Assembly: GCF_033170385.1 (NCBI RefSeq)
Contig: NZ_CP126170.1
Coordinates: forward strand, 2,938,001 to 3,002,000
Source of the DNA: Xanthomonas rydalmerensis
Lineage (GTDB): Bacteria; Pseudomonadota; Gammaproteobacteria; Xanthomonadales; Xanthomonadaceae
DNA: 64,000 nt
Direction of reading: 5' to 3'
Positions 1 to 64,000 of this stretch are shown in pieces (the stretch's first letter is position 1; every line of letters starts with the position of its first letter). Below the pieces are notes generated by a model. It did not search any database. It was not told the DNA's origin and worked only from the letters and a program-made list of their open reading frames with translations. The translations under genes were made by a program, and so were the position numbers.

Positions 1-351
1 AGCAGCGGCGGCGTACCCGAACTGGTGCTGGGGCAACTGCGCATCAACCTGGCCGGGCGCCGGGTGTGGCTGCAGGACCAGCCGCTGGACCTGACCGCGC
101 GCGAGTTCGCGCTGTTGGAGACGCTCTTGCTGCGCAGCGGGCGCGTGGTCAGCCGCAGCCAGCTGACCGAAGCGCTGTGCGATTGGCAACACGAAATCAC
201 CGACAACGGCCTGGACATCTCCATGCACCGCCTGCGGCGCAAGCTGCACGGCGCCGGCGTCGGTATCCGGACCATCCGCGGCCTGGGCTACCTGCTGGAG
301 GAGTCGCGCGCCGCCTCGCCGGCCGCCGACCACGCACAGATCCCGCAGTGA
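1..351 (+). CDS. OmpR/PhoB-family response regulator, C-terminal part (5' end outside window)
   Basis: The frame is open from base 1, so the gene starts upstream; only the linker and the winged-helix DNA-binding domain are present. The visible protein has the OmpR wing features: LTAREFALLETLLLRSGRVV (helix 1-2), then the recognition helix segment around DISMHRLRRKLHG, and the closing IRTIRGLGYLL hairpin. The receiver domain with its phospho-accepting Asp is not in the window. The stop overlaps the GTG start of the histidine kinase by 4 bases, so the pair is translationally coupled and almost certainly cognate. Because the kinase is followed without gaps by efflux genes, this regulator probably controls the whole operon. 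QseB/TctD-like subfamily membership is a guess from the partner kinase. Confidence 0.93.
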   Translation, partial: SSGGVPELVLGQLRINLAGRRVWLQDQPLDLTAREFALLETLLLRSGRVVSRSQLTEALCDWQHEITDNGLDISMHRLRRKLHGAGVGIRTIRGLGYLLEESRAASPAADHAQIPQ

Positions 352-1769
352 GCGCGACCGCGGCCGCGCAGTCGCCGGCATACCGCCACCCCAGCCTGCG
401 CCAGCGACTGCTGGCGTTCCTGCTGATCCCCACCGTGCTGCTGATGCTGGTGGTGTCGGCGCTGTTCTACCTGCTGATGCTCAAGTACACCAATCACGTC
501 CACGACATGGACCTGAAGGAGGACACGCAGGGCCTGGCCAACGCGGTCAACGACCCCGGCGAGCGCATGCCGCTGACCCTGCAGGCGCGGCAGCTGCTGG
601 AGTACAGCAGCGACGGCCGGGTGTTCTTCAAGCTGGACAGCCGCCGCCACGGGGTGATCAGCGGCAGCACCCTGCCGATTCCCGCACACCCGGATCCAGC
701 CGAGATCGGCCGGGTGATGCTGTACGACGACCACATGGACAACGGCGTGCCGGTGCGCGTGGCCAGCCTGTTGCTGCCCTCGGCGCTGGAGCCGGGCGAT
801 TGGCTCACCGTGTCGGTGGCCGAGACCCTGGACGACCGCCACCGCCGCGCTCGCGAGATCCTGGTGCTGATGCTGCCGACCGAACTGCTGCTCACCTGTT
901 CCCTGCTGGTGCTGGTCTGGCACGGCGTGCGGGTCGGCCTGCGCATGCTGGAGCCGGCGGTGCGCCGGCTCGACGACAGCCAGCGCGACCTCAGCCCGGT
1001 ATCCGGCCCGGACATCCCGGTGGAGATCCTGCCGCTGACCCAGGCCATCGACGGCCTGCTCGGCCGCCTCAAGCACATGATGGCGCTGCAGGAGCGCTTC
1101 CTCGCCGACGCCGCGCACCAGCTGCGCACGCCGCTGGCCGGGCTGAGCATGCACGTGCAGCGCGCCCAGTCCAGCCAGCGCCCGGAAGACACCGCGCAGG
1201 CGCTGCAGCACATCCGCCAGCTGACCGACCGCGCCACCCGCACCTCCACCCAGTTGCTGGCGATGACCCGCACCCAGGCGCCGCGCGAGAGCATCCGCGA
1301 ACTGCTGCCGCTGGACCTGGCGCAATGGCTGCCGCAAGCGCTGTCCGAGCGCATCCCCGACGCGTTGCACGCCGGCGTGGACCTGGGCTACGACGGCGCC
1401 GACGACGACGCGCCCGCCTGGGTGGCCGCCGACGTCTATGCGCTGCGCGAGCTGCTCGACAACCTGCTGGACAACGCCTTCCGCCATGCCGCCGGCCGTG
1501 TGGTCACGGTCAGCCTGCGCCGCGATCCACAGTCTGTCCGCCTGGCCGTGGACGACGCCGGCAACGGCATCGACGAGGCCCTGCTGCCGCGCCTGGGCGA
1601 GCGTTTCTTCCGTGCCCCGGACGCGCCCGAAGGCGGCACCGGCCTGGGCCTGGCGATCGTCGCCAACATCGCAGCGCGCCACCACGCCACGCTGCGCTAC
1701 CGGCGTTCGGCGCTGGGCGGGCTGCGCGCGGAACTGGACTTGCCGGCCGCCGCGGAGCCGCAGGCATGA
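348..1769 (+). CDS. Sensor histidine kinase (TctE/QseC-like)
   Basis: Inner-membrane sensor kinase of 473 residues, read from the GTG at 348 that overlaps the regulator stop. A first membrane helix lies near residues 20-45, a periplasmic sensor region follows, and a second helix lies near 172-194. The dimerisation/phosphotransfer box reads FLADAAHQLRTPLAG with the phospho-His near residue 257. The ATPase domain has an N box (DNLLDNAFRHA, near 370), a G1 box (VDDAGNGI) and a G2 box (GGTGLGLAI, near 430). All catalytic boxes are intact. The periplasmic part resembles the two-component sensor N-terminal domain of TctE-type kinases. Its ligand is not deducible, but the genetic linkage to an exporter suggests it senses the exported compound or envelope stress. 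The stop overlaps the next ATG (ATGA). Confidence 0.93.
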   Translation: MSATAAAQSPAYRHPSLRQRLLAFLLIPTVLLMLVVSALFYLLMLKYTNHVHDMDLKEDTQGLANAVNDPGERMPLTLQARQLLEYSSDGRVFFKLDSRRHGVISGSTLPIPAHPDPAEIGRVMLYDDHMDNGVPVRVASLLLPSALEPGDWLTVSVAETLDDRHRRAREILVLMLPTELLLTCSLLVLVWHGVRVGLRMLEPAVRRLDDSQRDLSPVSGPDIPVEILPLTQAIDGLLGRLKHMMALQERFLADAAHQLRTPLAGLSMHVQRAQSSQRPEDTAQALQHIRQLTDRATRTSTQLLAMTRTQAPRESIRELLPLDLAQWLPQALSERIPDALHAGVDLGYDGADDDAPAWVAADVYALRELLDNLLDNAFRHAAGRVVTVSLRRDPQSVRLAVDDAGNGIDEALLPRLGERFFRAPDAPEGGTGLGLAIVANIAARHHATLRYRRSALGGLRAELDLPAAAEPQA

Positions 1770-3190
1770 GCCGGATCCTTATCCGCCCGCTCACGATGCT
1801 GACGCTGGCCGCCGCGCTCGCGCTGGGCGGCTGTGCCAGCAAGCCCATCCCCGACCTGCGCCAGCCGTCGATGCCCGCACAGTGGAGCAGCGCGACGCCG
1901 CAGGCGGCCGCGCCACGCCCGCCGGGCAACGCCTGGTGGCAGGACTTCCACGATCCGCAACTCGACGCGCTGGTCGCGCAGGCGTTGCGCGATGATCTCG
2001 AGGTGGGCCAGGCGCTGGCGCGGCTGCGCGCGGCGCGGCGGCTGGATGCGGTCGCCGACGCGACCCTGCGGCCGCAGCTGCGCGCGCGCACCGAGGACCC
2101 GATCGACCCCGACGCCAGCGCCTCGTTCCTGGTGGTCGGCGTCGATTCGGAATGGGAGCTGCCGCTGTTCGGCCGCGGCGAAGCCACCAACCGGGTGGCA
2201 CGCGGCGACCTGCAGAGCGCCCAGGCCAACCTGGCGCAGGTGCGCGCGGCGACCATCTCCGACGTGACGCACAACTGGATCGACCTGCGCCACGCGCAGC
2301 AGGCCGAACGCCTGCTGCAGGACATCGCCAGCGCGCGCCAGCGCCAGGCCAGCCTGCAGCAGACCCTGGTCGATCTGCACCTGGCCGCACCGGCCACCGC
2401 CGCGCAGGCGCAGGCCGCGGCGCTGCAGGCGCAGACCGCGGCGAACGAACCGCGCGACGCCGCAGCCGCGGCCGCGCGGCGCCTGGCGGTGCTGCTGGGC
2501 CGCGACACGCCCGACCCGGCGTGGAGCACGGCCGCGGCCGCCACCGCGCCGGGGCAATTGCAGATCGCCGCGGTCGACAGCGTGCCGGCCGACCTGCTGC
2601 GCCGGCGCCCGGACATCGCCGCGCACGAGGCCGAGGTGATCAGCGCCGCCGGCGCGCTGGGCATCGCCCGCGCCGACCGCTACGGCAGCATCGGCCTGGG
2701 CGGCGCGATCCGCTGGTCGACCAGCCTGCTGACCCATCGCCGCACCGCCACCCATGGCATCGCCTCGTTCGGCCCGGTGATCGACATCCCCCTGTTCGAC
2801 TGGGGCATCCGCCAGGCCAAGGCGAAGGCGCGCGGCGACCTGCTGGAAGCGGCCACCCTGGCCTACCGGCAGAGCGTGCTGGACGCGGTCAACGAGGTCG
2901 AGAACGCCCTGACCACGCTGGAACAGCAGCGGCGCAACACCGAGACCCAGCAGCAGGTGCTGCAGGCACAGCAGCAGGCCAGCGACGTCGCCCAGCAGCG
3001 CCGGCGGCTGGGCCTGGGCAGCGACCTGGACGTGGCCACGCAGCAGGCCGCACGCGACCAGGCCGCGCTGGAGCTGCTGGAAGCGCAGCGCCAGCGCGAC
3101 CTGGCCTACGTCGCCCTGCACACCGCGCTGGGCAGCGCCACCGCGCCGATTCCCGACACCGGCAACGAACACCAAGGCGCGCAGCCCTGA
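1766..3190 (+). CDS. NodT/OprM-family outer membrane efflux lipoprotein
   Basis: Outer-membrane channel of an RND- or ABC-type tripartite exporter, 474 residues, the usual size for the family. The start is the ATG at 1766 overlapping the kinase stop. A lipoprotein signal peptide ends at LALGGC with lipidated Cys23. Two repeats of the outer membrane efflux family follow: Gln/Ala-rich alpha-helical barrel stretches (near residues 65-100 and 340-460) alternating with beta segments. The typical NodT block DLLRRRPDI is present near residue 275, and IDIPLFDWGIRQAKAKA marks the second repeat. It sits between its probable regulators and an ABC permease/ATPase/membrane-fusion set, with overlapping stops and starts, so it is the dedicated outer-membrane exit for this exporter. 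Confidence 0.93.
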   Translation: MSRILIRPLTMLTLAAALALGGCASKPIPDLRQPSMPAQWSSATPQAAAPRPPGNAWWQDFHDPQLDALVAQALRDDLEVGQALARLRAARRLDAVADATLRPQLRARTEDPIDPDASASFLVVGVDSEWELPLFGRGEATNRVARGDLQSAQANLAQVRAATISDVTHNWIDLRHAQQAERLLQDIASARQRQASLQQTLVDLHLAAPATAAQAQAAALQAQTAANEPRDAAAAAARRLAVLLGRDTPDPAWSTAAAATAPGQLQIAAVDSVPADLLRRRPDIAAHEAEVISAAGALGIARADRYGSIGLGGAIRWSTSLLTHRRTATHGIASFGPVIDIPLFDWGIRQAKAKARGDLLEAATLAYRQSVLDAVNEVENALTTLEQQRRNTETQQQVLQAQQQASDVAQQRRRLGLGSDLDVATQQAARDQAALELLEAQRQRDLAYVALHTALGSATAPIPDTGNEHQGAQP

Positions 3191-4323
3191 TGGTCGCACT
3201 GGCCCGCCAGACCCTGCGCTACGAGTGGCGCCGCTTCCTGCCGGTGGTGGTGTCGGTGGGCTTCGCCAGCCTGTTGCTGCTGCTGCAGACCGCGCTGGTG
3301 CTGGGCATCTTCGGCAGCGCCAGCGTCTATGTCTCCGGCTCCGACGCCGACCTGTGGCTGGGCTATCCCGGCACGCAGAGCGTGGACCAGGGCCGCGCCA
3401 TCGATCCGGACGCGGCCGCGCCGCTGTACCTGGATCCGCGGGTGGCGCAGGTCGAGCCATTCATCTGGTTCGACGGCGACTGGCGCGGCCCCGGCGACAC
3501 CGGTGCGGTGTCGGTCTACATCTCCGGCATCGACACCCGCGACGGCGGACTGATGTTCTCCCGCCTGCTCAGCCCCGCCCTGCGTGTGGGCCTGCGCGAA
3601 CCGGACACCGTGGTGGTGGACCGCGCGGAACTGGACAAGCTCGGCGTCGGCGTCGGCAGCAGCGCGCGCATCAACGGCCACCGCGTGCGGGTGATCGGGG
3701 TCGGCCGTGGCCTGCGCGCGCTCGGCGGGGTCAACGTGCTGGCGTCGCTGGACACCGCGCGCGCGCTCAACAGCGACACCGCACACCCGGATTGGCCCAC
3801 CTACATGGTGGCCAAGCTGCGCCCCGGCACCGACCCGCAGGCGGTGGCGCAGGCGATCGACAGCGCGGTCGCGCGGCCGCGCGTGGAAGCCTGGAGCGCC
3901 GACGATTTCGCCCGGCGCAGCATCCTGTTCTGGATGTTCGACACCGGCGCCGGCTCCGGCGTGCTGTTCCTCGGCGGCATCGTGCTGCTGGTCGGCGTGG
4001 CCATCACCAGCCAGACATTGCTCGGCACGGTGCTCGGCGCGGCGCGCGAGTACGCCACGCTCAACGCGCTGGGCGTGAGCATGCGCAACCTGCGCTGGGT
4101 GGTGCTGGAACAGGCGGCCTGGGTCGGCGCGCTGGGCCTGATCGGCGCCAGCGCCCTGGGCGCGGCGCTGGTCGCGCTGGCCCGTGCGCACGACGTGCCG
4201 GTGGCGTTCAACGCCAGCGGCTGGGGCCTGTGCGTGTGCGCGGTGATGCTGCTGACCGTGGTCTCGGCCCTGGCCGCGCTGCGCGGATTGCGTCGCGCCG
4301 ATCCGGCGTTGCTGCTGCGATGA
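3190..4323 (+). CDS. FtsX-like ABC transporter permease (DevC/MacB-core type)
   Basis: Inner-membrane permease of 377 residues starting at the ATG at 3190 that shares one base with the upstream stop (TGATG). Membrane helix 1 is near residues 16-43. A periplasmic domain follows to about residue 255, then three C-terminal helices carry the FtsX core (near 258-285, 305-335 and 345-368). The four-helix layout with a large periplasmic loop is that of DevC and MacB-type mechanotransmission permeases, which pair with a separate ATPase and a membrane-fusion protein. The ATPase is encoded immediately downstream with an ATGA overlap. The substrate is unknown: DevBCA exports glycolipid and MacAB exports macrolides, peptides or haem precursors, and nothing in the sequence decides between these. 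Confidence 0.92.
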   Translation: MVALARQTLRYEWRRFLPVVVSVGFASLLLLLQTALVLGIFGSASVYVSGSDADLWLGYPGTQSVDQGRAIDPDAAAPLYLDPRVAQVEPFIWFDGDWRGPGDTGAVSVYISGIDTRDGGLMFSRLLSPALRVGLREPDTVVVDRAELDKLGVGVGSSARINGHRVRVIGVGRGLRALGGVNVLASLDTARALNSDTAHPDWPTYMVAKLRPGTDPQAVAQAIDSAVARPRVEAWSADDFARRSILFWMFDTGAGSGVLFLGGIVLLVGVAITSQTLLGTVLGAAREYATLNALGVSMRNLRWVVLEQAAWVGALGLIGASALGAALVALARAHDVPVAFNASGWGLCVCAVMLLTVVSALAALRGLRRADPALLLR

Positions 4324-5084
4324 GCCGCATCGTCGCCCCCGCCGCACTGCACCCGGCCGCTGCCACCCTCAGCGGCAGCGGGCTGTGCAAGAGCTTCGTC
4401 TCCGGCAGCCTGCGCACGCCGGTGCTGCGCGACGTGGAACTGCAGGTGTGGCCGGGCGAGCTGACCCTGATCTCCGGCCCGTCCGGCTGCGGCAAGAGCA
4501 CGCTGCTGTCGATCCTCAGCGGCCTGCAGCGCGCCGACGCGGGTCGCGTGCTGGCGCTGGGCGAGGAGCTGGGCGCGCTCGGCGCCACCGCGCTGGAGCA
4601 GTTCCGCCTGCGCCACACCGGCTTCATCTTCCAGGGCTTCAACCTGTTCCCGGCGCTGTGCGCGCTGGACCAGGTGCGGCTGCCGCTGCAGTACATGGGT
4701 CTGGCCCCGGCCGAGGTGCGCAGCCGCGCCGAAGAGGCGCTGGCCGAGGTCGGCATCGCCCACCGCCAGCACCTGCGCCCGTCCGAACTGTCCGGCGGCG
4801 AGAAGCAGCGCGTGGCGATCGCCCGCGCGCTGGCCAAGCACCCCGCGCTGCTGTTCGCCGACGAACCGACCAGCGCGCTGGACGCCGGCAATGGCCAGAT
4901 CGTGATCGACCTGTTGCATCGCATCGCGCGCCGCCACAACACCATGGTGCTGTGCGTGAGCCACGACCCGCGCCTGATCCGCCACGCCGACCGCGTACTG
5001 TCGATGGAGGACGGCCGCATCCACGACGACCGCCGCGTCATCGCGCCGCCCTCGCCCCTGCCCTCACGGAATCCCGCACCATGA
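4320..5084 (+). CDS. ABC transporter ATP-binding protein (LolD/MacB/DevA class)
   Basis: Cytoplasmic ATPase of 254 residues that energises the adjacent permease. It has Walker A (GPSGCGKST, residues 53-61), a Q-loop (FIFQGFNLFP), the signature LSGGEKQRVAIARAL near residue 158, Walker B (ALLFADEPTSALD) and the switch His in CVSHDPRL. The spacing and the GFxFQxFNL Q-loop region are characteristic of the MacB/LolD/FtsE subfamily that works with FtsX-like permeases. The ATG start overlaps the permease stop, and the stop overlaps the next gene. The short Pro/Arg-rich tail (IAPPSPLPSRNPAP) has no recognisable function. Confidence 0.94.
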   Translation: MSRIVAPAALHPAAATLSGSGLCKSFVSGSLRTPVLRDVELQVWPGELTLISGPSGCGKSTLLSILSGLQRADAGRVLALGEELGALGATALEQFRLRHTGFIFQGFNLFPALCALDQVRLPLQYMGLAPAEVRSRAEEALAEVGIAHRQHLRPSELSGGEKQRVAIARALAKHPALLFADEPTSALDAGNGQIVIDLLHRIARRHNTMVLCVSHDPRLIRHADRVLSMEDGRIHDDRRVIAPPSPLPSRNPAP

Positions 5085-5980
5085 AAGCGTTCGCCGCCGC
5101 GCCCCTGCTGAGCCTGCTACTGGCCGCATGCGCGCCATCGGACCGTACGCCGGCCCCGGCGCCGGCCGCCACCCCGGCCTACCTGGCAGTGGCGCGCGGC
5201 CGCATCGACGTGGAAGGCGGCGTACTCAAGCTCGGCCTGCCGGTCGCCGCGACCCTGCGCGAGGTGCCGGTGCACGAGGGCGACGCGGTGCAGAAAGGCG
5301 CCTTGCTGATCGCCGGCGACGATCGCGCCGCCGCGGTCGACCTGGACATCGCCCGCACCCGCGCGCAGGCCGCCGCCGCCCACCTGAAGCAGTTGCAGCA
5401 ACGCCTGCAAAGCGCCCAGCAGAAGCAGCGGCGGCTGGCCGAGGCCGCGCGCCTGGGCGCCGGCGACGGGCAGACCGCCGACGACGCCAGCGACGCGGTG
5501 CAGAGCCTGGTCGACGCGCTGGACACCGCGCGCAGCGACGCGGCCCTGGCCGAGGCGCAGGTGCGCGCGACCGAGTTGCAGCGCGCGCAGTATCGTCTGC
5601 AGGCGCCGGTCGCCGGTCGCGTGCTGCAGCTGTCGGCCGCGGTCGGCGCGCGCAGCGAGGCCAACACGCCGCTGCTGACCCTGCTGCCGGACGCACCGCG
5701 TCTGGTCCGCGCCGAATTGAACGAAAGCTATGCCGGCAGCGTCACCCCGGGCATGGCCGCCGAGGTGATCAGCGACGACGGCCGCCAGACCGTGCTCGGC
5801 GAGGCGGTGGTGCGCTGGCTGGCGCCGGCCTACGGCCCCACCCAGCTGCACGACGACGCCACGCCCGCCGGCAACGACCGCAGCGTGGCCTGCGTGCTAG
5901 CCTTCACTCAGCCCTCGACCCTGCGCCTGGGCCAGCGCGTGCTGGTGCGCTTCCGCAACCCGGCCGCAGCCAAGCGCTGA
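5081..5980 (+). CDS. HlyD/MacA/DevB-like membrane fusion lipoprotein
   Basis: Periplasmic adaptor of 299 residues linking the ABC permease to the NodT-type channel. The signal peptide ends in a lipobox (LLLAAC, Cys17), so it is anchored as an inner-membrane lipoprotein rather than by a helix. The biotinyl-lipoyl half-motifs are visible: VPVHEGDAVQKGALLIAGDD before, and YRLQAPVAGRVLQLSAAVG after, an Ala/Gln-rich coiled-coil hairpin (near residues 88-165). A beta-barrel domain follows. It is short for the family, with a small hairpin and no long membrane-proximal domain, similar in layout to DevB. It is the last gene of the operon; the next gene starts 92 bases downstream. Confidence 0.9.
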   Translation: MKAFAAAPLLSLLLAACAPSDRTPAPAPAATPAYLAVARGRIDVEGGVLKLGLPVAATLREVPVHEGDAVQKGALLIAGDDRAAAVDLDIARTRAQAAAAHLKQLQQRLQSAQQKQRRLAEAARLGAGDGQTADDASDAVQSLVDALDTARSDAALAEAQVRATELQRAQYRLQAPVAGRVLQLSAAVGARSEANTPLLTLLPDAPRLVRAELNESYAGSVTPGMAAEVISDDGRQTVLGEAVVRWLAPAYGPTQLHDDATPAGNDRSVACVLAFTQPSTLRLGQRVLVRFRNPAAAKR

Positions 5981-6072
5981 GCCTGCACGCCGCCACCGCG
6001 GCGAAAGGCTGCTGAAACGCGCGGCGGCGACCCTGCACGGATTGCCGAGACTGCGCAGCCGCGCCTATTCAC

Positions 6073-6900
6073 ATGATCGAATCTGCCGAGTTCCACTTCG
6101 AAGGCGGCCGCAACGGCGTGCTGCTGATCCATGGCCTGACCGGCACGCCCAGCGAGATGCGCCTGCTCGGCAAGAGCCTGAACCGCGAAGGCTTCAGCGT
6201 GCACGGCGTGCAGCTGGCCGGCCATTGCGGCGACGAGGACGACCTGCTGGCCACCAGTTGGCGCGACTGGTACGCCAGCGTCGAGGCCGCCGCCGAGCGC
6301 ATGCGTCCGCAGGTCGACCGGCTGTTCGTGGCCGGGCTGTCGATGGGCGCGCTGCTGGCGCTGCGCCTGGCGCAGGAGCGTCCGCAGTGGGTGGACGGGG
6401 TCGGCGTGCTCGGCGCCACCTTCCGCTACGACGGCTGGAACATCCCCAAGCGCGCGCGGCTGGCGTTCCTGCTGCCGTGGTTCAAGCGCCTGGGCATCGG
6501 CAAGCGCCGCATGTTCCTGGAGGAGCCGCCGTACGGCTTGCGCGACGAGCGCATCCGCGCCCAGGTCAGCAGCGCCATGCTCGGCGGCGACAGCAGCGCC
6601 GCCGGCCTGCCCGGCAACCCCTGGCACGCCCTGGCCGAGATGTACCTGCTCTCGCGCGACGTGCGCCGCAACCTGCCCAAGGTCGTCGCGCCATGCCTGG
6701 TCGCGCACGCGGCCGAGGACGACATCGCCGACCTGCGCAACGCGCGGCTGGTGATCGCCAACGTCTCCGGGCCGACCGAGCTGCTGCTGCTGCACGACAG
6801 CTACCACATGATCACCCTGGACCGCGAACGGCGCGTGCTCGGCGCGCGCCTGGCGCAGTTCTTCGCGGCCCTGACCACCCCGCAGCAGGCGGCCGCCTGA
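6073..6900 (+). CDS. Alpha/beta hydrolase, carboxylesterase-like
   Basis: Soluble hydrolase of 275 residues, first gene of a four-gene block. The oxyanion segment LIHGLTGTP (near 17-25) and nucleophile elbow GLSMGA (Ser90) are intact. The acid is probably in AHAAEDDIAD and the base His in HDSYHMITLD near the C-terminus. This is the arrangement of Est30-type carboxylesterases and monoacylglycerol-lipase-like enzymes that act on acyl esters or thioesters. No signal peptide is seen. The stop and the next start share one base (TGATG), so it is co-translated with two small transporters and a DegT-like aminotransferase. In this context it could release or trim an acyl product made by the nearby ACP/ketosynthase, but that is inference. 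Confidence 0.85.
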   Translation: MIESAEFHFEGGRNGVLLIHGLTGTPSEMRLLGKSLNREGFSVHGVQLAGHCGDEDDLLATSWRDWYASVEAAAERMRPQVDRLFVAGLSMGALLALRLAQERPQWVDGVGVLGATFRYDGWNIPKRARLAFLLPWFKRLGIGKRRMFLEEPPYGLRDERIRAQVSSAMLGGDSSAAGLPGNPWHALAEMYLLSRDVRRNLPKVVAPCLVAHAAEDDIADLRNARLVIANVSGPTELLLLHDSYHMITLDRERRVLGARLAQFFAALTTPQQAAA

Positions 6901-7262
6901 TGGCGATGAGCGGCTCGGTGGTGGCGATCTGGTTGACGACGGTGGTCCTCGACACCGCCGGCCAGTTGGCCTTCAAGTACGTCGCCAGCCGACCGCAAGG
7001 TGCCGGGGTGACGCGCTGGCAGAACATGGCCCGGCAGCCATATTTGTGGTTCGGCGTGGCCTGCTACGTGCTCGAATTCCTCGCCTGGACCGCGTTCCTG
7101 TCGCTGGTGCCGCTGGGCCGCGGCGTGCTGCTGGGCTCGATCAACATCGTGGCGATCATGCTGGCCGGGCGCTGGCTGTTCGGCGAACGCCTGGGGCGCA
7201 TGCAGGTGGCCGGCATCTGCCTGGTCAGCGCCGGCGTGGCCGTGGTGGGGTTGGGCTCATGA
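6900..7262 (+). CDS. Half-size EamA/DMT-family membrane protein, first of a pair
   Basis: A 120-residue membrane protein with four predicted helices (near residues 5-22, 44-66, 72-94 and 98-118), matching one half of an EamA transporter. Such four-helix proteins act as pairs; the next gene encodes a second, distinct half overlapping by four bases. The closest functional model is ArnE/ArnF, the pair that flips undecaprenyl-phosphate-aminoarabinose across the inner membrane, and it also resembles small multidrug resistance subunits. The resemblance is of size, topology and pairing, not proven homology to ArnE. Neighbouring aminotransferase and acyl genes suggest that an amino-bearing lipid or metabolite is the cargo. 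Confidence 0.8.
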   Translation: MAMSGSVVAIWLTTVVLDTAGQLAFKYVASRPQGAGVTRWQNMARQPYLWFGVACYVLEFLAWTAFLSLVPLGRGVLLGSINIVAIMLAGRWLFGERLGRMQVAGICLVSAGVAVVGLGS

Positions 7263-7657
7263 GCCGGCCGCCGCTGCATCGCTACGCGGTGGGCTTCGCC
7301 CTGCTGCTGAGCTTCGACACGCTGGCCCAGATCGGCTTCAAGCTGGCCGGCACCCATGCCTTCCCGCCGCAGGCCGAACTGGCCTGGGTACTGCGTTTGC
7401 TCGGCAGCCCATGGCTGTACGCCGCGCTGCTCGGCTACATCGGCGCGTTCTTCACCTGGATGAAGCTGCTCGAGCACGCGCCGATCGGCCCGGCCTTCGC
7501 CGCCTCGCACCTGGAGGTGGTCAGCGTGATGCTGCTGTCGGCGTGGTGGTTCAACGAACACATCGGCGTCCTGCAGGCGCTGGGCGCGGCGCTGATCGTC
7601 GGCGGCATCGTCTGCCTGGCGATGGGCGAACGCGCGGATCCTGCCGATGCGCATTGA
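7259..7657 (+). CDS. Half-size EamA/DMT-family membrane protein, second of a pair
   Basis: A 132-residue four-helix membrane protein (helices near residues 9-28, 47-70, 76-98 and 103-124) whose ATG overlaps the upstream stop. It is not a copy of the preceding gene: the sequences differ widely, as in heterodimeric ArnE/ArnF or EbrA/EbrB pairs. Features include a charged/aromatic helix end (SFDTLAQIGFKLAG) that lines up with DTAGQLAFKYVAS in its partner, the conserved N-terminal signature of this family, and a conserved ASHLEVVSVMLLSAWWFNE segment in helix 3. The last 11 bases overlap the aminotransferase gene, so translation is coupled. Confidence 0.8.
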   Translation: MSRPPLHRYAVGFALLLSFDTLAQIGFKLAGTHAFPPQAELAWVLRLLGSPWLYAALLGYIGAFFTWMKLLEHAPIGPAFAASHLEVVSVMLLSAWWFNEHIGVLQALGAALIVGGIVCLAMGERADPADAH

Positions 7658-8900
7658 GATCCCGCCGACCGCCGGCCTGCCGCTGCAGTGGCGCGACCTG
7701 TGGCCTGGCCGTGCGCGCACCCGCCTGGCCAGCGCGGTCGGCCTGCCGCAGGCGCTGCTGACCTGCTCCGGCACTGCGGCGCTGATCGTGGCCCTGCGCA
7801 CCCTGACTGCGGCCAACCGGCGCCGGCAGGTGCTGGTGTCGGCCTATACCTGCCCGCTGGTGGCGCTGGCGGTGGCGCACTGCGGCCTGCAACTGGTGCT
7901 GTGCGATCTGCTGCCCGGCTCGCTGGAACTGGACCCGGTGCAGCTGGCGCAACGCTGCGGCAGCGACACCCTGGCGATCATCGCCACCCACTTGGGCGGG
8001 CGCCTGACCGACCTTGCGCCGCTGCGCCGTGCCGCCGAAAGCTGCGGCGCGCTGCTGATCGAGGACGCCGCGCAGGCGCTGGGCGGCGTGCACCCCGACG
8101 GCCGCCCGGCCGGCCTGGGCGGCGACATCGGCTTCTGCAGCCTGGCCGCCGGCAAGGGCCTGACCCTCTACGAAGGCGGGCTGTTGATGTCGCGGCATGC
8201 GCCGCTGCAGCGCAGCCTGGCCGACACCGCCGCCCGCCTGGGCCAGCGCGACTGGCGCTGGGAACTGCGCCGCAGCCTGGAACTGCTCGGCTACGCCGCG
8301 CTGTACCGGCCGCAGCCGCTGCGCTGGGCCTATGGCGCGCCGGTACGCCGCGCGCTGCGCCGCGGCGACCGCGTCGGCGCGGCCGGCGACCGCTTCGGCA
8401 CGGCCATCGCCCAACACGCGGTCGGCGCCTGGCGCGAAGCGGTGGGCGTACGCGCCAGCGCGCGCTGGCCGGCATTCCTTGCGCAGATTCGCGAGCAGGG
8501 CCGACGCCGCAGCGCACGCCTGGCCAGCATCCCCGGCCTGAGCGTGATCGCCGATACCCCGGGTGCTCAGGGCAGCTGGCCGATCCTGATGGTGCTGCTG
8601 CCCGACGCGGCCGCACGCGAATCGGTGCTGGCTACGCTGTGGCCGCGCGGGCTCGGCGTGGCGGTGCCGTTCGTGCATGCCCTGCCCGGCTACGACTACC
8701 TGCACGGCATCGTCGAGCGCACGCCGATGCCCAACGCCAGCGACTTCGCCGCACGCTGCCTGAGCATCAGCAACAGCCCCTGGCTGGACGAGGCGCGCTT
8801 CGAGACCATCGTGGCCACGCTGCAGGCGGCCTGCGCCGGCGCGGTCGGGCCGGCGCCGCTGGATGTCGATCTGGTGCACGCCGCTGCGCCGAGCGCCTGA
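7647..8900 (+). CDS. DegT/DnrJ/EryC1-like PLP-dependent aminotransferase
   Basis: A 417-residue fold-type I PLP enzyme. The N-terminal substrate/PLP segment reads LLTCSGTAALIVALRTL, and the cofactor-binding Asp lies in LLIEDAAQALGG. The presumed Schiff-base lysine is in SLAAGKGLTLYEGG, which aligns with the DegT pattern K-x-x-x-x-GEGG, although the first Gly of the pattern is replaced by Tyr. Typical DegT enzymes aminate keto-sugars (ArnB, DesI); others are amino-acid or dehydratase variants, so the substrate is open. The gene begins inside the second EamA gene and ends the four-gene block. About 135 bases downstream is a palindromic repeat that separates it from the convergent ureohydrolase gene. 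Confidence 0.82.
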   Translation: MRIEIPPTAGLPLQWRDLWPGRARTRLASAVGLPQALLTCSGTAALIVALRTLTAANRRRQVLVSAYTCPLVALAVAHCGLQLVLCDLLPGSLELDPVQLAQRCGSDTLAIIATHLGGRLTDLAPLRRAAESCGALLIEDAAQALGGVHPDGRPAGLGGDIGFCSLAAGKGLTLYEGGLLMSRHAPLQRSLADTAARLGQRDWRWELRRSLELLGYAALYRPQPLRWAYGAPVRRALRRGDRVGAAGDRFGTAIAQHAVGAWREAVGVRASARWPAFLAQIREQGRRRSARLASIPGLSVIADTPGAQGSWPILMVLLPDAAARESVLATLWPRGLGVAVPFVHALPGYDYLHGIVERTPMPNASDFAARCLSISNSPWLDEARFETIVATLQAACAGAVGPAPLDVDLVHAAAPSA

Positions 8901-8967
8901 CTGGGCGACGGGCGGCTTCGCCAGCGTCGCGATGAAAATGCGCCTCGCGTAACGACGGGAAGAATCC

Positions 8968-9034
8968 TGCAGGAGCGGCTTCAGCCGCGAGGGCGTTACC
9001 GGTAATGCCTCTCGCGGCTGAAGCCGCTCCTACA
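8968..9034. repeat. REP-like inverted repeat (GGAGCGGCTTCAGCCGCGA type)
   Basis: Two near-perfect 27-base arms (8968-8995 and 9007-9034) face each other around a short centre, and each arm is itself a small palindrome (GGCTTCAGCC). The same unit occurs three times at 54222-54328. It lies between convergent genes and could fold into a long hairpin that terminates transcription from both sides. Such repeats are typical of xanthomonad intergenic DNA. Confidence 0.9.
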
Positions 9035-9051
9035 GACGGACAGGGCCCGCG

Positions 9052-9930
9052 TTAACCGACGCTGGCCGCGTCCAGCGCCGCCAGCAGCCGCAGGTTCAAC
9101 GCATGCTGCTGCGCCTGCCAGGCCGACAGATCGGCCGGCGACGGTTCCGGCTGCGCATCCAGCGATGCCAACGTGCGCTTCCACCATTGCGGATAGTGGG
9201 CCAGCGAGACCTCGCCAGTGATGTCGCTGCCGCACACCTGCCCGCGCAGCGCGTCGATCGCCTGCAGCAACTGCGGCACGCGCAGTTGGCCCTGGTCCCA
9301 GTTGGTGCGCACGTCCTGCGGATCCAGCACGTCCTTGTCCAGCGACAGATAGGTCGGCATCGGCGTGCGCCGCAGGTGCTCCACGAACGCATCGCTCAGT
9401 TCGCTCACGCTGGCGAAGCCGCGCACCGCCTGGCCCAGGCCCAGCCGCCGCGCCCAGCCCACGTCCACGCCGCTGCACCAGTAGCGCAGCTTGCCGCGGT
9501 ACAGCGGCAGCAGATGGTTCTCCCAGGCATGGCCGGGGCCGACGTCGCCGGAGGTGATGCCGGCCACCTCGACCTGCGCCACCTGCGGCAGCGCGGCGAT
9601 GCGCCGCACCCACGAGCCGCAATGTACCCCGAACGGGAAGCGCATGTTGTCCGGATGGTTGTCGAACACCACCACCCGCAACGGTGCCTGCGCACGCTCC
9701 GCCAGGCGCACGATCAGCGGCAGGCTCAGGTGATGGAAATCGCCGCTGCCCAGCAGCACGGTGCCGTACTGCGTCGGCAGTGCCTGCTCCAGCGCCGCGC
9801 CGAAGCGACGCAGCCGCGCCATCGAGCAGGCGAAGCGCAGGCCGTCGCACCAGTCACGCAGCGGCAGACGCACGGCGTCGGGCACTGCGCCCAGCGAATC
9901 GTCGAGATCGAGCAGGACCGGAGTGCGCAT
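9052..9930 (-). CDS. Ureohydrolase-fold (arginase/agmatinase-like) protein
   Basis: A 292-residue protein with the metal-binding motifs of the arginase family in order: GSGDFHHLS (for GGDHS), VVFDNHPDNM (for DAHxD), SLDKDVLDP (for SxDxDxxDP) and GSDITGE at the end. The two-Mn chemistry is therefore probably kept, while the substrate-facing residues differ from arginase and agmatinase. The family hydrolyses guanidino or amide C-N bonds, and also includes formiminoglutamase and acetylpolyamine deacetylases by fold. The start is the ATG at 9930, placed one base after the stop of the upstream GNAT gene, so the two are one transcript. In the ACP/aminotransferase neighbourhood it may remove an amidino or acyl group; this is inference. 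Confidence 0.82.
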   Translation of the reverse strand: MRTPVLLDLDDSLGAVPDAVRLPLRDWCDGLRFACSMARLRRFGAALEQALPTQYGTVLLGSGDFHHLSLPLIVRLAERAQAPLRVVVFDNHPDNMRFPFGVHCGSWVRRIAALPQVAQVEVAGITSGDVGPGHAWENHLLPLYRGKLRYWCSGVDVGWARRLGLGQAVRGFASVSELSDAFVEHLRRTPMPTYLSLDKDVLDPQDVRTNWDQGQLRVPQLLQAIDALRGQVCGSDITGEVSLAHYPQWWKRTLASLDAQPEPSPADLSAWQAQQHALNLRLLAALDAASVG

Positions 9931-9931
9931 C

Positions 9932-10999
9932 TCAGTCCTCCTCGGCGGCATCGGCCGCCGGCCCGACGTCGTCGGATTCGAACAGCGGCCGCAGCCGGCG
10001 CAGCACGGCGCGCAGCAGCGGATTGCGCAGGTACACCGCATGCCAGGTGTAGGTGAAGCTGGCGCCGAGCTGGGCCTTCACTTCCGGATCGGTCCAGCCG
10101 GCGACGTAGGCGGTCAGGCCGTGGCGGCAGGCGTAATCGAGATTCTCGATCCAGCTCAGCGCGTACAGGTTGTGGTCGCGCGCATCCGGGTAATGCAGGC
10201 CGATGTACTTGTCCAGCAGCCGGCCCTGGTGCACATAGCACAGGTTCCAGCCGATGATGCGGCCCTGGTGGCGGTACACGAACACCTGCCCACCGGACGC
10301 GGCGTCGGTCAGCAGCGCATCGAAGAACGGCTCGGTGAGCAGGTCGAAATGGATCTCGCTTTGCGCATACACCTCCTGGTACAGCGCATAGCAGTGCGCG
10401 CGCAGCGCCGAGTCGGCGAAGGCCGGGCCGGTCGGCAGCACCTCGATCTCCAGGTCGGCGCGCGAGCGCAGCTTGCGGCGGATGTTGCGCCGGCGCCCAC
10501 GCGAGAGCCGCGCCAGGTACTCGTCGGTGGAGGCGAAATCGATCGGCACCCAGGCCAGCGCCTGCCCGCGCAACAGCACATAGCCATTGCGCTCGCAGGC
10601 GTCCAGGAAGATCTGCGACCAGGCGTTGTCGGCCTCATCCAGCAGCGGCGAGCGCTGCGGCACGTCCTTGACGATCATCAGCGCGCGGCGCCGGCCCAGT
10701 TGCGTGCGCCACTGCCGCGGCAACTGGGCCGGGTCGGCCGCGCGCGGCAGCCAGGCGTATTCGCTGACGGTGCTGCCGACGAAGCTGGTGCGCGGCCGCA
10801 GCAGGCGTTGCCACAGGCGCTGCAACGGTAGCCGCGCCACGCGGTCGCGCAGCGCCGGCTCGGCCGTGGTCAGCAGGTCGAAATCGGCCTCGAAGGCCGG
10901 CACCCCGTGCTCCAGGGGCTGGATCAGGAAACCGGACGGCGGGTGCTGCAGGAACTGCCGCTGCAAGGCCTGCGGTTCGAGTTGGTTGACGAAAGGCAT
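9932..10999 (-). CDS. GNAT / FemAB-like N-acyltransferase
   Basis: A 355-residue protein whose C-terminal half carries a GNAT-like acyltransferase domain: LSRGRRRNIRRKLRSRADLE, then HCYALYQEVY, GGQVFVYRHQGRIIGWNLCYVHQGRLLDKYIGL and HNLYALSWIENLDYACRHGL. This is the arrangement of FemAB-like and DUF482-type proteins that transfer aminoacyl or acyl groups to amines. The N-terminal half has no motif I recognise. The start ATG at 10999 faces the acyl carrier protein gene on the other strand across 112 bases, which must hold both promoters. The stop is one base from the ureohydrolase start. A carrier-protein-bound acyl group as donor would fit the neighbourhood, but is not shown by sequence. Confidence 0.8.
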   Translation of the reverse strand: MPFVNQLEPQALQRQFLQHPPSGFLIQPLEHGVPAFEADFDLLTTAEPALRDRVARLPLQRLWQRLLRPRTSFVGSTVSEYAWLPRAADPAQLPRQWRTQLGRRRALMIVKDVPQRSPLLDEADNAWSQIFLDACERNGYVLLRGQALAWVPIDFASTDEYLARLSRGRRRNIRRKLRSRADLEIEVLPTGPAFADSALRAHCYALYQEVYAQSEIHFDLLTEPFFDALLTDAASGGQVFVYRHQGRIIGWNLCYVHQGRLLDKYIGLHYPDARDHNLYALSWIENLDYACRHGLTAYVAGWTDPEVKAQLGASFTYTWHAVYLRNPLLRAVLRRLRPLFESDDVGPAADAAEED

Positions 11000-11111
11000 C
11001 TGCAAGATTGATCGTCTAGCGTGGAGAATGGATGCTGCGGCCCAGGCCGCAGCGTGCGATCCACCGGCGGCGGGTGCCGCACGGTGGCCCTTCATTTCGC
11101 GGAGCACTGCC

Positions 11112-11387
11112 ATGACCCCGTCCATCGAGTCGCAAATCCACAGCATCGTCACCAAGCATGGCGAGATCGACCCGGCGCGCCTGACCCCCGATGCCAAGCT
11201 GCAGGACCTGGGCGTGGATTCGCTCGAGGCCATCGAAATCCTGTTCGACATCGAAGAGCACTTCGACATCACCTTCCCGCAGCGCGACCCGAACCTGGAC
11301 GACGGCTCGCTCGGCAAGCTGGTGCAGGCGGTCGAGGACGCGCTGGCGGCCAAGGCGGCGGCCGGCGCGGCGCAACCGGCGCACTGA
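11112..11387 (+). CDS. Acyl carrier protein
   Basis: A 91-residue carrier protein with the phosphopantetheine site LGVDSLEAIEI; the modified serine is Ser37. It is acidic around helix 2 (FDIEEHFDITF) like primary-metabolism ACPs, but it is clearly a second, specialised ACP because it is not in a fab operon. A Shine-Dalgarno GGAG lies 7 bases before the ATG. The C-terminal Ala-rich tail is dispensable-looking. A ketosynthase gene follows after six bases, so this is its cognate carrier. The extended loop QRDPNLDDGSLG before helix 4 is unusual for fatty-acid ACPs. Confidence 0.92.
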   Translation: MTPSIESQIHSIVTKHGEIDPARLTPDAKLQDLGVDSLEAIEILFDIEEHFDITFPQRDPNLDDGSLGKLVQAVEDALAAKAAAGAAQPAH

Positions 11388-11393
11388 CGCACC

Positions 11394-12635
11394 ATGGGCG
11401 CCTCCCCGCACGTGCGGCGCGTGGTCGTCACCGGCACGGGCGCGGTCAGCGCGCTCGGCCTCGGCGCCGAGGCGCTGTGGAGCGCGATGCGCGAGGGCCG
11501 CAGCGGCATCGCCGCCCTGCCCTCGCCCGATCCGCTCAGCACCCTGAAGATGCGCCTGGCCGCGACCCTGCCCGGGTTCGCGCCCGACGCCACGCAGACC
11601 GGCGGCATCGCCCCCGGCCAGCTCGATCGCATGACCCAGATGGCCCTGGTCGCCGCCCAGGAAGCCATCGCCCAGTCCGGACTGCTGCCGCGCGACGATG
11701 CCACGCTCGGCGCGCGCTGCGCGGTGGTGGTCGGTACCGGCGTCGGCGCCGAACTCAGCCGCGACGAGCAATCGCGCCGGCTGTACCGCGACCAGGCCGA
11801 ACGCCTGCATCCGCTGACCATCGTGCGCAGCATGAACAATGCCGCGGCCAGCCAGATCAGCATCGCCTTCGGCCTGCGCGGCCCGGCCTTCGCCGTGTCC
11901 AGCGCCTGCGCCTCGGCCAACCACGCCTTCGCCCAGGCCGCGCTGATGGTCCGCCATGGCCTGGCCGACGTCGCCATCGCCGGCGGCAGCGAAGCGTGCC
12001 TGAGCCTGCCGCTGATCCGCGCCTGGGAAGCGATGCGGGTGGTCAGCGACGACACCTGCCGGCCGTTCTGCGCACAGCGCAGCGGCCTGGTGCTGGGCGA
12101 AGGCGCCGGGATGTTCGTGCTGGAAAGCGCCGAACACGCGGCCGCCCGCGGCGCGCTGCCGCTGGCGGAACTGGCGGGATTCGGCATGAGTTCCGATGCC
12201 GGCGACATCGTCGCGCCCAGCATCGACGGCGCCGCCACGGCGATGCGCCTGGCGCTGCAGGATGCCGGCCTGGCCCCGGAACAGATCGACTACATCAACG
12301 CCCACGGCACCGGCACGCAGGCCAACGACCGCTGCGAAACCAAGGCGCTGCGTCAGGTGTTCGGTGCGCATGCCGAGGCGCTGGCGGTCAGCTCGACCAA
12401 GGCGGTGCACGGCCATGCGCTCGGTGCGGCCGGCGCGCTGGAACTGGTGGCGGCGATCGGCGCGCTGCGCGAGCAGGTGGTCCCGCCCACGGCCAACTTC
12501 CTCGATGCCGATCCGGAATGCGACCTGGACTACGTGCCCAACCGGGCGCGCGCCCGCCACGTGCAGGCGGTGCTGAGCAATTCCTTCGCCTTCGGCGGAC
12601 TCAATGCGGTGATCGCGCTGCGCGCGGCGGGCTGA
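11394..12635 (+). CDS. Beta-ketoacyl-ACP synthase, FabF-like
   Basis: A 413-residue condensing enzyme that joins an acyl starter to malonyl-ACP. The catalytic triad is intact: Cys172 in SSACASANHAF, His304 in NAHGTGTQANDRCE and His339 in STKAVHGHALGAAGALE. Length and motifs match FabF/KAS II, so it is an elongating synthase and not a chain-length factor. It is encoded with its own ACP but without a ketoreductase, dehydratase or malonyltransferase nearby, so it must borrow these or yield an unreduced beta-ketoacyl-ACP. A keto product would be a natural substrate for the class III aminotransferase convergent to it (12701-14173). That link is my inference from gene order. Confidence 0.92.
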   Translation: MGASPHVRRVVVTGTGAVSALGLGAEALWSAMREGRSGIAALPSPDPLSTLKMRLAATLPGFAPDATQTGGIAPGQLDRMTQMALVAAQEAIAQSGLLPRDDATLGARCAVVVGTGVGAELSRDEQSRRLYRDQAERLHPLTIVRSMNNAAASQISIAFGLRGPAFAVSSACASANHAFAQAALMVRHGLADVAIAGGSEACLSLPLIRAWEAMRVVSDDTCRPFCAQRSGLVLGEGAGMFVLESAEHAAARGALPLAELAGFGMSSDAGDIVAPSIDGAATAMRLALQDAGLAPEQIDYINAHGTGTQANDRCETKALRQVFGAHAEALAVSSTKAVHGHALGAAGALELVAAIGALREQVVPPTANFLDADPECDLDYVPNRARARHVQAVLSNSFAFGGLNAVIALRAAG

Positions 12636-12700
12636 AGCGCCCGCCGCCGCGGCGAACGGCGGGAGGCAACGCGAACCGCGCGCGTCGTCTCCCGCCCGGC

Positions 12701-14173
12701 TCATGCGACCTGCTTGGCGCGGGTCAGCAACTGGTCCAGCAAGGACAGGCCCAGGTCGATCTCTTCGTGGCTGATGTGCAGCGACGGCGCCAGCGTGATC
12801 ACGTTCTTGTAGTAACCGCCCACGTCCAGGATCAGGCCGATGCGCTTGCCGTTGTGGCGCAGCTCGCCTTCCAGGCCCATGTCGACCATGGTGTCGAGCA
12901 GCTTGCGGTTCGGCGTGAAGCCGTCCGCCTGGCAGATTTCCGCGCGCAGGGCCAGGCCCAGGCCATCGACGTCGCCGATTTCCGGGTGACGCTTCTGCAG
13001 GTCGCGCAGTCCGTCCAGGAAGTGCGCGCCCTTGGCCATCACCATCGACTCGTAGTCGGTCTCGGCCAGCATGCGCATGGTTTCCAGGCCGACCGCGGTG
13101 CCCAGCGGGTTGGAGGCGAAGGTGGAGTGGGTCGAGCCCGGCGGGAACACGGTCGGGTTGATCAGCTCCTCGCGCGCCCAGATGCCGGCCAGCGGATTGA
13201 GGCCGTTGGTCAGCGCCTTGCCGAACACCAGCACGTCCGGGGTCACGCCGAAATGCTCGATCGCCCACAGCTTGCCGGTGCGGAAGAAGCCCATCTGGAT
13301 TTCGTCGACCACCATCAGGATGCCGTACTTGTCCAGCACCCGCTTCAGGCCGGTGAAGAAGTTCGGCGGCGGGATCACGTAGCCGCCGGTGCCCTGGATC
13401 GGCTCGACGTAGAACGCCGCGTACTCGCACTGCCCGGCCTTGGGATCCCACACGCCGTTGTACTCGGTCTCGAACAGGCGCTCGAACTTGGCCACGCACT
13501 GCTCGCCGTACTCTTCCTTGGACATGCCCTTGGGGCCGCGGAAGTGGTACGGGAATTCGATGAACTGGGCGCGGTCGAAATGACCGAAGCGACGGCGATA
13601 GCGGTACGACGAGGTGATCGCCGAGGCGCCGAGGGTACGGCCGTGGTAGCCGCCTTCGAAGGCGAACACCAGGCTCTTGCCGGCGCTGGCGTTGCGCACG
13701 ATCTTCAGCGAGTCTTCCACCGACTGCGCGCCACCGACGTTGAAGTGCACGCGGCCCTTGCGGCCCCACTTGCGCTCGGCGTCGACCGCGATGGTCTTGG
13801 CCAATTCGATCTTGGTCGGGTGCAGGTACTGGCTGGCGACCTGCGGCAGCGTCTCGATCTGGCGGGTCAGTGCCTGGTTCAGGCGCGGATTGGCGTAGCC
13901 GAAGTTGACCGCCGAGTACCACATCTGCAGGTCCAGGTACGGCACTTCTTCGGTGTCGTACAGGTAGCTGCCGTCGCAGCGGCCGAAGATGCGCGGCGGC
14001 TCGCTGTAGTGCACGGTGTCGCCGTAGGAGCAGTACTGGGACTCGTCGGCCAGCATCTGCGCATCGCTCAGCGCGCGATGGTGGTCTGCGCCGGTGCGCA
14101 GCAGCGCCTCCGGATCGGGCGCGGCATCGCCATGCAGCGGTGCGAGCGAGGAAAGCGGGACATTCCGGTTCAT
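12701..14173 (-). CDS. Class III PLP-dependent aminotransferase
   Basis: A 490-residue omega-aminotransferase-type enzyme. It shows FNVGGAQSVEDSLKIVRN (PLP phosphate region), YHGRTLGA, the PLP-ring Asp in LMVVDEIQMGFFRTG and the Schiff-base lysine Lys319 in VFGKALTNGLNPLAG. It is annotated loosely as aspartate aminotransferase family in such genomes, but class III enzymes usually act on distal amines, diamines or beta-amino/keto acids. The N-terminal 60 residues before the core are longer than usual. It starts five bases after the phosphatase stop on the same strand, so they form an operon, and it converges on the ketosynthase. A role in aminating a keto-acyl or aldehyde intermediate fits the cluster. 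Confidence 0.9.
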   Translation of the reverse strand: MNRNVPLSSLAPLHGDAAPDPEALLRTGADHHRALSDAQMLADESQYCSYGDTVHYSEPPRIFGRCDGSYLYDTEEVPYLDLQMWYSAVNFGYANPRLNQALTRQIETLPQVASQYLHPTKIELAKTIAVDAERKWGRKGRVHFNVGGAQSVEDSLKIVRNASAGKSLVFAFEGGYHGRTLGASAITSSYRYRRRFGHFDRAQFIEFPYHFRGPKGMSKEEYGEQCVAKFERLFETEYNGVWDPKAGQCEYAAFYVEPIQGTGGYVIPPPNFFTGLKRVLDKYGILMVVDEIQMGFFRTGKLWAIEHFGVTPDVLVFGKALTNGLNPLAGIWAREELINPTVFPPGSTHSTFASNPLGTAVGLETMRMLAETDYESMVMAKGAHFLDGLRDLQKRHPEIGDVDGLGLALRAEICQADGFTPNRKLLDTMVDMGLEGELRHNGKRIGLILDVGGYYKNVITLAPSLHISHEEIDLGLSLLDQLLTRAKQVA

Positions 14174-14178
14174 CGGGA

Positions 14179-14871
14179 TCAGGCTCGTTGGGTGAGAGGA
14201 AGCGGGAAGGACACGGCGGCCGTCGCCGGCTCGGCCAACTCGGGCAGCAGGGCGATGGCGTCGTCGAAACCGGTGATCGCGCAATGGGCGATCCCGTTGG
14301 CGCGGCAATGGCGCAGCAGACCGTCCTTGGCGAACACCAGGTCGGCCTTGCCAGCCAGGCAGAAATCGGAGCGGCCGTCGCCGATCAGCAAGGTGGCGCG
14401 CTCGGGCGGCTGTTGCGCCATCACCGCGCACTTGCAGGTGCCGCTGGGGCAGTCCGGCTGCGCATGCGGCGAGGCCATGCGCCACTGCCCGGCGTCGGTA
14501 CGCAGCAGGCGGTTGGCGATGATCGGCAGATGGTGCAGGCCGTGGCGGGCCAGGATCCGGGCGATGCCGTAGTCCAGGCCGTCGCTGACGATGCTCAGCG
14601 GGATGCCCAGGCGCTCGGCCAGCGCGACGAAGCGCACGAAGGCCGGATCGATCCGCACCGCATCCAGCACCCGGTGTAGCGCATCGACGTCGCCGTCGAG
14701 CAGCGCGACCTGCTTGCTCATGCACTCGCGGGCCCCGATCCGACCGGCGACCCAGTCGTCCTCCAGCTCCCGCCAACCGGGGCTCCCGAGGTGTTCGAGC
14801 AGGCTGTCGGTCACGTCCTGCAGGGACACGGTACCGTCAAAATCGCAAAGGATGTTCCATTGGGCGCGCAA
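14179..14871 (-). CDS. HAD-IB family phosphatase (MtnX/SerB-like)
   Basis: A phosphomonoesterase of about 230 residues. HAD motif I is CDFDGTVSLQD (nucleophile Asp10 and acid/base Asp12 in this numbering), motif II is SIVSDGLDYG, the Lys is near FAKDG, and motif IV is LLIGDGRSDFCLAG. A CxxGxCKC cluster (CPSGTCKC) in the middle may bind metal. I chose the TTG at 14871 because a GGAG lies seven bases upstream and the conserved core begins four residues later; the ATG at 14958 would add 29 low-complexity residues. The closest relatives act on phosphoserine, diketo-methylthio-phosphopentene or phosphocholine-like headgroups. Its pairing with an aminotransferase suggests dephosphorylation of an amino-phosphate such as a phosphoserine-derived group. 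Confidence 0.85.
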   Translation of the reverse strand: MRAQWNILCDFDGTVSLQDVTDSLLEHLGSPGWRELEDDWVAGRIGARECMSKQVALLDGDVDALHRVLDAVRIDPAFVRFVALAERLGIPLSIVSDGLDYGIARILARHGLHHLPIIANRLLRTDAGQWRMASPHAQPDCPSGTCKCAVMAQQPPERATLLIGDGRSDFCLAGKADLVFAKDGLLRHCRANGIAHCAITGFDDAIALLPELAEPATAAVSFPLPLTQRA

Positions 14872-15559
14872 GGTGGCTCTCCGGCTGATGGGGGCAGAGC
14901 CTAGGCACGCTGTCTTTCGCACTCCTTTCGGCGAGGTGAAAGAAAGCGGAGCGTTCACATTGCACGTGGTAACGCCTACCCGCGCGTCGCGCTCCCGTCA
15001 GGGAGTGATGCATTGCACAGCCCAAGTCCATCACGATCCGGGTCGCTGTCCTGCCAGACGGCGGGATCGCCCGGGGCCGCCGCGAGCACATGCCCGTCCG
15101 CATTTACCGATATCCGCCGCGCGCATCCACCACCTCCCTGCTTGGTCTGCCGCCATGCCGGAACCAGGGTCGAGACAACCCACGCGGCCGTTACGGCAGC
15201 AGGCTTGTGCCGGCATTGGCCTATCCGCGGCGCGCGAAGGTGGGAGTGCAACACCTGACCTCGCGACCAGTGCGCCGAAGGCGGCGGTCTTCAGGAAATG
15301 ATGGCGTTGCAGTATTGGATGACTGCGACACTGAAGTCTTCAAAGTCGATTGTTGAAAGCAGCGGATTCCTCGTCGACTCCTGGGATGGCTGTGCGCCAG
15401 GATCACGGCGGCCGGACTCAAGCGCAGCGCCCTCCCCTCTAGGCTGCATCTCACATCCCGCGATCTCGATAGGCCACCCGACTGAGGCCGCATTGGGTGT
15501 CGGCCTCCATCGGTCGTTCCAGAGCCGCCTGATGTTGATGAAGGTTGATCTTTCGCGCA
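14872..15559. other. Gene-poor stretch upstream of the rrf2-like gene
   Basis: I see no convincing gene in these 688 bases. Base composition drifts from the surrounding coding pattern. One reading frame on the minus strand (about 15290-15420) has a balanced composition ending SVAVIQYCNAIIS and might be the C-terminal stub of a lost gene, but I cannot identify it. Confidence 0.5.
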
Positions 15560-15584
15560 TCATGAAACATCATTAGTTACATGA
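15560..15584. promoter_or_regulatory. Imperfect palindrome over the rrf2-like start codon
   Basis: The sequence TCATGAAAC, seven bases, then GTTACATGA forms an inverted repeat with 8 of 9 matching positions. The right arm contains the ATG of the regulator at 15581. This is the place and style of an autoregulatory operator for an Rrf2-family repressor. No Shine-Dalgarno sequence precedes the ATG, so the mRNA may be leaderless. Confidence 0.5.
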
Positions 15585-16024
15585 AACGCGACGGCCGCCT
15601 TTCCTCGGTCCTTCATGCCTTGCTGCACATGGCCGAGCAGGAGGGCCCGATGACCTCGGACGCCCTGGCCCAGTGCCTCGGAACCAATCCCGTCGTCGTC
15701 CGGCGCACCATGGGATTTCTGCGGGACGCCGGCATCGTCCAGTCCGAGAGAGGCCATGCGGGTGGATGGCGCATCCAGGCCGACCTGCGTGCCGTCACCC
15801 TCCGCCAGTTGCACGAGGCGCTGGGCGAGCCTGCGATGTTCGCCATCGGCAACCGCCACGAGACGCCGGAGTGCCTGGTCGAGCAATCGGTGAACGCCGC
15901 GCTCGAAAGCACGTTTGCCGAGGCCGAGGCGTTGCTGCTGCAGCGTTTCTCCGAGATCACCCTGGCCGATCTTGCCGCCGACTTCGCGCGCCGGCATGCG
16001 GCTGTTCGACGCAAAAGGAGCTGA
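15581..16024 (+). CDS. Rrf2-family transcriptional regulator
   Basis: A 147-residue winged-helix regulator. The N-terminal HTH spans about residues 5-60 (LHALLHMAEQEGPMTSDALA, then NPVVVRRTMGFLRDAGIV), followed by the wing SERGHAGGWRI and the dimerisation helix. It lacks the three-cysteine Fe-S cluster loop of IscR/NsrR; only single cysteines in AQCLG and ECLVEQ are present, so sensing by a thiol or by a ligand is more likely than by a cluster. It is followed two bases later by a thioredoxin-reductase-like flavoprotein, a pairing common for YwnA/CymR-type Rrf2 members, so it probably represses that gene. Confidence 0.9.
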   Translation: MKRDGRLSSVLHALLHMAEQEGPMTSDALAQCLGTNPVVVRRTMGFLRDAGIVQSERGHAGGWRIQADLRAVTLRQLHEALGEPAMFAIGNRHETPECLVEQSVNAALESTFAEAEALLLQRFSEITLADLAADFARRHAAVRRKRS

Positions 16025-16026
16025 GC

Positions 16027-16929
16027 ATGCAGCACGACGCCATCATCATCGGTGGAAGTTATTCGGGCATGGCCGCGGCGCTGCAATTGGTCCGCGCGCG
16101 GCGCAACGTGCTGGTGATCGACGCGGGCGAACGGCGCAACCGGTTCGCCAGCCACGCGCATGGGTTTCTCGGCCAGGACGGCGTGCCGCCAGGCGAGATC
16201 GCGGCACAGGCGCGCCGCCAGCTGGAGATCTATCCCACCCTGACCTGGCGTGAGGAGCGGGCCGGGTCGGTCACGGGACGGGTGGACGGGTTCGAGGTCA
16301 CCACGGCCGATGGCGTCTCGCACCATGCGCGCCGCATCCTGTTCGCCAACGGGGTAGCCGACCAACTTCCCGCCGTGCCGGGCCTGGCCGAGCGCTGGGG
16401 GCAGTCCGTCTTCCATTGCCCGTACTGCCACGGCTATGAACTGCACAAGGGGCGCATCGGCATCGTCGGCAGCAGCCCGCTGTCGCTCCACCAGGCCGAA
16501 CTGCTCACCGAGTGGGGCGCCGTGACACTGCTCGTCAACGGCGCCGTGGAGCTGACCCCCGAGACCCGCGAAAAATTGGAGCACCGGGGAGTGGCGATCG
16601 AGTCCACGCCCATCGACCGCATCGAAGGCCCTGCCGATGTGGTGCTGGCCGACGGGCGGCAGCTGCCCTTCGCGGGCCTGTTCGCGGCAACGCGCACGTC
16701 TCCATCGAATGCCTTGGCCGAGGGCATCGGTTGTGCGTTGGAAGAGACGCCCATGGGCATCCAGATCCGCACCGATGCGGAGAGCAAGACGTCGGTCGCC
16801 GGGGTGTTCGCCTGCGGCGACGTGGCGCGCGTGCCGCATTCCGTCTCGCTGGCCGTGGGCAGCGGGGCCATGGCGGGCGCCCAGGTGCACCGTTCGCTGG
16901 TCTGGCCCGAAACGCTCGCACCGTCGTGA
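16027..16929 (+). CDS. NAD(P)/FAD-dependent oxidoreductase, thioredoxin-reductase-like
   Basis: A 300-residue flavoprotein. The FAD-binding motif is IIIGGSYSGMAAALQL at the N-terminus, the redox-active pair is CPYC (in FHCPYCHGYE), and the closing FAD motif is VFACGDVARVPHSV. The second dinucleotide motif is degenerate: VGSSPLSLHQA replaces the usual GxGxxA/G, so NADPH binding may be altered. Low-molecular-weight family members of this kind, next to Rrf2 or TetR regulators, reduce small disulfides or act like TrxB paralogues such as GliT/HlmI. The gene is coupled to the upstream regulator and is followed by a methyltransferase that starts 19 bases after its stop. Confidence 0.88.
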   Translation: MQHDAIIIGGSYSGMAAALQLVRARRNVLVIDAGERRNRFASHAHGFLGQDGVPPGEIAAQARRQLEIYPTLTWREERAGSVTGRVDGFEVTTADGVSHHARRILFANGVADQLPAVPGLAERWGQSVFHCPYCHGYELHKGRIGIVGSSPLSLHQAELLTEWGAVTLLVNGAVELTPETREKLEHRGVAIESTPIDRIEGPADVVLADGRQLPFAGLFAATRTSPSNALAEGIGCALEETPMGIQIRTDAESKTSVAGVFACGDVARVPHSVSLAVGSGAMAGAQVHRSLVWPETLAPS

Positions 16930-16948
16930 GCGAGCGAGAGCGCATTCG

Positions 16949-17623
16949 GTGACCCTGTTCTCCGACCCGGCAGCGGTGGAAGGTTATGCGGAGCGGGCCG
17001 CCCGGATGGTGCCCGGGCTGCGCGACCTGCACCGCATGGCCGGCCTGCTGTTGCGCGAGCGCGCGGCTGCCGATGCGCGGATTCTCGTGCTCGGCGCTGG
17101 CGGCGGGCTGGAGCTGAAAGCCTTCGCCGAGATGCAGCCGGATTGGCAATTCGATGGTGTCGATCCCTCCGCGCAGATGCTCGACCTCGCGCGCACGACG
17201 CTGGGGAACCTGGCTGCCCGCACGCGCCTGCACCACGGGTATATCGACCATGCGCCGATGGGGCCTTTCGATGGGGTGACCTGTTTGCTGACGTTGCATT
17301 TCCTGCCGGCGGCCGAACGCCTGCAGACGCTGAAGCAGGTGTTCGCAAGGCTCGCGTCCGGGTCGCCTCTGGTCGTCGCGCACCACAGCTTTCCGGGGGA
17401 GGAGCCGGCCAGGACCCGCTGGCTCCAGCGCAATGCCGCCTTCGCGGCGGCTTCCGGCGCGCCTGCGCTACAGGCCGAAGCGAGCATCGCCGCCATCAAG
17501 GAGAAGCTGCCGGCACTCTCGCCGCAGCAGGACGTGGATCTGCTGCGGGAGGCCGGATTCGTGGACATCGAGCTTTTCTACTGCGCGTTCACGTTCAAGG
17601 GGTGGGTTGCGCGCAGACCGTGA
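16949..17623 (+). CDS. Class I SAM-dependent methyltransferase
   Basis: A 224-residue protein read from the GTG at 16949. SAM motif I is ILVLGAGGGLELKAF, the acidic residue of motif II is in FDGVDPSAQML, and motif IV is GVTCLLTLHFLP. It resembles small-molecule methyltransferases of the Methyltransf_25 type. The acceptor is unknown. It follows the thioredoxin-reductase-like gene by 19 bases and is probably in the same transcript. A dithiol oxidase plus methyltransferase pair would be reminiscent of S-methylation in dithiol natural products (GliT/TmtA), but that is speculative. The last 46 bases overlap the 3' end of a convergent gene. Confidence 0.86.
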   Translation: MTLFSDPAAVEGYAERAARMVPGLRDLHRMAGLLLRERAAADARILVLGAGGGLELKAFAEMQPDWQFDGVDPSAQMLDLARTTLGNLAARTRLHHGYIDHAPMGPFDGVTCLLTLHFLPAAERLQTLKQVFARLASGSPLVVAHHSFPGEEPARTRWLQRNAAFAAASGAPALQAEASIAAIKEKLPALSPQQDVDLLREAGFVDIELFYCAFTFKGWVARRP

Positions 17624-18258
17624 GCGGGCATGGACGTGTCCGAAGTCCTGTGCTCGACATCGCCTGTACCGTGCTGCGCGAACGCGTTGCGACCCATTTC
17701 ACGCGCGGTGGTGATGTGGGATGCGGCGCTTGCACTGTCGATGCCGCATAGGATCCTCGAGGTGACCACCTTGGCGCCGCAGTAATCGAAGATCCCGTGA
17801 TCGATCTGTGCGCGCAGCGCCGTGTCGTAACCGTGCCGCGCATATGTTCTCTCGTCGGCAGCGCCGATGCCGAGCAGGTGGACGGGAAGACGGCCGAGCC
17901 GTTTCTCGATGGCACCTTCCGGGGTTTCCGAGTACGCCCACCCATTGCAGAAAACGCGGTCGATCCACCCCTTGAGCTGCCCTGGAAACGACCACCAGTA
18001 GACAGGGTAGACAAGCACCAGCGCATCGGAGCGGTCGATACGCTCCTGCTCGCGTAGGACGTCGGGCGGCGCGGATGCCTGCAACAGGAACGTGGCCCGG
18101 TCTGCCGGATTGAATGCGGGCTGGAATCCCTCTGCCGCGATGTCTGCCAGCTCCGTGGTGTGCTGGCCAAGCGCTGCAACGCCCTCGGCAAACGCGTGCG
18201 CGACTGCGTGGGTCAACGACTGCGGATCGGGGTGACTGACGACGATGAGGGCATGCAT
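17578..18258 (-). CDS. NAD(P)H-dependent FMN oxidoreductase (flavodoxin-like fold)
   Basis: A 226-residue quinone reductase-like protein (YwrO/KefF/MdaB type). It begins ALIVVSHPDPQSLTHAVAHA with the FMN phosphate loop, and has LVLVYPVYWWSFPGQLKGWIDRVF, the family signature, near residues 78-100, and LLGIGAADERTY around the isoalloxazine ring. The start at 18258 is chosen from the AAGGA four bases upstream. The last 20 or so residues are beyond the usual end of the fold and are encoded antisense to the methyltransferase 3' end. The divergent TetR gene 74 bases away very likely controls it. Confidence 0.9.
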   Translation of the reverse strand: MHALIVVSHPDPQSLTHAVAHAFAEGVAALGQHTTELADIAAEGFQPAFNPADRATFLLQASAPPDVLREQERIDRSDALVLVYPVYWWSFPGQLKGWIDRVFCNGWAYSETPEGAIEKRLGRLPVHLLGIGAADERTYARHGYDTALRAQIDHGIFDYCGAKVVTSRILCGIDSASAASHITTAREMGRNAFAQHGTGDVEHRTSDTSMPAHGLRATHPLNVNAQ

Positions 18259-18285
18259 GGGAAATCCTTGGGGATGGGCATAAAC

Positions 18286-18325
18286 TACCATTGGTATATT
18301 AGTCCCTTTAAATTACTTTTGGTAG
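18286..18325. promoter_or_regulatory. Candidate TetR operator between oxidoreductase and regulator
   Basis: The 74-base divergent gap is AT-rich and contains the palindrome TACCATTGGTA (18286-18296) and a second half-site TTGGTA at 18319-18324. The motif lies between the two start codons, where a TetR dimer would repress both genes. Confidence 0.5.
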
Positions 18326-18332
18326 GTTATCG

Positions 18333-18941
18333 ATGCCCAACCACCCGACGAGGCCAGACGCGGACCGTGCGATCAAGCGGCGCCTTCCCAAGCAGGCCCG
18401 GCAGCGCCAACTGCTGGATGTCGCCTGGTCCATCGTTCGCAGCGAAGGCAGCGATGCGCTCACGCTGGGCTACCTGGCCGAGCGCGCAGGCGTGACGAAG
18501 CCCGTCGTCTATGACCATTTCGGGGCGCGCAACGGTTTGCTCGCGGCGCTCTACGAGGAGTACGACCGCAGGCAGCACGCACTGCTGGACGAAGCCCTCG
18601 CAGCCTGTGCCAGGACACTTCCCGCGGTCGCCAAGGTCATCGCCGCGAGCTACGTCGACTGCGTCATGACCATGGGGCGGGAAATGCCGGGAGTGAGCGC
18701 GGCACTGACCGGTTCACCGGAGCTGGAAGCCCTGAAGAAGGAACATGAAGCCCTTTTCCTGGACAAGTGCCGTCACGCGCTCGCGCCTTTTGCGAAGAAG
18801 CCTTTGAAGCCGGTGGCCATGCATGCCTTGCTGGGGGCGGCCGAAGCGGTGTCCTTCGCGGCGCTGGCAGGGGAGGTGCACCCCGTGGATGCAGAGAACG
18901 AGATCTACGACGCGATCCAGCGGATCACGCTCAGGGGTTGA
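18333..18941 (+). CDS. TetR/AcrR-family regulator
   Basis: A 202-residue repressor. The N-terminal HTH is LLDVAWSIVRSEGSDALTLGYLAERAGVTKPVVYDHFG (residues about 27-65), with the expected Y-D-H-F end of the recognition helix. The ligand domain is unassigned. It is divergent from the flavodoxin-fold reductase, the standard layout for a repressor of a quinone- or electrophile-responsive reductase. It converges with the next TetR gene, leaving only 12 bases between stops. Confidence 0.92.
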   Translation: MPNHPTRPDADRAIKRRLPKQARQRQLLDVAWSIVRSEGSDALTLGYLAERAGVTKPVVYDHFGARNGLLAALYEEYDRRQHALLDEALAACARTLPAVAKVIAASYVDCVMTMGREMPGVSAALTGSPELEALKKEHEALFLDKCRHALAPFAKKPLKPVAMHALLGAAEAVSFAALAGEVHPVDAENEIYDAIQRITLRG

Positions 18942-18953
18942 TGCACTTCGCCA

Positions 18954-19574
18954 TCAGGGCTTGGCGCGGTGCGCGGCGGCGTCCCAGACCTGCATGACCT
19001 CGGTCACCGCGTTGTCCAGGGCCGCCGGCGTCAGGCCGTCCCGGGCCAGGGTGGACAAGCCCACCAGAAAGCTCCCGAACACCATCGCCAGCGCGCGTAC
19101 GTCGGTACCGGCCGGCAGCTCACCCGACGCCACCGCGCGCTCGACGCAGGCTGCAATGCCCTCGCGCGTGCGTGCGCGGGCCTTGGCCAGCAGTTTTTGC
19201 ACGTGGGCATGCTCAGGCGAACAGACGGCAGCTGACAGCACCATCAGGCAGCCCTTGGGATGGCCGCGTTCGCTTTGCATCTTCGCCGAGCGGCGCAAGG
19301 TCAGTTCGATGGCCTGGCGTGCCGGAACGCTCGCGTCCCACAGACTTTCCTCCACGCGCCCGTGCGTGGCCAGGTAGTGCGCCACGACCTCCTTGAACAG
19401 CGCCTCCTTAGAGCCGAACGCCGCATAGAAGCTGGGGGCCGTGATGCCGCCGCCCATGCCGGCCTTGAGCTGGGCGAGCGAGGTGGATTCGTAGCCATGC
19501 TCCCAGAAGATGTGCATGGCCTGACGGATGGCCTCGTCACGGTCGAAGCTGCGGGGGCGGCCCATCTGCGCCAT
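18954..19574 (-). CDS. TetR/AcrR-family regulator
   Basis: A 206-residue repressor with HTH residues AIRQAMHIFWEHGYESTSL and ITAPSFYAAFGSKEALFKEVV (about 15-62). Its C-terminal domain (GCLMVLSAAVCSPEHAHVQ) resembles the TetR_C_16/YsiA-like group that often guards efflux pumps. It is divergent from an MFS transporter 171 bases away and probably represses it. It is not similar to the adjacent TetR beyond the fold, so the two arose independently. Confidence 0.92.
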   Translation of the reverse strand: MAQMGRPRSFDRDEAIRQAMHIFWEHGYESTSLAQLKAGMGGGITAPSFYAAFGSKEALFKEVVAHYLATHGRVEESLWDASVPARQAIELTLRRSAKMQSERGHPKGCLMVLSAAVCSPEHAHVQKLLAKARARTREGIAACVERAVASGELPAGTDVRALAMVFGSFLVGLSTLARDGLTPAALDNAVTEVMQVWDAAAHRAKP

Positions 19575-19602
19575 GGAAGACTCCTGCGGAAGCTAGATAA
19601 AT

Positions 19603-19672
19603 ACTAGTCGATACAAAAGTCGTTGACGAGGGGCGCCAGGCATCACTACATTTGTACCAATCGATACTTATG
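19603..19672. promoter_or_regulatory. Repeated TCGATAC motifs in the tetR-MFS divergent region
   Basis: TCGATAC occurs at 19608-19614 (in ACTAGTCGATACAAAAGT) and again at 19661-19667 (in ACCAATCGATACTTATG). The two copies in direct orientation flank the probable promoter and are candidate operator sites for the regulator at 18954-19574. Confidence 0.4.
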
Positions 19673-19745
19673 TTCGACCTTCAAGCGGCGGTGGCTTTGC
19701 CAGCCGTCTGCGCCTCCTCCCCGACTCCTCTTTGGACGTGATCCG

Positions 19746-20981
19746 ATGACTGAAACGATCCTGCCGCCCCGCAAGGGCGCGCCCACCGCTGCCGCTGCCG
19801 GACGACTGCCGATCGCGGCATTGCTGGCCCTGGCCATGACCGGCTTCATCTGCATCGTGACCGAGACCCTGCCCGCGGGCCTGTTGCCGCAGATCGGCGA
19901 AGGCCTGGGCGTGTCCGCGTCGTATGCGGGGCAGATGGTCACGGCGTATGCCCTGGGGTCGCTGCTGGCGGCCATTCCCCTGACCATCGCGACGCGTGGC
20001 TGGCGGCGCCGCAACGTACTGCTGCTGACCATCGTGGGCTTTCTCGTCTTCAACTCCGTCACCGCCCTGTCCTCGCACTACTGGCTGACGCTGGTGTCGC
20101 GCTTTTTCGCCGGCACGGCGGCAGGGTTGGCCTGGAGCCTGCTGGCGGGCTACGCACGCCGGATGGTCGAGCCGCACCAGCAGGGGCGTGCCATGGCCAT
20201 CGCCATGGTGGGAACGCCGGTCGCGCTCTCGCTAGGAGTGCCGCTGGGAACCTGGCTCGGTGCGCTCGCAGGCTGGCGTACCGCCTTCGGCATCATGTCG
20301 CTGCTGACGTTGGCGCTGATCGTCTGGGTGCAGCTGAAGGTGCCCGACTATCCGGGCCAGTCGGGCCGCGAACCGATGCCGCTGCGCCGGGTATTCACGA
20401 CGCCGGGCGTGCGCCCGGTGCTGGGCGTGGTGATCGCGTGGATGCTGGCCCACAACATCCTCTACACCTACGTGGCACCGTTCGTGGCGCCCGCCGGGTT
20501 GACGGCCAAGGTGGACCGCGTCCTGCTGCTGTTCGGGCTCGCTGCGCTGGTGAGCATCTGGATCGCCGGTCGCTGGGTCGATCGCCGTCTGCGCTCGGGT
20601 GTGCTGATCAGCCTCGCCGTGTTCGCCCTGACGGCGCTGGCGCTCGGCTTGTGGACGGCGTCGCCCCTGGTCGTCTACGTGGGCGTTGCGGTCTGGGGAC
20701 TGACGTTCGGTGGTGCGGCCACGTTGCTGCAAACGGCCCTGGCCGATACCGCGGGCGATGGCGCCGATGTGGCGCTGTCGATGAACGTGGTGGCCTGGAA
20801 CGGCGCGATTGCCGGCGGCGGCTTGCTGGGTGGCGTCCTGCTGGAAACCCAGGGGGTTGCTTCTCTCCCCTGGGCTGTTCTGGCATTGCTGCTGGTCGGT
20901 TGGCTGGTGGCCTGGTCGGCCCGCGCGCGTGGGTTTCCTGCCGGTCCTCGGGCATCGAACATGGCGGTGGCGGGGCATTGA
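19746..20981 (+). CDS. MFS transporter, DHA1 (sugar/drug efflux) type
   Basis: A 411-residue inner-membrane protein with twelve predicted helices. The start is the ATG at 19746, since upstream in-frame sequence is charged and lies in the regulatory gap. Helix 1 has MTGFICIVTETLPAGLLPQI, typical of the arabinose/drug efflux subfamily. The loop 2-3 signature is degenerate (TIATRGWRRRNVLL), and motif C-like glycines (VGTPVALSLGVPLGTWLG) lie in helix 5. It likely exports a sugar or toxic compound by proton antiport. The divergent TetR gene (18954-19574) is the probable regulator. Confidence 0.9.
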   Translation: MTETILPPRKGAPTAAAAGRLPIAALLALAMTGFICIVTETLPAGLLPQIGEGLGVSASYAGQMVTAYALGSLLAAIPLTIATRGWRRRNVLLLTIVGFLVFNSVTALSSHYWLTLVSRFFAGTAAGLAWSLLAGYARRMVEPHQQGRAMAIAMVGTPVALSLGVPLGTWLGALAGWRTAFGIMSLLTLALIVWVQLKVPDYPGQSGREPMPLRRVFTTPGVRPVLGVVIAWMLAHNILYTYVAPFVAPAGLTAKVDRVLLLFGLAALVSIWIAGRWVDRRLRSGVLISLAVFALTALALGLWTASPLVVYVGVAVWGLTFGGAATLLQTALADTAGDGADVALSMNVVAWNGAIAGGGLLGGVLLETQGVASLPWAVLALLLVGWLVAWSARARGFPAGPRASNMAVAGH

Positions 20982-21140
20982 TACCCCCTTGGTTGAAACC
21001 CGGCTGGCAGGTGCTTCGGTCAGCCCCTGGACGCTGGCGCGCGCTGTGGGCCTGCTACACCCCGTGTCCTGGAGCGTGTCATGAACTTCCCGCCGCAGCG
21101 AACGCCCGCGCAGCGGCGGGCAACATACGCACTGCAAAGA

Positions 21141-21527
21141 CTAGGAAATGCAGTTCGCGAGCACGTCTGGCAACCGCTCATAGTCCCGCGAGAGCCTGTG
21201 GAACCTCGCTAGCCAGTCGAAGCTTCTCTCTCCACCTAGGGCCGAAGCAGCAACTCTAAATCCTTTTTCACCTCGGGCAGCTTCACGATCTGCAGGTCGA
21301 TGCCGTTGTTTGGCGCTGCCTTGGATGCCGCTGCACCCTTGTAGCCCCTGATCCGCACAAGCCAGTTGCACCGTGTGGCCTGTGGCGTGCTGCACGTCTT
21401 TGCACAGCGTGTCCACTTGGGCGCGGTCTTGCTCGTCTGCCGACGTGACATGCACCGACAGCACCATGATGTAAAACACATCAGAACTGCAGTTCTCCGC
21501 GCCATCAGTCACTTGCACATCCAGCAT
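21141..21527 (-). pseudogene. IS5-family transposase relic, C-terminal part, frameshifted
   Basis: Fragments of an IS5-family (IS1031/IS427-like) DDE transposase are seen in two frames of the minus strand. One frame holds QVDTLCKDVQHATGHTVQL and later ERSFDWLARFHRLSRDYERL; the other holds NNGIDLQIVKLPEVKKDLEL. Putting them together needs two frame changes. The N-terminal half and the terminal repeats are not visible. It marks the left edge of the rhs island. Confidence 0.8.
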
Positions 21528-21658
21528 ATAAGGCCGCGAGCATTACCATCCCGACAAAGCGCAATACCAACACTCCCTTATGCCAAAAAAGTCATTAATG
21601 CATAGTCACCCGAGCCCAAAAAATTAGATTGACCTATACTCAGGAGCCACCTAGCGTT

Positions 21659-22138
21659 TCAATGCCCCTCCGACAAACCAGATGGCGCCCTGCATAAAAC
21701 CTTAAGTACCTCACTAGAAGCCGGCTCAATATAATAGAATTTATTCCCATCATGCACTTTAAGCAGGCCGAGCCCCTCACCGCCACACCTGTAATAATAA
21801 TTATTCACTCCCCCAGGATACTTTGCGGGCGAATGCACCAAAGAAAATGCTCGTTCAGCAGATGTAAAATACGAATGATCGAGCTTGGAAAAGCCCTTAA
21901 GAAAGTTGTCACTGGGCGCAGAAAATACAACTGCAACTCCACCAGCATCAACACTATGCCGCTCATAGATATCGGTAGCACTCTGCGGCAAAAAGTCCGG
22001 AACCCACCCTTTTGCGATAGCATCATCCGCCACCGCATCACCATAAGTCGCATAGAATTTTGAAAAATTATGCGCGCATCCTGAAACATAAATAATTAAC
22101 GCAAAAATCAGAAAATACATCTTCGCAGTGCATGCCAT
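21659..22138 (-). CDS. Predicted lipoprotein of unknown function
   Basis: A 159-residue protein with a lipoprotein signal peptide (lipobox YVSGC, Cys21). The mature part contains WVPDFLPQSATDIYERH and ends in basic residues. The WxPxFLPxSAxxI pattern recurs in small lipoproteins near rhs loci, as far as I recall, but I cannot give it a function. GC content is far below the flanking housekeeping genes, which points to foreign origin. It is 12 bases downstream of the putative immunity gene on the same strand, so it may be co-transcribed with the displaced Rhs tip. Confidence 0.7.
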   Translation of the reverse strand: MACTAKMYFLIFALIIYVSGCAHNFSKFYATYGDAVADDAIAKGWVPDFLPQSATDIYERHSVDAGGVAVVFSAPSDNFLKGFSKLDHSYFTSAERAFSLVHSPAKYPGGVNNYYYRCGGEGLGLLKVHDGNKFYYIEPASSEVLKVLCRAPSGLSEGH

Positions 22139-22150
22139 ACACTGTGCACT

Positions 22151-22534
22151 TTAGGAATCCTTGAAGGCTTGATATTCAACAGCCGCATCACGGACATCAC
22201 TCCATGCAGCGTGGCTAAAATCCGATACCCCATCAACACCTGCATCCGGAACACCTTCAACCGCCATGACTATTTTCCTTATCGCCTCACGTCTTGAATT
22301 TGGAATTCCCTCCCATGCAATGAGCGATTTACCGGATAGAAACTCCTGTTTAACTTCCCAAGCCACACCCGGATGATCACCAAATTTTTTATGTAAATAG
22401 TCAACACCAAGACAGAAAGAAGATACAGCCTCATCGAAATACAAAAGGCATTGCAATAACGACTCTTCAACAGAGATCCCCGAATCGCCCCGCGGATCCT
22501 GCTTAATTTCGAATTTATCTTTCATTGCCTTCAT
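22151..22534 (-). CDS. Putative immunity protein for the displaced Rhs tip
   Basis: A 127-residue, acidic, probably cytoplasmic protein with no signal peptide and no motif I recognise. The start is at 22534 or at the next Met (22525). It overlaps the 3' end of the displaced Rhs tip by 11-20 bases, exactly the place of an immunity gene in rhs/CDI loci. Low GC and lack of relatives are typical of immunity genes. The function is inferred from position only. Confidence 0.6.
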   Translation of the reverse strand: MKAMKDKFEIKQDPRGDSGISVEESLLQCLLYFDEAVSSFCLGVDYLHKKFGDHPGVAWEVKQEFLSGKSLIAWEGIPNSRREAIRKIVMAVEGVPDAGVDGVSDFSHAAWSDVRDAAVEYQAFKDS

Positions 22535-23306
22535 TCCTTATCGCTATATCTTGCTCTTCGGTAGCATTAAGCGAATCCGAATAAGTTGCAAAGAATGCGC
22601 CCACACCCCACCTAGACGTGATTCCGAGCAAGCGAATCCATGGAATTTTGGTTGCGGGTGCAGGATGAGCCTGCTGTGCAGTTTGAGGTATCCCGTTAAG
22701 CTTGTAACGCTGCCAAGGCGTGCCTGGAGTCTTGGTTTTCCAGTAAGCCTTTGGCGCGGTTTTGGGACCACCATTATTTCCATCTGGCACATATCTACAT
22801 ATTGCTCTATCGGCGCCATTTTTTGGACCAAAAAATGTTCCAGGCGGCTGCCCTGGAGCTGGCGTCCACGGACCGCCGGGGATACTACTGGGCGGAGTTG
22901 TTCCCGGCGAGTAGGCTTGCAGACCATACGTATCAATTTCGGAGGCGGGATTTTGGCCTGCATACCCATATAGGCTTACTCCCCCCAAAAATCCAATCGG
23001 ATCACTCTGCACATACCGACCCGCACCCGGCTCATAGTCGCGGAAGTAGTTCTGATTGAGCCCGCTCAGCGCGTCATAGCGCTGGCCCGGGAAACGCATG
23101 TCGAACACGAAAGCGGTGCCGTCCTTGTCCGGGTCCTGGTCCGGCGCGGTGCTGCCGAAGGCTTCGCCCTTCAGGTCCCAGCGCCAGATCGCCAGGTCGC
23201 GGGTCGGGTCGATCACCTCGCGCGGCGTGCCCAGGTGATCCGGCTGCACATAACGCAGCGCGCTCTTGACCAATAAGCTGGTCGTAGTCGTTTTGGGTGA
23301 CATCAC
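22515..23306 (-). CDS. Displaced (orphan) Rhs C-terminal tip with putative toxin
   Basis: A 263-residue frame. Residues 15-125 copy the end of the Rhs core: RYVQPDHLGTP, DLKGEAFGSTAPDQDPDKDG, then FRDYEPGAGRYVQSDPIGF and the junction IDTYGL. After that comes a different tip: a Pro/Gly-rich linker (GGPWTPAPGQPPGTFFGPKNG), a segment AYWKTKTPGTPWQRYKLNG..AHP seen in other Rhs tips, and a hydrophobic stretch near residues 224-243. The upstream core is missing, and the remaining repeat at 23283-23400 is in another frame, so this frame is probably silent until recombination puts it behind the full rhs gene. The toxin activity is unknown. Confidence 0.8.
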   Translation of the reverse strand: MMSPKTTTTSLLVKSALRYVQPDHLGTPREVIDPTRDLAIWRWDLKGEAFGSTAPDQDPDKDGTAFVFDMRFPGQRYDALSGLNQNYFRDYEPGAGRYVQSDPIGFLGGVSLYGYAGQNPASEIDTYGLQAYSPGTTPPSSIPGGPWTPAPGQPPGTFFGPKNGADRAICRYVPDGNNGGPKTAPKAYWKTKTPGTPWQRYKLNGIPQTAQQAHPAPATKIPWIRLLGITSRWGVGAFFATYSDSLNATEEQDIAIRNEGNER

Positions 23307-23400
23307 CGAGCGCGTCGGTGACGGTCTTGGTGCCGTTGGAGTAATAGCTTAAGTCGCCCGGGTAACCCTGCACTTTTGCCTGCGTGGCCAGAGTGCATCG
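23283..23400 (-). pseudogene. Remnant of an Rhs YD-repeat fused by deletion
   Basis: The minus strand reads ATQAKVQGYPGDLSYYSNGT and TVTDALGDVTQNDYDQL, matching ATQATAQGDPTDFGYDGNG and TVTDALGHATQNDYDPL of the intact Rhs protein. It then jumps, out of frame, straight into the core end of the displaced tip near 23280. About 1.3 kb of core present in the intact gene is missing here, so an internal deletion created this junction. Confidence 0.8.
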
Positions 23401-23458
23401 ACTATCCTGCCGCCGCACCCGGGCAACTCGTTCATTCAATTCACGGAGACAGGCCGTT

Positions 23459-23905
23459 CTACAGGTAGTTGCTCTCCTGGGGCGGATCCTCGGTGATTTT
23501 CAGAAGCTCGTCTTTGTTTCTGGTGTACTTGATCGTCGCAAAGGTTTCCAAGTACGTCATGGTCCTACCGCCTGGACGCGCAGCAAAGACAAAAAAATTC
23601 TCCTTGCTAGCTTTCAACCCTATCTTGCCAATGAAAAAACGAATATTGAGCAATTGAGAAATCGTCGAACTGGGGCTGGCCAGCACGACGGTCTTGCGCG
23701 CGCAGTTCTTGAAGAAGTCATCGAATGCTGCACCCGATTTCGGCTCAACCTCATTTATCCTCATGACCTCGTGTCCATCGTAGACATCGAGCTCCACCAC
23801 GACCACAGCACGGGCATCACACGAGCTGGAGGCACTCGCTGGGCCAACGATGGAGAAGGTGAGTAGTGCTGCTGCAAAGCTCGCGACTAGCTTCATGTCA
23901 TTCAC
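23459..23905 (-). CDS. Putative periplasmic immunity protein of the Rhs toxin
   Basis: A 148-residue protein with a Sec signal peptide (hydrophobic stretch VASFAAALLTFSIVGPASA) and two cysteines in the mature part (SSSCDAR and FKNCARK) that could form a disulfide. It overlaps the rhs stop by eight bases, or uses the Met at 23896. Immediate downstream position, small size and periplasmic location fit an immunity protein against a cell-wall-cleaving toxin, the activity suggested by the Rhs tip. No known immunity family is recognised. Confidence 0.7.
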   Translation of the reverse strand: MNDMKLVASFAAALLTFSIVGPASASSSCDARAVVVVELDVYDGHEVMRINEVEPKSGAAFDDFFKNCARKTVVLASPSSTISQLLNIRFFIGKIGLKASKENFFVFAARPGGRTMTYLETFATIKYTRNKDELLKITEDPPQESNYL

Positions 23906-26900
23906 CCGTATATCTCAGAACGGTCATGTTTGTAGGATCGGGAAAGCTGTCGATACCGACAGGTCCCACGTACACCTCATGAGCTCCCAGCGTAGACACG
24001 CCACCGTTTCCGCTGGGAACCACTATCGCTGTATGTCCAGTCGAGTTTGGCCCAAGGTTCCTATAGGCCGCAATGTCGCCAGGCAGTCGCTCTTCATACT
24101 GCCCGAGCCTCCTCCAATTTGGAATCGTTCCCTGAGCGAGCTCTGCCGCAGTAGCGCAGCGATCAACGGATGCACCATTTCTGCCTTTTACCGAGACCGT
24201 CGTCGGAGCACCTGCTGCGGACGCAGCGTCGCAAACAAACGAGGAGCACTTCCACGAGCCTTTCGGGTACTGCTCTGACCTCGATTCGTAAAACCCGTAA
24301 GCTGTAGATCCGACCTTCTGCATTGCCCAGTCAGAAATCATCACTCGTGTCTGCAGGTTGCGTGGACTTCCCTCCACAAGGCCGAAGGGATCGATCTTTG
24401 CGAGCGGGGCACCTCCAGCATAGGTGAATGTCCCGACACCACCGAGCAGTCCCAGCGGATCGCTCTGCCCGTATCGCCCCGTACTAGTGTCATAGTCTCG
24501 GAGGTAGTTCTGATTGAACCAACTCGCGGCGTCATAACGTTGACCCGGGAAACGCATATCGAACACGAAGGCGGTGCCGTCTTTGTCCGGGTCCTGGTCC
24601 GGCGCGGTGCTGCCGAAGGCTTCGCCCTTCAGGTCCCAGCGCCAGATCGCCACGTCGCGGACCGGGTCGATCACCACGCGCGGCGTTCCGAGGTGGTCCG
24701 GCTGCACGTAGCGCAGCGTGGTCTTGGCCAGCACGCCCACCGGCAGATCATCCAGCCAGATCGTCTGCTGCACGACCGCACCGTTGTTGTCGTAGTCGCC
24801 CAGCCATTGACCGTTCTCGTCGTACAGCGTGTAGGTGTTGGTACTGCCCACGCGCCGCACCTGCTCGCCGCGGCCGTTGTAGGCGTAGTTCGCCACCACC
24901 GTGCCGCTGCGCTTGACCTGTGTCAGCCGCCCATTGGCGCCATACACGTACTGCACGGCGGTGCCGCCGATGGCCGTGGTGTTGCCAGCCGCATCGTAGC
25001 TGCGTGCGGTACCGGCCACGCTGCTCAGGCGGTGGCTGGTGGTCGGATAGCTATAGGTCTGCGTGCTGGTGTTGACCTTGGCGCTGAGGCGGTTGCCGGT
25101 GGCGTCGTAGCTATAGCCATCGATCACCGTATCGGTCGGGCCGTCCTTGAACGCGGTCAGCCGGCCCAGCGGGTCGTAGTCCAGTTTGATGACCGGCGCA
25201 GTGTTGCCCGGCGCGGTCAGCGCGCTGAGATTGCCGACCGGGTCGAAGGCGAAGCCCACCGCCAACCCGTCGCTACGGGTGTCGTTGACCGCCAGCGGGC
25301 GGTAGTCCTGGTCCAGCACCCGCTGCATTGGCCGGCCGTTGCCATAGGTCCAGCCGGCGACCGGGCCGAACGGATAGTAGGTGGCCTGGTTCAGCAGAAC
25401 CTGTCTTGTACCGCCAGGTGGCGTCACCCCGACTTCGGCGGTCTGACCTTGGGCATTGCGCACGTAGTCCACCACCGCTCCATCCGGGTAGGTCAGGCGG
25501 CTCAGCTGCCCGGCCTTGGTGTAGGCGTAGCGGACCACGAACACCTTTCCGTTGGTGGTCTGCACCTTGCGCACCAACTCGCCGAAGCGGTCGTAGCAGT
25601 AGTCGGTGCTGCCGCTGCCGTCCTGCATCCGGGTCAGGCGACCAACACCATAGGTCTCGCCGCTGGCGCAGGTGCTCTGGCTTACGTCGTAGGTATAACT
25701 GACGTTGAGGCTGGTGGTCGGATAGGTGACCTGGGACAGCCGGTTCAGCGCATCGTAGCCGTAGGTCGTCTTGATGTTGCGCGCATCGGTCTGGGTGGCG
25801 CGGTTGCCGGCGCTGTCGTAAGTGTAGGTCGTGCTGCCGGTGTCCGGGCTGGTGAGCTTGGTCAGGTCACCCAGGGCGTTATAGGCGTAGGTGGTGTCAA
25901 GCCCCTTGGGATCGGTGACCTTGGTCAGGTTGTCCAGCGCGTCGTAACCGAACTTGGTCTCCGCGGCGATGCCGCCCACGTCCTGCAGGGTGCGCGCCAA
26001 GCGGTTAAGCGGGTCGTAGTCGTTCTGAGTGGCATGACCGAGCGCGTCGGTGACGGTCTTGGTGTTACCGTTGCCGTCGTAGCCGAAGTCGGTCGGATCG
26101 CCCTGCGCGGTGGCCTGCGTGGCCAACTGGCCGAGCTGGTTGTAAACCCGAGACAAAGTACGCTTGAGCGTGCCCGACGCGTCCTTGGTGTCCTCCTTGG
26201 AACGGTTGCCGGCATTGTCCAAGGTGTAATGGATGGTATTTCCGGCGTTGTCGGCGATATCGGTCAGCCGGTGCGCGGCATCGTAGGTGAAGCGGGTGAA
26301 CGCACCATCGGGCTGCGTCACCTGCTTGACCAGCCCGGTCGGCCAGTAGTCGATCGCAGTGATGCGATCGTCGCTCTCGCTGCTGTCGTCGGCCCCACGC
26401 ACCTTACTGGCAGTCAGCCAACCACGCGAGTGGTAGCTAAAATCGGTGACCACGCCGTTGGCGCTCTTCACCGAGAGCGCACGGCCGGCACCGTCGTAGG
26501 CCAGGTATTCGGTGATCTGACCGAGCGCATTGGTCACCTTCCACAGGTCGCCCTTACGGTATGGGCAGGCGGCAGAGGTGGTGGCGCAGTTGGGCGCATC
26601 CGCCATCCGATAGGTGTAGGTCGTGACGTCCGCCTTGTCCGAGCGCGGCCCATCCACCTTGATCACCAGGCCCAGCAGCGGGCATGTGCCTGCGCTGATG
26701 TCATCGTTCTCGCAATAGGTCGTCGTACTCGTACGAACGGCAGCCGTCTGCGAGGACTGGAATTGCGTCGAGGCCAACATTTGGCCACGCGCATTGAAGG
26801 TGCGCATGTAGCCGGCTACGGGCTTACCGGCAGCGTCATACACCAAGCGCCTGGCAATCTGCCCGTAGGTGCTGCGCGTGATCTCGACCCGGCGCTGCTG

Positions 26901-28670
26901 CGCGGATCCCAGGCCCTCAACGATTGATTCTGACGGATCGGACGAATACGTGTACTGCGTGACCGAGCCAGTCGCCGCGATGGACTTGATGATCCTCTGG
27001 TTCTCGTCGTACTGCTTCGATATCTGCCCGGAGGGATCCAACTCGCTGGTCGGACGATGATATGCGTCGTCGCGCAGCGTATAGCTGCGTGTTGCGCCAG
27101 CAGCGGTCACGACCTGCGTATGCGCCGCATCGGGATAGCTCACGCGGACGGTGTTGACCGGGGTGTCCCCACCACCCTCGGACTTGTAGGTCAACCGATC
27201 ATTGGCGTCGTAGCCAAAGCTCTTTTGGCGTTGCCCCTGCTCATCGACGACACCCGTCAAGACGTTCTGCCGTGCAACCCCGATCAGACCCTGTTCGCCA
27301 TACAAGAACTGGCGAACAGCGCTAGCGTCCTTCCATATCTTCGACAGATTGCCCGAGGCATCATATTCAAGAAGAACCTCACGATCCCCACCGGTGACCT
27401 TGCTGATCCGGCCATTCACGTACTCGAAGTTCAGCGTCCGACCCGCCGGCGACGTCAGTCGAACGACTCGACCACCGTCATCACGTTGCACCACGAATGG
27501 GGCCTGACCCATCGGGCCGAATTCGGCGACCCGGCCATCGTCGTTGAACTTGTACTGAAAATTTCCGGACGTATAGATACTGCCATTGTCATCGTTGGTC
27601 ACCCGATCCGCTGGGCGCCCCTCCAAGCCAAAGCCCTCGCCGTCGTCTACAAATAACCTTGAATACGTGCCTGGCGCGACCTCAATGTAAGAATCATTTC
27701 CGCCTGAAGCCATGCGCTTTTCAAAGCTCAAATCCCACGAGCGCGATTTGGAGTCATAAGCAAGCGAAACGGGAAATCCTTCGATAGACAACAGGTCTTC
27801 ATTCAGGGCATGAGCACCTGTTCCAAGCTGAACGCCCGCCGAGTTACAGCCCTCTTCTCCGCAAGACAGGTCAAGACGCTGGACGATCTTGTAGACATGA
27901 GGGTCCATGCAGAGTTCCGAAGGTGGATTGGAACCACCCGCCGAACCCCAGTCGCCATCCTCGTAATCGCGAGCAACCATACCCTGTGGGCACTGGAAAG
28001 GATCGACCCGCGTATAATCACCAGAAGTTTCGTATGTCTCCCCAGACTGCCTCACCAAGTGATGCAAATTCATCTTCCGGCCCGAATAAACCACCGCGCC
28101 GTAGTGAGGCGCCGTTAGATCTGATGGCTGATCCCCCCCCATGGTCGGCTTTGTGCCTGAACTCACAGCCACCCATGAGCCGGTGCTCGCTTTAGGAGTC
28201 ACGACTTCGCGACCACTTACCACTTCCGGCAAAATCATCGCCGCCACATTAGACAAATCATTTTCCGACTTACAATGATACCCATAGGCATAGGGAATCT
28301 TGTAATCACAAGGAGAATATTTAGGCATTCCCTCGGGAGTGAGAGAATACCCTTTATCCAAAAATCTGGCGGGAGGAAGATCTTTTGCCTCATATTCGTA
28401 AAGAAGCAAATCCTGCGCCTTATTATCCATCACATCCGCGTAATAGGGGCCTTGCTTACTCAGCATCAGTTGACGCCCGTTCGCATCGGCAGTCGCCGCA
28501 TCGAATGCGGCCTGAAAGCTTGAAAAACACTGATCCGAGCCTCCAGCAACAGACTCCACGTAGCAATATTTATTTTCAGCACGAGCGCCGAAGGAAGTGG
28601 CAAAAAAAATCAGCAAGGCCACAACTAGAGCCGAGATGATTCGGTACCCACCACCAAGCAAGACCTGCAT
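23898..28670 (-). CDS. Secreted Rhs/YD-repeat protein with cysteine-peptidase-like toxin tip
   Basis: A 1590-residue polymorphic toxin. A Sec-type signal peptide (residues about 12-31, LVVALLIFFATSFGARA) replaces the PAAR or VgrG-binding N-terminus of T6SS Rhs proteins, so delivery is more like WapA or a Sec-dependent route. A DUF6531-like entry region lies near 290-330, and YD repeats fill about 380-1340. The core ends with YLRDYDTSTGRYGQSDPLGL and IDPFGL at about 1431. The last 159 residues are the toxin: KCSSFVCDAA (Cys near 1475) and PGDIAAYRNLGPNSTGHTAIVV (His near 1546), the pattern of NlpC/P60- or CHAP-like amidases that cut peptidoglycan. A periplasmic-type immunity gene overlaps the stop. 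Confidence 0.88.
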   Translation of the reverse strand: MQVLLGGGYRIISALVVALLIFFATSFGARAENKYCYVESVAGGSDQCFSSFQAAFDAATADANGRQLMLSKQGPYYADVMDNKAQDLLLYEYEAKDLPPARFLDKGYSLTPEGMPKYSPCDYKIPYAYGYHCKSENDLSNVAAMILPEVVSGREVVTPKASTGSWVAVSSGTKPTMGGDQPSDLTAPHYGAVVYSGRKMNLHHLVRQSGETYETSGDYTRVDPFQCPQGMVARDYEDGDWGSAGGSNPPSELCMDPHVYKIVQRLDLSCGEEGCNSAGVQLGTGAHALNEDLLSIEGFPVSLAYDSKSRSWDLSFEKRMASGGNDSYIEVAPGTYSRLFVDDGEGFGLEGRPADRVTNDDNGSIYTSGNFQYKFNDDGRVAEFGPMGQAPFVVQRDDGGRVVRLTSPAGRTLNFEYVNGRISKVTGGDREVLLEYDASGNLSKIWKDASAVRQFLYGEQGLIGVARQNVLTGVVDEQGQRQKSFGYDANDRLTYKSEGGGDTPVNTVRVSYPDAAHTQVVTAAGATRSYTLRDDAYHRPTSELDPSGQISKQYDENQRIIKSIAATGSVTQYTYSSDPSESIVEGLGSAQQRRVEITRSTYGQIARRLVYDAAGKPVAGYMRTFNARGQMLASTQFQSSQTAAVRTSTTTYCENDDISAGTCPLLGLVIKVDGPRSDKADVTTYTYRMADAPNCATTSAACPYRKGDLWKVTNALGQITEYLAYDGAGRALSVKSANGVVTDFSYHSRGWLTASKVRGADDSSESDDRITAIDYWPTGLVKQVTQPDGAFTRFTYDAAHRLTDIADNAGNTIHYTLDNAGNRSKEDTKDASGTLKRTLSRVYNQLGQLATQATAQGDPTDFGYDGNGNTKTVTDALGHATQNDYDPLNRLARTLQDVGGIAAETKFGYDALDNLTKVTDPKGLDTTYAYNALGDLTKLTSPDTGSTTYTYDSAGNRATQTDARNIKTTYGYDALNRLSQVTYPTTSLNVSYTYDVSQSTCASGETYGVGRLTRMQDGSGSTDYCYDRFGELVRKVQTTNGKVFVVRYAYTKAGQLSRLTYPDGAVVDYVRNAQGQTAEVGVTPPGGTRQVLLNQATYYPFGPVAGWTYGNGRPMQRVLDQDYRPLAVNDTRSDGLAVGFAFDPVGNLSALTAPGNTAPVIKLDYDPLGRLTAFKDGPTDTVIDGYSYDATGNRLSAKVNTSTQTYSYPTTSHRLSSVAGTARSYDAAGNTTAIGGTAVQYVYGANGRLTQVKRSGTVVANYAYNGRGEQVRRVGSTNTYTLYDENGQWLGDYDNNGAVVQQTIWLDDLPVGVLAKTTLRYVQPDHLGTPRVVIDPVRDVAIWRWDLKGEAFGSTAPDQDPDKDGTAFVFDMRFPGQRYDAASWFNQNYLRDYDTSTGRYGQSDPLGLLGGVGTFTYAGGAPLAKIDPFGLVEGSPRNLQTRVMISDWAMQKVGSTAYGFYESRSEQYPKGSWKCSSFVCDAASAAGAPTTVSVKGRNGASVDRCATAAELAQGTIPNWRRLGQYEERLPGDIAAYRNLGPNSTGHTAIVVPSGNGGVSTLGAHEVYVGPVGIDSFPDPTNMTVLRYTGE

Positions 28671-28964
28671 GTCAGACTCCCTGTCGTGATCTGATTTCAG
28701 CGCCCGAAGTACATATATTCGGGCCTTCCATTAGGAGATAAGTGCCACCGGCGAGGTTGCGCCTTGATTTCAGCGCGAATCAGATTGGGGGTGCCGAGTA
28801 CTTTTGGAAGGATCGCCCGAATTCTTCAACAGGCAACGCAATAAACTGCCAAGGCGCTGGCCGACATACCAAAAGCCAGGAATTTTGTTCATATTCAGTC
28901 CGTGAACACTTGAACATTGTGGGGGCCACACTACCCCCAAACATATTGCAGGGGCAAGCTTCTA

Positions 28965-29536
28965 TCAGCCCTTCCATCGAAACCCTCGATCCCCGGCCAT
29001 GAACACCTCTAGGATGTCCGGGTACGGCCGCAGCACCAGATCTCGATTGACGACGATGCGCACCGGCAGCCCGGGCCGGGCCGTCAAGGTGGATCGCACA
29101 TTGAGGTTCCGCCGGGTCAGTTCCTACCCAACATGATTCATAGAGTCCTGCAGCCCATCCCGGCCAGCGATGACGATGCGGTTGCCGTCCTGGCGGTTCT
29201 CCGACCCGGCCAGTTCGGCTCCCACGCCTAAAGAGCGTGGTGAGCGCCGAGCCGACCAGCAGGCGGTTCCAGTGCCGGTCCACAACATCCTCCAGGCCTG
29301 CGTAGCCGGCCGGATCGGTGCCCACGAGGTTGTCGAGCTTGAGCGAGGACGTGTCGGGCAAGATGATCCAATGCCAGACCACCTGAAGGCGGCTCTGCCC
29401 GTAGCTGACCTGGCTGTTGTACCGGCCGAAGATGCGCGAGCCCTGCGGGATGAGCAGGTGCCGGCCCGTGGCGGTGTCGTAGACGGGCTGGGTCACGGTG
29501 CCGATGACGTCGCCCAGCAGGCTGAAGCACTAGCGA
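28965..29536 (-). pseudogene. Decayed TrbI/VirB10-type conjugation gene, C-terminal part
   Basis: The minus strand encodes FSLLGDVIGTVTQPVYDTAT, PQGSRIFGRYNSQVSYGQ, LDNLVGTDPAGYAGLEDVVD and HWNRLLVGSALTTL, the TrbI/VirB10 outer-membrane-ring domain. Near 29225 the frame shifts to GVGAELAGSENRQDGNRI, and near 29125 a TAG interrupts it. The end reads LTRRNLNVRSTLTARPGLPV and ILEVFMAGDRGFRWKG. The N-terminal half is absent. TrbI is a core part of conjugative type IV secretion, so this is the relic of a plasmid or integrative conjugative element next to a tRNA gene. Confidence 0.85.
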
Positions 29537-29613
29537 TTTAGCCGACTGCACAAAAACTGCACAGCGGCGAAGTCGATCGGCGCCGCCTGAGCGCTGAAAC
29601 GCTTACGTACCCA

Positions 29614-29700
29614 TGGTGCCCGGAGCCGGAATCGAACCGGCATGGGGTCGCCCCCGGCGGATTTTAAGTCCGATGCGTCTACCAGTTTCGCCATCCGGGC
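29614..29700 (-). tRNA. tRNA-Leu (anticodon TAA)
   Basis: The minus strand gives a complete class II tRNA of 87 bases including CCA. The acceptor stem pairs GCCCGGA with TCCGGGC, and the anticodon loop is CTTAAAA with TAA in the centre. It has a variable arm, and its T arm contains GGTTCGATTCC. The island with the TrbI relic starts less than 80 bases beyond its 3' end, a usual integration site. Confidence 0.96.
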
Positions 29701-29826
29701 CTGGTGGCGCGTAGCGTGCCTGATCGGGCGGCGCTTGTGAACCGCAGGGCGCTGCCGACCCGGCAGACGCGCCGAACAGAGACACCACATACCGGCATCG
29801 GCAGGCTTGAGTACCACCACCGAAAA

Positions 29827-29858
29827 GCCCCGGCGCCGCCGCCACGGCGGCACCGGGG
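29827..29858 (-). terminator. Rho-independent terminator downstream of hemN
   Basis: A 13-base-pair GC stem (29828-29840 with 29846-29858, one wobble pair) is followed on the minus strand by CTTTTCGG. It lies 31 bases past the hemN stop. Confidence 0.65.
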
Positions 29859-29889
29859 ATGCCAACGGAAAGCGAGAAGCGCGGCGCGC

Positions 29890-31296
29890 TCAGATGGCGC
29901 GCGAATAGCGCGCCGGTTGATCGGGCTGGCGCAGGTAGCGGTCGAAGCACATGGCGATCAGGCGCAGCAGCGGGCGTCCGCGGGCGGTGGCCTGGACCAC
30001 GCCGTCGCGGTAATCGGCCAGGCCGTCCGCGCACAGCGGCGCCAGCGCGCGCAGTTCCTCGCGGAAATAGCTGGCGAAGTCGATGCCGTGACGCTGTGCC
30101 ACCGCCGCGGCGTCCACCCGCCCCTGGCACATCAACTGCTGGATCAGCTCGGCGCGCAGGGCGTCGTCGGCGCTGAGCTGCAGGCCGCGCAGCACCGGGC
30201 TGTCGCCGGCATCCACCGCCGCTTCCCAGGCCGGCAGGTCGCGCTGGTTCTGGCTGTAGCTGGCGCCGATGCGGCTGATCGCGCTGACGCCCAGGCCAAG
30301 CAGATCGGTGTCGGCGTGGGTGGTGTAGCCCATGAAGTTGCGGTGCAGGCTGCCCTGCCGTTGCGCGCGCGCCAGGTCTTCCTGCGGCAGCGCGAAGTGG
30401 TCCATGCCGATGTACTGGTAGCCGGCCGCCGAGAGCCGGCTTACCGACAGGCCGAGCAGCGCCAGCTTCTGTTCGGCGTCGGGCAGGTCGGCGTCGGCGA
30501 TGCGCCGCTGGGCCTTGAACAGCTGCGGGATGTGCGCGTAGCCGTAGACCGCCAGGCGGTCCGGCCGCGCCGCGATCACCGTCTCCAGGGTCTGCTCGAA
30601 CCCGGCCAGGGTCTGCCGCGGCAGGCCGTAGATCAGGTCCACGTTGACCGAGCGCATGCCGTGCACGCGGCAGGCGCGCAGGATGTCCAGGGTTTCGTGC
30701 ACGCCCTGGCGGCGATTGATCGCCTGCTGCACCAGCGGGTCGAAATCCTGGATGCCCAGGCTGGCGCGGTTGAAGCCCAGCTCGGCCAGCGCGGCGATGT
30801 CCTGCGGCGTCACCGTGCGCGGATCCAGTTCGATGGACATCTCGCGGTCCGGCGCCTGGCTGCAGCGGAACAGGCCGCGCAGGCCCTGCACCAGTTCGCC
30901 GAGCAGCTCCGGCGCGAGGAAGTTCGGGGTGCCGCCGCCCAGGTGCAGCTGCACCACCTCGCGCTCGCCCTCTAAACACGCGGCCATCATCGCCGCCTCG
31001 CGCAGCAACCGCTGCACATACGCGCGGCCGCGCTCCGGGTCGCGGGTGATGACCCGATGGCAACCGCAGTAGAAGCACGGGCTGCGGCAGAACGGCACGT
31101 GCACGTACAGCGACAGCGGCCGGCGCGGATCGCTGGCCTGGACCGCGGCGAACAACTGCGCCGGGCCGAAGCCGGTCTGGAAATGCGGCGCGGTCGGGTA
31201 CGAGGTGTAGCGCGGGCCGGGACGGTCGTAGCGGCGCAGCAGGTCGGCGTCGAAGGTCCAGGCGGCGGAAGGATCGGGCGCGGTGAGGATGTCCAT
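29890..31296 (-). CDS. hemN: Oxygen-independent coproporphyrinogen III oxidase
   Basis: A 468-residue radical-SAM enzyme that decarboxylates coproporphyrinogen III to protoporphyrinogen IX in haem synthesis when oxygen is scarce. The cluster motif is FCRSPCFYCGC (Cys70, Cys74, Cys77, and Cys79 that sits beside SAM in true HemN). Downstream are HLGGGTPNFL, the glycine-rich SAM loop, and EIDPRTV-like ELDPRTVT. The C-terminal HemN domain (GMDHFALPQEDLA, then LLGLGVSAIS) is complete. The start at 31296 fits the family N-terminus, with RYDRPGPRYTSYPTA at residues 22-36. An FNR-type box 35 bases upstream indicates anaerobic induction. Confidence 0.96.
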   Translation of the reverse strand: MDILTAPDPSAAWTFDADLLRRYDRPGPRYTSYPTAPHFQTGFGPAQLFAAVQASDPRRPLSLYVHVPFCRSPCFYCGCHRVITRDPERGRAYVQRLLREAAMMAACLEGEREVVQLHLGGGTPNFLAPELLGELVQGLRGLFRCSQAPDREMSIELDPRTVTPQDIAALAELGFNRASLGIQDFDPLVQQAINRRQGVHETLDILRACRVHGMRSVNVDLIYGLPRQTLAGFEQTLETVIAARPDRLAVYGYAHIPQLFKAQRRIADADLPDAEQKLALLGLSVSRLSAAGYQYIGMDHFALPQEDLARAQRQGSLHRNFMGYTTHADTDLLGLGVSAISRIGASYSQNQRDLPAWEAAVDAGDSPVLRGLQLSADDALRAELIQQLMCQGRVDAAAVAQRHGIDFASYFREELRALAPLCADGLADYRDGVVQATARGRPLLRLIAMCFDRYLRQPDQPARYSRAI

Positions 31297-31330
31297 GGAC
31301 CGAGCATGCGCGGCACCGGGCGCGGCCGCC

Positions 31331-31344
31331 TTGACCTGGATCAA
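31331..31344. promoter_or_regulatory. FNR/Anr-type box upstream of hemN
   Basis: TTGACctggATCAA matches the FNR consensus TTGAT-N4-ATCAA with one change. It lies 35 bases upstream of the hemN start and overlaps the last codon of the haemoglobin gene. Confidence 0.7.
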
Positions 31345-31784
31345 TCCGCGCACGCGGCCGGCGGCAGCGGCGACACCGGCTCGAATGGACGCCAGCTCAT
31401 CTGGTGCCGGCGCCAGAAGGTCTCGGCGATGCGCTGGGCAACGTCGTCGGCCAACAACCGCATCGGCGCGTTGTGCAGCTCGGCGGTGCTGGCGCGGAAC
31501 AGGCCCAGCCAGCGCTGGAACAGCAGTTCGCTGAGTTCGCGCATGGCCATGTGCCGGGGCATCGGCGCACCGCGGAAGCGGCGGGTGCCGCGCAGCATCG
31601 CCGACCAGAAATCGCACAGCTGCTGCTCATGCGCCTCCCAGTCCTCGATGTGCGCGGCGAACACCGTCGACAGGTCGGCGTCGGCGCGCACACGGCGGTA
31701 GAACGCTCCCACCAGCGCTTGCACGTCCGTCTCGCTGCACAGGTCCGGCCCCGGCAAGGGCATGCCTTCGATCTCGTCCTGCAT
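31341..31784 (-). CDS. Group III truncated haemoglobin
   Basis: A 147-residue globin read from the ATG at 31784. It shows FYRRVRADADLSTVF (B/C helices with the B10 region), HIEDWEAHEQQLCDFWSAML (E helix) and the proximal His78 in PMPRHMAM, then FQRWLGLF. This is the pattern of Cgb/group III globins, thought to handle NO or peroxide under micro-oxic conditions. Upstream in-frame sequence crosses an FNR-type box, which argues for the shorter start. It is transcribed toward hemN, which has its own FNR box, and may also be co-transcribed with it. Confidence 0.88.
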   Translation of the reverse strand: MQDEIEGMPLPGPDLCSETDVQALVGAFYRRVRADADLSTVFAAHIEDWEAHEQQLCDFWSAMLRGTRRFRGAPMPRHMAMRELSELLFQRWLGLFRASTAELHNAPMRLLADDVAQRIAETFWRRHQMSWRPFEPVSPLPPAACAD

Positions 31785-31839
31785 GGTCGGCTCCACAGCG
31801 TGCGATCTCATCAGTCTCCACGTCGCGGCGGCAGCGGCC

Positions 31840-31853
31840 TTGATCAGGATCAA
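31840..31853. promoter_or_regulatory. FNR/Anr-type box between haemoglobin and membrane-protein genes
   Basis: TTGATcaggATCAA is a perfect FNR consensus palindrome. It lies 56 bases from the haemoglobin start on one side and 144 from the membrane-protein start on the other, so it can serve both divergent transcripts. Confidence 0.8.
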
Positions 31854-31996
31854 TGTCGGGCCGGCCCGCGCTGCCTAGTCTGCAGCTGCGGCATGCGCCG
31901 ACGCCGGTGTCGACGGGGGATCGGCGGCCAGGCGGCTGGCAGGCGCGGCGACGTGTGGCGCCGCTGCCTTGGCGCATGCCGCATCCTTCTTTCGCG

Positions 31997-32320
31997 ATGG
32001 AATCCACCGTCATGGTCTCTCCCGACGATCCGCTGCTCGATCCGCTCGATCCCGGCGCGCCGCGCCCGCTGGTGCAGCGGCTGGGGGTGATCCTGTGGCC
32101 GAGCTTCCTGGTCGCAGGCGCCATGAGCGTGCTGTTCTTCGCCCTGGTCGATCCGTTGGCGCTGCGCGACATCACCTTCCCCGGCCGCCAGATCAGCCGG
32201 GAACTCGGCTATACGGTGGGTTTCTTCATGTTCTGGCTGGCGACGCTGGCCTCGAGCCTGCTCACCGGTTTCCTGTTGCGTCCGGCGCCGCACGGCGACG
32301 CCGCCGCGCCGCTGTCGTGA
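31997..32320 (+). CDS. Small two-helix membrane protein of the micro-oxic block
   Basis: A 107-residue protein with two predicted helices (near residues 28-50 and 72-96) and a conserved-looking loop LALRDITFPGRQISRELGY. I do not recognise a named family. It shares a perfect FNR box upstream with the divergent haemoglobin gene, and its stop overlaps the GTG start of a CcoG-like gene, so it belongs to a redox/cytochrome-oxidase-related operon. An alternative start is the Met at 32012. Confidence 0.75.
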   Translation: MESTVMVSPDDPLLDPLDPGAPRPLVQRLGVILWPSFLVAGAMSVLFFALVDPLALRDITFPGRQISRELGYTVGFFMFWLATLASSLLTGFLLRPAPHGDAAAPLS

Positions 32321-33453
32321 GCGGGCTGCCGATGGCGCGCACGATTCCCTTGCATGTCGTCACGTCGCCCGCCGCCGCGGCGGGGCCCGCGCCGCCACAT
32401 CGGTACACGCAACTGCGGCGCGTGGTGCTGTGGCTGCTGTTGGCGGGGTTCTACCTGCTGCCGTGGCTGCGCTGGCAGGGCCGGCAGGCCCTGCTGCTGG
32501 ACCTGCCAGCGCGGCGCTTCGATCTGTTCGGCTGGACCCTGTGGCCGCACGACGTCGGCTGGCTGCTGCTGGCGCTGGGCGCCGCCGCGGCGTCGCTGGC
32601 AGTGCTCACTACGCTGACCGGGCGCCTATGGTGCGGCTTCGCCTGTCCGCAGACGGTGTGGAGCCACGCCTTCGCCTGGATCGAACGCCGCTTCGCCGAC
32701 TGGCCGGCCGCGGCGCGGCACCTGCTGTGGGCGACCGTGGCGCTGTGGACCGGGGTCAGCTTCGTCGGTTACTTCGTGCCGATCGCCGATCTGGTCGTGC
32801 GCCTGCATCCATTCGCCTGGAGCGGCTGGGAGACGTTCTGGGTGCTGTTCTACGCGCTGGCCACCTGGGGCAATGCGGGCTTCCTGCGCAGCCAGGCCTG
32901 CCGCTACCTGTGCCCGTATGCGCGCCTGCAACCGCTGCTGTGCGACCGCGACACGCCGCTGATCGGCTACGACGCGATGCGCGGCGAACCGCGCGGCGCC
33001 CGCGCATGCGGCCAAGGCAGCGTCGCGCAGCGCGGGCGGCGCTTGCTGGATCCCGTCACCGCACGCGACTACGCCTTGCGCGCCAGCATCGCGCAACTCG
33101 CCGGCCAAGGCGGCAGCCGCGGCGAGGCGCTGGCCGCGTATGCCGGCACCCTACCCAAGTTCAGCGCCGAGCAGCTCGGCGACTGCATGGCCTGCGATGC
33201 CTGTGTGCAGGCCTGCCCCGCCGGCATCGATCCGCGCAACGGCGCGCACTACGCGTGCACCGCCTGCGGTGCCTGCGTCGACGCCTGCGACCGCAGCATG
33301 GATCAGCATGCGTTCGCGCGCGGCCTGCTGCGTCGGGCCGGCGCCAATGCCATCGACCGCCAACCGCGGCGCTGGTGGCGACGGCCGCGCTTGCTGGGCG
33401 GCGGCGCTATCTTGCTGGTGGCGCTGCTGGCGTGGTGGTGGCTGGCGGCGTGA
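32317..33453 (+). CDS. CcoG/RdxA-like membrane ferredoxin, short form
   Basis: About 378 residues (GTG at 32317, coupled to the previous stop; or 373 from the ATG at 32332). Membrane helices alternate with cluster ligands: GRLWCGFACPQTVW, the hallmark of CcoG/NapH-type proteins, then SQACRYLCPYARLQ. A two-[4Fe-4S] ferredoxin module follows: CMACDACVQACPAGIDPR and YACTACGACVDACDRSM. CcoG reduces copper during cbb3 oxidase assembly. This one ends about 100 residues early: after the ferredoxin it has a single hydrophobic helix (LLGGGAILLVALLAWWWLA) and lacks the C-terminal Ig-like FixG domain. It may be a variant with another partner. Confidence 0.88.
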   Translation: MSGLPMARTIPLHVVTSPAAAAGPAPPHRYTQLRRVVLWLLLAGFYLLPWLRWQGRQALLLDLPARRFDLFGWTLWPHDVGWLLLALGAAAASLAVLTTLTGRLWCGFACPQTVWSHAFAWIERRFADWPAAARHLLWATVALWTGVSFVGYFVPIADLVVRLHPFAWSGWETFWVLFYALATWGNAGFLRSQACRYLCPYARLQPLLCDRDTPLIGYDAMRGEPRGARACGQGSVAQRGRRLLDPVTARDYALRASIAQLAGQGGSRGEALAAYAGTLPKFSAEQLGDCMACDACVQACPAGIDPRNGAHYACTACGACVDACDRSMDQHAFARGLLRRAGANAIDRQPRRWWRRPRLLGGGAILLVALLAWWWLAA

Positions 33454-33646
33454 ATCGGCGCAGGCCGGCACGGGGCTCTTTCACAACATCGGATGCCTCC
33501 CGGCTTACGCTCTGCAGCATGCGCGCCGCAAGACCGAAGCGCAGGAGTGGGAGCAACGCGCGACGTTGAGGGCGCGACATCCATCGCGTTTCGAACACCA
33601 TCGAAGTGGCGCTGTTCCCACGGCTCGGTATGCGGCTTGGCCGAAT

Positions 33647-33676
33647 TTGGACAGGAGCAAATTGGACAGGAGCAAA
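33647..33676 (+). repeat. Perfect tandem duplication containing a Shine-Dalgarno sequence
   Basis: The 15-mer TTGGACAGGAGCAAA occurs twice in a row directly before the ATG at 33678. Both copies carry AGGAG; the second is the one at normal spacing. Confidence 0.9.
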
Positions 33677-33677
33677 C

Positions 33678-34658
33678 ATGAGGCAGGTCAGCAATGGGCG
33701 AGTGCTGCTCGCCGTTTGCCTAGCGATTGGCCTTTCGACCAGCGGTCTTTCGGCGAGCACGGCACCGGCGGCGCGCTATGTCGATCTCGCCACGCCGTTC
33801 GAAAAGGCCGCGATCGAGACCGCGGGCCAGCCGGAAGATATCCGCATTGCGACGATCCGTTCCCGGATCGATGCGATGCTGCCTGGCCTGTATCCAGAAG
33901 GTGCCGGCACAGACAAGCGGATCGGCGCCGCCCTGCATCGGTTTTCCGTTGGCCATGACGACTACGATCGGGTGGTCGCCGATTTTCCGATCGCGCTGAA
34001 CGGTGCGATCGCGCGATTCCAGGCCGTCTTCCCTGGCTTTTCGTCCCCGCTGCCGATCTATCTCTATCACTCGCTCGGGCAGCGCGATGGCGGTTCGGAT
34101 TACCTGCAACCGGGCAATCGGCACGTCATGCTTTTCGGTGCCGACATGATCGCGAAGTACCATGCCGACGATTCGCTCGAACCGTTCCTGATCCACGAGA
34201 TCTTCCATCTGCAACATGCCCGCCATTTCGCCGATTGCGACCCGCTGTGGTGCACGCTGTGGCAGGAGGGGTTGGCGGTCCAGGCGACCGCCACGATGGT
34301 GCCGCATGCATCGGATCATCAACTGCTGCTCGACATCCCCGCTCCCATTCGCGCACCGACCGATCGGCGCTGGTCGGCTGCCCTGTGCTTCGTGGCAGCC
34401 CATTTCGACGATGGCGACGGCGCGGCGACCGCCAGCGCCTTGCAGATGGGGGGCCATCCGCCGGATGGGCTGCCGGATCGCTTTGGCTACTACGTCGGCT
34501 TGCGCCTTGCGCAGGCGACGGGCCTGCAGATCACCGAGCTTTCCCGACTCGACCACAAGGCCGCGCGCGCCGTTGCGCGGGCAGCGCTGTTGAAGCTTAT
34601 GACAGAGGCGCATACCACCTGCCCCACGCCTCCTGCGATCCGGTCGGCGGTGCGCTAG
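33678..34658 (+). CDS. Secreted HExxH-containing putative metallopeptidase
   Basis: A 326-residue protein with a signal peptide (LLAVCLAIGLSTSGLSAS, cleavage near residue 27). The zinc-binding motif HEIFHLQHARHF lies near residue 175, with a possible third ligand Glu in LWQEGLAVQATA about 25 residues later, the pattern of gluzincin-type peptidases (DUF2268/DUF5700-like). There are two cysteines (ADCDPLWC) just after the motif. A strong AGGAG precedes the ATG. It is preceded by 224 bases with no gene. The substrate is unknown, and location in the periplasm or outside is inferred from the signal peptide. Confidence 0.75.
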   Translation: MRQVSNGRVLLAVCLAIGLSTSGLSASTAPAARYVDLATPFEKAAIETAGQPEDIRIATIRSRIDAMLPGLYPEGAGTDKRIGAALHRFSVGHDDYDRVVADFPIALNGAIARFQAVFPGFSSPLPIYLYHSLGQRDGGSDYLQPGNRHVMLFGADMIAKYHADDSLEPFLIHEIFHLQHARHFADCDPLWCTLWQEGLAVQATATMVPHASDHQLLLDIPAPIRAPTDRRWSAALCFVAAHFDDGDGAATASALQMGGHPPDGLPDRFGYYVGLRLAQATGLQITELSRLDHKAARAVARAALLKLMTEAHTTCPTPPAIRSAVR

Positions 34659-34709
34659 CAGACCAACGGCGGTGCCAGCGATGGAGGCTGGCGCCCTTGC
34701 GGTCCGACC

Positions 34710-35024
34710 TCAATCGGTTCGCATCACTGTCCAGATCGCGATATGCCTCGGCGCAACCAGGATGTCGTCCAGCGCGGCATTCCACTCGTGACGATAGCGC
34801 CGATGCAGTTGAACCTTGAGGACATCGTCGCGATCGGTCCAGGTCTCGTGAAGCTGGAAGACCGTCGGTCGCTCGGGATCGACGTGCAACGCCGCACGCA
34901 CGAAGGTCCGCTCGTGACGCATCGCATCGAGCACCGGGTCGAGCAGCGCGCGAAAGCGTTCCACCTGATCCGCTTTGACGTGGAAGGTGATGACGTAGGT
35001 CTCCGGGCGTGTCGTCGAGCTCAT
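34710..35024 (-). CDS. Antibiotic biosynthesis monooxygenase (ABM) domain protein
   Basis: A 104-residue single-domain protein of the ABM/YgiN dimeric alpha-beta fold: ETYVITFHVKADQVERFRALL, then RAALHVDPERPTVFQLHETW and the conserved ending IWTVMRTD. Such proteins oxygenate quinols or phenolic compounds without cofactors, or serve as heme-degrading or accessory domains. It is the last gene of a translationally coupled operon (SnoaL-like, hydrolase, a 35-residue frame, ABM), a combination often seen near redox-active aromatic metabolism. Confidence 0.85.
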   Translation of the reverse strand: MSSTTRPETYVITFHVKADQVERFRALLDPVLDAMRHERTFVRAALHVDPERPTVFQLHETWTDRDDVLKVQLHRRYRHEWNAALDDILVAPRHIAIWTVMRTD

Positions 35025-35128
35025 GCGGGCGCCACCTCCGGATCGACGACCATTCCCAGCGAGCGCGCGACAACTGCGCCCGGCGGCCGGTCTGCGCTGC
35101 CGGCCTGTGCAGTGGCCAGCCAGCTCAT
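35021..35128 (-). CDS. 35-residue coupled reading frame of unknown function
   Basis: ATG at 35128 overlaps the hydrolase stop (ATGA) and its own stop overlaps the ABM start (ATGA), so it fits exactly between two genes that would otherwise be separated by 100 bases. The peptide begins MSWLATAQAG and has no recognised motif. It may be a real small protein, a translational bridge, or the remnant of a lost gene. Confidence 0.4.
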   Translation of the reverse strand: MSWLATAQAGSADRPPGAVVARSLGMVVDPEVAPA

Positions 35129-35919
35129 GACGCCGCTCGGCTGACGATGTCGCCGGCGAGCCGTGCGGCATGCGTCACCATCACGCCGTGGGCTGCACCT
35201 TCATAGACGAGCAGTTCGGCGCCGGGGATGGTCGCGGCATAGACACGACCACTGACATCGAGTGGCGCGGACGCGTCGCGGTCGCCATGAATGATCGTGA
35301 CCGGCAGCTGGAGCGCGGCGGCTTCCGCCGAAAGATCGCTCAGCGCGATCGTGCGCTGGAATGCGACCACGGCGCGGCGCGAGCAGTCGAGCACCATGGT
35401 GGCCATCCACGCGTTGACGCGGCCCGACGCACCGGGCGCAAAAGGAGCGATGTTGGCGTCGATCCAGCCCGGCAGATCGCAGGCAAGCTGCGCGCACAGC
35501 GCATCCAGCATCGCAGGGGTCACACCGGTGTCGCCGATGACCCGCGGGCCTGTCGCACCCACGAGCATCAGTCGTGCGATCCGCCGACGACCGTGCCGCG
35601 CGAGGTAACGGATCGCCTCGCCGCCAGCGCCCGAATGCGCCACCAGGGTGACGCCCTCCAGGTCGAGCGTTTCCAGCACGGCGGCCAGGTCGTCGGCGAG
35701 CGCGTCGTAGCCATAGTCGGCTCGGTCGGTCGATCGTCCGTGGCCATTGCGATCGCACGCGATGGCGCGCAGGCCGGCGGCATTGAGATGGAGCATGGTG
35801 TCGCCCCAGATCCGGCCATCCATCGCCCAGCCCGCCAGCAGGACCACAGGCGGTCCCTCGCCCCAATCGCGAACGAACAGCGCATGACCGGGGCCACGCG
35901 GGATGAATGCCGGCGTCAT
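35125..35919 (-). CDS. Alpha/beta hydrolase, haloperoxidase-like
   Basis: A 264-residue enzyme with the oxyanion loop LLAGWAMDGRIW, the nucleophile elbow AHSGAGG (Ser96), the acid in IIHGDRDASAPLD and the base His in YEGAAHGVMVTH. This is the arrangement of non-haem chloroperoxidases, esterases and C-C hydrolases. Its start overlaps the SnoaL-like stop by four bases. The substrate is unknown; context suggests aromatic or quinone-like compounds handled together with the ABM protein. Confidence 0.88.
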   Translation of the reverse strand: MTPAFIPRGPGHALFVRDWGEGPPVVLLAGWAMDGRIWGDTMLHLNAAGLRAIACDRNGHGRSTDRADYGYDALADDLAAVLETLDLEGVTLVAHSGAGGEAIRYLARHGRRRIARLMLVGATGPRVIGDTGVTPAMLDALCAQLACDLPGWIDANIAPFAPGASGRVNAWMATMVLDCSRRAVVAFQRTIALSDLSAEAAALQLPVTIIHGDRDASAPLDVSGRVYAATIPGAELLVYEGAAHGVMVTHAARLAGDIVSRAAS

Positions 35920-36278
35920 GCGATGTCCTTGTCGAGGAAGCCGATGACCTCGGCGATGCGCCCGTCCGGGGCGATCCGGGCGATATCGGTGCCGCCGGCA
36001 ATCGGCGCGCCGTGTTCGGGCGCCAACGTCCAGGAGAAGCGTACGAACGGACCATGCGCATCGGGCGTGCCGCGCAGCGCAAAGAGGTGGCCGGGGACCT
36101 GAGCGCGTGCGGCCGCGATCATCGCGGCGATGCCGTCACGACCTTCGCCCGCCATCATCGGATCGGCGTAGCGGGCATCAGGGGTCCAGCCGTCCGCCAG
36201 GCGACGCGCGCGCGATGCGGCATCGGCATCGTTCCAGAGCGCCAGATAGGCACGTGCCAGCGTGTTCGGGTCGTTCAT
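35916..36278 (-). CDS. SnoaL/NTF2-like protein
   Basis: A 120-residue cone-shaped alpha+beta protein: LARAYLALWNDADAASRARR, YADPMMAGEGRDGIAAMI, then FALRGTPDAHGPFVRFSWTL and the closing IAEVIGFLD. The Met at 36278 is preferred to 36284 because GAGGAG sits six bases before it. SnoaL-type folds act as polyketide cyclases, hydroxylases or isomerases, but most stand-alone bacterial members are uncharacterised. First gene of the four-frame operon controlled from the palindrome at 36330-36354. Confidence 0.85.
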   Translation of the reverse strand: MNDPNTLARAYLALWNDADAASRARRLADGWTPDARYADPMMAGEGRDGIAAMIAAARAQVPGHLFALRGTPDAHGPFVRFSWTLAPEHGAPIAGGTDIARIAPDGRIAEVIGFLDKDIA

Positions 36279-36329
36279 CGCCATCTCCTCGTCGTCGATG
36301 GGCCGAGCATGCCGATGGCAATCGGGCAA

Positions 36330-36354
36330 TGCGATTACCTCGCAGGTAATGGCA
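36330..36354. promoter_or_regulatory. Operator-like palindrome between the XRE regulator and the SnoaL operon
   Basis: ATTACCTcgcAGGTAAT (36334-36350) is a perfect 7+3+7 palindrome, and the flanks TGCG/GGCA extend it to 25 bases with one mismatch. It sits midway between the divergent start codons at 36278 and 36384, the expected site for the adjacent regulator. Confidence 0.65.
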
Positions 36355-36383
36355 TCGCCGCAGCGGGCCGGTAGGATGAAGGC

Positions 36384-37178
36384 ATGGCGACACGACCGAT
36401 CACCGTTGGCGACGTACTGCGCGACTGGCGGGCCAGGCGCCGACTGAGCCAGCTCGATCTCGCCGGCGCGGCGGAGGTGTCGACGCGCCATCTGAGCTTC
36501 GTCGAGAGCGGGCGAGCGGCTCCCAGCCGCGACCTGCTGCTGCGTCTGGCCGAACCGCTGGCGATGCCGCTCAGGGAGCAGAACCGGCTACTGCGCGCGG
36601 CGGGCTATGCGCCCGTGCATGGCGAGCGTGCACTGGACACGCCGGACATGGCGGCGGCGCTGTCGGCCGTCGACATGGTCCTGCGCGCGCACGCCCCGTT
36701 TCCTGCACTCGCGGTCGACCGCCACTGGAACTTGGTGCGCGCCAACGATGCAGCGGCCGCACTGCTGGTCGGTATCGATCCGGCGCTTCTGGCGGCGCCC
36801 GTCAATGTGCTGCGCGCGACCCTCCATCCCAATGGCCTGGCGCCACGCATCGTCAACCTGGCCGAGTGGCGGCATCATCTGCTGGCCCGGCTTCGCCTCG
36901 AGATCGACCAGTCGGCCGATCCCGAACTCGAAGCGCTGCATGCCGAACTCAAGGGCTTGCCCTGCCCGGCCAGCGACCGCCCGCCCGGGCCTACGGAGCG
37001 CATCGCGGTGCCGCTCTCGATCCGCAGCGGAACCAGCGGCGGCATCCTGTCGTTTCTCTCCACCACGACCGTCTTCGGCACCGCGACCGACGTGACCCTG
37101 GCGGAGCTGACGCTGGAATGCTTCTACCCTGCCGACGATGCGACCAGGCAGGCGCTACTCACCGGCCCACTTCCGTAA
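36384..37178 (+). CDS. XRE-family regulator with MmyB-like ligand domain
   Basis: A 264-residue protein. The N-terminal XRE HTH reads LRDWRARRRLSQLDLAGAAEVSTRHLSFVESGRAAPSRDLLLRLAEPL (residues about 12-60). A PAS-like MmyB domain follows with FPALAVDRHWNLVRANDAAAALL and VNLAEWRHHLLARL. This architecture is known from actinobacterial MmyB regulators, whose domain binds fatty-acid-like ligands, and from proteobacterial regulators of short-chain dehydrogenase or hydrolase operons. It is divergent from the SnoaL/hydrolase/ABM genes, which it probably regulates. Confidence 0.9.
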   Translation: MATRPITVGDVLRDWRARRRLSQLDLAGAAEVSTRHLSFVESGRAAPSRDLLLRLAEPLAMPLREQNRLLRAAGYAPVHGERALDTPDMAAALSAVDMVLRAHAPFPALAVDRHWNLVRANDAAAALLVGIDPALLAAPVNVLRATLHPNGLAPRIVNLAEWRHHLLARLRLEIDQSADPELEALHAELKGLPCPASDRPPGPTERIAVPLSIRSGTSGGILSFLSTTTVFGTATDVTLAELTLECFYPADDATRQALLTGPLP

Positions 37179-37280
37179 GCGAACGTTGGGCATGTCCGTG
37201 ATGCCGACGAAATCGTAGTGCCCAGCATCGGCGCCGAGGCCGTGCCTGGCGTCTCCGGGACAAGAACGAATCGCGGAAAC

Positions 37281-37308
37281 GAAAAAAGGAGCCGAAGCTC
37301 CTTTTTTC
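37281..37308 (-). terminator. Terminator of the distal tRNA-Gly
   Basis: A perfect 12-base-pair stem (37281-37292 with 37297-37308) encloses CGAA, which reads as a TTCG tetraloop on the minus strand, and the descending arm ends in a T run. It lies 39 bases beyond the tRNA 3' end. It could also stop plus-strand transcripts of the XRE gene. Confidence 0.85.
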
Positions 37309-37347
37309 AGGGGTTCACTCGCGCAACAGGTGGCAAGTGACGCAATT

Positions 37348-37423
<76 letters not shown>

Positions 37424-37901
37424 TTGGGAGCCGCGCATTCTACACGCCTCCCAGGAGGCGCGCTAGCCCTTCGTTGCAAAAACATGTCCGCCGCCGGCGG
37501 CGTGGTGTCATGGTGCGATTCGGCACTTTCCCGTTCGCGGTGCTACGGGCGTCGGATTCGCATGGACAGCGATCCCGTTCGCGCCGGATCGGGCGGCCGG
37601 CAGACGACGCTGCACGCCACCTCGGCCGTTCCAATCCTGAACGCGCAGAACGATGGCCAGGCGGTGTCGGCACCGGGCATCAAAGCGGCGCCATCGTCCG
37701 ATGGACTCGTTCGGCCGAGCGACGCCGCCTCGGCGAATCGCAACGCCGCCGCCAGGAGGTGGAGCGGCGCTTTCCCCTCGCCGACAGCAAGCCGATCCAG
37801 GCTGCAGTGAAACCGCCGGCCAACCTGCCTCGATCCACATCCTCGGCAGCAGCGTCTCCTCCGATGGCACCGCTGCGGCAACGCGCTGCGGAGCGAAGGC
37901 G
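37424..37901. other. Intergenic stretch between tRNA-Gly and the DUF4087 gene
   Basis: No credible gene is seen in these 478 bases. Open frames here have compositions typical of antisense shadows and several start inside the tRNA. It probably is insertion scar or decayed coding DNA. Confidence 0.5.
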
Positions 37902-38318
37902 CTACTTCAGCGGATTCTCCGGCTCCTTGACCTGCAGCGCCTTGTCCTGCCGGCAGATCTTCAAGGGCTGAACTGTGGCCGCCACGATGGTGGTCACCTC
38001 CTGGGTGTTGGCACGCGCGCGCACCTTCAGGCAGGCGCAGCCATAGCCGGCACTGCCCGTCCCGGTCGCCACCCAGCGCGCGCGGGGAAACGTAGGCCAG
38101 TTGCCCTCGGCCTGGTGCCCGCCCTGTTGGCCGACCGTCCATTCGCCGTCCTTGTCCACTAGCGTGGCGTTGCCTGGCGAGGGATTGTCGAACCAGCCGC
38201 AGCGCGTGACGGTGTCCGTGGGCGGCGCAGCCTGCACACCAGCGCACAGACCGAGCGCCACGGCTAGGGCCGCACTGAACACGCGTGTGCACTGCAGGAC
38301 AGGTCGCGATGAAGTCAT
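37902..38318 (-). CDS. DUF4087-like secreted protein
   Basis: A 138-residue protein with a signal peptide (VFSAALAVALGLCAGVQA, cleavage near residue 30). The mature part starts TRCGWFDNPSPGNATLVDKDGEW, the conserved start of the DUF4087 family, and contains a C-A-C pair (GYGCACLKV) and a late Cys (LKICRQDK). Function unknown; probably periplasmic with one or two disulfides. The start at 38318 was chosen over 38351 because the signal peptide begins shortly after it. It lies between tRNA-Gly and tRNA-Cys on the same strand. Confidence 0.8.
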   Translation of the reverse strand: MTSSRPVLQCTRVFSAALAVALGLCAGVQAAPPTDTVTRCGWFDNPSPGNATLVDKDGEWTVGQQGGHQAEGNWPTFPRARWVATGTGSAGYGCACLKVRARANTQEVTTIVAATVQPLKICRQDKALQVKEPENPLK

Positions 38319-38530
38319 GACGTCAGGATCGAATGTCGAGGCCGGCATCATCGCAAATTGGCGTCTGCCGGCATTGCCGAGAAACCGCTACAGGCGGCCA
38401 AGCTTCGCGATGATGTACCGCGCAAGTAAAGCCGATCGACCAAGAGCCTGACGATCGACACACCCTCGTTTGGCGCTTCGTCGGTATGGAGCAGCGCATG
38501 GGAAATAGCTTGAGATTACGCAACGCAAAA

Positions 38531-38549
38531 GGGCCGCAGAAAGCGGCCC
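38531..38549 (-). terminator. Terminator of tRNA-Cys
   Basis: GGGCCGC (38531-38537) pairs with GCGGCCC (38543-38549) around AGAAA, followed on the minus strand by TTTTGCG. It starts 18 bases past the tRNA 3' end. Confidence 0.8.
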
Positions 38550-38566
38550 AATGCGCTGAAACGAAA

Positions 38567-38640
38567 TGGAGGCCTGGGTCGGAATTGAACCGGCGTACGC
38601 GGATTTGCAGTCCGCTGCATAACCACTCTGCCACCAGGCC
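38567..38640 (-). tRNA. tRNA-Cys (anticodon GCA)
   Basis: The minus strand encodes a 74-base tRNA including CCA; acceptor GGCCTGG pairs with CCAGGCC, and the anticodon loop CTGCAAA carries GCA. In other gammaproteobacteria it follows tRNA-Gly directly behind pgsA; here it is 1.9 kb away. Confidence 0.97.
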
Positions 38641-38689
38641 GGTGGACTGACGTCTTGCCGCAACGCCTGTGACGTCCGACAAAAACAAA

Positions 38690-38705
38690 GCCCCGCTGCC
38701 GGGGC
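38690..38705 (-). terminator. Isolated terminator-like hairpin upstream of tRNA-Cys
   Basis: GCCCCG/CGGGGC form a six-base-pair stem with a four-base loop, followed on the minus strand by CTTTGTTTTT. No minus-strand gene now precedes it within 1.8 kb, so it may be a leftover of a displaced gene. Confidence 0.55.
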
Positions 38706-38752
38706 CCTTGCGGCGGGAACTGGACGATGCCTCGCGGCTATCTTCCAACGCA

Positions 38753-38779
38753 TTGATTCAAAAGATGTTTTTGAATCAA
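38753..38779. repeat. AT-rich inverted repeat
   Basis: TTGATTCAAAA (38753-38763) and TTTTTGAATCAA (38768-38779) pair over 11 bases with a four-base loop. It lies in a 386-base gap (38641-39026) that holds no other recognisable feature besides the hairpin at 38690 and presumably the promoter of the next gene. Role unknown. Confidence 0.6.
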
Positions 38780-39026
38780 CCCGGCGCACAACGGACTGCA
38801 TTGTGTACCAAGCTCCCCGGCTTGGCAACCCTGCGCCGCGCGTGCGCGGGATTTGCGGAGACGTGCTGCGGACACTGCAACTCGCACGCGGTATCGCCGC
38901 CCGACTGGAATGCCGACCACAGCGCCACGCCGGTGGCAGTAGACAAGCGAGGCCTCGCGCGGATCGGCGCACGATCGGCACGCTGCCGCGCTCTAGCATG
39001 GCGCCACACCCGAACGAGAGATCGCC

Positions 39027-40211
39027 ATGAACCGATGGACACGCTGGAGCGGGGCCGCGCTGTGCCTGGCCGCGAGCGCCACCGCCGCCGCGCAGACCTG
39101 CGCGCTGCAGACGCAGACCGTGAATCTGCCGCTGGCCTCCAAGGCCACGCCGACATTCGCCTACCAGGTGCGGGTGCAGCTCGGCAGCGACGCCGATGGC
39201 CGCAGCAGCGGCAGCCAGGTGCTGGAGGTGGATACCGGCTCCACCGGCGTGGTGGTGCCGTTGAGCGACGCACTGCGCAGCGCCTGGGATGCCTCCAACA
39301 CGCCCGGCCACATCTTCTATTCGAGCGACAGCAAGTATCACCCCGGCAAGTACGTGGACGTGCCGATGCGGCTCGGCGTCTCCGCCGACGGCAAGCATGC
39401 TGCGGCGCGAGTGGACCGCATTACCGTGCTGGCTGCGCAGTGCACCTGCGATGTCGCCAGCGTGGCCCAGCAGCCCAAGCCGCTGGCGCAGGTGCCGGCC
39501 ACCTGCGCCGGCTACGACGGCAGCCCTGCGTTGAGCAGCAGCACGCAGGTGTTGCGCAACTGCAGCACCATCTCCCCCAAGTTCGGCATGATGGGCGTGG
39601 GCTACGACCGCGGCGTCGACGCCGCGCGCAACCCGTTCCTCAACCTGGCGCAGATGCGCGCGCAGCGCATGAGCCCCGGCTACATCGTCAGCGCCAAGGG
39701 CATCACCCTGGGCGTCAGCAAGGCGGCGCTGCAGGGGTTCGCCCTGGTCCCGCTGCAGCGCGGCGCCGCCACCGCCGATGCGCCGAGCGACTGGCAAGCG
39801 CCCACCGCCTGCGCCAGCTTCCCCGGCAGCGGCAGCGACTACCGCGTCTGCGGCAAGCTGCTGCCCGATACCGGCGTGTCCTACATGATGCTCAACCCGG
39901 TGGTGTCGCCCGCCACGCCCGACAGCCTGCAACAGACCGTGGAGATGGCCGGGCATCCCACGCGGGTGGTGCCGGACGCCACCCAGTTGCGGCTCGACGT
40001 CGTCGACGCGAAGGGACAACCGGTGTTCGGCTACGGCTTTGCGGTCGGCGACGGCAAGGCGGCGACGCCGGACAGCGTGCAGTGGCGCGGGCCGCTGAAA
40101 ACGCCGCCAGCGCACATCAACAGCGGCCGCCACTTGCTCGCCGCCGGCGACTACGCCTACGACGCCGCCTGCGGGCATGCCGGCTTCCGTGCGGCCACCC
40201 CCGCGCCCTGA
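39027..40211 (+). CDS. Secreted protein with pepsin-like DTG motifs
   Basis: A 394-residue protein with a signal peptide (ALCLAASATAAAQ, cleavage near residue 22). It contains VLEVDTGSTGVVVP near residue 67 and KLLPDTGVSYMML near residue 280, the two hydrophobic-hydrophobic-DTG-S/T patterns of bilobed aspartic peptidases, with a spacing of about 210 residues as in pepsins. Eight or more cysteines in the mature part could form disulfides. Bacterial pepsin homologues are rare, so this needs structural checking; the rest of the sequence does not obviously align. It is the only gene between tRNA-Gly and tRNA-Cys and is on the opposite strand, so probably a later insertion. Confidence 0.7.
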   Translation: MNRWTRWSGAALCLAASATAAAQTCALQTQTVNLPLASKATPTFAYQVRVQLGSDADGRSSGSQVLEVDTGSTGVVVPLSDALRSAWDASNTPGHIFYSSDSKYHPGKYVDVPMRLGVSADGKHAAARVDRITVLAAQCTCDVASVAQQPKPLAQVPATCAGYDGSPALSSSTQVLRNCSTISPKFGMMGVGYDRGVDAARNPFLNLAQMRAQRMSPGYIVSAKGITLGVSKAALQGFALVPLQRGAATADAPSDWQAPTACASFPGSGSDYRVCGKLLPDTGVSYMMLNPVVSPATPDSLQQTVEMAGHPTRVVPDATQLRLDVVDAKGQPVFGYGFAVGDGKAATPDSVQWRGPLKTPPAHINSGRHLLAAGDYAYDAACGHAGFRAATPAP

Positions 40212-40502
40212 GCCTGCGCGAAACGGAGAGGCGTCATCTGCCGCATCGCGATCGCGTCTGGACGACGCGATCGCTGCTGGCGCGCGACATGGTCGGTGCG
40301 CGATCGCGCTGCCCGCGTTCCGATGCAGCGCTCGCGGCGTGGATCAACCCAGCCCGGATGTCTGCGCAATGCGATGGCGGCGGCCAAACTGGCGCCGTGC
40401 GTGTTGGCCATTGCGCTGCTGGCGGCCGCATGAAGCGAGGCGGAATTGCGCGATGGCTTAGCGGGGTGTGGCGCGTCTGCCACGCAGTGCAGCCGCCCAA
40501 AC
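40212..40502. other. Intergenic stretch after the pepsin-like gene
   Basis: No gene is supported in these bases. The short frames seen are GC-rich shadows. It ends at the tRNA-Gly terminator. Confidence 0.5.
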
Positions 40503-40530
40503 GAAAACAGGACCCGAAGGTCCTGTTTTC
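40503..40530 (-). terminator. Terminator of the pgsA-proximal tRNA-Gly
   Basis: A perfect 12-base-pair stem (40503-40514 with 40519-40530) with CGAA loop (TTCG on the minus strand) ends in TTTTC. It has the same design as the terminator behind the distal tRNA-Gly but a different stem sequence. Confidence 0.88.
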
Positions 40531-40536
40531 ATGATC

Positions 40537-40612
<76 letters not shown>

Positions 40613-40648
40613 TTGAGGCCGCGAATTCTACCGGGTACGCGCAGGCTG

Positions 40649-41284
40649 TCAACCATTGCCTTCGATTTTTTTCGCGTTCTTTTCCGCCATCGCCGCACGC
40701 TCGTCGTCGCGCAGGCTCGGCCAGGCCGCATGCAGATACTGGATGCCCGACAACAGGGTCAGGATCGACGCGATCGCCAGGGTCCAGTCGCCGACGTGGA
40801 AGATGAACAAGCCCATCCACACGCTCTCCGGCGGGGAGCCGTCGGGCATCACCGAGTACAGCAGGCACAGCAGCGCCACCATCTGCGCGGTGGTCTTGAT
40901 CTTGCCGATCATCGCCACCCGCACCTTGGCGCGCTGGCCGATCTCGGCCATCCATTCGCGCAGCGCCGACACCGCGATCTCGCGGCCGACGATCACCGCC
41001 GCCCAGAACGCCATCCACGGCGTCGGATGGCCCTGCACGATCAGGAACAGCGCCACCGCCACCATCAGCTTGTCGGCCACCGGGTCCAGGAACGCGCCGA
41101 ACGCGGAGTACTGGTGGTAGCGCCGCGCCACCCAGCCGTCCAGCCAGTCGGTGAACGCGGCCAGGCCGAAGATCGCCGCCGAGGCGAAGTTGGTCCAGGT
41201 GTACGGCAGATAGAACACCAGCACCAGCACGGGGATCATCAGGATCCGCAGCAGCGTGAGCCAGGTGGGGATGGTCAACTTCAT
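40649..41284 (-). CDS. pgsA: CDP-diacylglycerol-glycerol-3-phosphate 3-phosphatidyltransferase
   Basis: A 211-residue inner-membrane enzyme that makes phosphatidylglycerol phosphate, the committed step to phosphatidylglycerol and cardiolipin. The CDP-alcohol phosphotransferase motif is complete: DGWVARRYHQYSAFGAFLDPVADK with the four metal-binding Asp residues. There are five or six predicted helices. It lies nine bases downstream of uvrC on the same strand, and tRNA-Gly follows, the conserved gammaproteobacterial order. The C-terminus beyond residue 195 is polar (ERAAMAEKNAKKIEGNG). Confidence 0.96.
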   Translation of the reverse strand: MKLTIPTWLTLLRILMIPVLVLVFYLPYTWTNFASAAIFGLAAFTDWLDGWVARRYHQYSAFGAFLDPVADKLMVAVALFLIVQGHPTPWMAFWAAVIVGREIAVSALREWMAEIGQRAKVRVAMIGKIKTTAQMVALLCLLYSVMPDGSPPESVWMGLFIFHVGDWTLAIASILTLLSGIQYLHAAWPSLRDDERAAMAEKNAKKIEGNG

Positions 41285-41293
41285 TGCGCTGCT

Positions 41294-43153
41294 CTACTCG
41301 CCTGCCGGATCGGGCACCGGCAGTCCGTGCAGGTTAGCGTAGATTCGTGCGGCCAGTGCGTCATTGATGCCCTCCACTCGCGCGATCTCGGCCTCGCCGG
41401 CGGCCTTGAGCCCGGCCAGCCCGCCGAAATGCTTGAGCAGGCTGGCGCGGCGCCGCGGGCCGATGCCGGGGATGTCCTCCAGCTTGCTGGTCATGCGCGC
41501 CTTCTGGCGGCGCCCGCGGTGGCCGGTGATGGCGAAGCGGTGCGCCTCGTCGCGCACCTGCTGGATGAACTGCAGCGCCGGCGACGCCGCACCCGGTCGC
41601 AGTTCGCGCCCGTCCGGCATCACCAGGGTCTCGTGGCCGGCGCGGCGCTCGGCGCCCTTGGCCACGCCGATCAGCAGCACCCCGTCCACGCCCAGGTCGG
41701 CCAGCGCGCCATTGGCCTGCGCCAACTGGCCGGCACCGCCGTCGATCAGCAGCACGTCCGGCAGGATCGCATCGCCCTTGCCCTCGCCTTCGGCGGCACG
41801 GCGGAAGCGGCGCTCGATCGCCTGGCGCATCGCCGCGTAGTCGTCGCCCGGCTCGATGCCGCTGATGTTGTAGCGCCGGTACTGGCTGCGCACCGGGCCG
41901 CTGGCGTCGAACACCACGCACGAGGCCACCGTGGCCTCGCCCATGGTGTGGCTGATGTCGAAGCACTCCACCCGCTTGACCGGCTCGGCCAGGCCGAGCA
42001 TCTCGCGCAGCGCCTCGCTGCGCGCGTGCTGGGCATTGCGGCTGGTCAGTTCGGTGACCAGGGTGGCCTGGGCGTTGCGGCTGGCCAGCTCCAGGTACCC
42101 GGCGCGCTCGCCGCGCACGCTCCACTTCAGCTGCACCTTGCGCTCGGCGGCCGAACTCAGCGCCGCCTCGATCAGCTCGGCGTCGGGAATCTCGCGGTCC
42201 AGCAGCACCTCGCGCGGCGGCGCGTGCTCGACGTAATACTGCGACACGAACGCGCCCAGCACCTCGGCGGCACTGTCCTCGCCGTTGGTCTTGGGGAAGA
42301 ACGCACGGGTGCCGAGGTTGCGGCCGTCGCGGAACGCCAGCAGCAGCACGCAGGCGTTGGCGCCCTGGGTGGCGCAGGCCAGCACGTCCAGGTCGGCGGC
42401 GCGGCCGTCCACGTACTGCCGGCTCTGCATGCTGCGCAGCGAGCCGAGCAGGTCGCGCAGGCGTGCGGCGCGCTCGAACTCCAGGCGCTCGCTGGCGTCC
42501 TGCATGGCCTGCACCAGCTCCTCGCCGAGCTGGTCGCTGCGCCCTTCCAGGAACAGCGTGGAGCGACGCACCGCCTCGGCGTACTCGTCGGCCGCCACCA
42601 GCGCCACGCACGGCGCGCTGCAGCGGCCGATCTGGTACTGCAGGCACGGCCGCGAACGGTTGCGGAACACGCTGTCCTCGCAGCTGCGCAGCTTGAACAG
42701 CTTGTGCATCAGGTTCAGCGTCTCGCGCACCGCGGTGACGCCGGGATACGGACCGAAATAGCGACCGGGCACTGCGCGCGGGCCGCGATGCAGGGTGATC
42801 CGCGGCCACTCCTCGCGGGTCAGCAGCACATAGGGATAGCTCTTGTCGTCGCGCAGCGACACGTTGTAGCGCGGCGACAGCGACTTGATCAGCTGGTTTT
42901 CCAGCAGCAGCGCCTCGCCCTCGCTGCGGGTGACGGTGACATCCATGCGCGCCACCTGCGCCAGCATGGCCATGGTCCGCGCGTTCTTCGGCGAGCCGCT
43001 GAAATAGCTGGACACGCGCTTGCGCAGCGCGCCGGCCTTGCCGACGTAGAGCAAGGTATCGTCCGCGGCGTACATGCGGTAGACGCCGGGCGCGGTACTG
43101 AGGTTGGCGGCAAAGGCCTTGCCGTCGAACGGGGGCAATTCGGGGGTGCTCAT
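41294..43153 (-). CDS. uvrC: Excinuclease ABC subunit C
   Basis: A 619-residue nucleotide excision repair nuclease that makes both incisions around DNA damage marked by UvrAB. The N-terminal GIY-YIG domain (GVYRMYAADDTLLYVGKAGALRKR) performs the 3' cut, and a UVR motif lies near residue 210 (LVQAMQDASERLEFERAARLRDLL). The RNase-H-like domain for the 5' cut has CFDISHTMGE and LLIDGGAGQL, and a C-terminal helix-hairpin-helix pair begins IPGIGPRRRASLLKHFGG. Length and domains are those of the standard enzyme. The start overlaps the stop of the upstream NHL gene. Confidence 0.97.
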   Translation of the reverse strand: MSTPELPPFDGKAFAANLSTAPGVYRMYAADDTLLYVGKAGALRKRVSSYFSGSPKNARTMAMLAQVARMDVTVTRSEGEALLLENQLIKSLSPRYNVSLRDDKSYPYVLLTREEWPRITLHRGPRAVPGRYFGPYPGVTAVRETLNLMHKLFKLRSCEDSVFRNRSRPCLQYQIGRCSAPCVALVAADEYAEAVRRSTLFLEGRSDQLGEELVQAMQDASERLEFERAARLRDLLGSLRSMQSRQYVDGRAADLDVLACATQGANACVLLLAFRDGRNLGTRAFFPKTNGEDSAAEVLGAFVSQYYVEHAPPREVLLDREIPDAELIEAALSSAAERKVQLKWSVRGERAGYLELASRNAQATLVTELTSRNAQHARSEALREMLGLAEPVKRVECFDISHTMGEATVASCVVFDASGPVRSQYRRYNISGIEPGDDYAAMRQAIERRFRRAAEGEGKGDAILPDVLLIDGGAGQLAQANGALADLGVDGVLLIGVAKGAERRAGHETLVMPDGRELRPGAASPALQFIQQVRDEAHRFAITGHRGRRQKARMTSKLEDIPGIGPRRRASLLKHFGGLAGLKAAGEAEIARVEGINDALAARIYANLHGLPVPDPAGE

Positions 43154-44571
43154 TCGCCGATCGCGACGTCGTGCAGTTCGCCGCTGGCGATGTCGTAGCG
43201 CAGCACCGCATGCGCGTCGGTCTCGGCGATCCACACCGTGCCGGCGCTCACCGCCAGCCCGCCCGGGCCGTGCAGGCGCCGCGGCAAGGCCGCGGTGGAC
43301 AGTTCGCCGCCGCCCAGGCGCAGGCTGCGCAGGCTGCCGTTGCCGCTGTCGGCGATCCACAGCAACGGCGCGTCCGGGCTCAGCGCGATCGCCTGCGGGA
43401 ACTGCAGGCGGGCGCGGCTGCGTGGTCCGTCCTCGTTGCCGAAATCCCACGGCCCCTGGCCGCCGAGCAAGGTCTGCACCAGATCGCCGCGCAACTGCAT
43501 CGAGCGCACCGCCGAACCCAGCGCATCGCACACGTACAGCACCTGCTGCACCGCGGCCAGGCTGCACGGCTGCGCGAACGCGGCCAGATGCCCGCTGCCG
43601 TCGCGCAGTTCCAGCGCGCCCGCGCCAGCCCGCCAGCGCAGGCTGCGGCTGCCCAGGTCGTAGCTCCAGATGCGGTTGTCGCCGGCCATCGCCAGGTGCA
43701 CCTGGTTGTCGGCGATCACCAGACCCTGCGGATGATTCAGTGGTGCCAGCAGCGGTTGCTCCACCGGGCCTTCCACCGGCTCGCCGGCGCGGCCGTTGCC
43801 GCACAGCGTGTCGACCTGACCGGTGAGCAGGTTGATCCGGCGCAGCGCGTGGTTGCCCGTGTCGGCCACGTACAGCACGCCGCGCTCCAGGGCCAGCCCG
43901 CGTGGGCGGTGGAACGCCGCCTCGCCGATCGCGCCGTCGATGAAGTCGGCGGTGCCGATGCCGAACTGGCGCAATACGCGGCCGCTGGTGCTGCATTCGA
44001 GGATGCGGTGATGGCCGCTGTCGGCGATGTACAGGCGGTCCTCGGCCACGGCCAGCCCAGTCGGGAAGCGCAGCGGCAGGCGCGGTTCCGGCTGGGTCTC
44101 GCGCGCGTCGCGCAGGTCCTCGTCCAGCGGCAGCGGCTGCCCGGCGCACAACGCGTGCAGCGCCTTGTCCAGTTCGGCGCCGCCGATCCCGACCAGGCGC
44201 TCGCGCTCGACCCCGCCGGCATCGATCAGGACCAGGGTCGGCCAGGCCTGGATGTCGAAGCGCTGCCAGGCGGCCCAATCGGCATCGAGCAGGATCGGCG
44301 CGGACACGCCCTGGCTGCGCAACAGCTTCAATGCCCGTTGCGGCTCGCGCTCGCTGTCGAAGCGCGGCACCTGTACCACGATCAGCTGCAGCCTCCCGGG
44401 ATTGCGCGCCTGCCACTGGCCGAGTTCGGCCAGGCGCTGCGCGCACCACACCGAGGCGGCGTTGACGAAGGCCAGCACCAGCGCCCGCCCCTGCAGGTCG
44501 CGCAGGCGGAGCGGCGCCGCGTTGAGCCAGGCGCCGGACGCGGGAAGTTCCAGGGCGGCGATGGAATTCAT
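43150..44571 (-). CDS. Thioredoxin-like/NHL-repeat protein (NHLRC2-like)
   Basis: A 473-residue protein with an N-terminal thioredoxin-like fold (residues about 20-140: ALVLAFVNAASVWCAQRLAEL, later QAWPTLVLIDAGG) joined to a six-bladed NHL propeller (repeats LYIADSGHHRILE, LYVADTGNHALRR, LWIADSGNGSLRS). The redox motif is reduced to a single Cys (VWCAQR instead of CxxC), so disulfide chemistry of the usual type is unlikely. The arrangement is that of NHLRC2-type proteins. No signal peptide is seen. It is translationally coupled to uvrC below and to a low-molecular-weight phosphatase above by four-base overlaps. Confidence 0.88.
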   Translation of the reverse strand: MNSIAALELPASGAWLNAAPLRLRDLQGRALVLAFVNAASVWCAQRLAELGQWQARNPGRLQLIVVQVPRFDSEREPQRALKLLRSQGVSAPILLDADWAAWQRFDIQAWPTLVLIDAGGVERERLVGIGGAELDKALHALCAGQPLPLDEDLRDARETQPEPRLPLRFPTGLAVAEDRLYIADSGHHRILECSTSGRVLRQFGIGTADFIDGAIGEAAFHRPRGLALERGVLYVADTGNHALRRINLLTGQVDTLCGNGRAGEPVEGPVEQPLLAPLNHPQGLVIADNQVHLAMAGDNRIWSYDLGSRSLRWRAGAGALELRDGSGHLAAFAQPCSLAAVQQVLYVCDALGSAVRSMQLRGDLVQTLLGGQGPWDFGNEDGPRSRARLQFPQAIALSPDAPLLWIADSGNGSLRSLRLGGGELSTAALPRRLHGPGGLAVSAGTVWIAETDAHAVLRYDIASGELHDVAIGE

Positions 44572-45056
44572 CGGCCGATTATGCCGGAGCCGAGGTCGAC
44601 GGACAGTCGTGCCACGCTGCCGGCGGCGGCTTCGTCTACCAGTTTCCAGACCTGCTCGAACTGCGCGCTGCCGCCGGTGTACGGATCCGGGATCTCGCTG
44701 CGGCTGTGCACCCCGGCCCACGGCAGCCACAGCGCCACGCGCTCCCGCGCCGCCGCCGGGGCGCGCTGAAGCACGTCGCGCAGATTGGCCGCATCGGCGC
44801 ACAGGATCCAGTCGAAGTCGGCAAAGTCGCGATCGCGCAGTTGCCGCGCGCGCAGGCCGGCGATGTCCACGTCATGCGCGGCCGCGCAGGCGACCGCGCG
44901 CCGGTCCGGCGGCTCGCCGCGGTGCCAGTCGCCGGTGCCGGCCGAGTCGACCTCCACCCGCCCGGCGAGCGGCGAGCGCTGCAGGTGGTGGCGCAACGCG
45001 CCCTCGGCCATCGGCGAACGGCAAATGTTGCCCAGGCACACCAGCAGCAGCTTCAT
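44568..45056 (-). CDS. Low-molecular-weight protein tyrosine phosphatase
   Basis: A 162-residue phosphatase with the active-site loop [10 protein letters not shown] (nucleophile Cys7, Arg13) and the general acid in [10 protein letters not shown]. Bacterial members dephosphorylate tyrosine kinases that control polysaccharide export or phosphoarginine. Here it is coupled to kdsB upstream and to the NHL gene downstream by ATGA overlaps, not to an exopolysaccharide operon, so it may be a housekeeping YfkJ-like enzyme. Confidence 0.94.
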
Positions 45057-45832
45057 GCCTGCCCCTGCAGGTAGGCCTCGGCGCGCGCCAGGTCCTCGGG
45101 CGTGTCCACACCGGGCGGGAATGGTGCCGGCGACAGCGCCACCGCGATGCGGAAGCCGGCTTCCAGCACCCGCAGTTGCTCCAGCGACTCGATCCGCTCC
45201 AGCGTGCCCGGCGGCATCGCCGCGAACCGGCGCAGGAAGCCGGCGCGATAGGCGTAGATGCCGATATGCCGCAGCCACGGGCCGGGCAGCGGCAACTGCG
45301 CCTGCGAGGCGGCAAAGGCGTCGCGGTGCCACGGGATCGGCGCGCGGCTGAAGTACAGCGCATCGCCAGTCGCGCTGCGCACCAGCTTGACCACGTTGGG
45401 ATCGAACAGGTGCTCGGCCGCGTCCACCGGCGTGCCCAGCGTTGCCATCTCGGCGCCGCTGTCGGCCAGGGTCCGGGCCACCGCGACGATGCCGGCGACC
45501 GGCGCGAACGGTTCGTCGCCCTGCAGGTTGACCACCAAAGTCGCATCGTCCCAGCCGGCGATGTCGGCGCACTCGGCCAGGCGGTCGGTGCCGGAGGCGT
45601 GGTCGGCCGACGTATTCGCCACGTGCACGCCGTCCAGGTCGGCCACCGCGGCGGCGATGCGCGCATCGTCGGCGGCCACCCACACCTGCGTGGCACCGGC
45701 GGCGAGCGCACGCCGCGCCACGTGGCGGATCAACGGCTCGCCGCCGAGCGCGCGCAAGGGCTTGCCCGGCAGCCGCGATGCGGCATAGCGGGCCGGAATG
45801 GCGACGACGAACGGCGGCGCGGCGGCGCTCAT
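45053..45832 (-). CDS. kdsB: 3-deoxy-manno-octulosonate cytidylyltransferase
   Basis: A 259-residue cytoplasmic enzyme that activates KDO as CMP-KDO for lipopolysaccharide core synthesis. The nucleotide-binding start [21 protein letters not shown] is intact, as are QGDEPF and the metal-site end [12 protein letters not shown]. The start is the ATG at 45832; an in-frame extension upstream is Arg-rich and unlikely. It begins an operon that runs through the phosphatase, NHL protein, uvrC and pgsA by overlapping starts. Confidence 0.96.
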
Positions 45833-46331
45833 GCGCGGGCGGCGCCGGCAGCGGCGCGCGGGCGCCGGGGATATCGCGAGAAGACGGTCATCGAAAGCTC
45901 TCCGCATGGCTGGCCGGAAACGGCCGGGTGGGCGCCGGACAGCGGCCCGGTGGTGGCCGCGCGCAGCAACGGCCCGAAGGGCCATTGTATCGACCGGGCC
46001 GGCATCGCCGGTGAGCGGGTCGTGGCGACGACCGGCGACCGCACCGGCGCCCTGCCCCGCGGTGCGGAAAGCCTCGGCATGTTGGGTCGTGCACTCACTT
46101 CACGCGCATGCCGCACACCGTGTTGGCGCCTATCTGTGGCAAAGAAGCGCGAGGACGTGGGCGCCATGCCTAGCGAGACTCTGCGTTTGCACAACGCTGC
46201 GCCCTTTGGCTGGCTGGCGGATGCGCAACGAACGCCTCTCGCGGTTGGACACGGCCAAGGCCGCGCTGCGCCACCCACGTCGGTGGCGTACCCGCAGACC
46301 ACAGCGCCGCGCGCGGGGATGGGCAGACGTC
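45833..46331. other. Long intergenic gap between lpxK and kdsB
   Basis: About 500 bases hold no credible reading frame on either strand. In Escherichia coli this position is filled by ycaQ and the Trm112-like ycaR; no Trm112 zinc motif is seen here. The promoter of the kdsB operon should lie at the left side of this gap. Confidence 0.5.
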
Positions 46332-47366
46332 CTAGTCGCCTGTCCCGCCCGCGCGGCCACGCAGCTTGTCCAGCCGGTCGAGCAGGCCGATCCAGAACGC
46401 CGCCGGCAGTTCGGCGGCCAGCGGCACGCTGAAGCACCAATCGTTGACGAAGGCGGCGCATTTGACCGCGTCCTTCTCGGTCATCAGCACCGGCAGTTCG
46501 CTGCCGAAGGCCAGGTCCGTGGCGCGGTACTGGTGGTGATCGGGAAAGGCATGCGGCACCACGCCGATGCCCTGCGCGCGCAGCATGTCGAAGAAGCGCT
46601 GCGGATGGGCGATGCCGGCGACGGCGTGCACGCGTTGGCCGGCGAAGCTGCGCAGCGGCCGCGCACGGCCGCCGCGCAGCGGCTGCGCGCTGTCGATGCG
46701 CAGGCGCATCGCCCATTCGCCGAAGCCCGCTTCGAGCTCGCCGCTGTCGCTGGCCTGGCCCAGGTTGATGACGCGGAAATCGCATTCGTTGCCGCGGGCG
46801 ACCGGTTCGCGCAGCGGCCCGGCCGGCAGCAGGCGGCCGTTGCCGTAGCGGCGCTGGCCATCCACCACCTCGATCTCGATGTCGCGCTGCAGGCGGTAGT
46901 GCTGCAGGCCGTCGTCGCAGACCACGATGTCGCAGCCGGCCTGCAGCAACGCCCGCGCCGCGGCGACGCGGTCGCGGTCCACCCGCACCGGCACCCCGGT
47001 CTTGCGTGCGATCAGCACCGGCTCGTCGCCGCCCTGCTCGGCCGAGGTACCCGGCTCGATCCAGCGCGGCTCCTGCGGCTGGCTGCGGCCGTAGCCGCGG
47101 CTGGCCACGCCCGGGCTCCAGCCGGCGTCGCGCAGGCGCTGCACCAGGGCGATGGTCAGCGGCGTCTTGCCGGTGCCGCCGGCGGTGAGATTGCCCACCA
47201 CCACCACCGGTGCAGCGATGCTGTGGCGCTTGCGCCAGCCGCGCCGGTACAGCGCGCGGCGCAGCGCGATCGCCGCCGCGTACAGCGGGGTCAGCAACCG
47301 CGCGTGCAGCGGCGGCGCGCCCTTGCCGTACCAGTAGGCCGGTGTGTGTGGCCCGCGCTCGCTCAT
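46332..47366 (-). CDS. lpxK: Tetraacyldisaccharide 4'-kinase
   Basis: A 344-residue inner-membrane-associated kinase that phosphorylates the lipid A precursor. An N-terminal hydrophobic helix ([17 protein letters not shown]) anchors it; the P-loop is [25 protein letters not shown] is the conserved catalytic/metal segment, and TEKDAVKC is the conserved late motif. The ATG overlaps the msbA stop by four bases, the usual msbA-lpxK order. Confidence 0.96.
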
Positions 47367-49135
47367 CCGTACTGCCTTTCGCGGAATTGCATGCTGTGCA
47401 GGTGCGCGTAGACCCCGCCAAGCGCCAGCAACTCGTGGTGGGTGCCGCGCTCGACGATGCGGCCATGGTCCATCACCAGCACCTGGTCGGCGTGCTCGAT
47501 GGTCGACAGCCGGTGCGCGATGACCAGCGTGGTGCGGTCGGGCATCAGCCGGTGCAAGGCGTCCTGCACCAGCCGCTCGGATTCGTTGTCCAGCGCCGCG
47601 GTGGCCTCGTCGAGGATCAGGATCGGCGCATCCTTGAGCATCGCCCGCGCGATCGCCAGGCGCTGCCGCTGGCCGCCGGACAGACGCCCGCCCTTGGCCC
47701 CGACCTGCGCCTGCAGGCCCTCCGGCAGGTGGTCGACGAACTCCATGGCATTGGCGTCGGCGACCGCCTGGCGCAGCTGCGCCGGGCCAGCCTCGCGCAT
47801 CTCGCCGTAGGCGACGTTGTCGGCGATGCTGCCGTCGAACAGCATCACCTGCTGGCCGACCAGGGCGATTTGCCGGCGCAGATCCTCTAGCCGATAGTCC
47901 TGCAGCGGATGGCCGTCGAGCAGGATCTGCCCGGACTGCGGGTCGTAGAAACGCGGGATCAGCTTGACCAGGCTCGACTTGCCGCTGCCGGAGCGGCCGA
48001 CGATGGCGGTGACGGTGCCGGGTTCGGCGACGAAGCTGACCTCGGCCAGCGCCGGCCGCGCCTGCCCCGGATAGGCGGCGGTGACCTCACGGAATTCGAT
48101 CCGTCCCTGCGCGCGCTCGATGTGGCGGGTGCCGCTGTCCTGTTCCTCGGGCGCGTCCAGCACCACGAACAGCCGCTGCGCCGAGGCGACGCCCCGCTGC
48201 AGCATGTTCTGCACGTTGGTGAGGTTCTTCAGCGCCGGGATGATCGCCATCATCGCGGTCATCAGCGAGACGAACTCGCCGGCGGTCAGGCGCCCGGCCA
48301 GCGCTTCGTGGCCGGCGATCAGCAACAGCGCGGCCAGACCGATCGCGCCCAGCAACTGCACCGCGGCCGAGGAAATGCCGCGGGTGGATTCGACCTTCAT
48401 CGCCAGATGCAGGTTGGTGTTGGCCAGTTGCTGGTAGCGCTCCATCTCGCTGGGACGCGCACCGTAGACCTTGACCTCCTGGTTGCCGGACAGCGCCTGC
48501 TCGGCGGCCTGCATCAGTTCGGCGTTGCTTTCCTGGATGCGGTGGCTCACCCGCCGGTAGCGCTTGGCCACGCGGTCCATCACCCACGCCAGCGGCGGCG
48601 CCACCAGCAGGATGGTCACGGTCACGGTCCAGCTGTACCACAGCATCACCGCCAGCGCGCCGACGATCTGCAGGGTCTGCTGCACCATCACCTTCATCGC
48701 GTCGACCGCGGCCTGCGCGACCTGCTCGCTGTCCGAGCCCAGCCGCACCAGCATCGAGGCCACCGGCTCGGCGTCGAAACGGCTGCCCGGCAGGCGCAGG
48801 TACTTGTCCAGCACGTTGACCCGGAAATCGCGGGAGATGCTTCGCGCCGCACGCCCCATCGACATGTCGGTGACATAGCCGGCGATGCCGCGCAGCACGA
48901 ACAGACCCACGATCTGCAGCGGCAGCCACATCGCCACATCGCGGTTGCGCGCGATGAAGGTCTCGTCGGTGATCGGCTTCATCAGCGCCAGGAAACCGGA
49001 GCCGGCCAGCGCCTCCAGCAGCGCGCCGACCGCGGCGATCAGCAGCAGTGCACGGTAGCCGCCGGCATAGGACAACAGGCGGCGATAGGTCCGCCAGGGG
49101 GAATCCTGGACGGGCACGTCGGAGGGTAGATTCAC
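47363..49135 (-). CDS. msbA: Lipid A export ATP-binding/permease protein
   Basis: A 590-residue ABC half-transporter that flips core-lipid A across the inner membrane. Six transmembrane helices fill residues about 25-320. The ATPase domain carries Walker A ([11 protein letters not shown]), the signature [16 protein letters not shown], Walker B ([12 protein letters not shown]) and the switch His ([13 protein letters not shown]). It is coupled to exbD upstream and lpxK downstream by ATGA overlaps, forming exbB-exbD-msbA-lpxK as in other xanthomonads and pseudomonads. Confidence 0.96.
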
Positions 49136-49569
49136 TTGGAGCTTCCGTCCCTGTTGACTTCGGGAGCAGTGGCGATGGCGATGCGGCGGAACCCGAGCTG
49201 GCCCAGCGCATCCTGTGCGGTGACGACCGCCTGGTAGGGCGTGCGCGCGTCGGCGCGCAGCAGCACCGGCTGCTCGCGGTCGTCGCCGGCGACCTGGGCG
49301 ATGCTGCGTTTGACCGACTCCACGTCGGTGCGCAGCACTTCCTGGTCGTTGATGAAGTAATGCCCGTCGGCGTTGATCAGCACGCTCAGCGCGCGCGCCG
49401 GTGGCGGCGCGTTGCGGTCGCTGGCGTTGGGCAGTTGCAGTTGCAGCGTGGAACGCGCATCGAAGGTCGTAGTCACCACGAAGAAGATGATCAGCACCAG
49501 GATGACGTCGATCAACGGCACCAGGTCGATCTGCGGCTCGTCCTGGCCACGGTCGTCGCGTATCCGCAC
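49132..49569 (-). CDS. exbD: ExbD/TolR-family biopolymer transport protein
   Basis: A 145-residue protein read from the GTG at 49569, four bases after the exbB-like stop; an in-frame Arg-rich extension upstream is an artefact. A single membrane helix (IDLVPLIDVILVLIIFFVVT) carries the essential Asp in LIDVILV, followed by a periplasmic domain. It uses proton flow with ExbB to drive TonB or a related system. No tonB is adjacent, so it may serve envelope transport linked to msbA. Confidence 0.92.
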   Translation of the reverse strand: MRIRDDRGQDEPQIDLVPLIDVILVLIIFFVVTTTFDARSTLQLQLPNASDRNAPPPARALSVLINADGHYFINDQEVLRTDVESVKRSIAQVAGDDREQPVLLRADARTPYQAVVTAQDALGQLGFRRIAIATAPEVNRDGSSK

Positions 49570-49573
49570 CGGC

Positions 49574-50242
49574 TCAGCCCTTGGCCGCCGCGGCGCTCGA
49601 CGCGGCGCCGCGCGCCGGTGCGGCCGGCGCAGCGGCACGGCCGTGGCCGTCCAGCGCGTCGGTCAGCGCGGTGGCTTCCTGCTCCATCTCGATCACGTAG
49701 CCGGCGATGCGGCTCTTGAAATGGCGATGGAAGATCAGCGCCGGCACCGCGATGATCATGCCGGTGGCGGTGCACACCAGCGCCTTGCCGATGCCGCCGG
49801 CGAGCTGGTTCACGTCGCCCAGGCCGTGGTCGAGGATGCCCAGGAACATCTGGATCATGCCGACCACGGTGCCGAGCAGGCCCAGCAGCGGCCCGGCCGA
49901 TGCGACCGTGCCCAACGCGTTCAGGTAACGCTCCATGCGGTGCACGACGTGCCGGCCGGTGTCCTCGATGCGCTCGCGCACGATCTCGCGCGGGCGGTTG
50001 CGCACGTCCAGGCCGGCGGCGAGCAGCGCGCCCAGCGGCGAATTGCGCCGCAACGATTCGATGTGGGTGGGGTCGAGCTTGCCGCGCGTGGCCCAGTTGC
50101 GCACTTCCTGGCCGAGTCCCGGTGGCAGCACCTCGCTACGGCGCAGGCTCCAGAACCGCTCCAGGACGATCGCCAGCGCGACCACGCCCAACAGCAGCAA
50201 TGGCACCATCGGCCAGCCACCGGCCTTGACCAGTTCCCACAC
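49574..50242 (-). CDS. exbB: MotA/TolQ/ExbB proton channel protein
   Basis: A 222-residue three-helix protein of the ExbB/TolQ family. Helix 1 is VPLLLLGVVALAIVLERFW; helices 2 and 3 are near VASAGPLLGLLGTVVGMIQMF and LVCTATGMIIAVPALIFH, containing the family signature. The GTG at 50242 is chosen because GGAGGG stands seven bases before it. The last residues are Ala/Pro-rich. The gene starts inside the 3' end of comEC (107-base overlap in another frame). It forms the motor with the downstream exbD. Confidence 0.93.
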   Translation of the reverse strand: MWELVKAGGWPMVPLLLLGVVALAIVLERFWSLRRSEVLPPGLGQEVRNWATRGKLDPTHIESLRRNSPLGALLAAGLDVRNRPREIVRERIEDTGRHVVHRMERYLNALGTVASAGPLLGLLGTVVGMIQMFLGILDHGLGDVNQLAGGIGKALVCTATGMIIAVPALIFHRHFKSRIAGYVIEMEQEATALTDALDGHGRAAAPAAPARGAASSAAAAKG

Positions 50243-52685
50243 GTCGCAACCCTCCGGCACGCTCGGCCGTTCGTTCACTGGCCGATAGGATAGCAGCCGC
50301 CCGCACCCGCTCCACCGCATCCCACAACCGCGCCCGCCAGGGCCGCCGTTCGCGCAGTTGCAGGCCGGCACGCCCCAGCCACACGCGCAGCGCACCACTC
50401 TGCGGCGTGCCGGCGACCTCGGCGCCGGCCGCCTGCCAGCGCGCCACCACGCCGGGATGCGGATGGCCGAAGCGGTTGCCGTAGGCCGCCGAGACCAGCA
50501 CCAGCCGCGCACCGGTGGCGGCGACGAAGGCCGGCTGCGAGGAATGCGCGCTGCCATGATGCGGCGCCACCACCACGTCGGCGCGCAATGCCTGCGGCGC
50601 CTCGCGCAGCAGCTTGCGCTCGATCACGTCGCCGATGTCGCCGGCCAGCAACAGCGCACCGTGCGCGGTTTCCACGCGCAGTACGCAGCTGGCCTCGTTG
50701 CGCAGATAGGGAAAGTGCGGCGCCGGATGCAGGAACCGGAAACGCACCCCATCCCATTCCCAGGCGCTCCCGGCCACGCAGGCCCGGTCCACCGGCAACG
50801 GCGCGCCGGCCGGTGCCTGGACCAGGCCGATCGGCAGCGCCGCACGCACCGCCGCCAGACCGCCGGCATGATCGTTGTCGGCATGGCTGATCACCGCGCG
50901 ATCCAGCCGCGCCACGCCGAGCGCATGCAGCGCCGGTACCACCACGCGCTCGCCGGCGTCGTAGCCGTCCTCCACCGCCGGCCCGGTGTCGTACAGCAAT
51001 TGGTGGTGGGCGGTGCGCACCAGCAACGAGAGTCCCTGCCCCACGTCGAACATCACCATATCGACCTCGCCCGGCCGCGGCCGCTCCAGCGGCGGATAGA
51101 GCAAGGGCAACCACAGCAGCGCGGCCAGCGGCTTGCCCGGCACCCCGCGCGGCAACAGCAGCCAGAACGCACCCAGCAGGGCCAGCGGCAGCGCCCAGTC
51201 GCGCGCCTCCGGCAGCCAGCGCAGTGCGAAGCGGCTCTCGCCCAGGGCCACGAACAGCGGCCAGGTCAGGTCGAAGCAGGCCGCGGCCAGGCGCCACAGC
51301 CAGGCCCCAGCGCCGGCATGCAGCGCCTCCAGCGCGGTCCCGAGCAGCGCCAGCGGCACCACCACCAGGCTCCACCACGGAATCGCCAGTAAATTCGCCA
51401 GTGGCCCGACCAGCGAGGCCTGCCCGAACAGCATCGTGCTCACCGGTAGCAGGCCGACCGTCGCCACGCCCTGCGCGGTGAGGAAACTGCGCAGCGTCTC
51501 GCGCCAGCCGCGCCCGGCGTCGGGCATGCACCAAGCCAGCCAGGCGACGCCGAGGAAGCTCAGCCAGAAGCCGGCCGAGAGCACCGCCAGCGGGTCGCAG
51601 AGCAGCATGGCGATCGCCGCCAGCGCCAGCGCGTCGGCGACCCGCACTGGCCGCCGCCACAGCCGTGCCGCCACCACCACCGCGATCATCAACGCAGTGC
51701 GCACGGTCGGCAGGGCCATGCCCGACACCAGCGTGTAACCACCGGCGCCGAGCAACGCGAGCGCGGCCGCGGCCTGGCGTCGCGGCCAATAGCGGCCCAG
51801 TCGCGGCCACAGCCGCCACACGCCGCCGCCGAGCAAGGCGAAGGCGCCGGCGACCAGGCCGACATGGAAGCCGGAAATGGCGATGAGATGGGTCAGCCCG
51901 GCGGCGCGCAGGATGCGCCAGTCGCGATCGTCCAGCCGCCGCGTGTCGCCCAGCGCCAGCGCCTGCACGTAGCGCGCCGAGGCCTGCGGCACGGCGGCGG
52001 CGATGCGTGCGGACATGTCCTCACGCCAGGCATCGATGCCCTGCCCCGGCGCCAGTGGCGCTGCCGCGTGCGGCGCCACCACGTAGCCGCTGGCGCTGAT
52101 CCGCTGCGCCAGCGCATAGGCTTCTGCGTCGAAACCGCCGGGATTGCTCAAGCCGCGCGGTGCACGCAGGCGCACCTGCAACTGCCAGCGCGCGCCGGCG
52201 CGCAAGGCGCTGCGCGGTCCGGCCTGATGCGTGCCGAAGTCGTCGTACCAAGCCAGTTGCAACAGGCGCCCACGCAACGGCGCCGGCTGCGCCGCATCGG
52301 CGTCGACGCGGAACAGGAAGCGGGTGCGGCGGGTTTCGGCCTGCGGCAGTTCCACCACTTGGCCGCGGACGTCGACCACGCGCTTTTCCCAGTCGGCCGG
52401 CAACTGCCGCGCCAGCACCATGCCGGCGACCAGCGCCAACCAGCCGGCGCCGATCACGAACGCTCCCAGCCAGCGCCAGCGCGGCGCCGCGACGTACAGC
52501 GACGCCCCGGCGAGCAAGATCGCCAAGGCCAGCGGCCAGGGAAGCAGGCGCGGCAGCCACAGCGCGGCCAGCACGCCCGCGGCAAGGCTGGCGGCGACCG
52601 CAGGACCGAACGGCGCCATTACCGGCCAGCGCGAGTCGGGAACAGCGGCATCCTGGCGCGGCACGCTGTCTGCAGACGCTTGCAT
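50136..52685 (-). CDS. comEC: DNA internalization competence protein ComEC/Rec2
   Basis: An 849-residue inner-membrane channel for single-stranded DNA uptake during transformation. It has an N-terminal DUF4131-type region, the competence domain with many helices (GLTHLIAISGFHVGLVAGAF marks its start, near residue 270), and a C-terminal metallo-beta-lactamase-like domain (VISHADNDHAGGL, then LLLAGDIGDV and VVAPHHGSAHSS). The start at 52685 has AAGGAGGG eight bases upstream. The frame continues about 35 residues past the usual end and overlaps exbB, which is odd; the tail is of low complexity. Confidence 0.94.
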   Translation of the reverse strand: MQASADSVPRQDAAVPDSRWPVMAPFGPAVAASLAAGVLAALWLPRLLPWPLALAILLAGASLYVAAPRWRWLGAFVIGAGWLALVAGMVLARQLPADWEKRVVDVRGQVVELPQAETRRTRFLFRVDADAAQPAPLRGRLLQLAWYDDFGTHQAGPRSALRAGARWQLQVRLRAPRGLSNPGGFDAEAYALAQRISASGYVVAPHAAAPLAPGQGIDAWREDMSARIAAAVPQASARYVQALALGDTRRLDDRDWRILRAAGLTHLIAISGFHVGLVAGAFALLGGGVWRLWPRLGRYWPRRQAAAALALLGAGGYTLVSGMALPTVRTALMIAVVVAARLWRRPVRVADALALAAIAMLLCDPLAVLSAGFWLSFLGVAWLAWCMPDAGRGWRETLRSFLTAQGVATVGLLPVSTMLFGQASLVGPLANLLAIPWWSLVVVPLALLGTALEALHAGAGAWLWRLAAACFDLTWPLFVALGESRFALRWLPEARDWALPLALLGAFWLLLPRGVPGKPLAALLWLPLLYPPLERPRPGEVDMVMFDVGQGLSLLVRTAHHQLLYDTGPAVEDGYDAGERVVVPALHALGVARLDRAVISHADNDHAGGLAAVRAALPIGLVQAPAGAPLPVDRACVAGSAWEWDGVRFRFLHPAPHFPYLRNEASCVLRVETAHGALLLAGDIGDVIERKLLREAPQALRADVVVAPHHGSAHSSQPAFVAATGARLVLVSAAYGNRFGHPHPGVVARWQAAGAEVAGTPQSGALRVWLGRAGLQLRERRPWRARLWDAVERVRAAAILSASERTAERAGGLRRVGTGQGRWLADGAIAAVGRGRAGDRPGAVLEPAP

Positions 52686-52943
52686 GTGCTTGCCCTCCTT
52701 GGCCTCAACGGATCGAAAGCAGCGACATGCCGCCGCACGAGATGCGCATCGCGCGACACCATCGCGATCGCAACGCCAGCGTCGCATCGCCTCTCGCCGC
52801 GGACCATCGGTCTACCCCGGGACACCTCGTCAGAATTTGCCTAACACGCAGGCGCGCGCCGCGTCACAGTCCTGGCGCAGTTCGCCGCAGCTTCATCGCC
52901 CCGCGCCTATGGTGCGATACCCCACGTCGTAAGGAGTTCGCGC
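52686..52943. other. Divergent promoter region comEC / PRISE reductase
   Basis: These 258 bases separate the divergent starts. A GTAAGGAG Shine-Dalgarno for the reductase is seen at 52929-52936. No other motif is evident. Confidence 0.5.
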
Positions 52944-54008
52944 ATGCGCAAGGGCATCGCACTGATCGTCGGAGTCACTGGCATCTCCGGCTACAACCTC
53001 GCCAACGTGCTGGTTGCCGATGGCTGGACCGTCTATGGGCTGGCACGCCGCCCGGTGCCGCAGGAAGGCGTGATCCCGGTGGCGGCCGACCTGCTCGATC
53101 GCGAGGCCACCATCGCCGCGCTGCGCGGGTTGCCGATCACCCACGTGTTCTTCTGCACCTGGACGCGGCGCGACACCGAGAAGGAGAACGTCGCCGCCAA
53201 CGGCGCGATGCTGCGGCATCTGTGCGAGGGCCTGGACGGCGCCACGCTGCAGCACATGGCGCTGGTCACCGGCACCAAGCACTACCTGGGCTCGTTCGAG
53301 CACTACGGCAGCGGCAAGGCGGAGACGCCGTTCCGCGAGAGCGAACCGCGGCAGCCGGGCGAGAATTTCTATTACACGCTGGAAGACCTGCTGTTCGACG
53401 CCGCCGCGCGCCATGGCTTCGGCTGGAGCGTGCATCGCTCGCACACCATGATCGGCCAGGCCAACGGCAGCAATGCGATGAACATGGGCGTGACCCTGGC
53501 GGTGTATGCGACGCTGTGCAAGCACACTGGCCAGCCGTTCGTGTTCCCCGGCTCGCGCGCGCAATGGGACAGCCTCACCGACCTCACCGACGCCGGCCTG
53601 CTCGGCCGCCAGCTGGCCTGGGCCGCGACCAATCCGGCCGCACGCAACCAGGCCTTCAACACGGTCAACGGCGACGTGTTCCGCTGGCGCTGGATGTGGG
53701 GCGAAATCGCCGCGTTCTTCGGCCTGGAACCTGCTCCGTATCCCAACACGCCGATGCCGCTGCAGCCGCGCCTGCAGGACACCGCACCGGCACTGTGGCG
53801 CGAGATCGCCGAACAACATGGGTTGGTCCAGACGGACGTGAACCAGCTCGCGTCGTGGTGGCACACCGATGCCGATCTTGGCCGCGAAATCGAGTGCGTC
53901 AACGACATGACCAAGAGCCGCGACCTGGGCTTCTTCGGCTACTACGACAGCCGCGCCTCGTTCCTGGAACTGTTCACGCGACTGCGTGCGCAGCGGATGA
54001 TTCCCTGA
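52944..54008 (+). CDS. PRISE-type short-chain reductase (SDR75U-like)
   Basis: A 354-residue NADPH-dependent enzyme of the extended SDR class. The Rossmann loop is IVGVTGISGYNLANVL, and the family-specific catalytic Lys is in VTGTKHYLGSFEHY, followed by the catalytic Tyr in ENFYYTLEDLLF; both are the hallmarks of progesterone 5-beta-reductase/iridoid synthase-like enzymes. These reduce activated C=C bonds of enones. Bacterial members have unknown natural substrates. It stands alone between comEC and a 650-base intergenic region. Confidence 0.92.
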   Translation: MRKGIALIVGVTGISGYNLANVLVADGWTVYGLARRPVPQEGVIPVAADLLDREATIAALRGLPITHVFFCTWTRRDTEKENVAANGAMLRHLCEGLDGATLQHMALVTGTKHYLGSFEHYGSGKAETPFRESEPRQPGENFYYTLEDLLFDAAARHGFGWSVHRSHTMIGQANGSNAMNMGVTLAVYATLCKHTGQPFVFPGSRAQWDSLTDLTDAGLLGRQLAWAATNPAARNQAFNTVNGDVFRWRWMWGEIAAFFGLEPAPYPNTPMPLQPRLQDTAPALWREIAEQHGLVQTDVNQLASWWHTDADLGREIECVNDMTKSRDLGFFGYYDSRASFLELFTRLRAQRMIP

Positions 54009-54660
54009 GGGACGCAGTCTGATCAGGAGCGCCGAAGCAGCGGGAAACGGCACTCCAAAGGTTGCCGTTTATGGGGCACGCGACGTGCTCCAGGACGATC
54101 GCCGTTGTATGGCGTTGTATGGACATGCGCCGCATTGCCGTGGCGACGCGTTTGCTGGGCATGCTGTGCGAAGTTTTTCGGCGCCGACAGCAACCAAGGC
54201 AGGCTACCTACCCGGCTTCGTTCGTCGCGGCTGAAGCCGCTCCTACATGGGACCACGTATAGGAGCGGCTTTCAGCCGCGACGGGCTCTACCTGTGATGC
54301 TCCTTCGCGGCTGAAGCCGCTCCTGAGGGCCGCTTGCGCTAGAAGTGCTTTGCCTGTCCGAGGATCTTCGGCGTCGGCAGATGCACGGAAGCCGCTGCGA
54401 CTTGCTACCTCGTTCGTCGCGCCTGACGTCGCTCCATTGCTCGGCGAAGCGGCGATATGCACTGTGGGAGGCACTTCAGTCCCGACGCGCACTGCATCGG
54501 GTAGCGGGACACTGCTCTTGTCGTGACCGCTGGCGCACAGCAAACCAGGCTGTCACGCCTGGCCCCGCATGCAACGGGCTTCAGCGGCTCACGACCCTCA
54601 GGCCGCGATCGTGGCCCGACAATGCTCGACGCGGCGGCACATGCGGCCGCCACCGCCCCC
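54009..54660. other. Gene-free region with REP-like repeats
   Basis: No gene is supported in these 652 bases. The only structured content is the triple REP-like repeat at 54222-54328; the remainder looks like decayed or spacer DNA. Confidence 0.6.
54222..54328. repeat. Three REP-like palindromic units
   Basis: TCGCGGCTGAAGCCGCTCC-type units occur at 54222-54248 (forward), 54259-54285 (reverse) and 54302-54328 (forward). They are the same element as the pair at 8968-9034. Units 1-2 and 2-3 can each form a long hairpin. Confidence 0.9.
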
Positions 54661-55368
54661 TCAAACGTCCGCAGGCGCCAGTTCGCGCAGCTTGCCCTGG
54701 TGCAGCTCCAGCACGCGGTCCAGCCTGCGCGCCAGGCTGCGGTCGTGGGTGACCAGGACCAGGCTGGTACCTTGCGCGCGGTTGAGTTCGAGCATCAGCG
54801 CGAACACATTGGCCGCGGTCTTGTCGTCCAGGTTGCCGGTCGGCTCGTCGCCGAGCACGCAGGCCGGGCGATTGACCAGCGCACGCGCCACCGCGGCGCG
54901 CTGGCGCTCGCCGCCGGACAGTTCGCCCGGCTTGTGCTCCAGGCGATGGCCCAGGCCCACCGATTCCAGCAGGGCGCGTGCGCGCGCATCGGCGTCCTGC
55001 ATTGGCGCGCCGCCCAGCAGCACCGGCATCATCACGTTCTCCAGCGCGGTGAACTCGGGCAGCAGGTGATGGAACTGGTAGACGAAGCCCAGCGAGCGGT
55101 TGCGCAACTGCCCGCGCGCCGCATCGGTCAGCGCCGACATACGCTGGCCGGCCACATAGACCTCACCCGAGGTCGGCACGTCGAGGCCGCCGAGCAGATG
55201 CAGCAAGGTGCTCTTGCCGGCACCGGAAGCGCCGACGATGGCCACGGTCTCGCCCGCCGCCACGCTCAACTCCAGGCCGTCGAACACCGGCGTGCGCATC
55301 TTGCCTTCGGCGTAGGTCTTGGCCAGGCCTTCGGCGCGGATCGCCGCGTCCGCTTGTGGCTTCTGCAT
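54661..55368 (-). CDS. lolD: Lipoprotein-releasing system ATP-binding protein
   Basis: A 235-residue ABC ATPase that powers release of outer-membrane lipoproteins from the inner membrane to LolA. Walker A is [18 protein letters not shown], the LolD-typical segment [20 protein letters not shown] follows, then the signature [15 protein letters not shown] and Walker [12 protein letters not shown]. The start is either 55368 or 55413; the longer form would translate a repeat element ([13 protein letters not shown]), so I prefer the short one. lolC lies directly upstream. Confidence 0.95.
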
Positions 55369-55402
55369 TCCCGATTTCCGATTTCCCATTCCCGATTCCC
55401 TG
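55366..55402. repeat. GGGAATCGGGAAATGGGAA-type repeat between lolC and lolD
   Basis: Short degenerate tandem units of the form ATTCCCGATTTCC(C) fill the lolC-lolD junction. Similar units occur between sdhA and sdhB (58247-58335). They decide the uncertain lolD start. Confidence 0.8.
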
Positions 55403-55405
55403 CCC

Positions 55406-56650
55406 TCATTCATAGCGCAGCGCCTCCGCCGGCTGCGTACGCGCCGCGCGCCAGGCCGGGTACAGCGTGGCCAGGAAGCTCATCAGCAAGGCCACGATGG
55501 TGATCACCATGACGTCGTGCGGTTGCATGTCGGTCGGCAGGCCGGTGATGTAGTACACGTCCTCCGGCAGCAGCTTGATGTTGAACACCGCCTCGATGCC
55601 GGCCAGGATCCGCTCCAGGTTGAGCGTCAGCACGATGCCGCCGATCACGCCGGCAACGGTGCCGATCACGCCGATCAGCGTGCCCTGCACCATGAACACC
55701 TGCATCACTCCGCCCGGGCTCAGCCCCAGCGTGCGCAGGATGGCGATGTCGGCCTGCTTGTCGGTCACCAGCATCACCTGCGAGGACACCAGGTTGAACG
55801 CGCCCATCGCGATGATCAGCGACAGCAGGATGCCCATCACCGTCTTTTCCATCTTCAGCGACTGGTACAGGTTGGCGTTCTCGCGGGTCCAGTCGCTGAC
55901 CATGTACGGGCCGTGCAGGTTCAGCGCCAGGTCGCGTGCCACGTTCCAGGCCTGGTCCATGTCGTACAGCCGCAGGCGCACGCCGGTGACGCCGTCGCCC
56001 ATGCGCAGCACGCGCTGCAGGTCGGGCATGCTGGTCACCGCCAGGCCGCGGTCGATTTCGTTGTAGCCGGCCTCGAAGATGCCGCTGACGGTGAAGCGCT
56101 TGTAGCGCGGCACCATGCCCATCGGGCTGGCCTGCGGCTCGCCGAGCATCACCACGACCTTGTCGCCGACGCCCACGCCCAGCCACAGCGCCAGCTCCTG
56201 GCCGAGCAGGATGTTGTAGGAACCCGGGGTCAGGCTGTCGACCGAGCCCTGCTTCATCTTCTGCGCCAGCACCGAGACCTTGGCCTCTTCCTTGGGCAGG
56301 ATGCCGCGGACGATCGCCGGCTGGTTGCGCTGGCCGGTGAGCAATGCCTCTTCCTCGACGTAGGGCGCGGCGCCGGCGACGCGCTTGTCGCGCATGGCCA
56401 CGTCAACCGCGTGCTGCCAGTCCTCCATCGGCGCGCCCTGCGCGCTGACCGTGGCGTGCGCGGCCATCTGCAGCAGGCGGTCGCGGATCTCCTTCTGGAA
56501 GCCGCTCATCACCGCCAGGGTGGTGATCAGCACGGTGACGCCCAGGGCGATGCCGAGGATCGAGGCCATGGAGATGAAGGAGATGAAGTTGTTGCGGCGC
56601 TTGGCGCGCAGATAGCGCAGGCCGATGGCCACGGGTAAGGGTTTGAACAT
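55406..56650 (-). CDS. lolC: Lipoprotein-releasing system permease LolC/LolE-type
   Basis: A 414-residue inner-membrane protein with one N-terminal helix (near 25-48), a large periplasmic domain (about 50-265) and three C-terminal helices (near 270-300, 315-345 and 375-400). The start [26 protein letters not shown] and the ending [18 protein letters not shown] are conserved in LolC/E. Only one permease gene is present beside lolD, so the complex may be a homodimer as with LolF, or the partner lies elsewhere. Confidence 0.95.
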
Positions 56651-56673
56651 ACGCAGCCACCATCCAGGGAGCG

Positions 56674-57126
56674 CTATGGTGCCATTTGCGGCGGCGCAGA
56701 CGAAGCGGCAAGGGCCGAAGCGGCCAGACGCAGTTCACGTCGTGCCGCCGCCGGCAGCGTGTCCGGCCACCACGCCAGGCGCTGCGTGCGCCCCTGCGCG
56801 TCGCGCCAGCGCACGAACGCCAGCGGTCCGCGCCAGGCGACCTGCAGCTCGGTCACCGCCACGCCGTCGACGCTGGGCGCACCGGCGCCGGTGGGCAGCA
56901 GCAGCCTGCGCGGCGCGCGCCGGGCCTCGCGGCGCAGCAGCCAAGCCGCGTACAGCAGCGCCAGCGCGGCCGCCGGCCAGGCCAGGCTTGGCGGCAGGTC
57001 GGAGCCCAGCAGCGACAGCGGCGCCAGCGCGCCGAGCAGGGTCAGCGCGGCCAGCAGCCAGCGCGAGGGACGCCAGTCAAGCCGGCATGGCGCGGATGGA
57101 GGCGATGAGATCGGCGGCGCGTGCAT
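56674..57126 (-). CDS. YgfX/CptA-like membrane protein
   Basis: A 150-residue protein with an N-terminal two-helix hairpin (residues about 24-65) and a soluble tail with [20 protein letters not shown] and WWPDTL, matching the layout of YgfX. In enterobacteria ygfX follows sdhE (ygfY) and modulates its partner or cell division proteins. Here too it follows sdhE, with a 50-base overlap, which supports the assignment even though sequence similarity is only moderate to the eye. Confidence 0.75.
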
Positions 57127-57325
57127 CGGGACAGGCCTCGTAGCCCATGAACCAGCGCCACAACTTATCGTCCTCGCAATCGAGCAGGTATAGGAAAACC
57201 CCGCGCTCGGCCTCGGACGCCTCCCCCCAGCGCCGGTCCAGGTAGCGGCCGAACAGCTGGTCCAGTTCGCGCATGCCGCGCCGGCAGCGCCAGCGCAGCT
57301 TCTTCAGTTCGGTGGTCTCGTCCAT
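57077..57325 (-). CDS. sdhE: FAD assembly factor SdhE
   Basis: An 82-residue helical protein that promotes covalent flavinylation of SdhA. The conserved [16 protein letters not shown] (the RGxxE motif) is at residues 15-30, and [18 protein letters not shown] follows, both diagnostic. The start is the Met at 57325. It lies 127 bases downstream of sdhB and overlaps the YgfX-like gene, so cofactor assembly is encoded with its target enzyme. Confidence 0.95.
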
Positions 57326-57452
57326 CGCATGCGCCCTTGCCTGGGGGCGGCGCCGCACGGCAGCCGCCGAAAACGAACGCGGCACCGAACCCGAAAGCCG
57401 GTGCCGCGCGGTCGGCGGGCAGGCCCGCCGCTTGGAACGTCCGCCGCTGCGA

Positions 57453-58235
57453 TCAGGCGCGGCGCGCCATCATCAGCTTCTTGATCTCGGCGATCGCCAG
57501 CGCCGGGTTCAGCCCCTTCGGGCAGGTCCGCGCGCAGTTCATGATGGTGTGGCAGCGGTACAGCTTGAACGGATCTTCCAGATCGTCCAGGCGCGCACCG
57601 GTGTCCTCGTCGCGCGAATCGATGATCCAGCGGTAGGCCTGCAACAGGATCGCCGGGCCGAGGTAACGCTCGCCGTTCCACCAGTAGCTCGGACAGCTGG
57701 TCGAGCAGCAGGCGCACAGGATGCACTCGTACAGGCCGTCGAGCTTCTTGCGGTCTTCCGGCGACTGCAGCCGCTCGCGATCCGGCGGCGGCGGGGTCTG
57801 GGTGCGGATCCACGGCTTGATCGAGGCGTACTGCGCGTAGAAGTGGGTCAGGTCCGGCACCAGATCCTTGACCACGCTCATGTGCGGCAGCGGGTAGATC
57901 GGCACTTCCTTCTTGCCGCAGTCGGCGATCGCCTTGGTGCACGCCAGCGTGTTGGTGCCGTCGATGTTCATCGCGCACGACCCGCAGATGCCTTCGCGGC
58001 ACGAGCGGCGGAAGGTCAGGGTCGGGTCGATCTCGTTCTTGATCTTGATCAGCGCGTCCAGAACCATCGGGCCGCACGCGTCCAGATCCACCTCGTAGGT
58101 GTCGGTCCGCGGGTTGCTGTCGTCGTCCGGATTCCACCGGTAGACCTTGAAGGTCCGCACATTCTTCGCGCCCTTGGCGGGAAAGTGCTTGCCCTTGCCG
58201 ATCTTGGAATTCTTGGGGAGGGTGAACTCTGCCAT
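57453..58235 (-). CDS. sdhB: Succinate dehydrogenase iron-sulfur subunit
   Basis: A 260-residue Fe-S subunit of complex II on the cytoplasmic face. The [2Fe-2S] ligands are in [21 protein letters not shown], the [4Fe-4S] in [12 protein letters not shown], and the [3Fe-4S] in [17 protein letters not shown]. It passes electrons from FAD in SdhA to quinone. It is separated from sdhA by a 106-base gap that carries a repeat element. Confidence 0.98.
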
Positions 58236-58246
58236 GGCTTTTAAAT

Positions 58247-58335
58247 CCGGGATTGGGGATTAGGGATTGGAGATTCGGGCGAGAGCAGGAAACGAAGCAT
58301 GTTTCGAATCCCGAATCACCACTCCCCAATCCCGG
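58247..58335. repeat. Nested inverted repeats between sdhA and sdhB
   Basis: CCGGGATTGGGGA (58247-58259) pairs with TCCCCAATCCCGG (58323-58335), and inside it GATTCGGG (58272-58279) pairs with CCCGAATC (58310-58317). This is the GGGATTGGGGATTCGGG-type repeat common in xanthomonad intergenic regions, here inside the operon, where the hairpin could influence sdhB expression relative to sdhA. Confidence 0.85.
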
Positions 58336-58341
58336 CTTTGG

Positions 58342-60132
58342 TCAGTAAACGCGCGGCTTCGGCGGCACCACGTCCACGTCGCTGCTGAGCGTGTACATAT
58401 GCACCGGGCGATAGTCGAAGCTGCACTGGCCCTTGTCGTCGACGGTGACCAGCGTGTGCTTCTGCCAGTTGACGTCGTCGCGGTCGGGGAAATCCTCGTG
58501 GGCGTGCGCGCCGCGGCTTTCCTTGCGCTGTTCGGCCGAGTTGATCGTCGCCACTGCGTTGAGCAGCAGGTTGTTCAGCTCGTAGGTCTCGATCAGGTCG
58601 GAATTCCACACCAGCGAACGGTCGGACACCTTCACGTCCTCGAAGCTGGCGAAGATGTCGGCCATCTTGTCCACGCCTTCCTTCAGCGTCTTGCTGGTGC
58701 GGAACACCGCCGCGTCGGACTGCATGGTGCGCTGCATCTTGTCGCGGATCACCGAGGTCGGGGTGCCGCCGTTGGCGTTGCGCAGCTTGTCCAGCAGGCC
58801 CAGCGCCTTGTCGCAGGCGTCGCCCGGCAGGCCCTTGTGCGGGGCGCCGGTCTTGATCGTCTCGGCGCAGCGGTTGGCCACCGCGCGGCCGAACACCACC
58901 AAGTCGAGCAGCGAGTTGGAGCCCAGGCGGTTGGCGCCGTGCACCGACACGCAGGCGGCCTCGCCGATGGCGTACAGGCCTGGCACCACCGAATCCGGGT
59001 TGTCGCCATCCTTGCGCACCACTTCGCCGTGGTAGTTGGTGGGGATGCCGCCCATGTTGTAGTGCACGGTCGGGATCACCGGGATCGGCTGCTTGTGCAC
59101 GTCGACGCCGGCGAAGATGCGCGCGCTCTCGGCGATGCCGGGCAGCTTCTCGTCGATCACGCCCGGGCCGAGGTGGGTCAGGTCGAGCAGGATGTGGTCC
59201 TTGTGCTCACCGACGCCGCGGCCTTCGCGGATCTCGATGGTCATCGAACGCGACACCACGTCGCGCGAGGCCAGGTCCTTGTAGTGCGGCGCGTAGCGCT
59301 CCATGAAGCGCTCGCCGCCGCTGTTGCGCAGGATGCCGCCTTCGCCGCGCACGCCTTCGGTGATCAGGCAGCCAGCGCCGTAGATGCCGGTCGGGTGGAA
59401 CTGCACGAACTCCATGTCCTGCATCGGCAGGCCGGCGCGCATCACCAGGCCGCCGCCGTCGCCGGTGCAGGTATGCGCCGAGGTGGCGCTGAAGTAGGCG
59501 CGGCCGTAGCCGCCGGTGGCCAGCACCACGCCGTGGGCGCGGAACAGGTGCAGCGAGCCTTCGGCCATGTCAAGGGCGAGCACGCCGCGGCACACGCCCT
59601 CTTCGTCGAAGATCAGGTCGAGCGCGAAGTACTCGATCATGAAGCGCGCGTTGTGCGCCAGCGACTGCTGGTACAGCGTATGCAGCATGGCGTGACCGGT
59701 ACGGTCGGCGGCGGCGCAGGTGCGCTGCGCGGACGGGCCTTCGCCGTACTTGGTGGTCATGCCGCCGAACGGACGCTGGTAGATCTTGCCATCCTCGGTG
59801 CGGCTGAACGGCACGCCGTAGTGCTCCAGCTCGATGATCGCCGGAATCGCCTCGCGGCACATGTACTCGATGGCGTCCTGGTCGCCCAGCCAGTCCGAGC
59901 CCTTGATGGTGTCGTAGAAGTGGTAGCGCCAGTCGTCCTCGCCCATGTTGCCGAGCGCGGCGGAGATGCCGCCCTGCGCGGCCACGGTGTGCGAACGGGT
60001 CGGGAAGACCTTGGTCAGGCAGACCGTCTGCAGGCCCTTTGCGGCCAGGCCGAAGGTCGCGCGCAGGCCGGCGCCGCCGGCGCCGACCACGACCATGTCG
60101 TACTTGTGTTCGGTGATCTTGTAAGCGGACAT
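58342..60132 (-). CDS. sdhA: Succinate dehydrogenase flavoprotein subunit
   Basis: A 596-residue catalytic subunit that oxidises succinate to fumarate. The FAD-binding start is [18 protein letters not shown], the FAD-linked His lies in [11 protein letters not shown], and the substrate site includes HPTGIYGAG and the late R-x-x-ARG region near [12 protein letters not shown]. All family features and full length are present. It follows sdhD by 29 bases. Confidence 0.98.
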
Positions 60133-60161
60133 CTACTTTGAATTCCTGTTCCGGGCGCCGA

Positions 60162-60548
60162 TCAGGCGCTGCCCAGGGCGATGCGGGCGACCGCGAATAC
60201 ACCGACGATCGCGCCGAGCACGGCGACGAACTTCACCGTGGTCTGCAGCGCCAGGGCCAGCAGCGAGTTGTGCACGTAATCTTCGAGGATGACCTGCAGG
60301 CCGATCTGCGCGTGCCAGAACATCGCGATCAGGAAGCCGACCAGGAGCACCGCGTTCCACGGCTTGGCCACGGCCTCGGTGGCGGTGACGTAGTCGGCGC
60401 CGAGCAGGCTCAGCACGAACACCAGGAACCACACGGCCAGGCCGACCAGCGCGGTGGCGGTGAGCCGCTGCAGCACGAAATGTTCGGTGCCGGACTTGGC
60501 CGCGCCCAGGCCGCGGACGTTCTTCAGAGGGGTGCGGTAGCGGCTCAT
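60162..60548 (-). CDS. sdhD: Succinate dehydrogenase membrane anchor subunit
   Basis: A 128-residue three-helix membrane anchor (helices near residues 30-50, 60-83 and 93-117) with FWHAQIGLQVILEDYVH, where the His lies near the haem b or quinone site. The start overlaps the sdhC stop by four bases. Confidence 0.93.
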   Translation of the reverse strand: MSRYRTPLKNVRGLGAAKSGTEHFVLQRLTATALVGLAVWFLVFVLSLLGADYVTATEAVAKPWNAVLLVGFLIAMFWHAQIGLQVILEDYVHNSLLALALQTTVKFVAVLGAIVGVFAVARIALGSA

Positions 60549-60937
60549 GCGGCGGCTCCGTTGAGGACGTAGGCCCAGATCAGCGCCACGATCACCAGGC
60601 TGGCGATCACCGACATCCAGCTGCTGCGCACGAACGCGGGGATGCTGAAGCCGTGGCCGAAGTCCTGCACGATGTGGCGCAGGCCGTTGCACAGGTGGTA
60701 GGCGAAGGCCCAGCTCCAGGCGAACAGGAACACCTGCCCGTACCAGGCGCCGGCCATGCCGCGGAAGCAGTTCCAGGACGCCGGGCCGAGCATCAGCACC
60801 AGCAGTGCGGCGGCGATGATCAGCGCGCCGAGCGACAGCACGATGCCGGTGGCACGGTGCAGGATCGACGTGACCATCTGGATCTGCCAGCGATAGACCT
60901 GCAGATGGGGGGAAAGAGGACGTTCGCGGGTCGCCAT
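60545..60937 (-). CDS. sdhC: Succinate dehydrogenase cytochrome b556 subunit
   Basis: A 130-residue three-helix protein with the family signature RPLSPHLQVYRWQIQMVTSILHRATG (residues about 5-30, given here as the Pro-His start and the S-x-x-HR core) and the haem His in HLCNGLRHIVQDFG. The start at 60937 fits the known N-terminus; the in-frame extension is Arg/Gln-rich. It heads the sdhCDAB transcript, or follows the DUF1674 gene 60 bases upstream. Confidence 0.94.
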   Translation of the reverse strand: MATRERPLSPHLQVYRWQIQMVTSILHRATGIVLSLGALIIAAALLVLMLGPASWNCFRGMAGAWYGQVFLFAWSWAFAYHLCNGLRHIVQDFGHGFSIPAFVRSSWMSVIASLVIVALIWAYVLNGAAA

Positions 60938-60997
60938 GCGCTTGGCTCGTTGTCTCGGCTGGGCGGCGTGCTTAAGGCCGCGTTGGCTCAAAGCTGA

Positions 60998-61168
60998 TCA
61001 AAAATCGATGCAGCGTCCGTTTTTCTCCCAGTCGCCGTAGCGCGTCGGCTCGAGGCCGCCGCGTCCGCCGATCTCCCGCGGCGCAGGCGGGCTCTGCGGA
61101 GGGGTGTCCTCGGCGGGCCGCTGCGTTTCGGGATCGGACTCGGGTGTGGGGGTTGGTTGGCCTATCAT
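60998..61168 (-). CDS. DUF1674/SDHAF4-like succinate dehydrogenase assembly factor
   Basis: A 56-residue protein ending EIGGRGGLEPTRYGDWEKNG followed by RCIDF, the conserved C-terminal block of DUF1674. In mitochondria the homologue SDHAF4 binds flavinylated SdhA and helps SdhB join. The N-terminal half is Pro-rich and variable. The ATG at 61168 is 39 bases from the divergent ygfZ start, so they share a promoter region. Location directly upstream of sdhC supports a role in complex II assembly. Confidence 0.88.
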   Translation of the reverse strand: MIGQPTPTPESDPETQRPAEDTPPQSPPAPREIGGRGGLEPTRYGDWEKNGRCIDF

Positions 61169-61207
61169 GCGGGTCTCACAACTCGTCAATTTTAGTCCTC
61201 CCCTCTC

Positions 61208-62080
61208 GTGCCTGACAACCTGAATCTCGATTCCGGCGGTTTTTCCGCCTTGCCACACCTGCAATACGTCGCATTGCGCGGTCCAGATGCAGTGGCCTTC
61301 GCCCATGCCCAGTTCGCCAACGACGTGCAGGCGCTGGCGGCGGGCCAGTGGCAATGGAACGCCTGGCTCACCGCCAAGGGCCGGGTGATCGCGGTGTTCG
61401 CGCTGCTGCGCCAGGCCGACGACGCCTTGCTGATGCTGCTGCCCGACGGTGGCGCCGAGGAGTTGGCGACAGCGCTGGGCCGCTTCGTGTTCCGGCGCAA
61501 GCTGCGCCTCGCCGTCGAGGACACGCTGCTTGCTTTCGGTCGTCCGAGCCTACCGGACCAGGCACGGGGCGCGACGTCGGCGCACGATGAGGCCGGCGTG
61601 ATCGAGCTGGACATGGGCGGCGACGGCCTGCCGCGCACGCTGCGCCTGGTGCCGGCAGCGGTGGCGGATGCGCCGGCGGCCGACCCGGGGCTGACGCAGG
61701 CCTGGCGCGCGGCCGACCTGCGCCTGGGCCTGGTCCGGCTTGCGCCGAGCCAGCGCGAACAGTGGACGCCGCAGCAACTGGGCCTGGACCGGCTGCACGC
61801 CTTCAGCGTCAAGAAGGGCTGCTACCCCGGCCAGGAAATCGTCGCCCGTACCCATTTCCTGGGCAAGGCCAAGCGCGCGGTGCAGTTGCTGGAGCTGGAG
61901 GACGCCGTCGCGATCGACGCAGCGGTGCTGCGCGACGGCCAGCCGTTCGGCAGCGTGGTCAGCGTCGCCGGCACCCTGGCGCTGGCGGTCCTGCCGTTGG
62001 AGGACGCACCGCCGACCGGGCTGGAGGTCGAGGGCCATCCGGCGCACTGGCAGCCCCTGCGCGACGGCCTGGCGCGCTGA
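61208..62080 (+). CDS. ygfZ: Folate-binding Fe-S cluster protein YgfZ
   Basis: A 290-residue GcvT-like protein with the signature SVKKGCYPGQEIVARTHFLG; the conserved Cys205 is in it. It needs folate and assists assembly or repair of certain [4Fe-4S] enzymes. The start follows a 39-base divergent gap from the DUF1674 gene. In the context of succinate dehydrogenase genes it may support cluster maintenance of respiratory enzymes. Confidence 0.94.
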   Translation: MPDNLNLDSGGFSALPHLQYVALRGPDAVAFAHAQFANDVQALAAGQWQWNAWLTAKGRVIAVFALLRQADDALLMLLPDGGAEELATALGRFVFRRKLRLAVEDTLLAFGRPSLPDQARGATSAHDEAGVIELDMGGDGLPRTLRLVPAAVADAPAADPGLTQAWRAADLRLGLVRLAPSQREQWTPQQLGLDRLHAFSVKKGCYPGQEIVARTHFLGKAKRAVQLLELEDAVAIDAAVLRDGQPFGSVVSVAGTLALAVLPLEDAPPTGLEVEGHPAHWQPLRDGLAR

Positions 62081-62110
62081 GCGCGCGCCAACCGCCGTAC
62101 TTGCCGTCGC

Positions 62111-63235
<1,125 letters not shown>

Positions 63236-63640
63236 GGTGCGGTATCCGGTTTCCGGCAGTGAGGAACGGGCTGCCGCCGGTCCCTCCCGAAGGCAGTGCA
63301 TACGAATGCGGGTCGCATCGTGCCAGCGCGCAGGCAACAATGGATCGCGATGCGGTATTCTGCCATGTAACCGTTTTCACGGGGCAACATCGAGCCTGGG
63401 AGGGCACGCAATGCGATCCGCCAGCCGCCGATCCGGCGCGCCGTCGTTATCCGGCCTGCAGCACGCGGCATGGGAGAGGTATGCTCAGAGGTCTGGCAGT
63501 CGTATTCATCTCCTGGATCGTGCGTTCCCGTCTGGCGGCCTTTCCGCGTCACGCTTTCGCCCGAACCGGCCGGATACAGGCCGTTCCCGCCGTCCGCTTC
63601 CCCACGCCACGTCACTCCTAGCCCCCAGGTGATCGACACC
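63236..63640. other. Divergent control region ugpC / zwf
   Basis: These 405 bases contain no convincing gene; a 46-codon frame from 63481 ends at 63621 but is Arg/Pro-rich and has no good initiation context. The zwf and ugpC promoters must lie here. Confidence 0.5.
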
Positions 63641-64000
63641 ATGTCACCCGAAACCGAAACCCGGTCGATGCACGATACCTTCCTGTTGTTCGGCGCCACC
63701 GGCGATCTGGCCCAGCGCTATCTGTTCCCCTCGTTGCTGCGCATGCTCGACGACGGCTTCCTGCCGGAGGACTTCCGCATCCGCGCGCTGGCGCTGTCGC
63801 CGCACGACACCGCCAAGTTCCACGAACTCCTCAAGCCGCGCCTGCAGGCGGCGATGCCGCAGATCGGCGAATCGATCGTGCAGGCGCTGCTGGCGCGCAT
63901 CGACTACCGCTCGGTGGACCTGCGCGATGCCGAATCGGTGGCCGCCGCGGTGCGCGACCTGACCGCGCGCCGCTGCGTGAGCTATCTCGCGATCCCGCCG
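63641..64000 (+). CDS. zwf: Glucose-6-phosphate 1-dehydrogenase, N-terminal part (cut by window end)
   Basis: The first 120 codons are present. LLFGATGDLAQRYLFPSLLRML is the NADP-binding start of glucose-6-phosphate dehydrogenase, the first enzyme of the pentose phosphate and Entner-Doudoroff routes; in most family members DLAxRKL has Lys where this one has Tyr (RYLFPSL), a difference to note. The ATG at 63641 has AGGT about ten bases upstream; a GTG at 63629 or the Met at 63668 are alternatives. The frame is open to the end of the window. Confidence 0.92.
   Translation, partial: MSPETETRSMHDTFLLFGATGDLAQRYLFPSLLRMLDDGFLPEDFRIRALALSPHDTAKFHELLKPRLQAAMPQIGESIVQALLARIDYRSVDLRDAESVAAAVRDLTARRCVSYLAIPP

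Follow-up and report, generated by a model that had tools for sequence, protein, structure and literature searches.

What product is made by a bacterial gene cluster that combines an acyl carrier protein and a ketosynthase with two aminotransferases, a phosphatase, acyl-handling enzymes and paired half-transporters, and which of its genes are indispensable for that product? The window considered here, i.e. the whole stretch of 64,000 nucleotides that was analysed, carries such a cluster, described by a first-pass annotation as ten genes starting at position 6073 and centred on the ketosynthase.

Extent and gene content of the cluster

All ten proposed open reading frames were found where that annotation had placed them, and its family assignments for the ten proteins concur with Pfam and NCBIfam. 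The start at 6073 does not hold. Directly upstream, all on the plus strand, lie genes for an OmpR-type response regulator (RR, 1..351; this is the C-terminal part, the gene beginning ~357 bp before the window), a QseC/PmrB-like sensor histidine kinase with 2CSK_N, HisKA and HATPase_c domains (HK, 348..1769), a TolC-family outer-membrane channel (2132..3190 for the aligned part, the start being unsettled), a DevC-like ABC permease of the FtsX/MacB_PCD type (3196..4323), a DevA/LolD-like ABC ATPase (4320..5084, assigned by NCBIfam on the X. sacchari copy) and a HlyD-type periplasmic adaptor (5081..5980). Once window positions 1-5980 are counted, the cluster comprises 16 genes, including a two-component system and an ABC exporter with its outer-membrane channel; the annotation of X. 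sacchari R1 has a matching gene order with the permease unlisted. The ten-gene picture thus overlooked the regulator and the exporter, which are most telling for function.

Catalytic residues of the enzymes are intact. The alpha/beta hydrolase est (6073..6900, plus strand; Hydrolase_4, monoacylglycerol-lipase/Est30-like) has the triad S90, D217 and H245, assigned from motif and conservation. In the DegT-family aminotransferase (7647..8900, plus strand), an optional module, the PLP lysine is conserved in 25/25 sequences, and in the class III aminotransferase AT3 the PLP lysine K319 is conserved in 100/100 homologues, both as had been claimed. The arginase-fold enzyme (9052..9930, minus strand) scores 35.8 bits against Pfam Arginase (cut-off 22) and retains D90/H92/D94/D198/D200 together with H66/H67 in 40/40 sequences, residues which, on the basis of arginase motifs, we take to be its metal ligands. 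The family-specific motif NWDQG follows its DxDxxD motif, and agmatinases and arginases match the enzyme only weakly. For the FemAB-like/Acetyltransf_6 transferase (9932..10999, minus strand) a sequence search against solved structures returned nothing at E<=0.01, and in a profile search with a wider alignment tRNA-dependent peptide synthases were matched weakly (best E 0.016).

Co-inheritance and the conserved core

The proposal that these genes form a unit is borne out by their co-occurrence, which is far above chance among 198 genomes of the window's family: AT3 is present in 25 of them and est in the identical 25, of which 24 also carry the FemAB-like gene, while none of the ten genes was detected in 20 control stretches (20 kb each, E<=1e-6). 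Differences are seen within genera, as one genome of the window's own genus (G186) is devoid of AT3, est and FemAB, and in genus g15 all three are present in G173 and absent from G015. Independent occurrence of blocks, named beforehand as evidence against a unit, is in part observed: KS-ACP, DegT, FemAB-arginase and the exporter are each lacking in some genomes, and the AT3-phosphatase pair is located elsewhere in 3 genomes, yet AT3 accompanies est in 25/25 genomes. The distribution is patchy and partly plasmid-borne, AT3 being found on 34 plasmid records.

AT3 (12701..14173, minus strand) is strongly conserved and belongs to class III by its match to Aminotran_3 (256.2 bits, cut-off 30.5), and it served as the marker in distant searches. 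A species-wide scan gave 583 relatives at tblastn E<=1e-3. As further class III aminotransferases may be among them, the analysis was confined to 80 retained loci that are 57-100% identical to the query. Its near-constant partner is the MtnX-like HAD-IB phosphatase (14179..14871, minus strand), present at 76/80 distant loci and lying <=1 kb from AT3 in 74/80. Judged by sequence, the core appears to be common to Pseudomonadota, Acidobacteriota, Omnitrophota, Nitrospirota and others, many of them represented by metagenome-assembled contigs alone. Genes linked to it elsewhere encode a desaturase, a cyclopropane-lipid synthase, an MGDG-type glycosyltransferase, MipA, an AMP ligase and MaoC; in Legionella a fusion of fatty-acyl-AMP-ligase (FAAL), ACP and hydrolase is linked to the core, and annotated operons of Rhizobium and Agrobacterium combine lipid or envelope genes with the same core. 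The earlier statement that no known lipid gene is present therefore stands for the cluster in the window and fails for other bacteria, where recognisable lipid genes accompany the core.

The acyl carrier protein (ACP, PP-binding; 11112..11387, plus strand) and the FabF-like ketosynthase (KS, ketoacyl-synt; 11394..12635, plus strand) constitute an optional module. The KS has the residues C172, H304 and H339 attributed to it, in agreement with the Cys-His-His pattern of FabF-type enzymes, and homologues from the fetched loci retain them in 37/39, 36/39 and 30/39 cases, respectively. Synteny was mapped in 22 family genomes carrying the cluster, and KS together with ACP is found at the locus in 16 of them. 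In six whole genomes (G124, G179, G071, G098, G043 and G050) no KS orthologue was detected at any position, the best match showing 41-42% identity compared with 60-64% in G046 and G173, and the est, AT3, HAD, FemAB and arginase genes are retained; hence the amine cannot depend on the dedicated KS. The KS-ACP-centred scheme of the first-pass annotation is rejected on the strength of these genomes, and KS-ACP has to be regarded as a dispensable module. These are the most lipid-like genes of the window, yet they are optional.

The same data bear on the idea that AT3 transaminates a 3-oxoacyl-ACP delivered by the local KS, giving a lipid with a beta-amino fatty acyl chain, for which iturin-type synthases offer a comparison. 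The class III fold of AT3 and the presence of KS and ACP at the 16 family loci and at 23/80 and 20/80 distant loci, respectively, would agree with such chemistry; the six genomes that keep AT3 without a KS orthologue speak against it, and the near-constant phosphatase is left unexplained unless housekeeping FabF provides the substrate, so that we consider this route distinctly unlikely.

Regulator, promoter repeat and exporter

The regulator is linked to the cluster: RR and/or HK occur within the same stretch in 20/22 mapped family genomes, compared with HK in 1/20 and RR in 2/20 controls, although the RR linked to the cluster in the g25 genomes shares just ~37% identity with the window type. 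The part of RR contained in the window is 99% identical over 116 residues to that of X. sacchari R1, whose full-length RR has BasR/PmrA as the nearest protein in PDB (E 1.8e-52; next other protein 4.3e-40) and scores below the cut-offs of both the PmrA equivalog (223.7 vs 330) and the TctD model (228.2 vs 337).

A GAAAG-N6-GAAAG direct repeat with an 11-bp period (14914..14929, minus strand) lies in front of the phosphatase-AT3 pair, ~42 bp upstream of the TTG that is taken as the phosphatase start codon. It is conserved in 12/19 homologous upstream regions; among the 19 compared, it is absent from those of G002, the g25 genomes, G124 and G561. A wider regulon was considered and rejected: exact copies in the genome number six, the same as for the control pattern, and the five others adjoin no recognised envelope gene (ORFs judged by eye). 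A Gibbs motif search over 30 regions scored 361.0 vs 291.1 and 279.5, and 383.5 vs 313.4 and 313.6 (two mononucleotide shuffles per width), an excess that can arise from kinship of the genomes alone. A motif common to the RR and FemAB/ACP promoters was likewise dismissed, a clear conserved site being found at the phosphatase promoter only.

A PmrA-like regulator invites comparison with the PmrAB-controlled arnBCADTEF system, which also shares with the cluster a DegT protein, a small EamA flippase pair and a presumed cationic change of the envelope. The EamA half-transporters A (6900..7262) and B (7259..7657), both on the plus strand, have ArnE/F as nearest models and fall below the equivalog cut-offs, with 27.6 and 27.7 bits against ArnF (cut-off 99) and 26.9 and 21.0 bits against ArnE (cut-off 92). 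One may accordingly imagine an arn-like modification of a polymer or lipid A, in which DegT and AT3 would add amino groups to a lipid-linked sugar that the EamA pair flips for attachment to LPS; the likeness of RR to PmrA and of the pair to ArnE/F, the sugar aminotransferases that are the best matches of DegT, and the genes for PIG-L or polysaccharide deacetylase near the locus in G002 and L104 are in keeping with it. DegT was, however, not found in 7/22 mapped family genomes, the ten genes include no match to ArnT, ArnC or ArnA and no sugar-nucleotide genes, and the FAAL-ACP-hydrolase fusion is better suited by acyl chemistry. The cluster also differs from arn in its phosphatase-class III aminotransferase core and in its FemAB, arginase-fold, lipase and ACP/KS components. 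We regard such a modification as improbable.

The exporter is nearest to the DevA and DevC models and stays below the cut-offs (DevA 220.7 vs 295.8; DevC 63.3 vs 290.35; DevB 37.1 vs 129). DevBCA-HgdD is described as the exporter of heterocyst glycolipids (PMC6161253). The cluster resembles that system in its ATPase and permease, HlyD adaptor and TolC-family channel, but its exporter is tied to other biosynthetic genes. In the window and in G204, G561 and A. fabrum, a tripartite exporter and a regulator adjoin the other cluster genes. This arrangement, the patchy and partly plasmid-borne distribution, and the ACP/KS and FAAL-ACP fusion, which recall the loading of natural products, would also fit a signal, surfactant or antibiotic, chemically an acyl amine or a lipo-amino compound, that is secreted through the ABC/TolC pump instead of residing in the membrane. 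Weighing on the other side, the full exporter is found in only 7/22 mapped genomes, so that surface export is not universal; it has shrunk to a remnant in G111 with the enzymes retained, and the desaturase, cyclopropane synthase and MipA neighbours suggest membranes. A secreted metabolite appears unlikely.

A candidate envelope-lipid pathway

The genes are inherited together as one unit, their catalytic residues are intact, a regulator is linked to them, and a repeat is conserved before the phosphatase-AT3 pair; what goes beyond genes, linkage and catalytic residues in the following is inference. We lean, with some reserve, towards a regulated modular pathway for a putative amine-bearing lipid placed in the outer envelope. 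The reading first suggested, an amine-lipid pathway that is so far undescribed and includes a flippase, is still the best one and gains weight from the comparative evidence, once the KS-ACP centre is abandoned and the missed regulator and exporter are added. In this pathway, which its own PmrAB/QseBC-like two-component system would control, the HAD phosphatase and AT3 would yield a small amino compound, e.g. an amino alcohol derived from a phosphorylated ketone or aldehyde, onto whose nitrogen the FemAB-like enzyme would transfer an acyl or aminoacyl group. The lipase-like est may move or trim ACP-borne acyl chains, and the arginase-fold enzyme may strip a guanidino, amidino or amide group. 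The EamA pair would flip the lipid over the inner membrane, and the DevBCA/TolC-like pump, where present, would bring it to the cell surface. Optional tailoring might come from the KS-ACP, DegT, desaturase, cyclopropane synthase, MaoC, FAAL and glycosyltransferase genes. The likely benefit would be an envelope that is less anionic or tighter under membrane stress, e.g. from cationic peptides.

Related themes are met in other systems. The MprF/LpiA aminoacyl-phosphatidylglycerol system likewise joins a FemABX-type transferase with a flippase and an alpha/beta hydrolase, but no LPG_synthase domain match occurs in the cluster proteins. Exosortase-A (PEP-CTERM) accessory clusters similarly contain hydrolases, ACP, acyl-AMP ligase and FemAB proteins; in contrast, no exosortase match was found among the proteins scanned, and est matches hydr2_PEP weakly, far under its cut-off (26.5 bits vs 202.75). 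Synthesis of ornithine and lysine lipids (OlsBA, OlsF) shares N-acylation of an amine and the theme of stress induction, and ornithine/lysine-type aminolipids help colistin tolerance in Acinetobacter (PMC11828411); the cluster differs in that its ten proteins include no OlsB/OlsA/OlsF-type match and its transferase is FemAB-like. Among the matches listed in literature searches (titles and abstract starts, with few subscription journals covered), none describes this gene set.

More tentatively, the cluster may represent an entire undescribed class of bacterial membrane lipids, in which a phosphatase and a class III aminotransferase make the amine-bearing lipid base and which has an acyl or aminoacyl transfer step, a flippase, a glycolipid-type exporter and a PmrA-like switch of its own, distributed over several phyla and moved by plasmids between plant- and animal-associated bacteria. 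If this is true, several phyla would have an unrecognised aminolipid or surface-lipid route apart from lipid A, ornithine lipids and MprF, unassigned lipids of environmental lipidomes would gain a genetic handle, and rhizobia and other host-associated bacteria would possess a possible plasmid-borne means of changing their envelope.

Ten genes and their upstream regulator and exporter

All ten open reading frames at window 6073..14871 are present, and domain scans agree with the first-pass annotation: esterase-like hydrolase, two EamA half-transporters, DegT aminotransferase, arginase-fold enzyme, FemAB-like acyltransferase, ACP, FabF-like ketosynthase (KS), class III aminotransferase (AT3; 12701..14173, minus strand) and MtnX-like HAD-IB phosphatase (HAD; 14179..14871, minus strand). 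Among homologues drawn from clustered neighbour loci, which are a biased sample, the KS triad proposed there was likewise recovered (Cys in 37/39, His residues in 36/39 and 30/39), and conservation was complete for the AT3 lysine (100/100), the HAD DxD (85/85), the arginase-fold metal ligands (40/40), hydrolase D217 and H245 (69/69) and the ACP serine (19/19, two ACP groups examined). The hydrolase, which among solved structures is most similar to monoacylglycerol lipases and Est30-type esterases, varies at its nucleophile position S90 (Ser in 55 of 69, Cys in 13, gap in 1), and judged from sequence the Cys variant may mark acyl transfer instead of hydrolysis. A REP-like inverted repeat (8968-9036) was spotted by eye where the DegT and arginase-fold genes converge. 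Elsewhere in the window, four minus-strand tRNA genes (29614-40612), two of them tRNA-Gly(gcc), form a possible integration hotspot.

The start of the cluster at 6073 was not borne out, six genes of the same strand preceding this position (window 1-5980) in the order OmpR-type response regulator (its end), 2CSK_N histidine kinase, TolC-family channel, FtsX/MacB-type permease, ABC ATPase and HlyD adaptor. The annotation of X. sacchari R1, whose AT3 is 99.2% identical to that of the window, lists the same order without the permease. The X. sacchari R1 record bearing this gene order adjoining hemN (L148, 508 kb) is labelled plasmid; it could represent a megaplasmid copy or part of the chromosome. 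The nearest solved relative of the response regulator is BasR/PmrA (E 1.8e-52), while the best models for the ABC ATPase and permease are DevA and DevC, with scores under the model cut-offs. Locus L033 (4800-5400, genome G111) lacks the ABC exporter genes and has just HlyD-like remnants between kinase and hydrolase, yet all ten enzyme, carrier and flippase genes are found there; this natural case hints that the cluster can do without its exporter.

Joint presence and modular composition

Co-occurrence of the genes as a unit, which the first-pass annotation proposed to check, was examined in 198 genomes of the window's family (E<=1e-100 for AT3, E<=1e-60 for hydrolase, E<=1e-10 for FemAB) and held: AT3 and hydrolase mark identical lists of 25 genomes, and FemAB is present in 24, missing from G002 alone. 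Presence is patchy at genus level: of nine genomes in the window's genus a single one, G186, lacks all three genes, and genus g15 includes one genome with them (G173) and one without (G015). The set is thus gained or lost jointly. At E<=1e-6 none of the ten genes was found in 20 control stretches of 20 kb placed at arbitrary round coordinates in nine cluster-bearing genomes; a kinase was present in one control, a regulator in two, an ABC ATPase in three and a TolC-like gene in one.

Larger stretches were mapped for 22 of the 25 cluster-bearing genomes, G058, G085 and G153 being left out as 4-kb loci only. The arginase-fold gene is found in 21/22 (not G002), regulator and/or kinase in 20/22 (the remaining contigs, G143 and G024, are short), KS-ACP in 16/22 and DegT in 15/22, the latter not being found in the mapped stretches, some on short contigs, of G143, G121, G142, G025, G068, G095 and G002. 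The complete ABC/HlyD/TolC set accompanies the cluster in 7/22 (G000, G006, G134, G170, G143, G173 and G002), with the adaptor remnant in G111. Genomes of genus g25 carry a linked regulator only ~37% identical to the window's type, and in those of genus g29 regulator, kinase, hydrolase, EamA pair, DegT, HAD, AT3, FemAB and arginase genes are all co-directional. AT3-HAD lies apart from the remaining cluster genes in G025, G068 and G095; in G142 AT3 is on a separate contig beside a KS end, which makes a contig break likely. KS-ACP, to which the supply of a keto-acyl thioester had been ascribed, is accessory, since KS of the window's type was not found in the whole genomes of G124, G179, G071, G098, G043 and G050 (best identity 41-42%, compared with 60-64% for orthologues in G046 and G173).

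Distant relatives and plasmid copies

Counting the window's own genome, AT3 occurs in 6/369 genomes at class level (E<=1e-100) and 20/299 at phylum level (E<=1e-150), and a one-genome-per-species scan gave 583 tblastn relatives at E<=1e-3, other class III aminotransferases possibly among them. In the best 80 of these 583 relatives to a distant query (57-100% identical), many being metagenome-assembled contigs with possibly erroneous labels, HAD lies <=1 kb from AT3 in 74 loci, and 76 loci contain it at any distance. Other partners are hydrolase (54), EamA (35), FemAB (27), KS (23), arginase-fold (22), ACP (20) and DegT (11). All these counts, HAD included, are lower bounds because many contigs are short and queries few. 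Clustering of neighbours in 105 loci (the 80, 24 others and the window), where one or few members per family were identified by Pfam and the remainder assumed alike, yielded, counted in loci, regulatory families (kinase 41, OmpR-type regulators 21, sigma-54 regulators 20), transport families (ABC ATPases 23, FtsX/MacB permeases 10, TolC-like channels 10) and lipid or envelope families (acyl-AMP ligases 14, MGDG-type glycosyltransferases 10, desaturases 10, cyclopropane synthases 9, MipA 8). By Pfam and NCBIfam, a Legionella protein of >1000 aa (L108:12125-15244, minus strand) fuses fatty-acyl-AMP ligase (FAAL), ACP and C-terminal hydrolase; a second Legionella locus (L122:12025-15060, minus strand) encodes a protein of similar length, likewise >1000 aa, whose C terminus is the cluster's hydrolase. 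In locus L119 a MaoC dehydratase adjoins KS.

A scan of 72,556 plasmid records for AT3 at E<=1e-100 gave 34 carriers, of which 17 are predicted to be conjugative. The 34 come from Rhizobium (16), Agrobacterium (10), Bartonella (5), Xanthomonas, Sinorhizobium and Phyllobacterium (1 each). In the Rhizobium acidisoli copy, which has MipA and DedA/PAP2 adjacent, the order is regulator, kinase, HAD, AT3, arginase, EamA, desaturase, hydrolase, FemAB-like, EamA and cyclopropane synthase; two Agrobacterium copies examined end with a TolC/ABC/HlyD exporter, and the Bartonella copy combines AT3 with a GNAT gene and has no adjacent annotated HAD. In a FastTree phylogeny of 106 AT3 rows (row L061 being out of frame) the Bartonella plasmid copy and a gammaproteobacterial AT3 group together at local support 97, nested in the clade of the window's family, which suggests transfer.

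A conserved promoter repeat and the putative envelope lipid

The HAD-AT3 promoter contains GAAAG-N6-GAAAG (14914-14929, minus strand), kept in 12/19 upstream regions, the 12 representing seven genera (G000, G006, G134, G111, G170, G050, G143, G173, G043, G046, G106 and G024), exact CTAGGCT following in 7/12; it is absent upstream in G002, G124 (operon-internal), G121, G095, G025, G068 and G561. Since its six copies in the 5.04 Mb own genome equal the frequency of a control pattern, the weight of the repeat comes from cross-genus conservation at this promoter, not from rarity. An 11-bp period is usual for the PmrA-type regulator class. GAAAG-N6-GAAAG is put forward as a conserved candidate regulatory site; for K. 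pneumoniae PmrA, binding to tandem imperfect repeats is described (PMC3973317).

The nearest systems in working principle are arn, Ols, MprF and DevBCA. The EamA halves score below the curated ArnE/F cut-offs, as do the linked regulator for PmrA and the linked exporter genes for DevA/B/C; DevBCA-HgdD exports glycolipid (PMC6161253). Literature searches aimed at the gene set gave no description among the matches listed. The working principle would be a known one, the regulated change of an envelope lipid, with a fair chance of the lipid being of a new class. What the sequences show is the genes and their linkage, that of the regulator included, the residues and the conserved site, whereas a lipid product, the succession of steps, the flippase and export roles and any benefit are inferred. 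We infer a route in which the nearly constant HAD and AT3 pair would convert a phosphorylated carbonyl compound to an amine, and the hydrolase would transfer an acyl group from ACP or release it, as the FAAL-ACP-hydrolase fusion and the Ser-to-Cys replacements suggest; FemAB, the EamA pair and the exporter would serve as the remaining parts of a make-flip-export order. Aminolipids aid colistin tolerance in Acinetobacter (PMC11828411), which makes a benefit of this kind plausible in principle.
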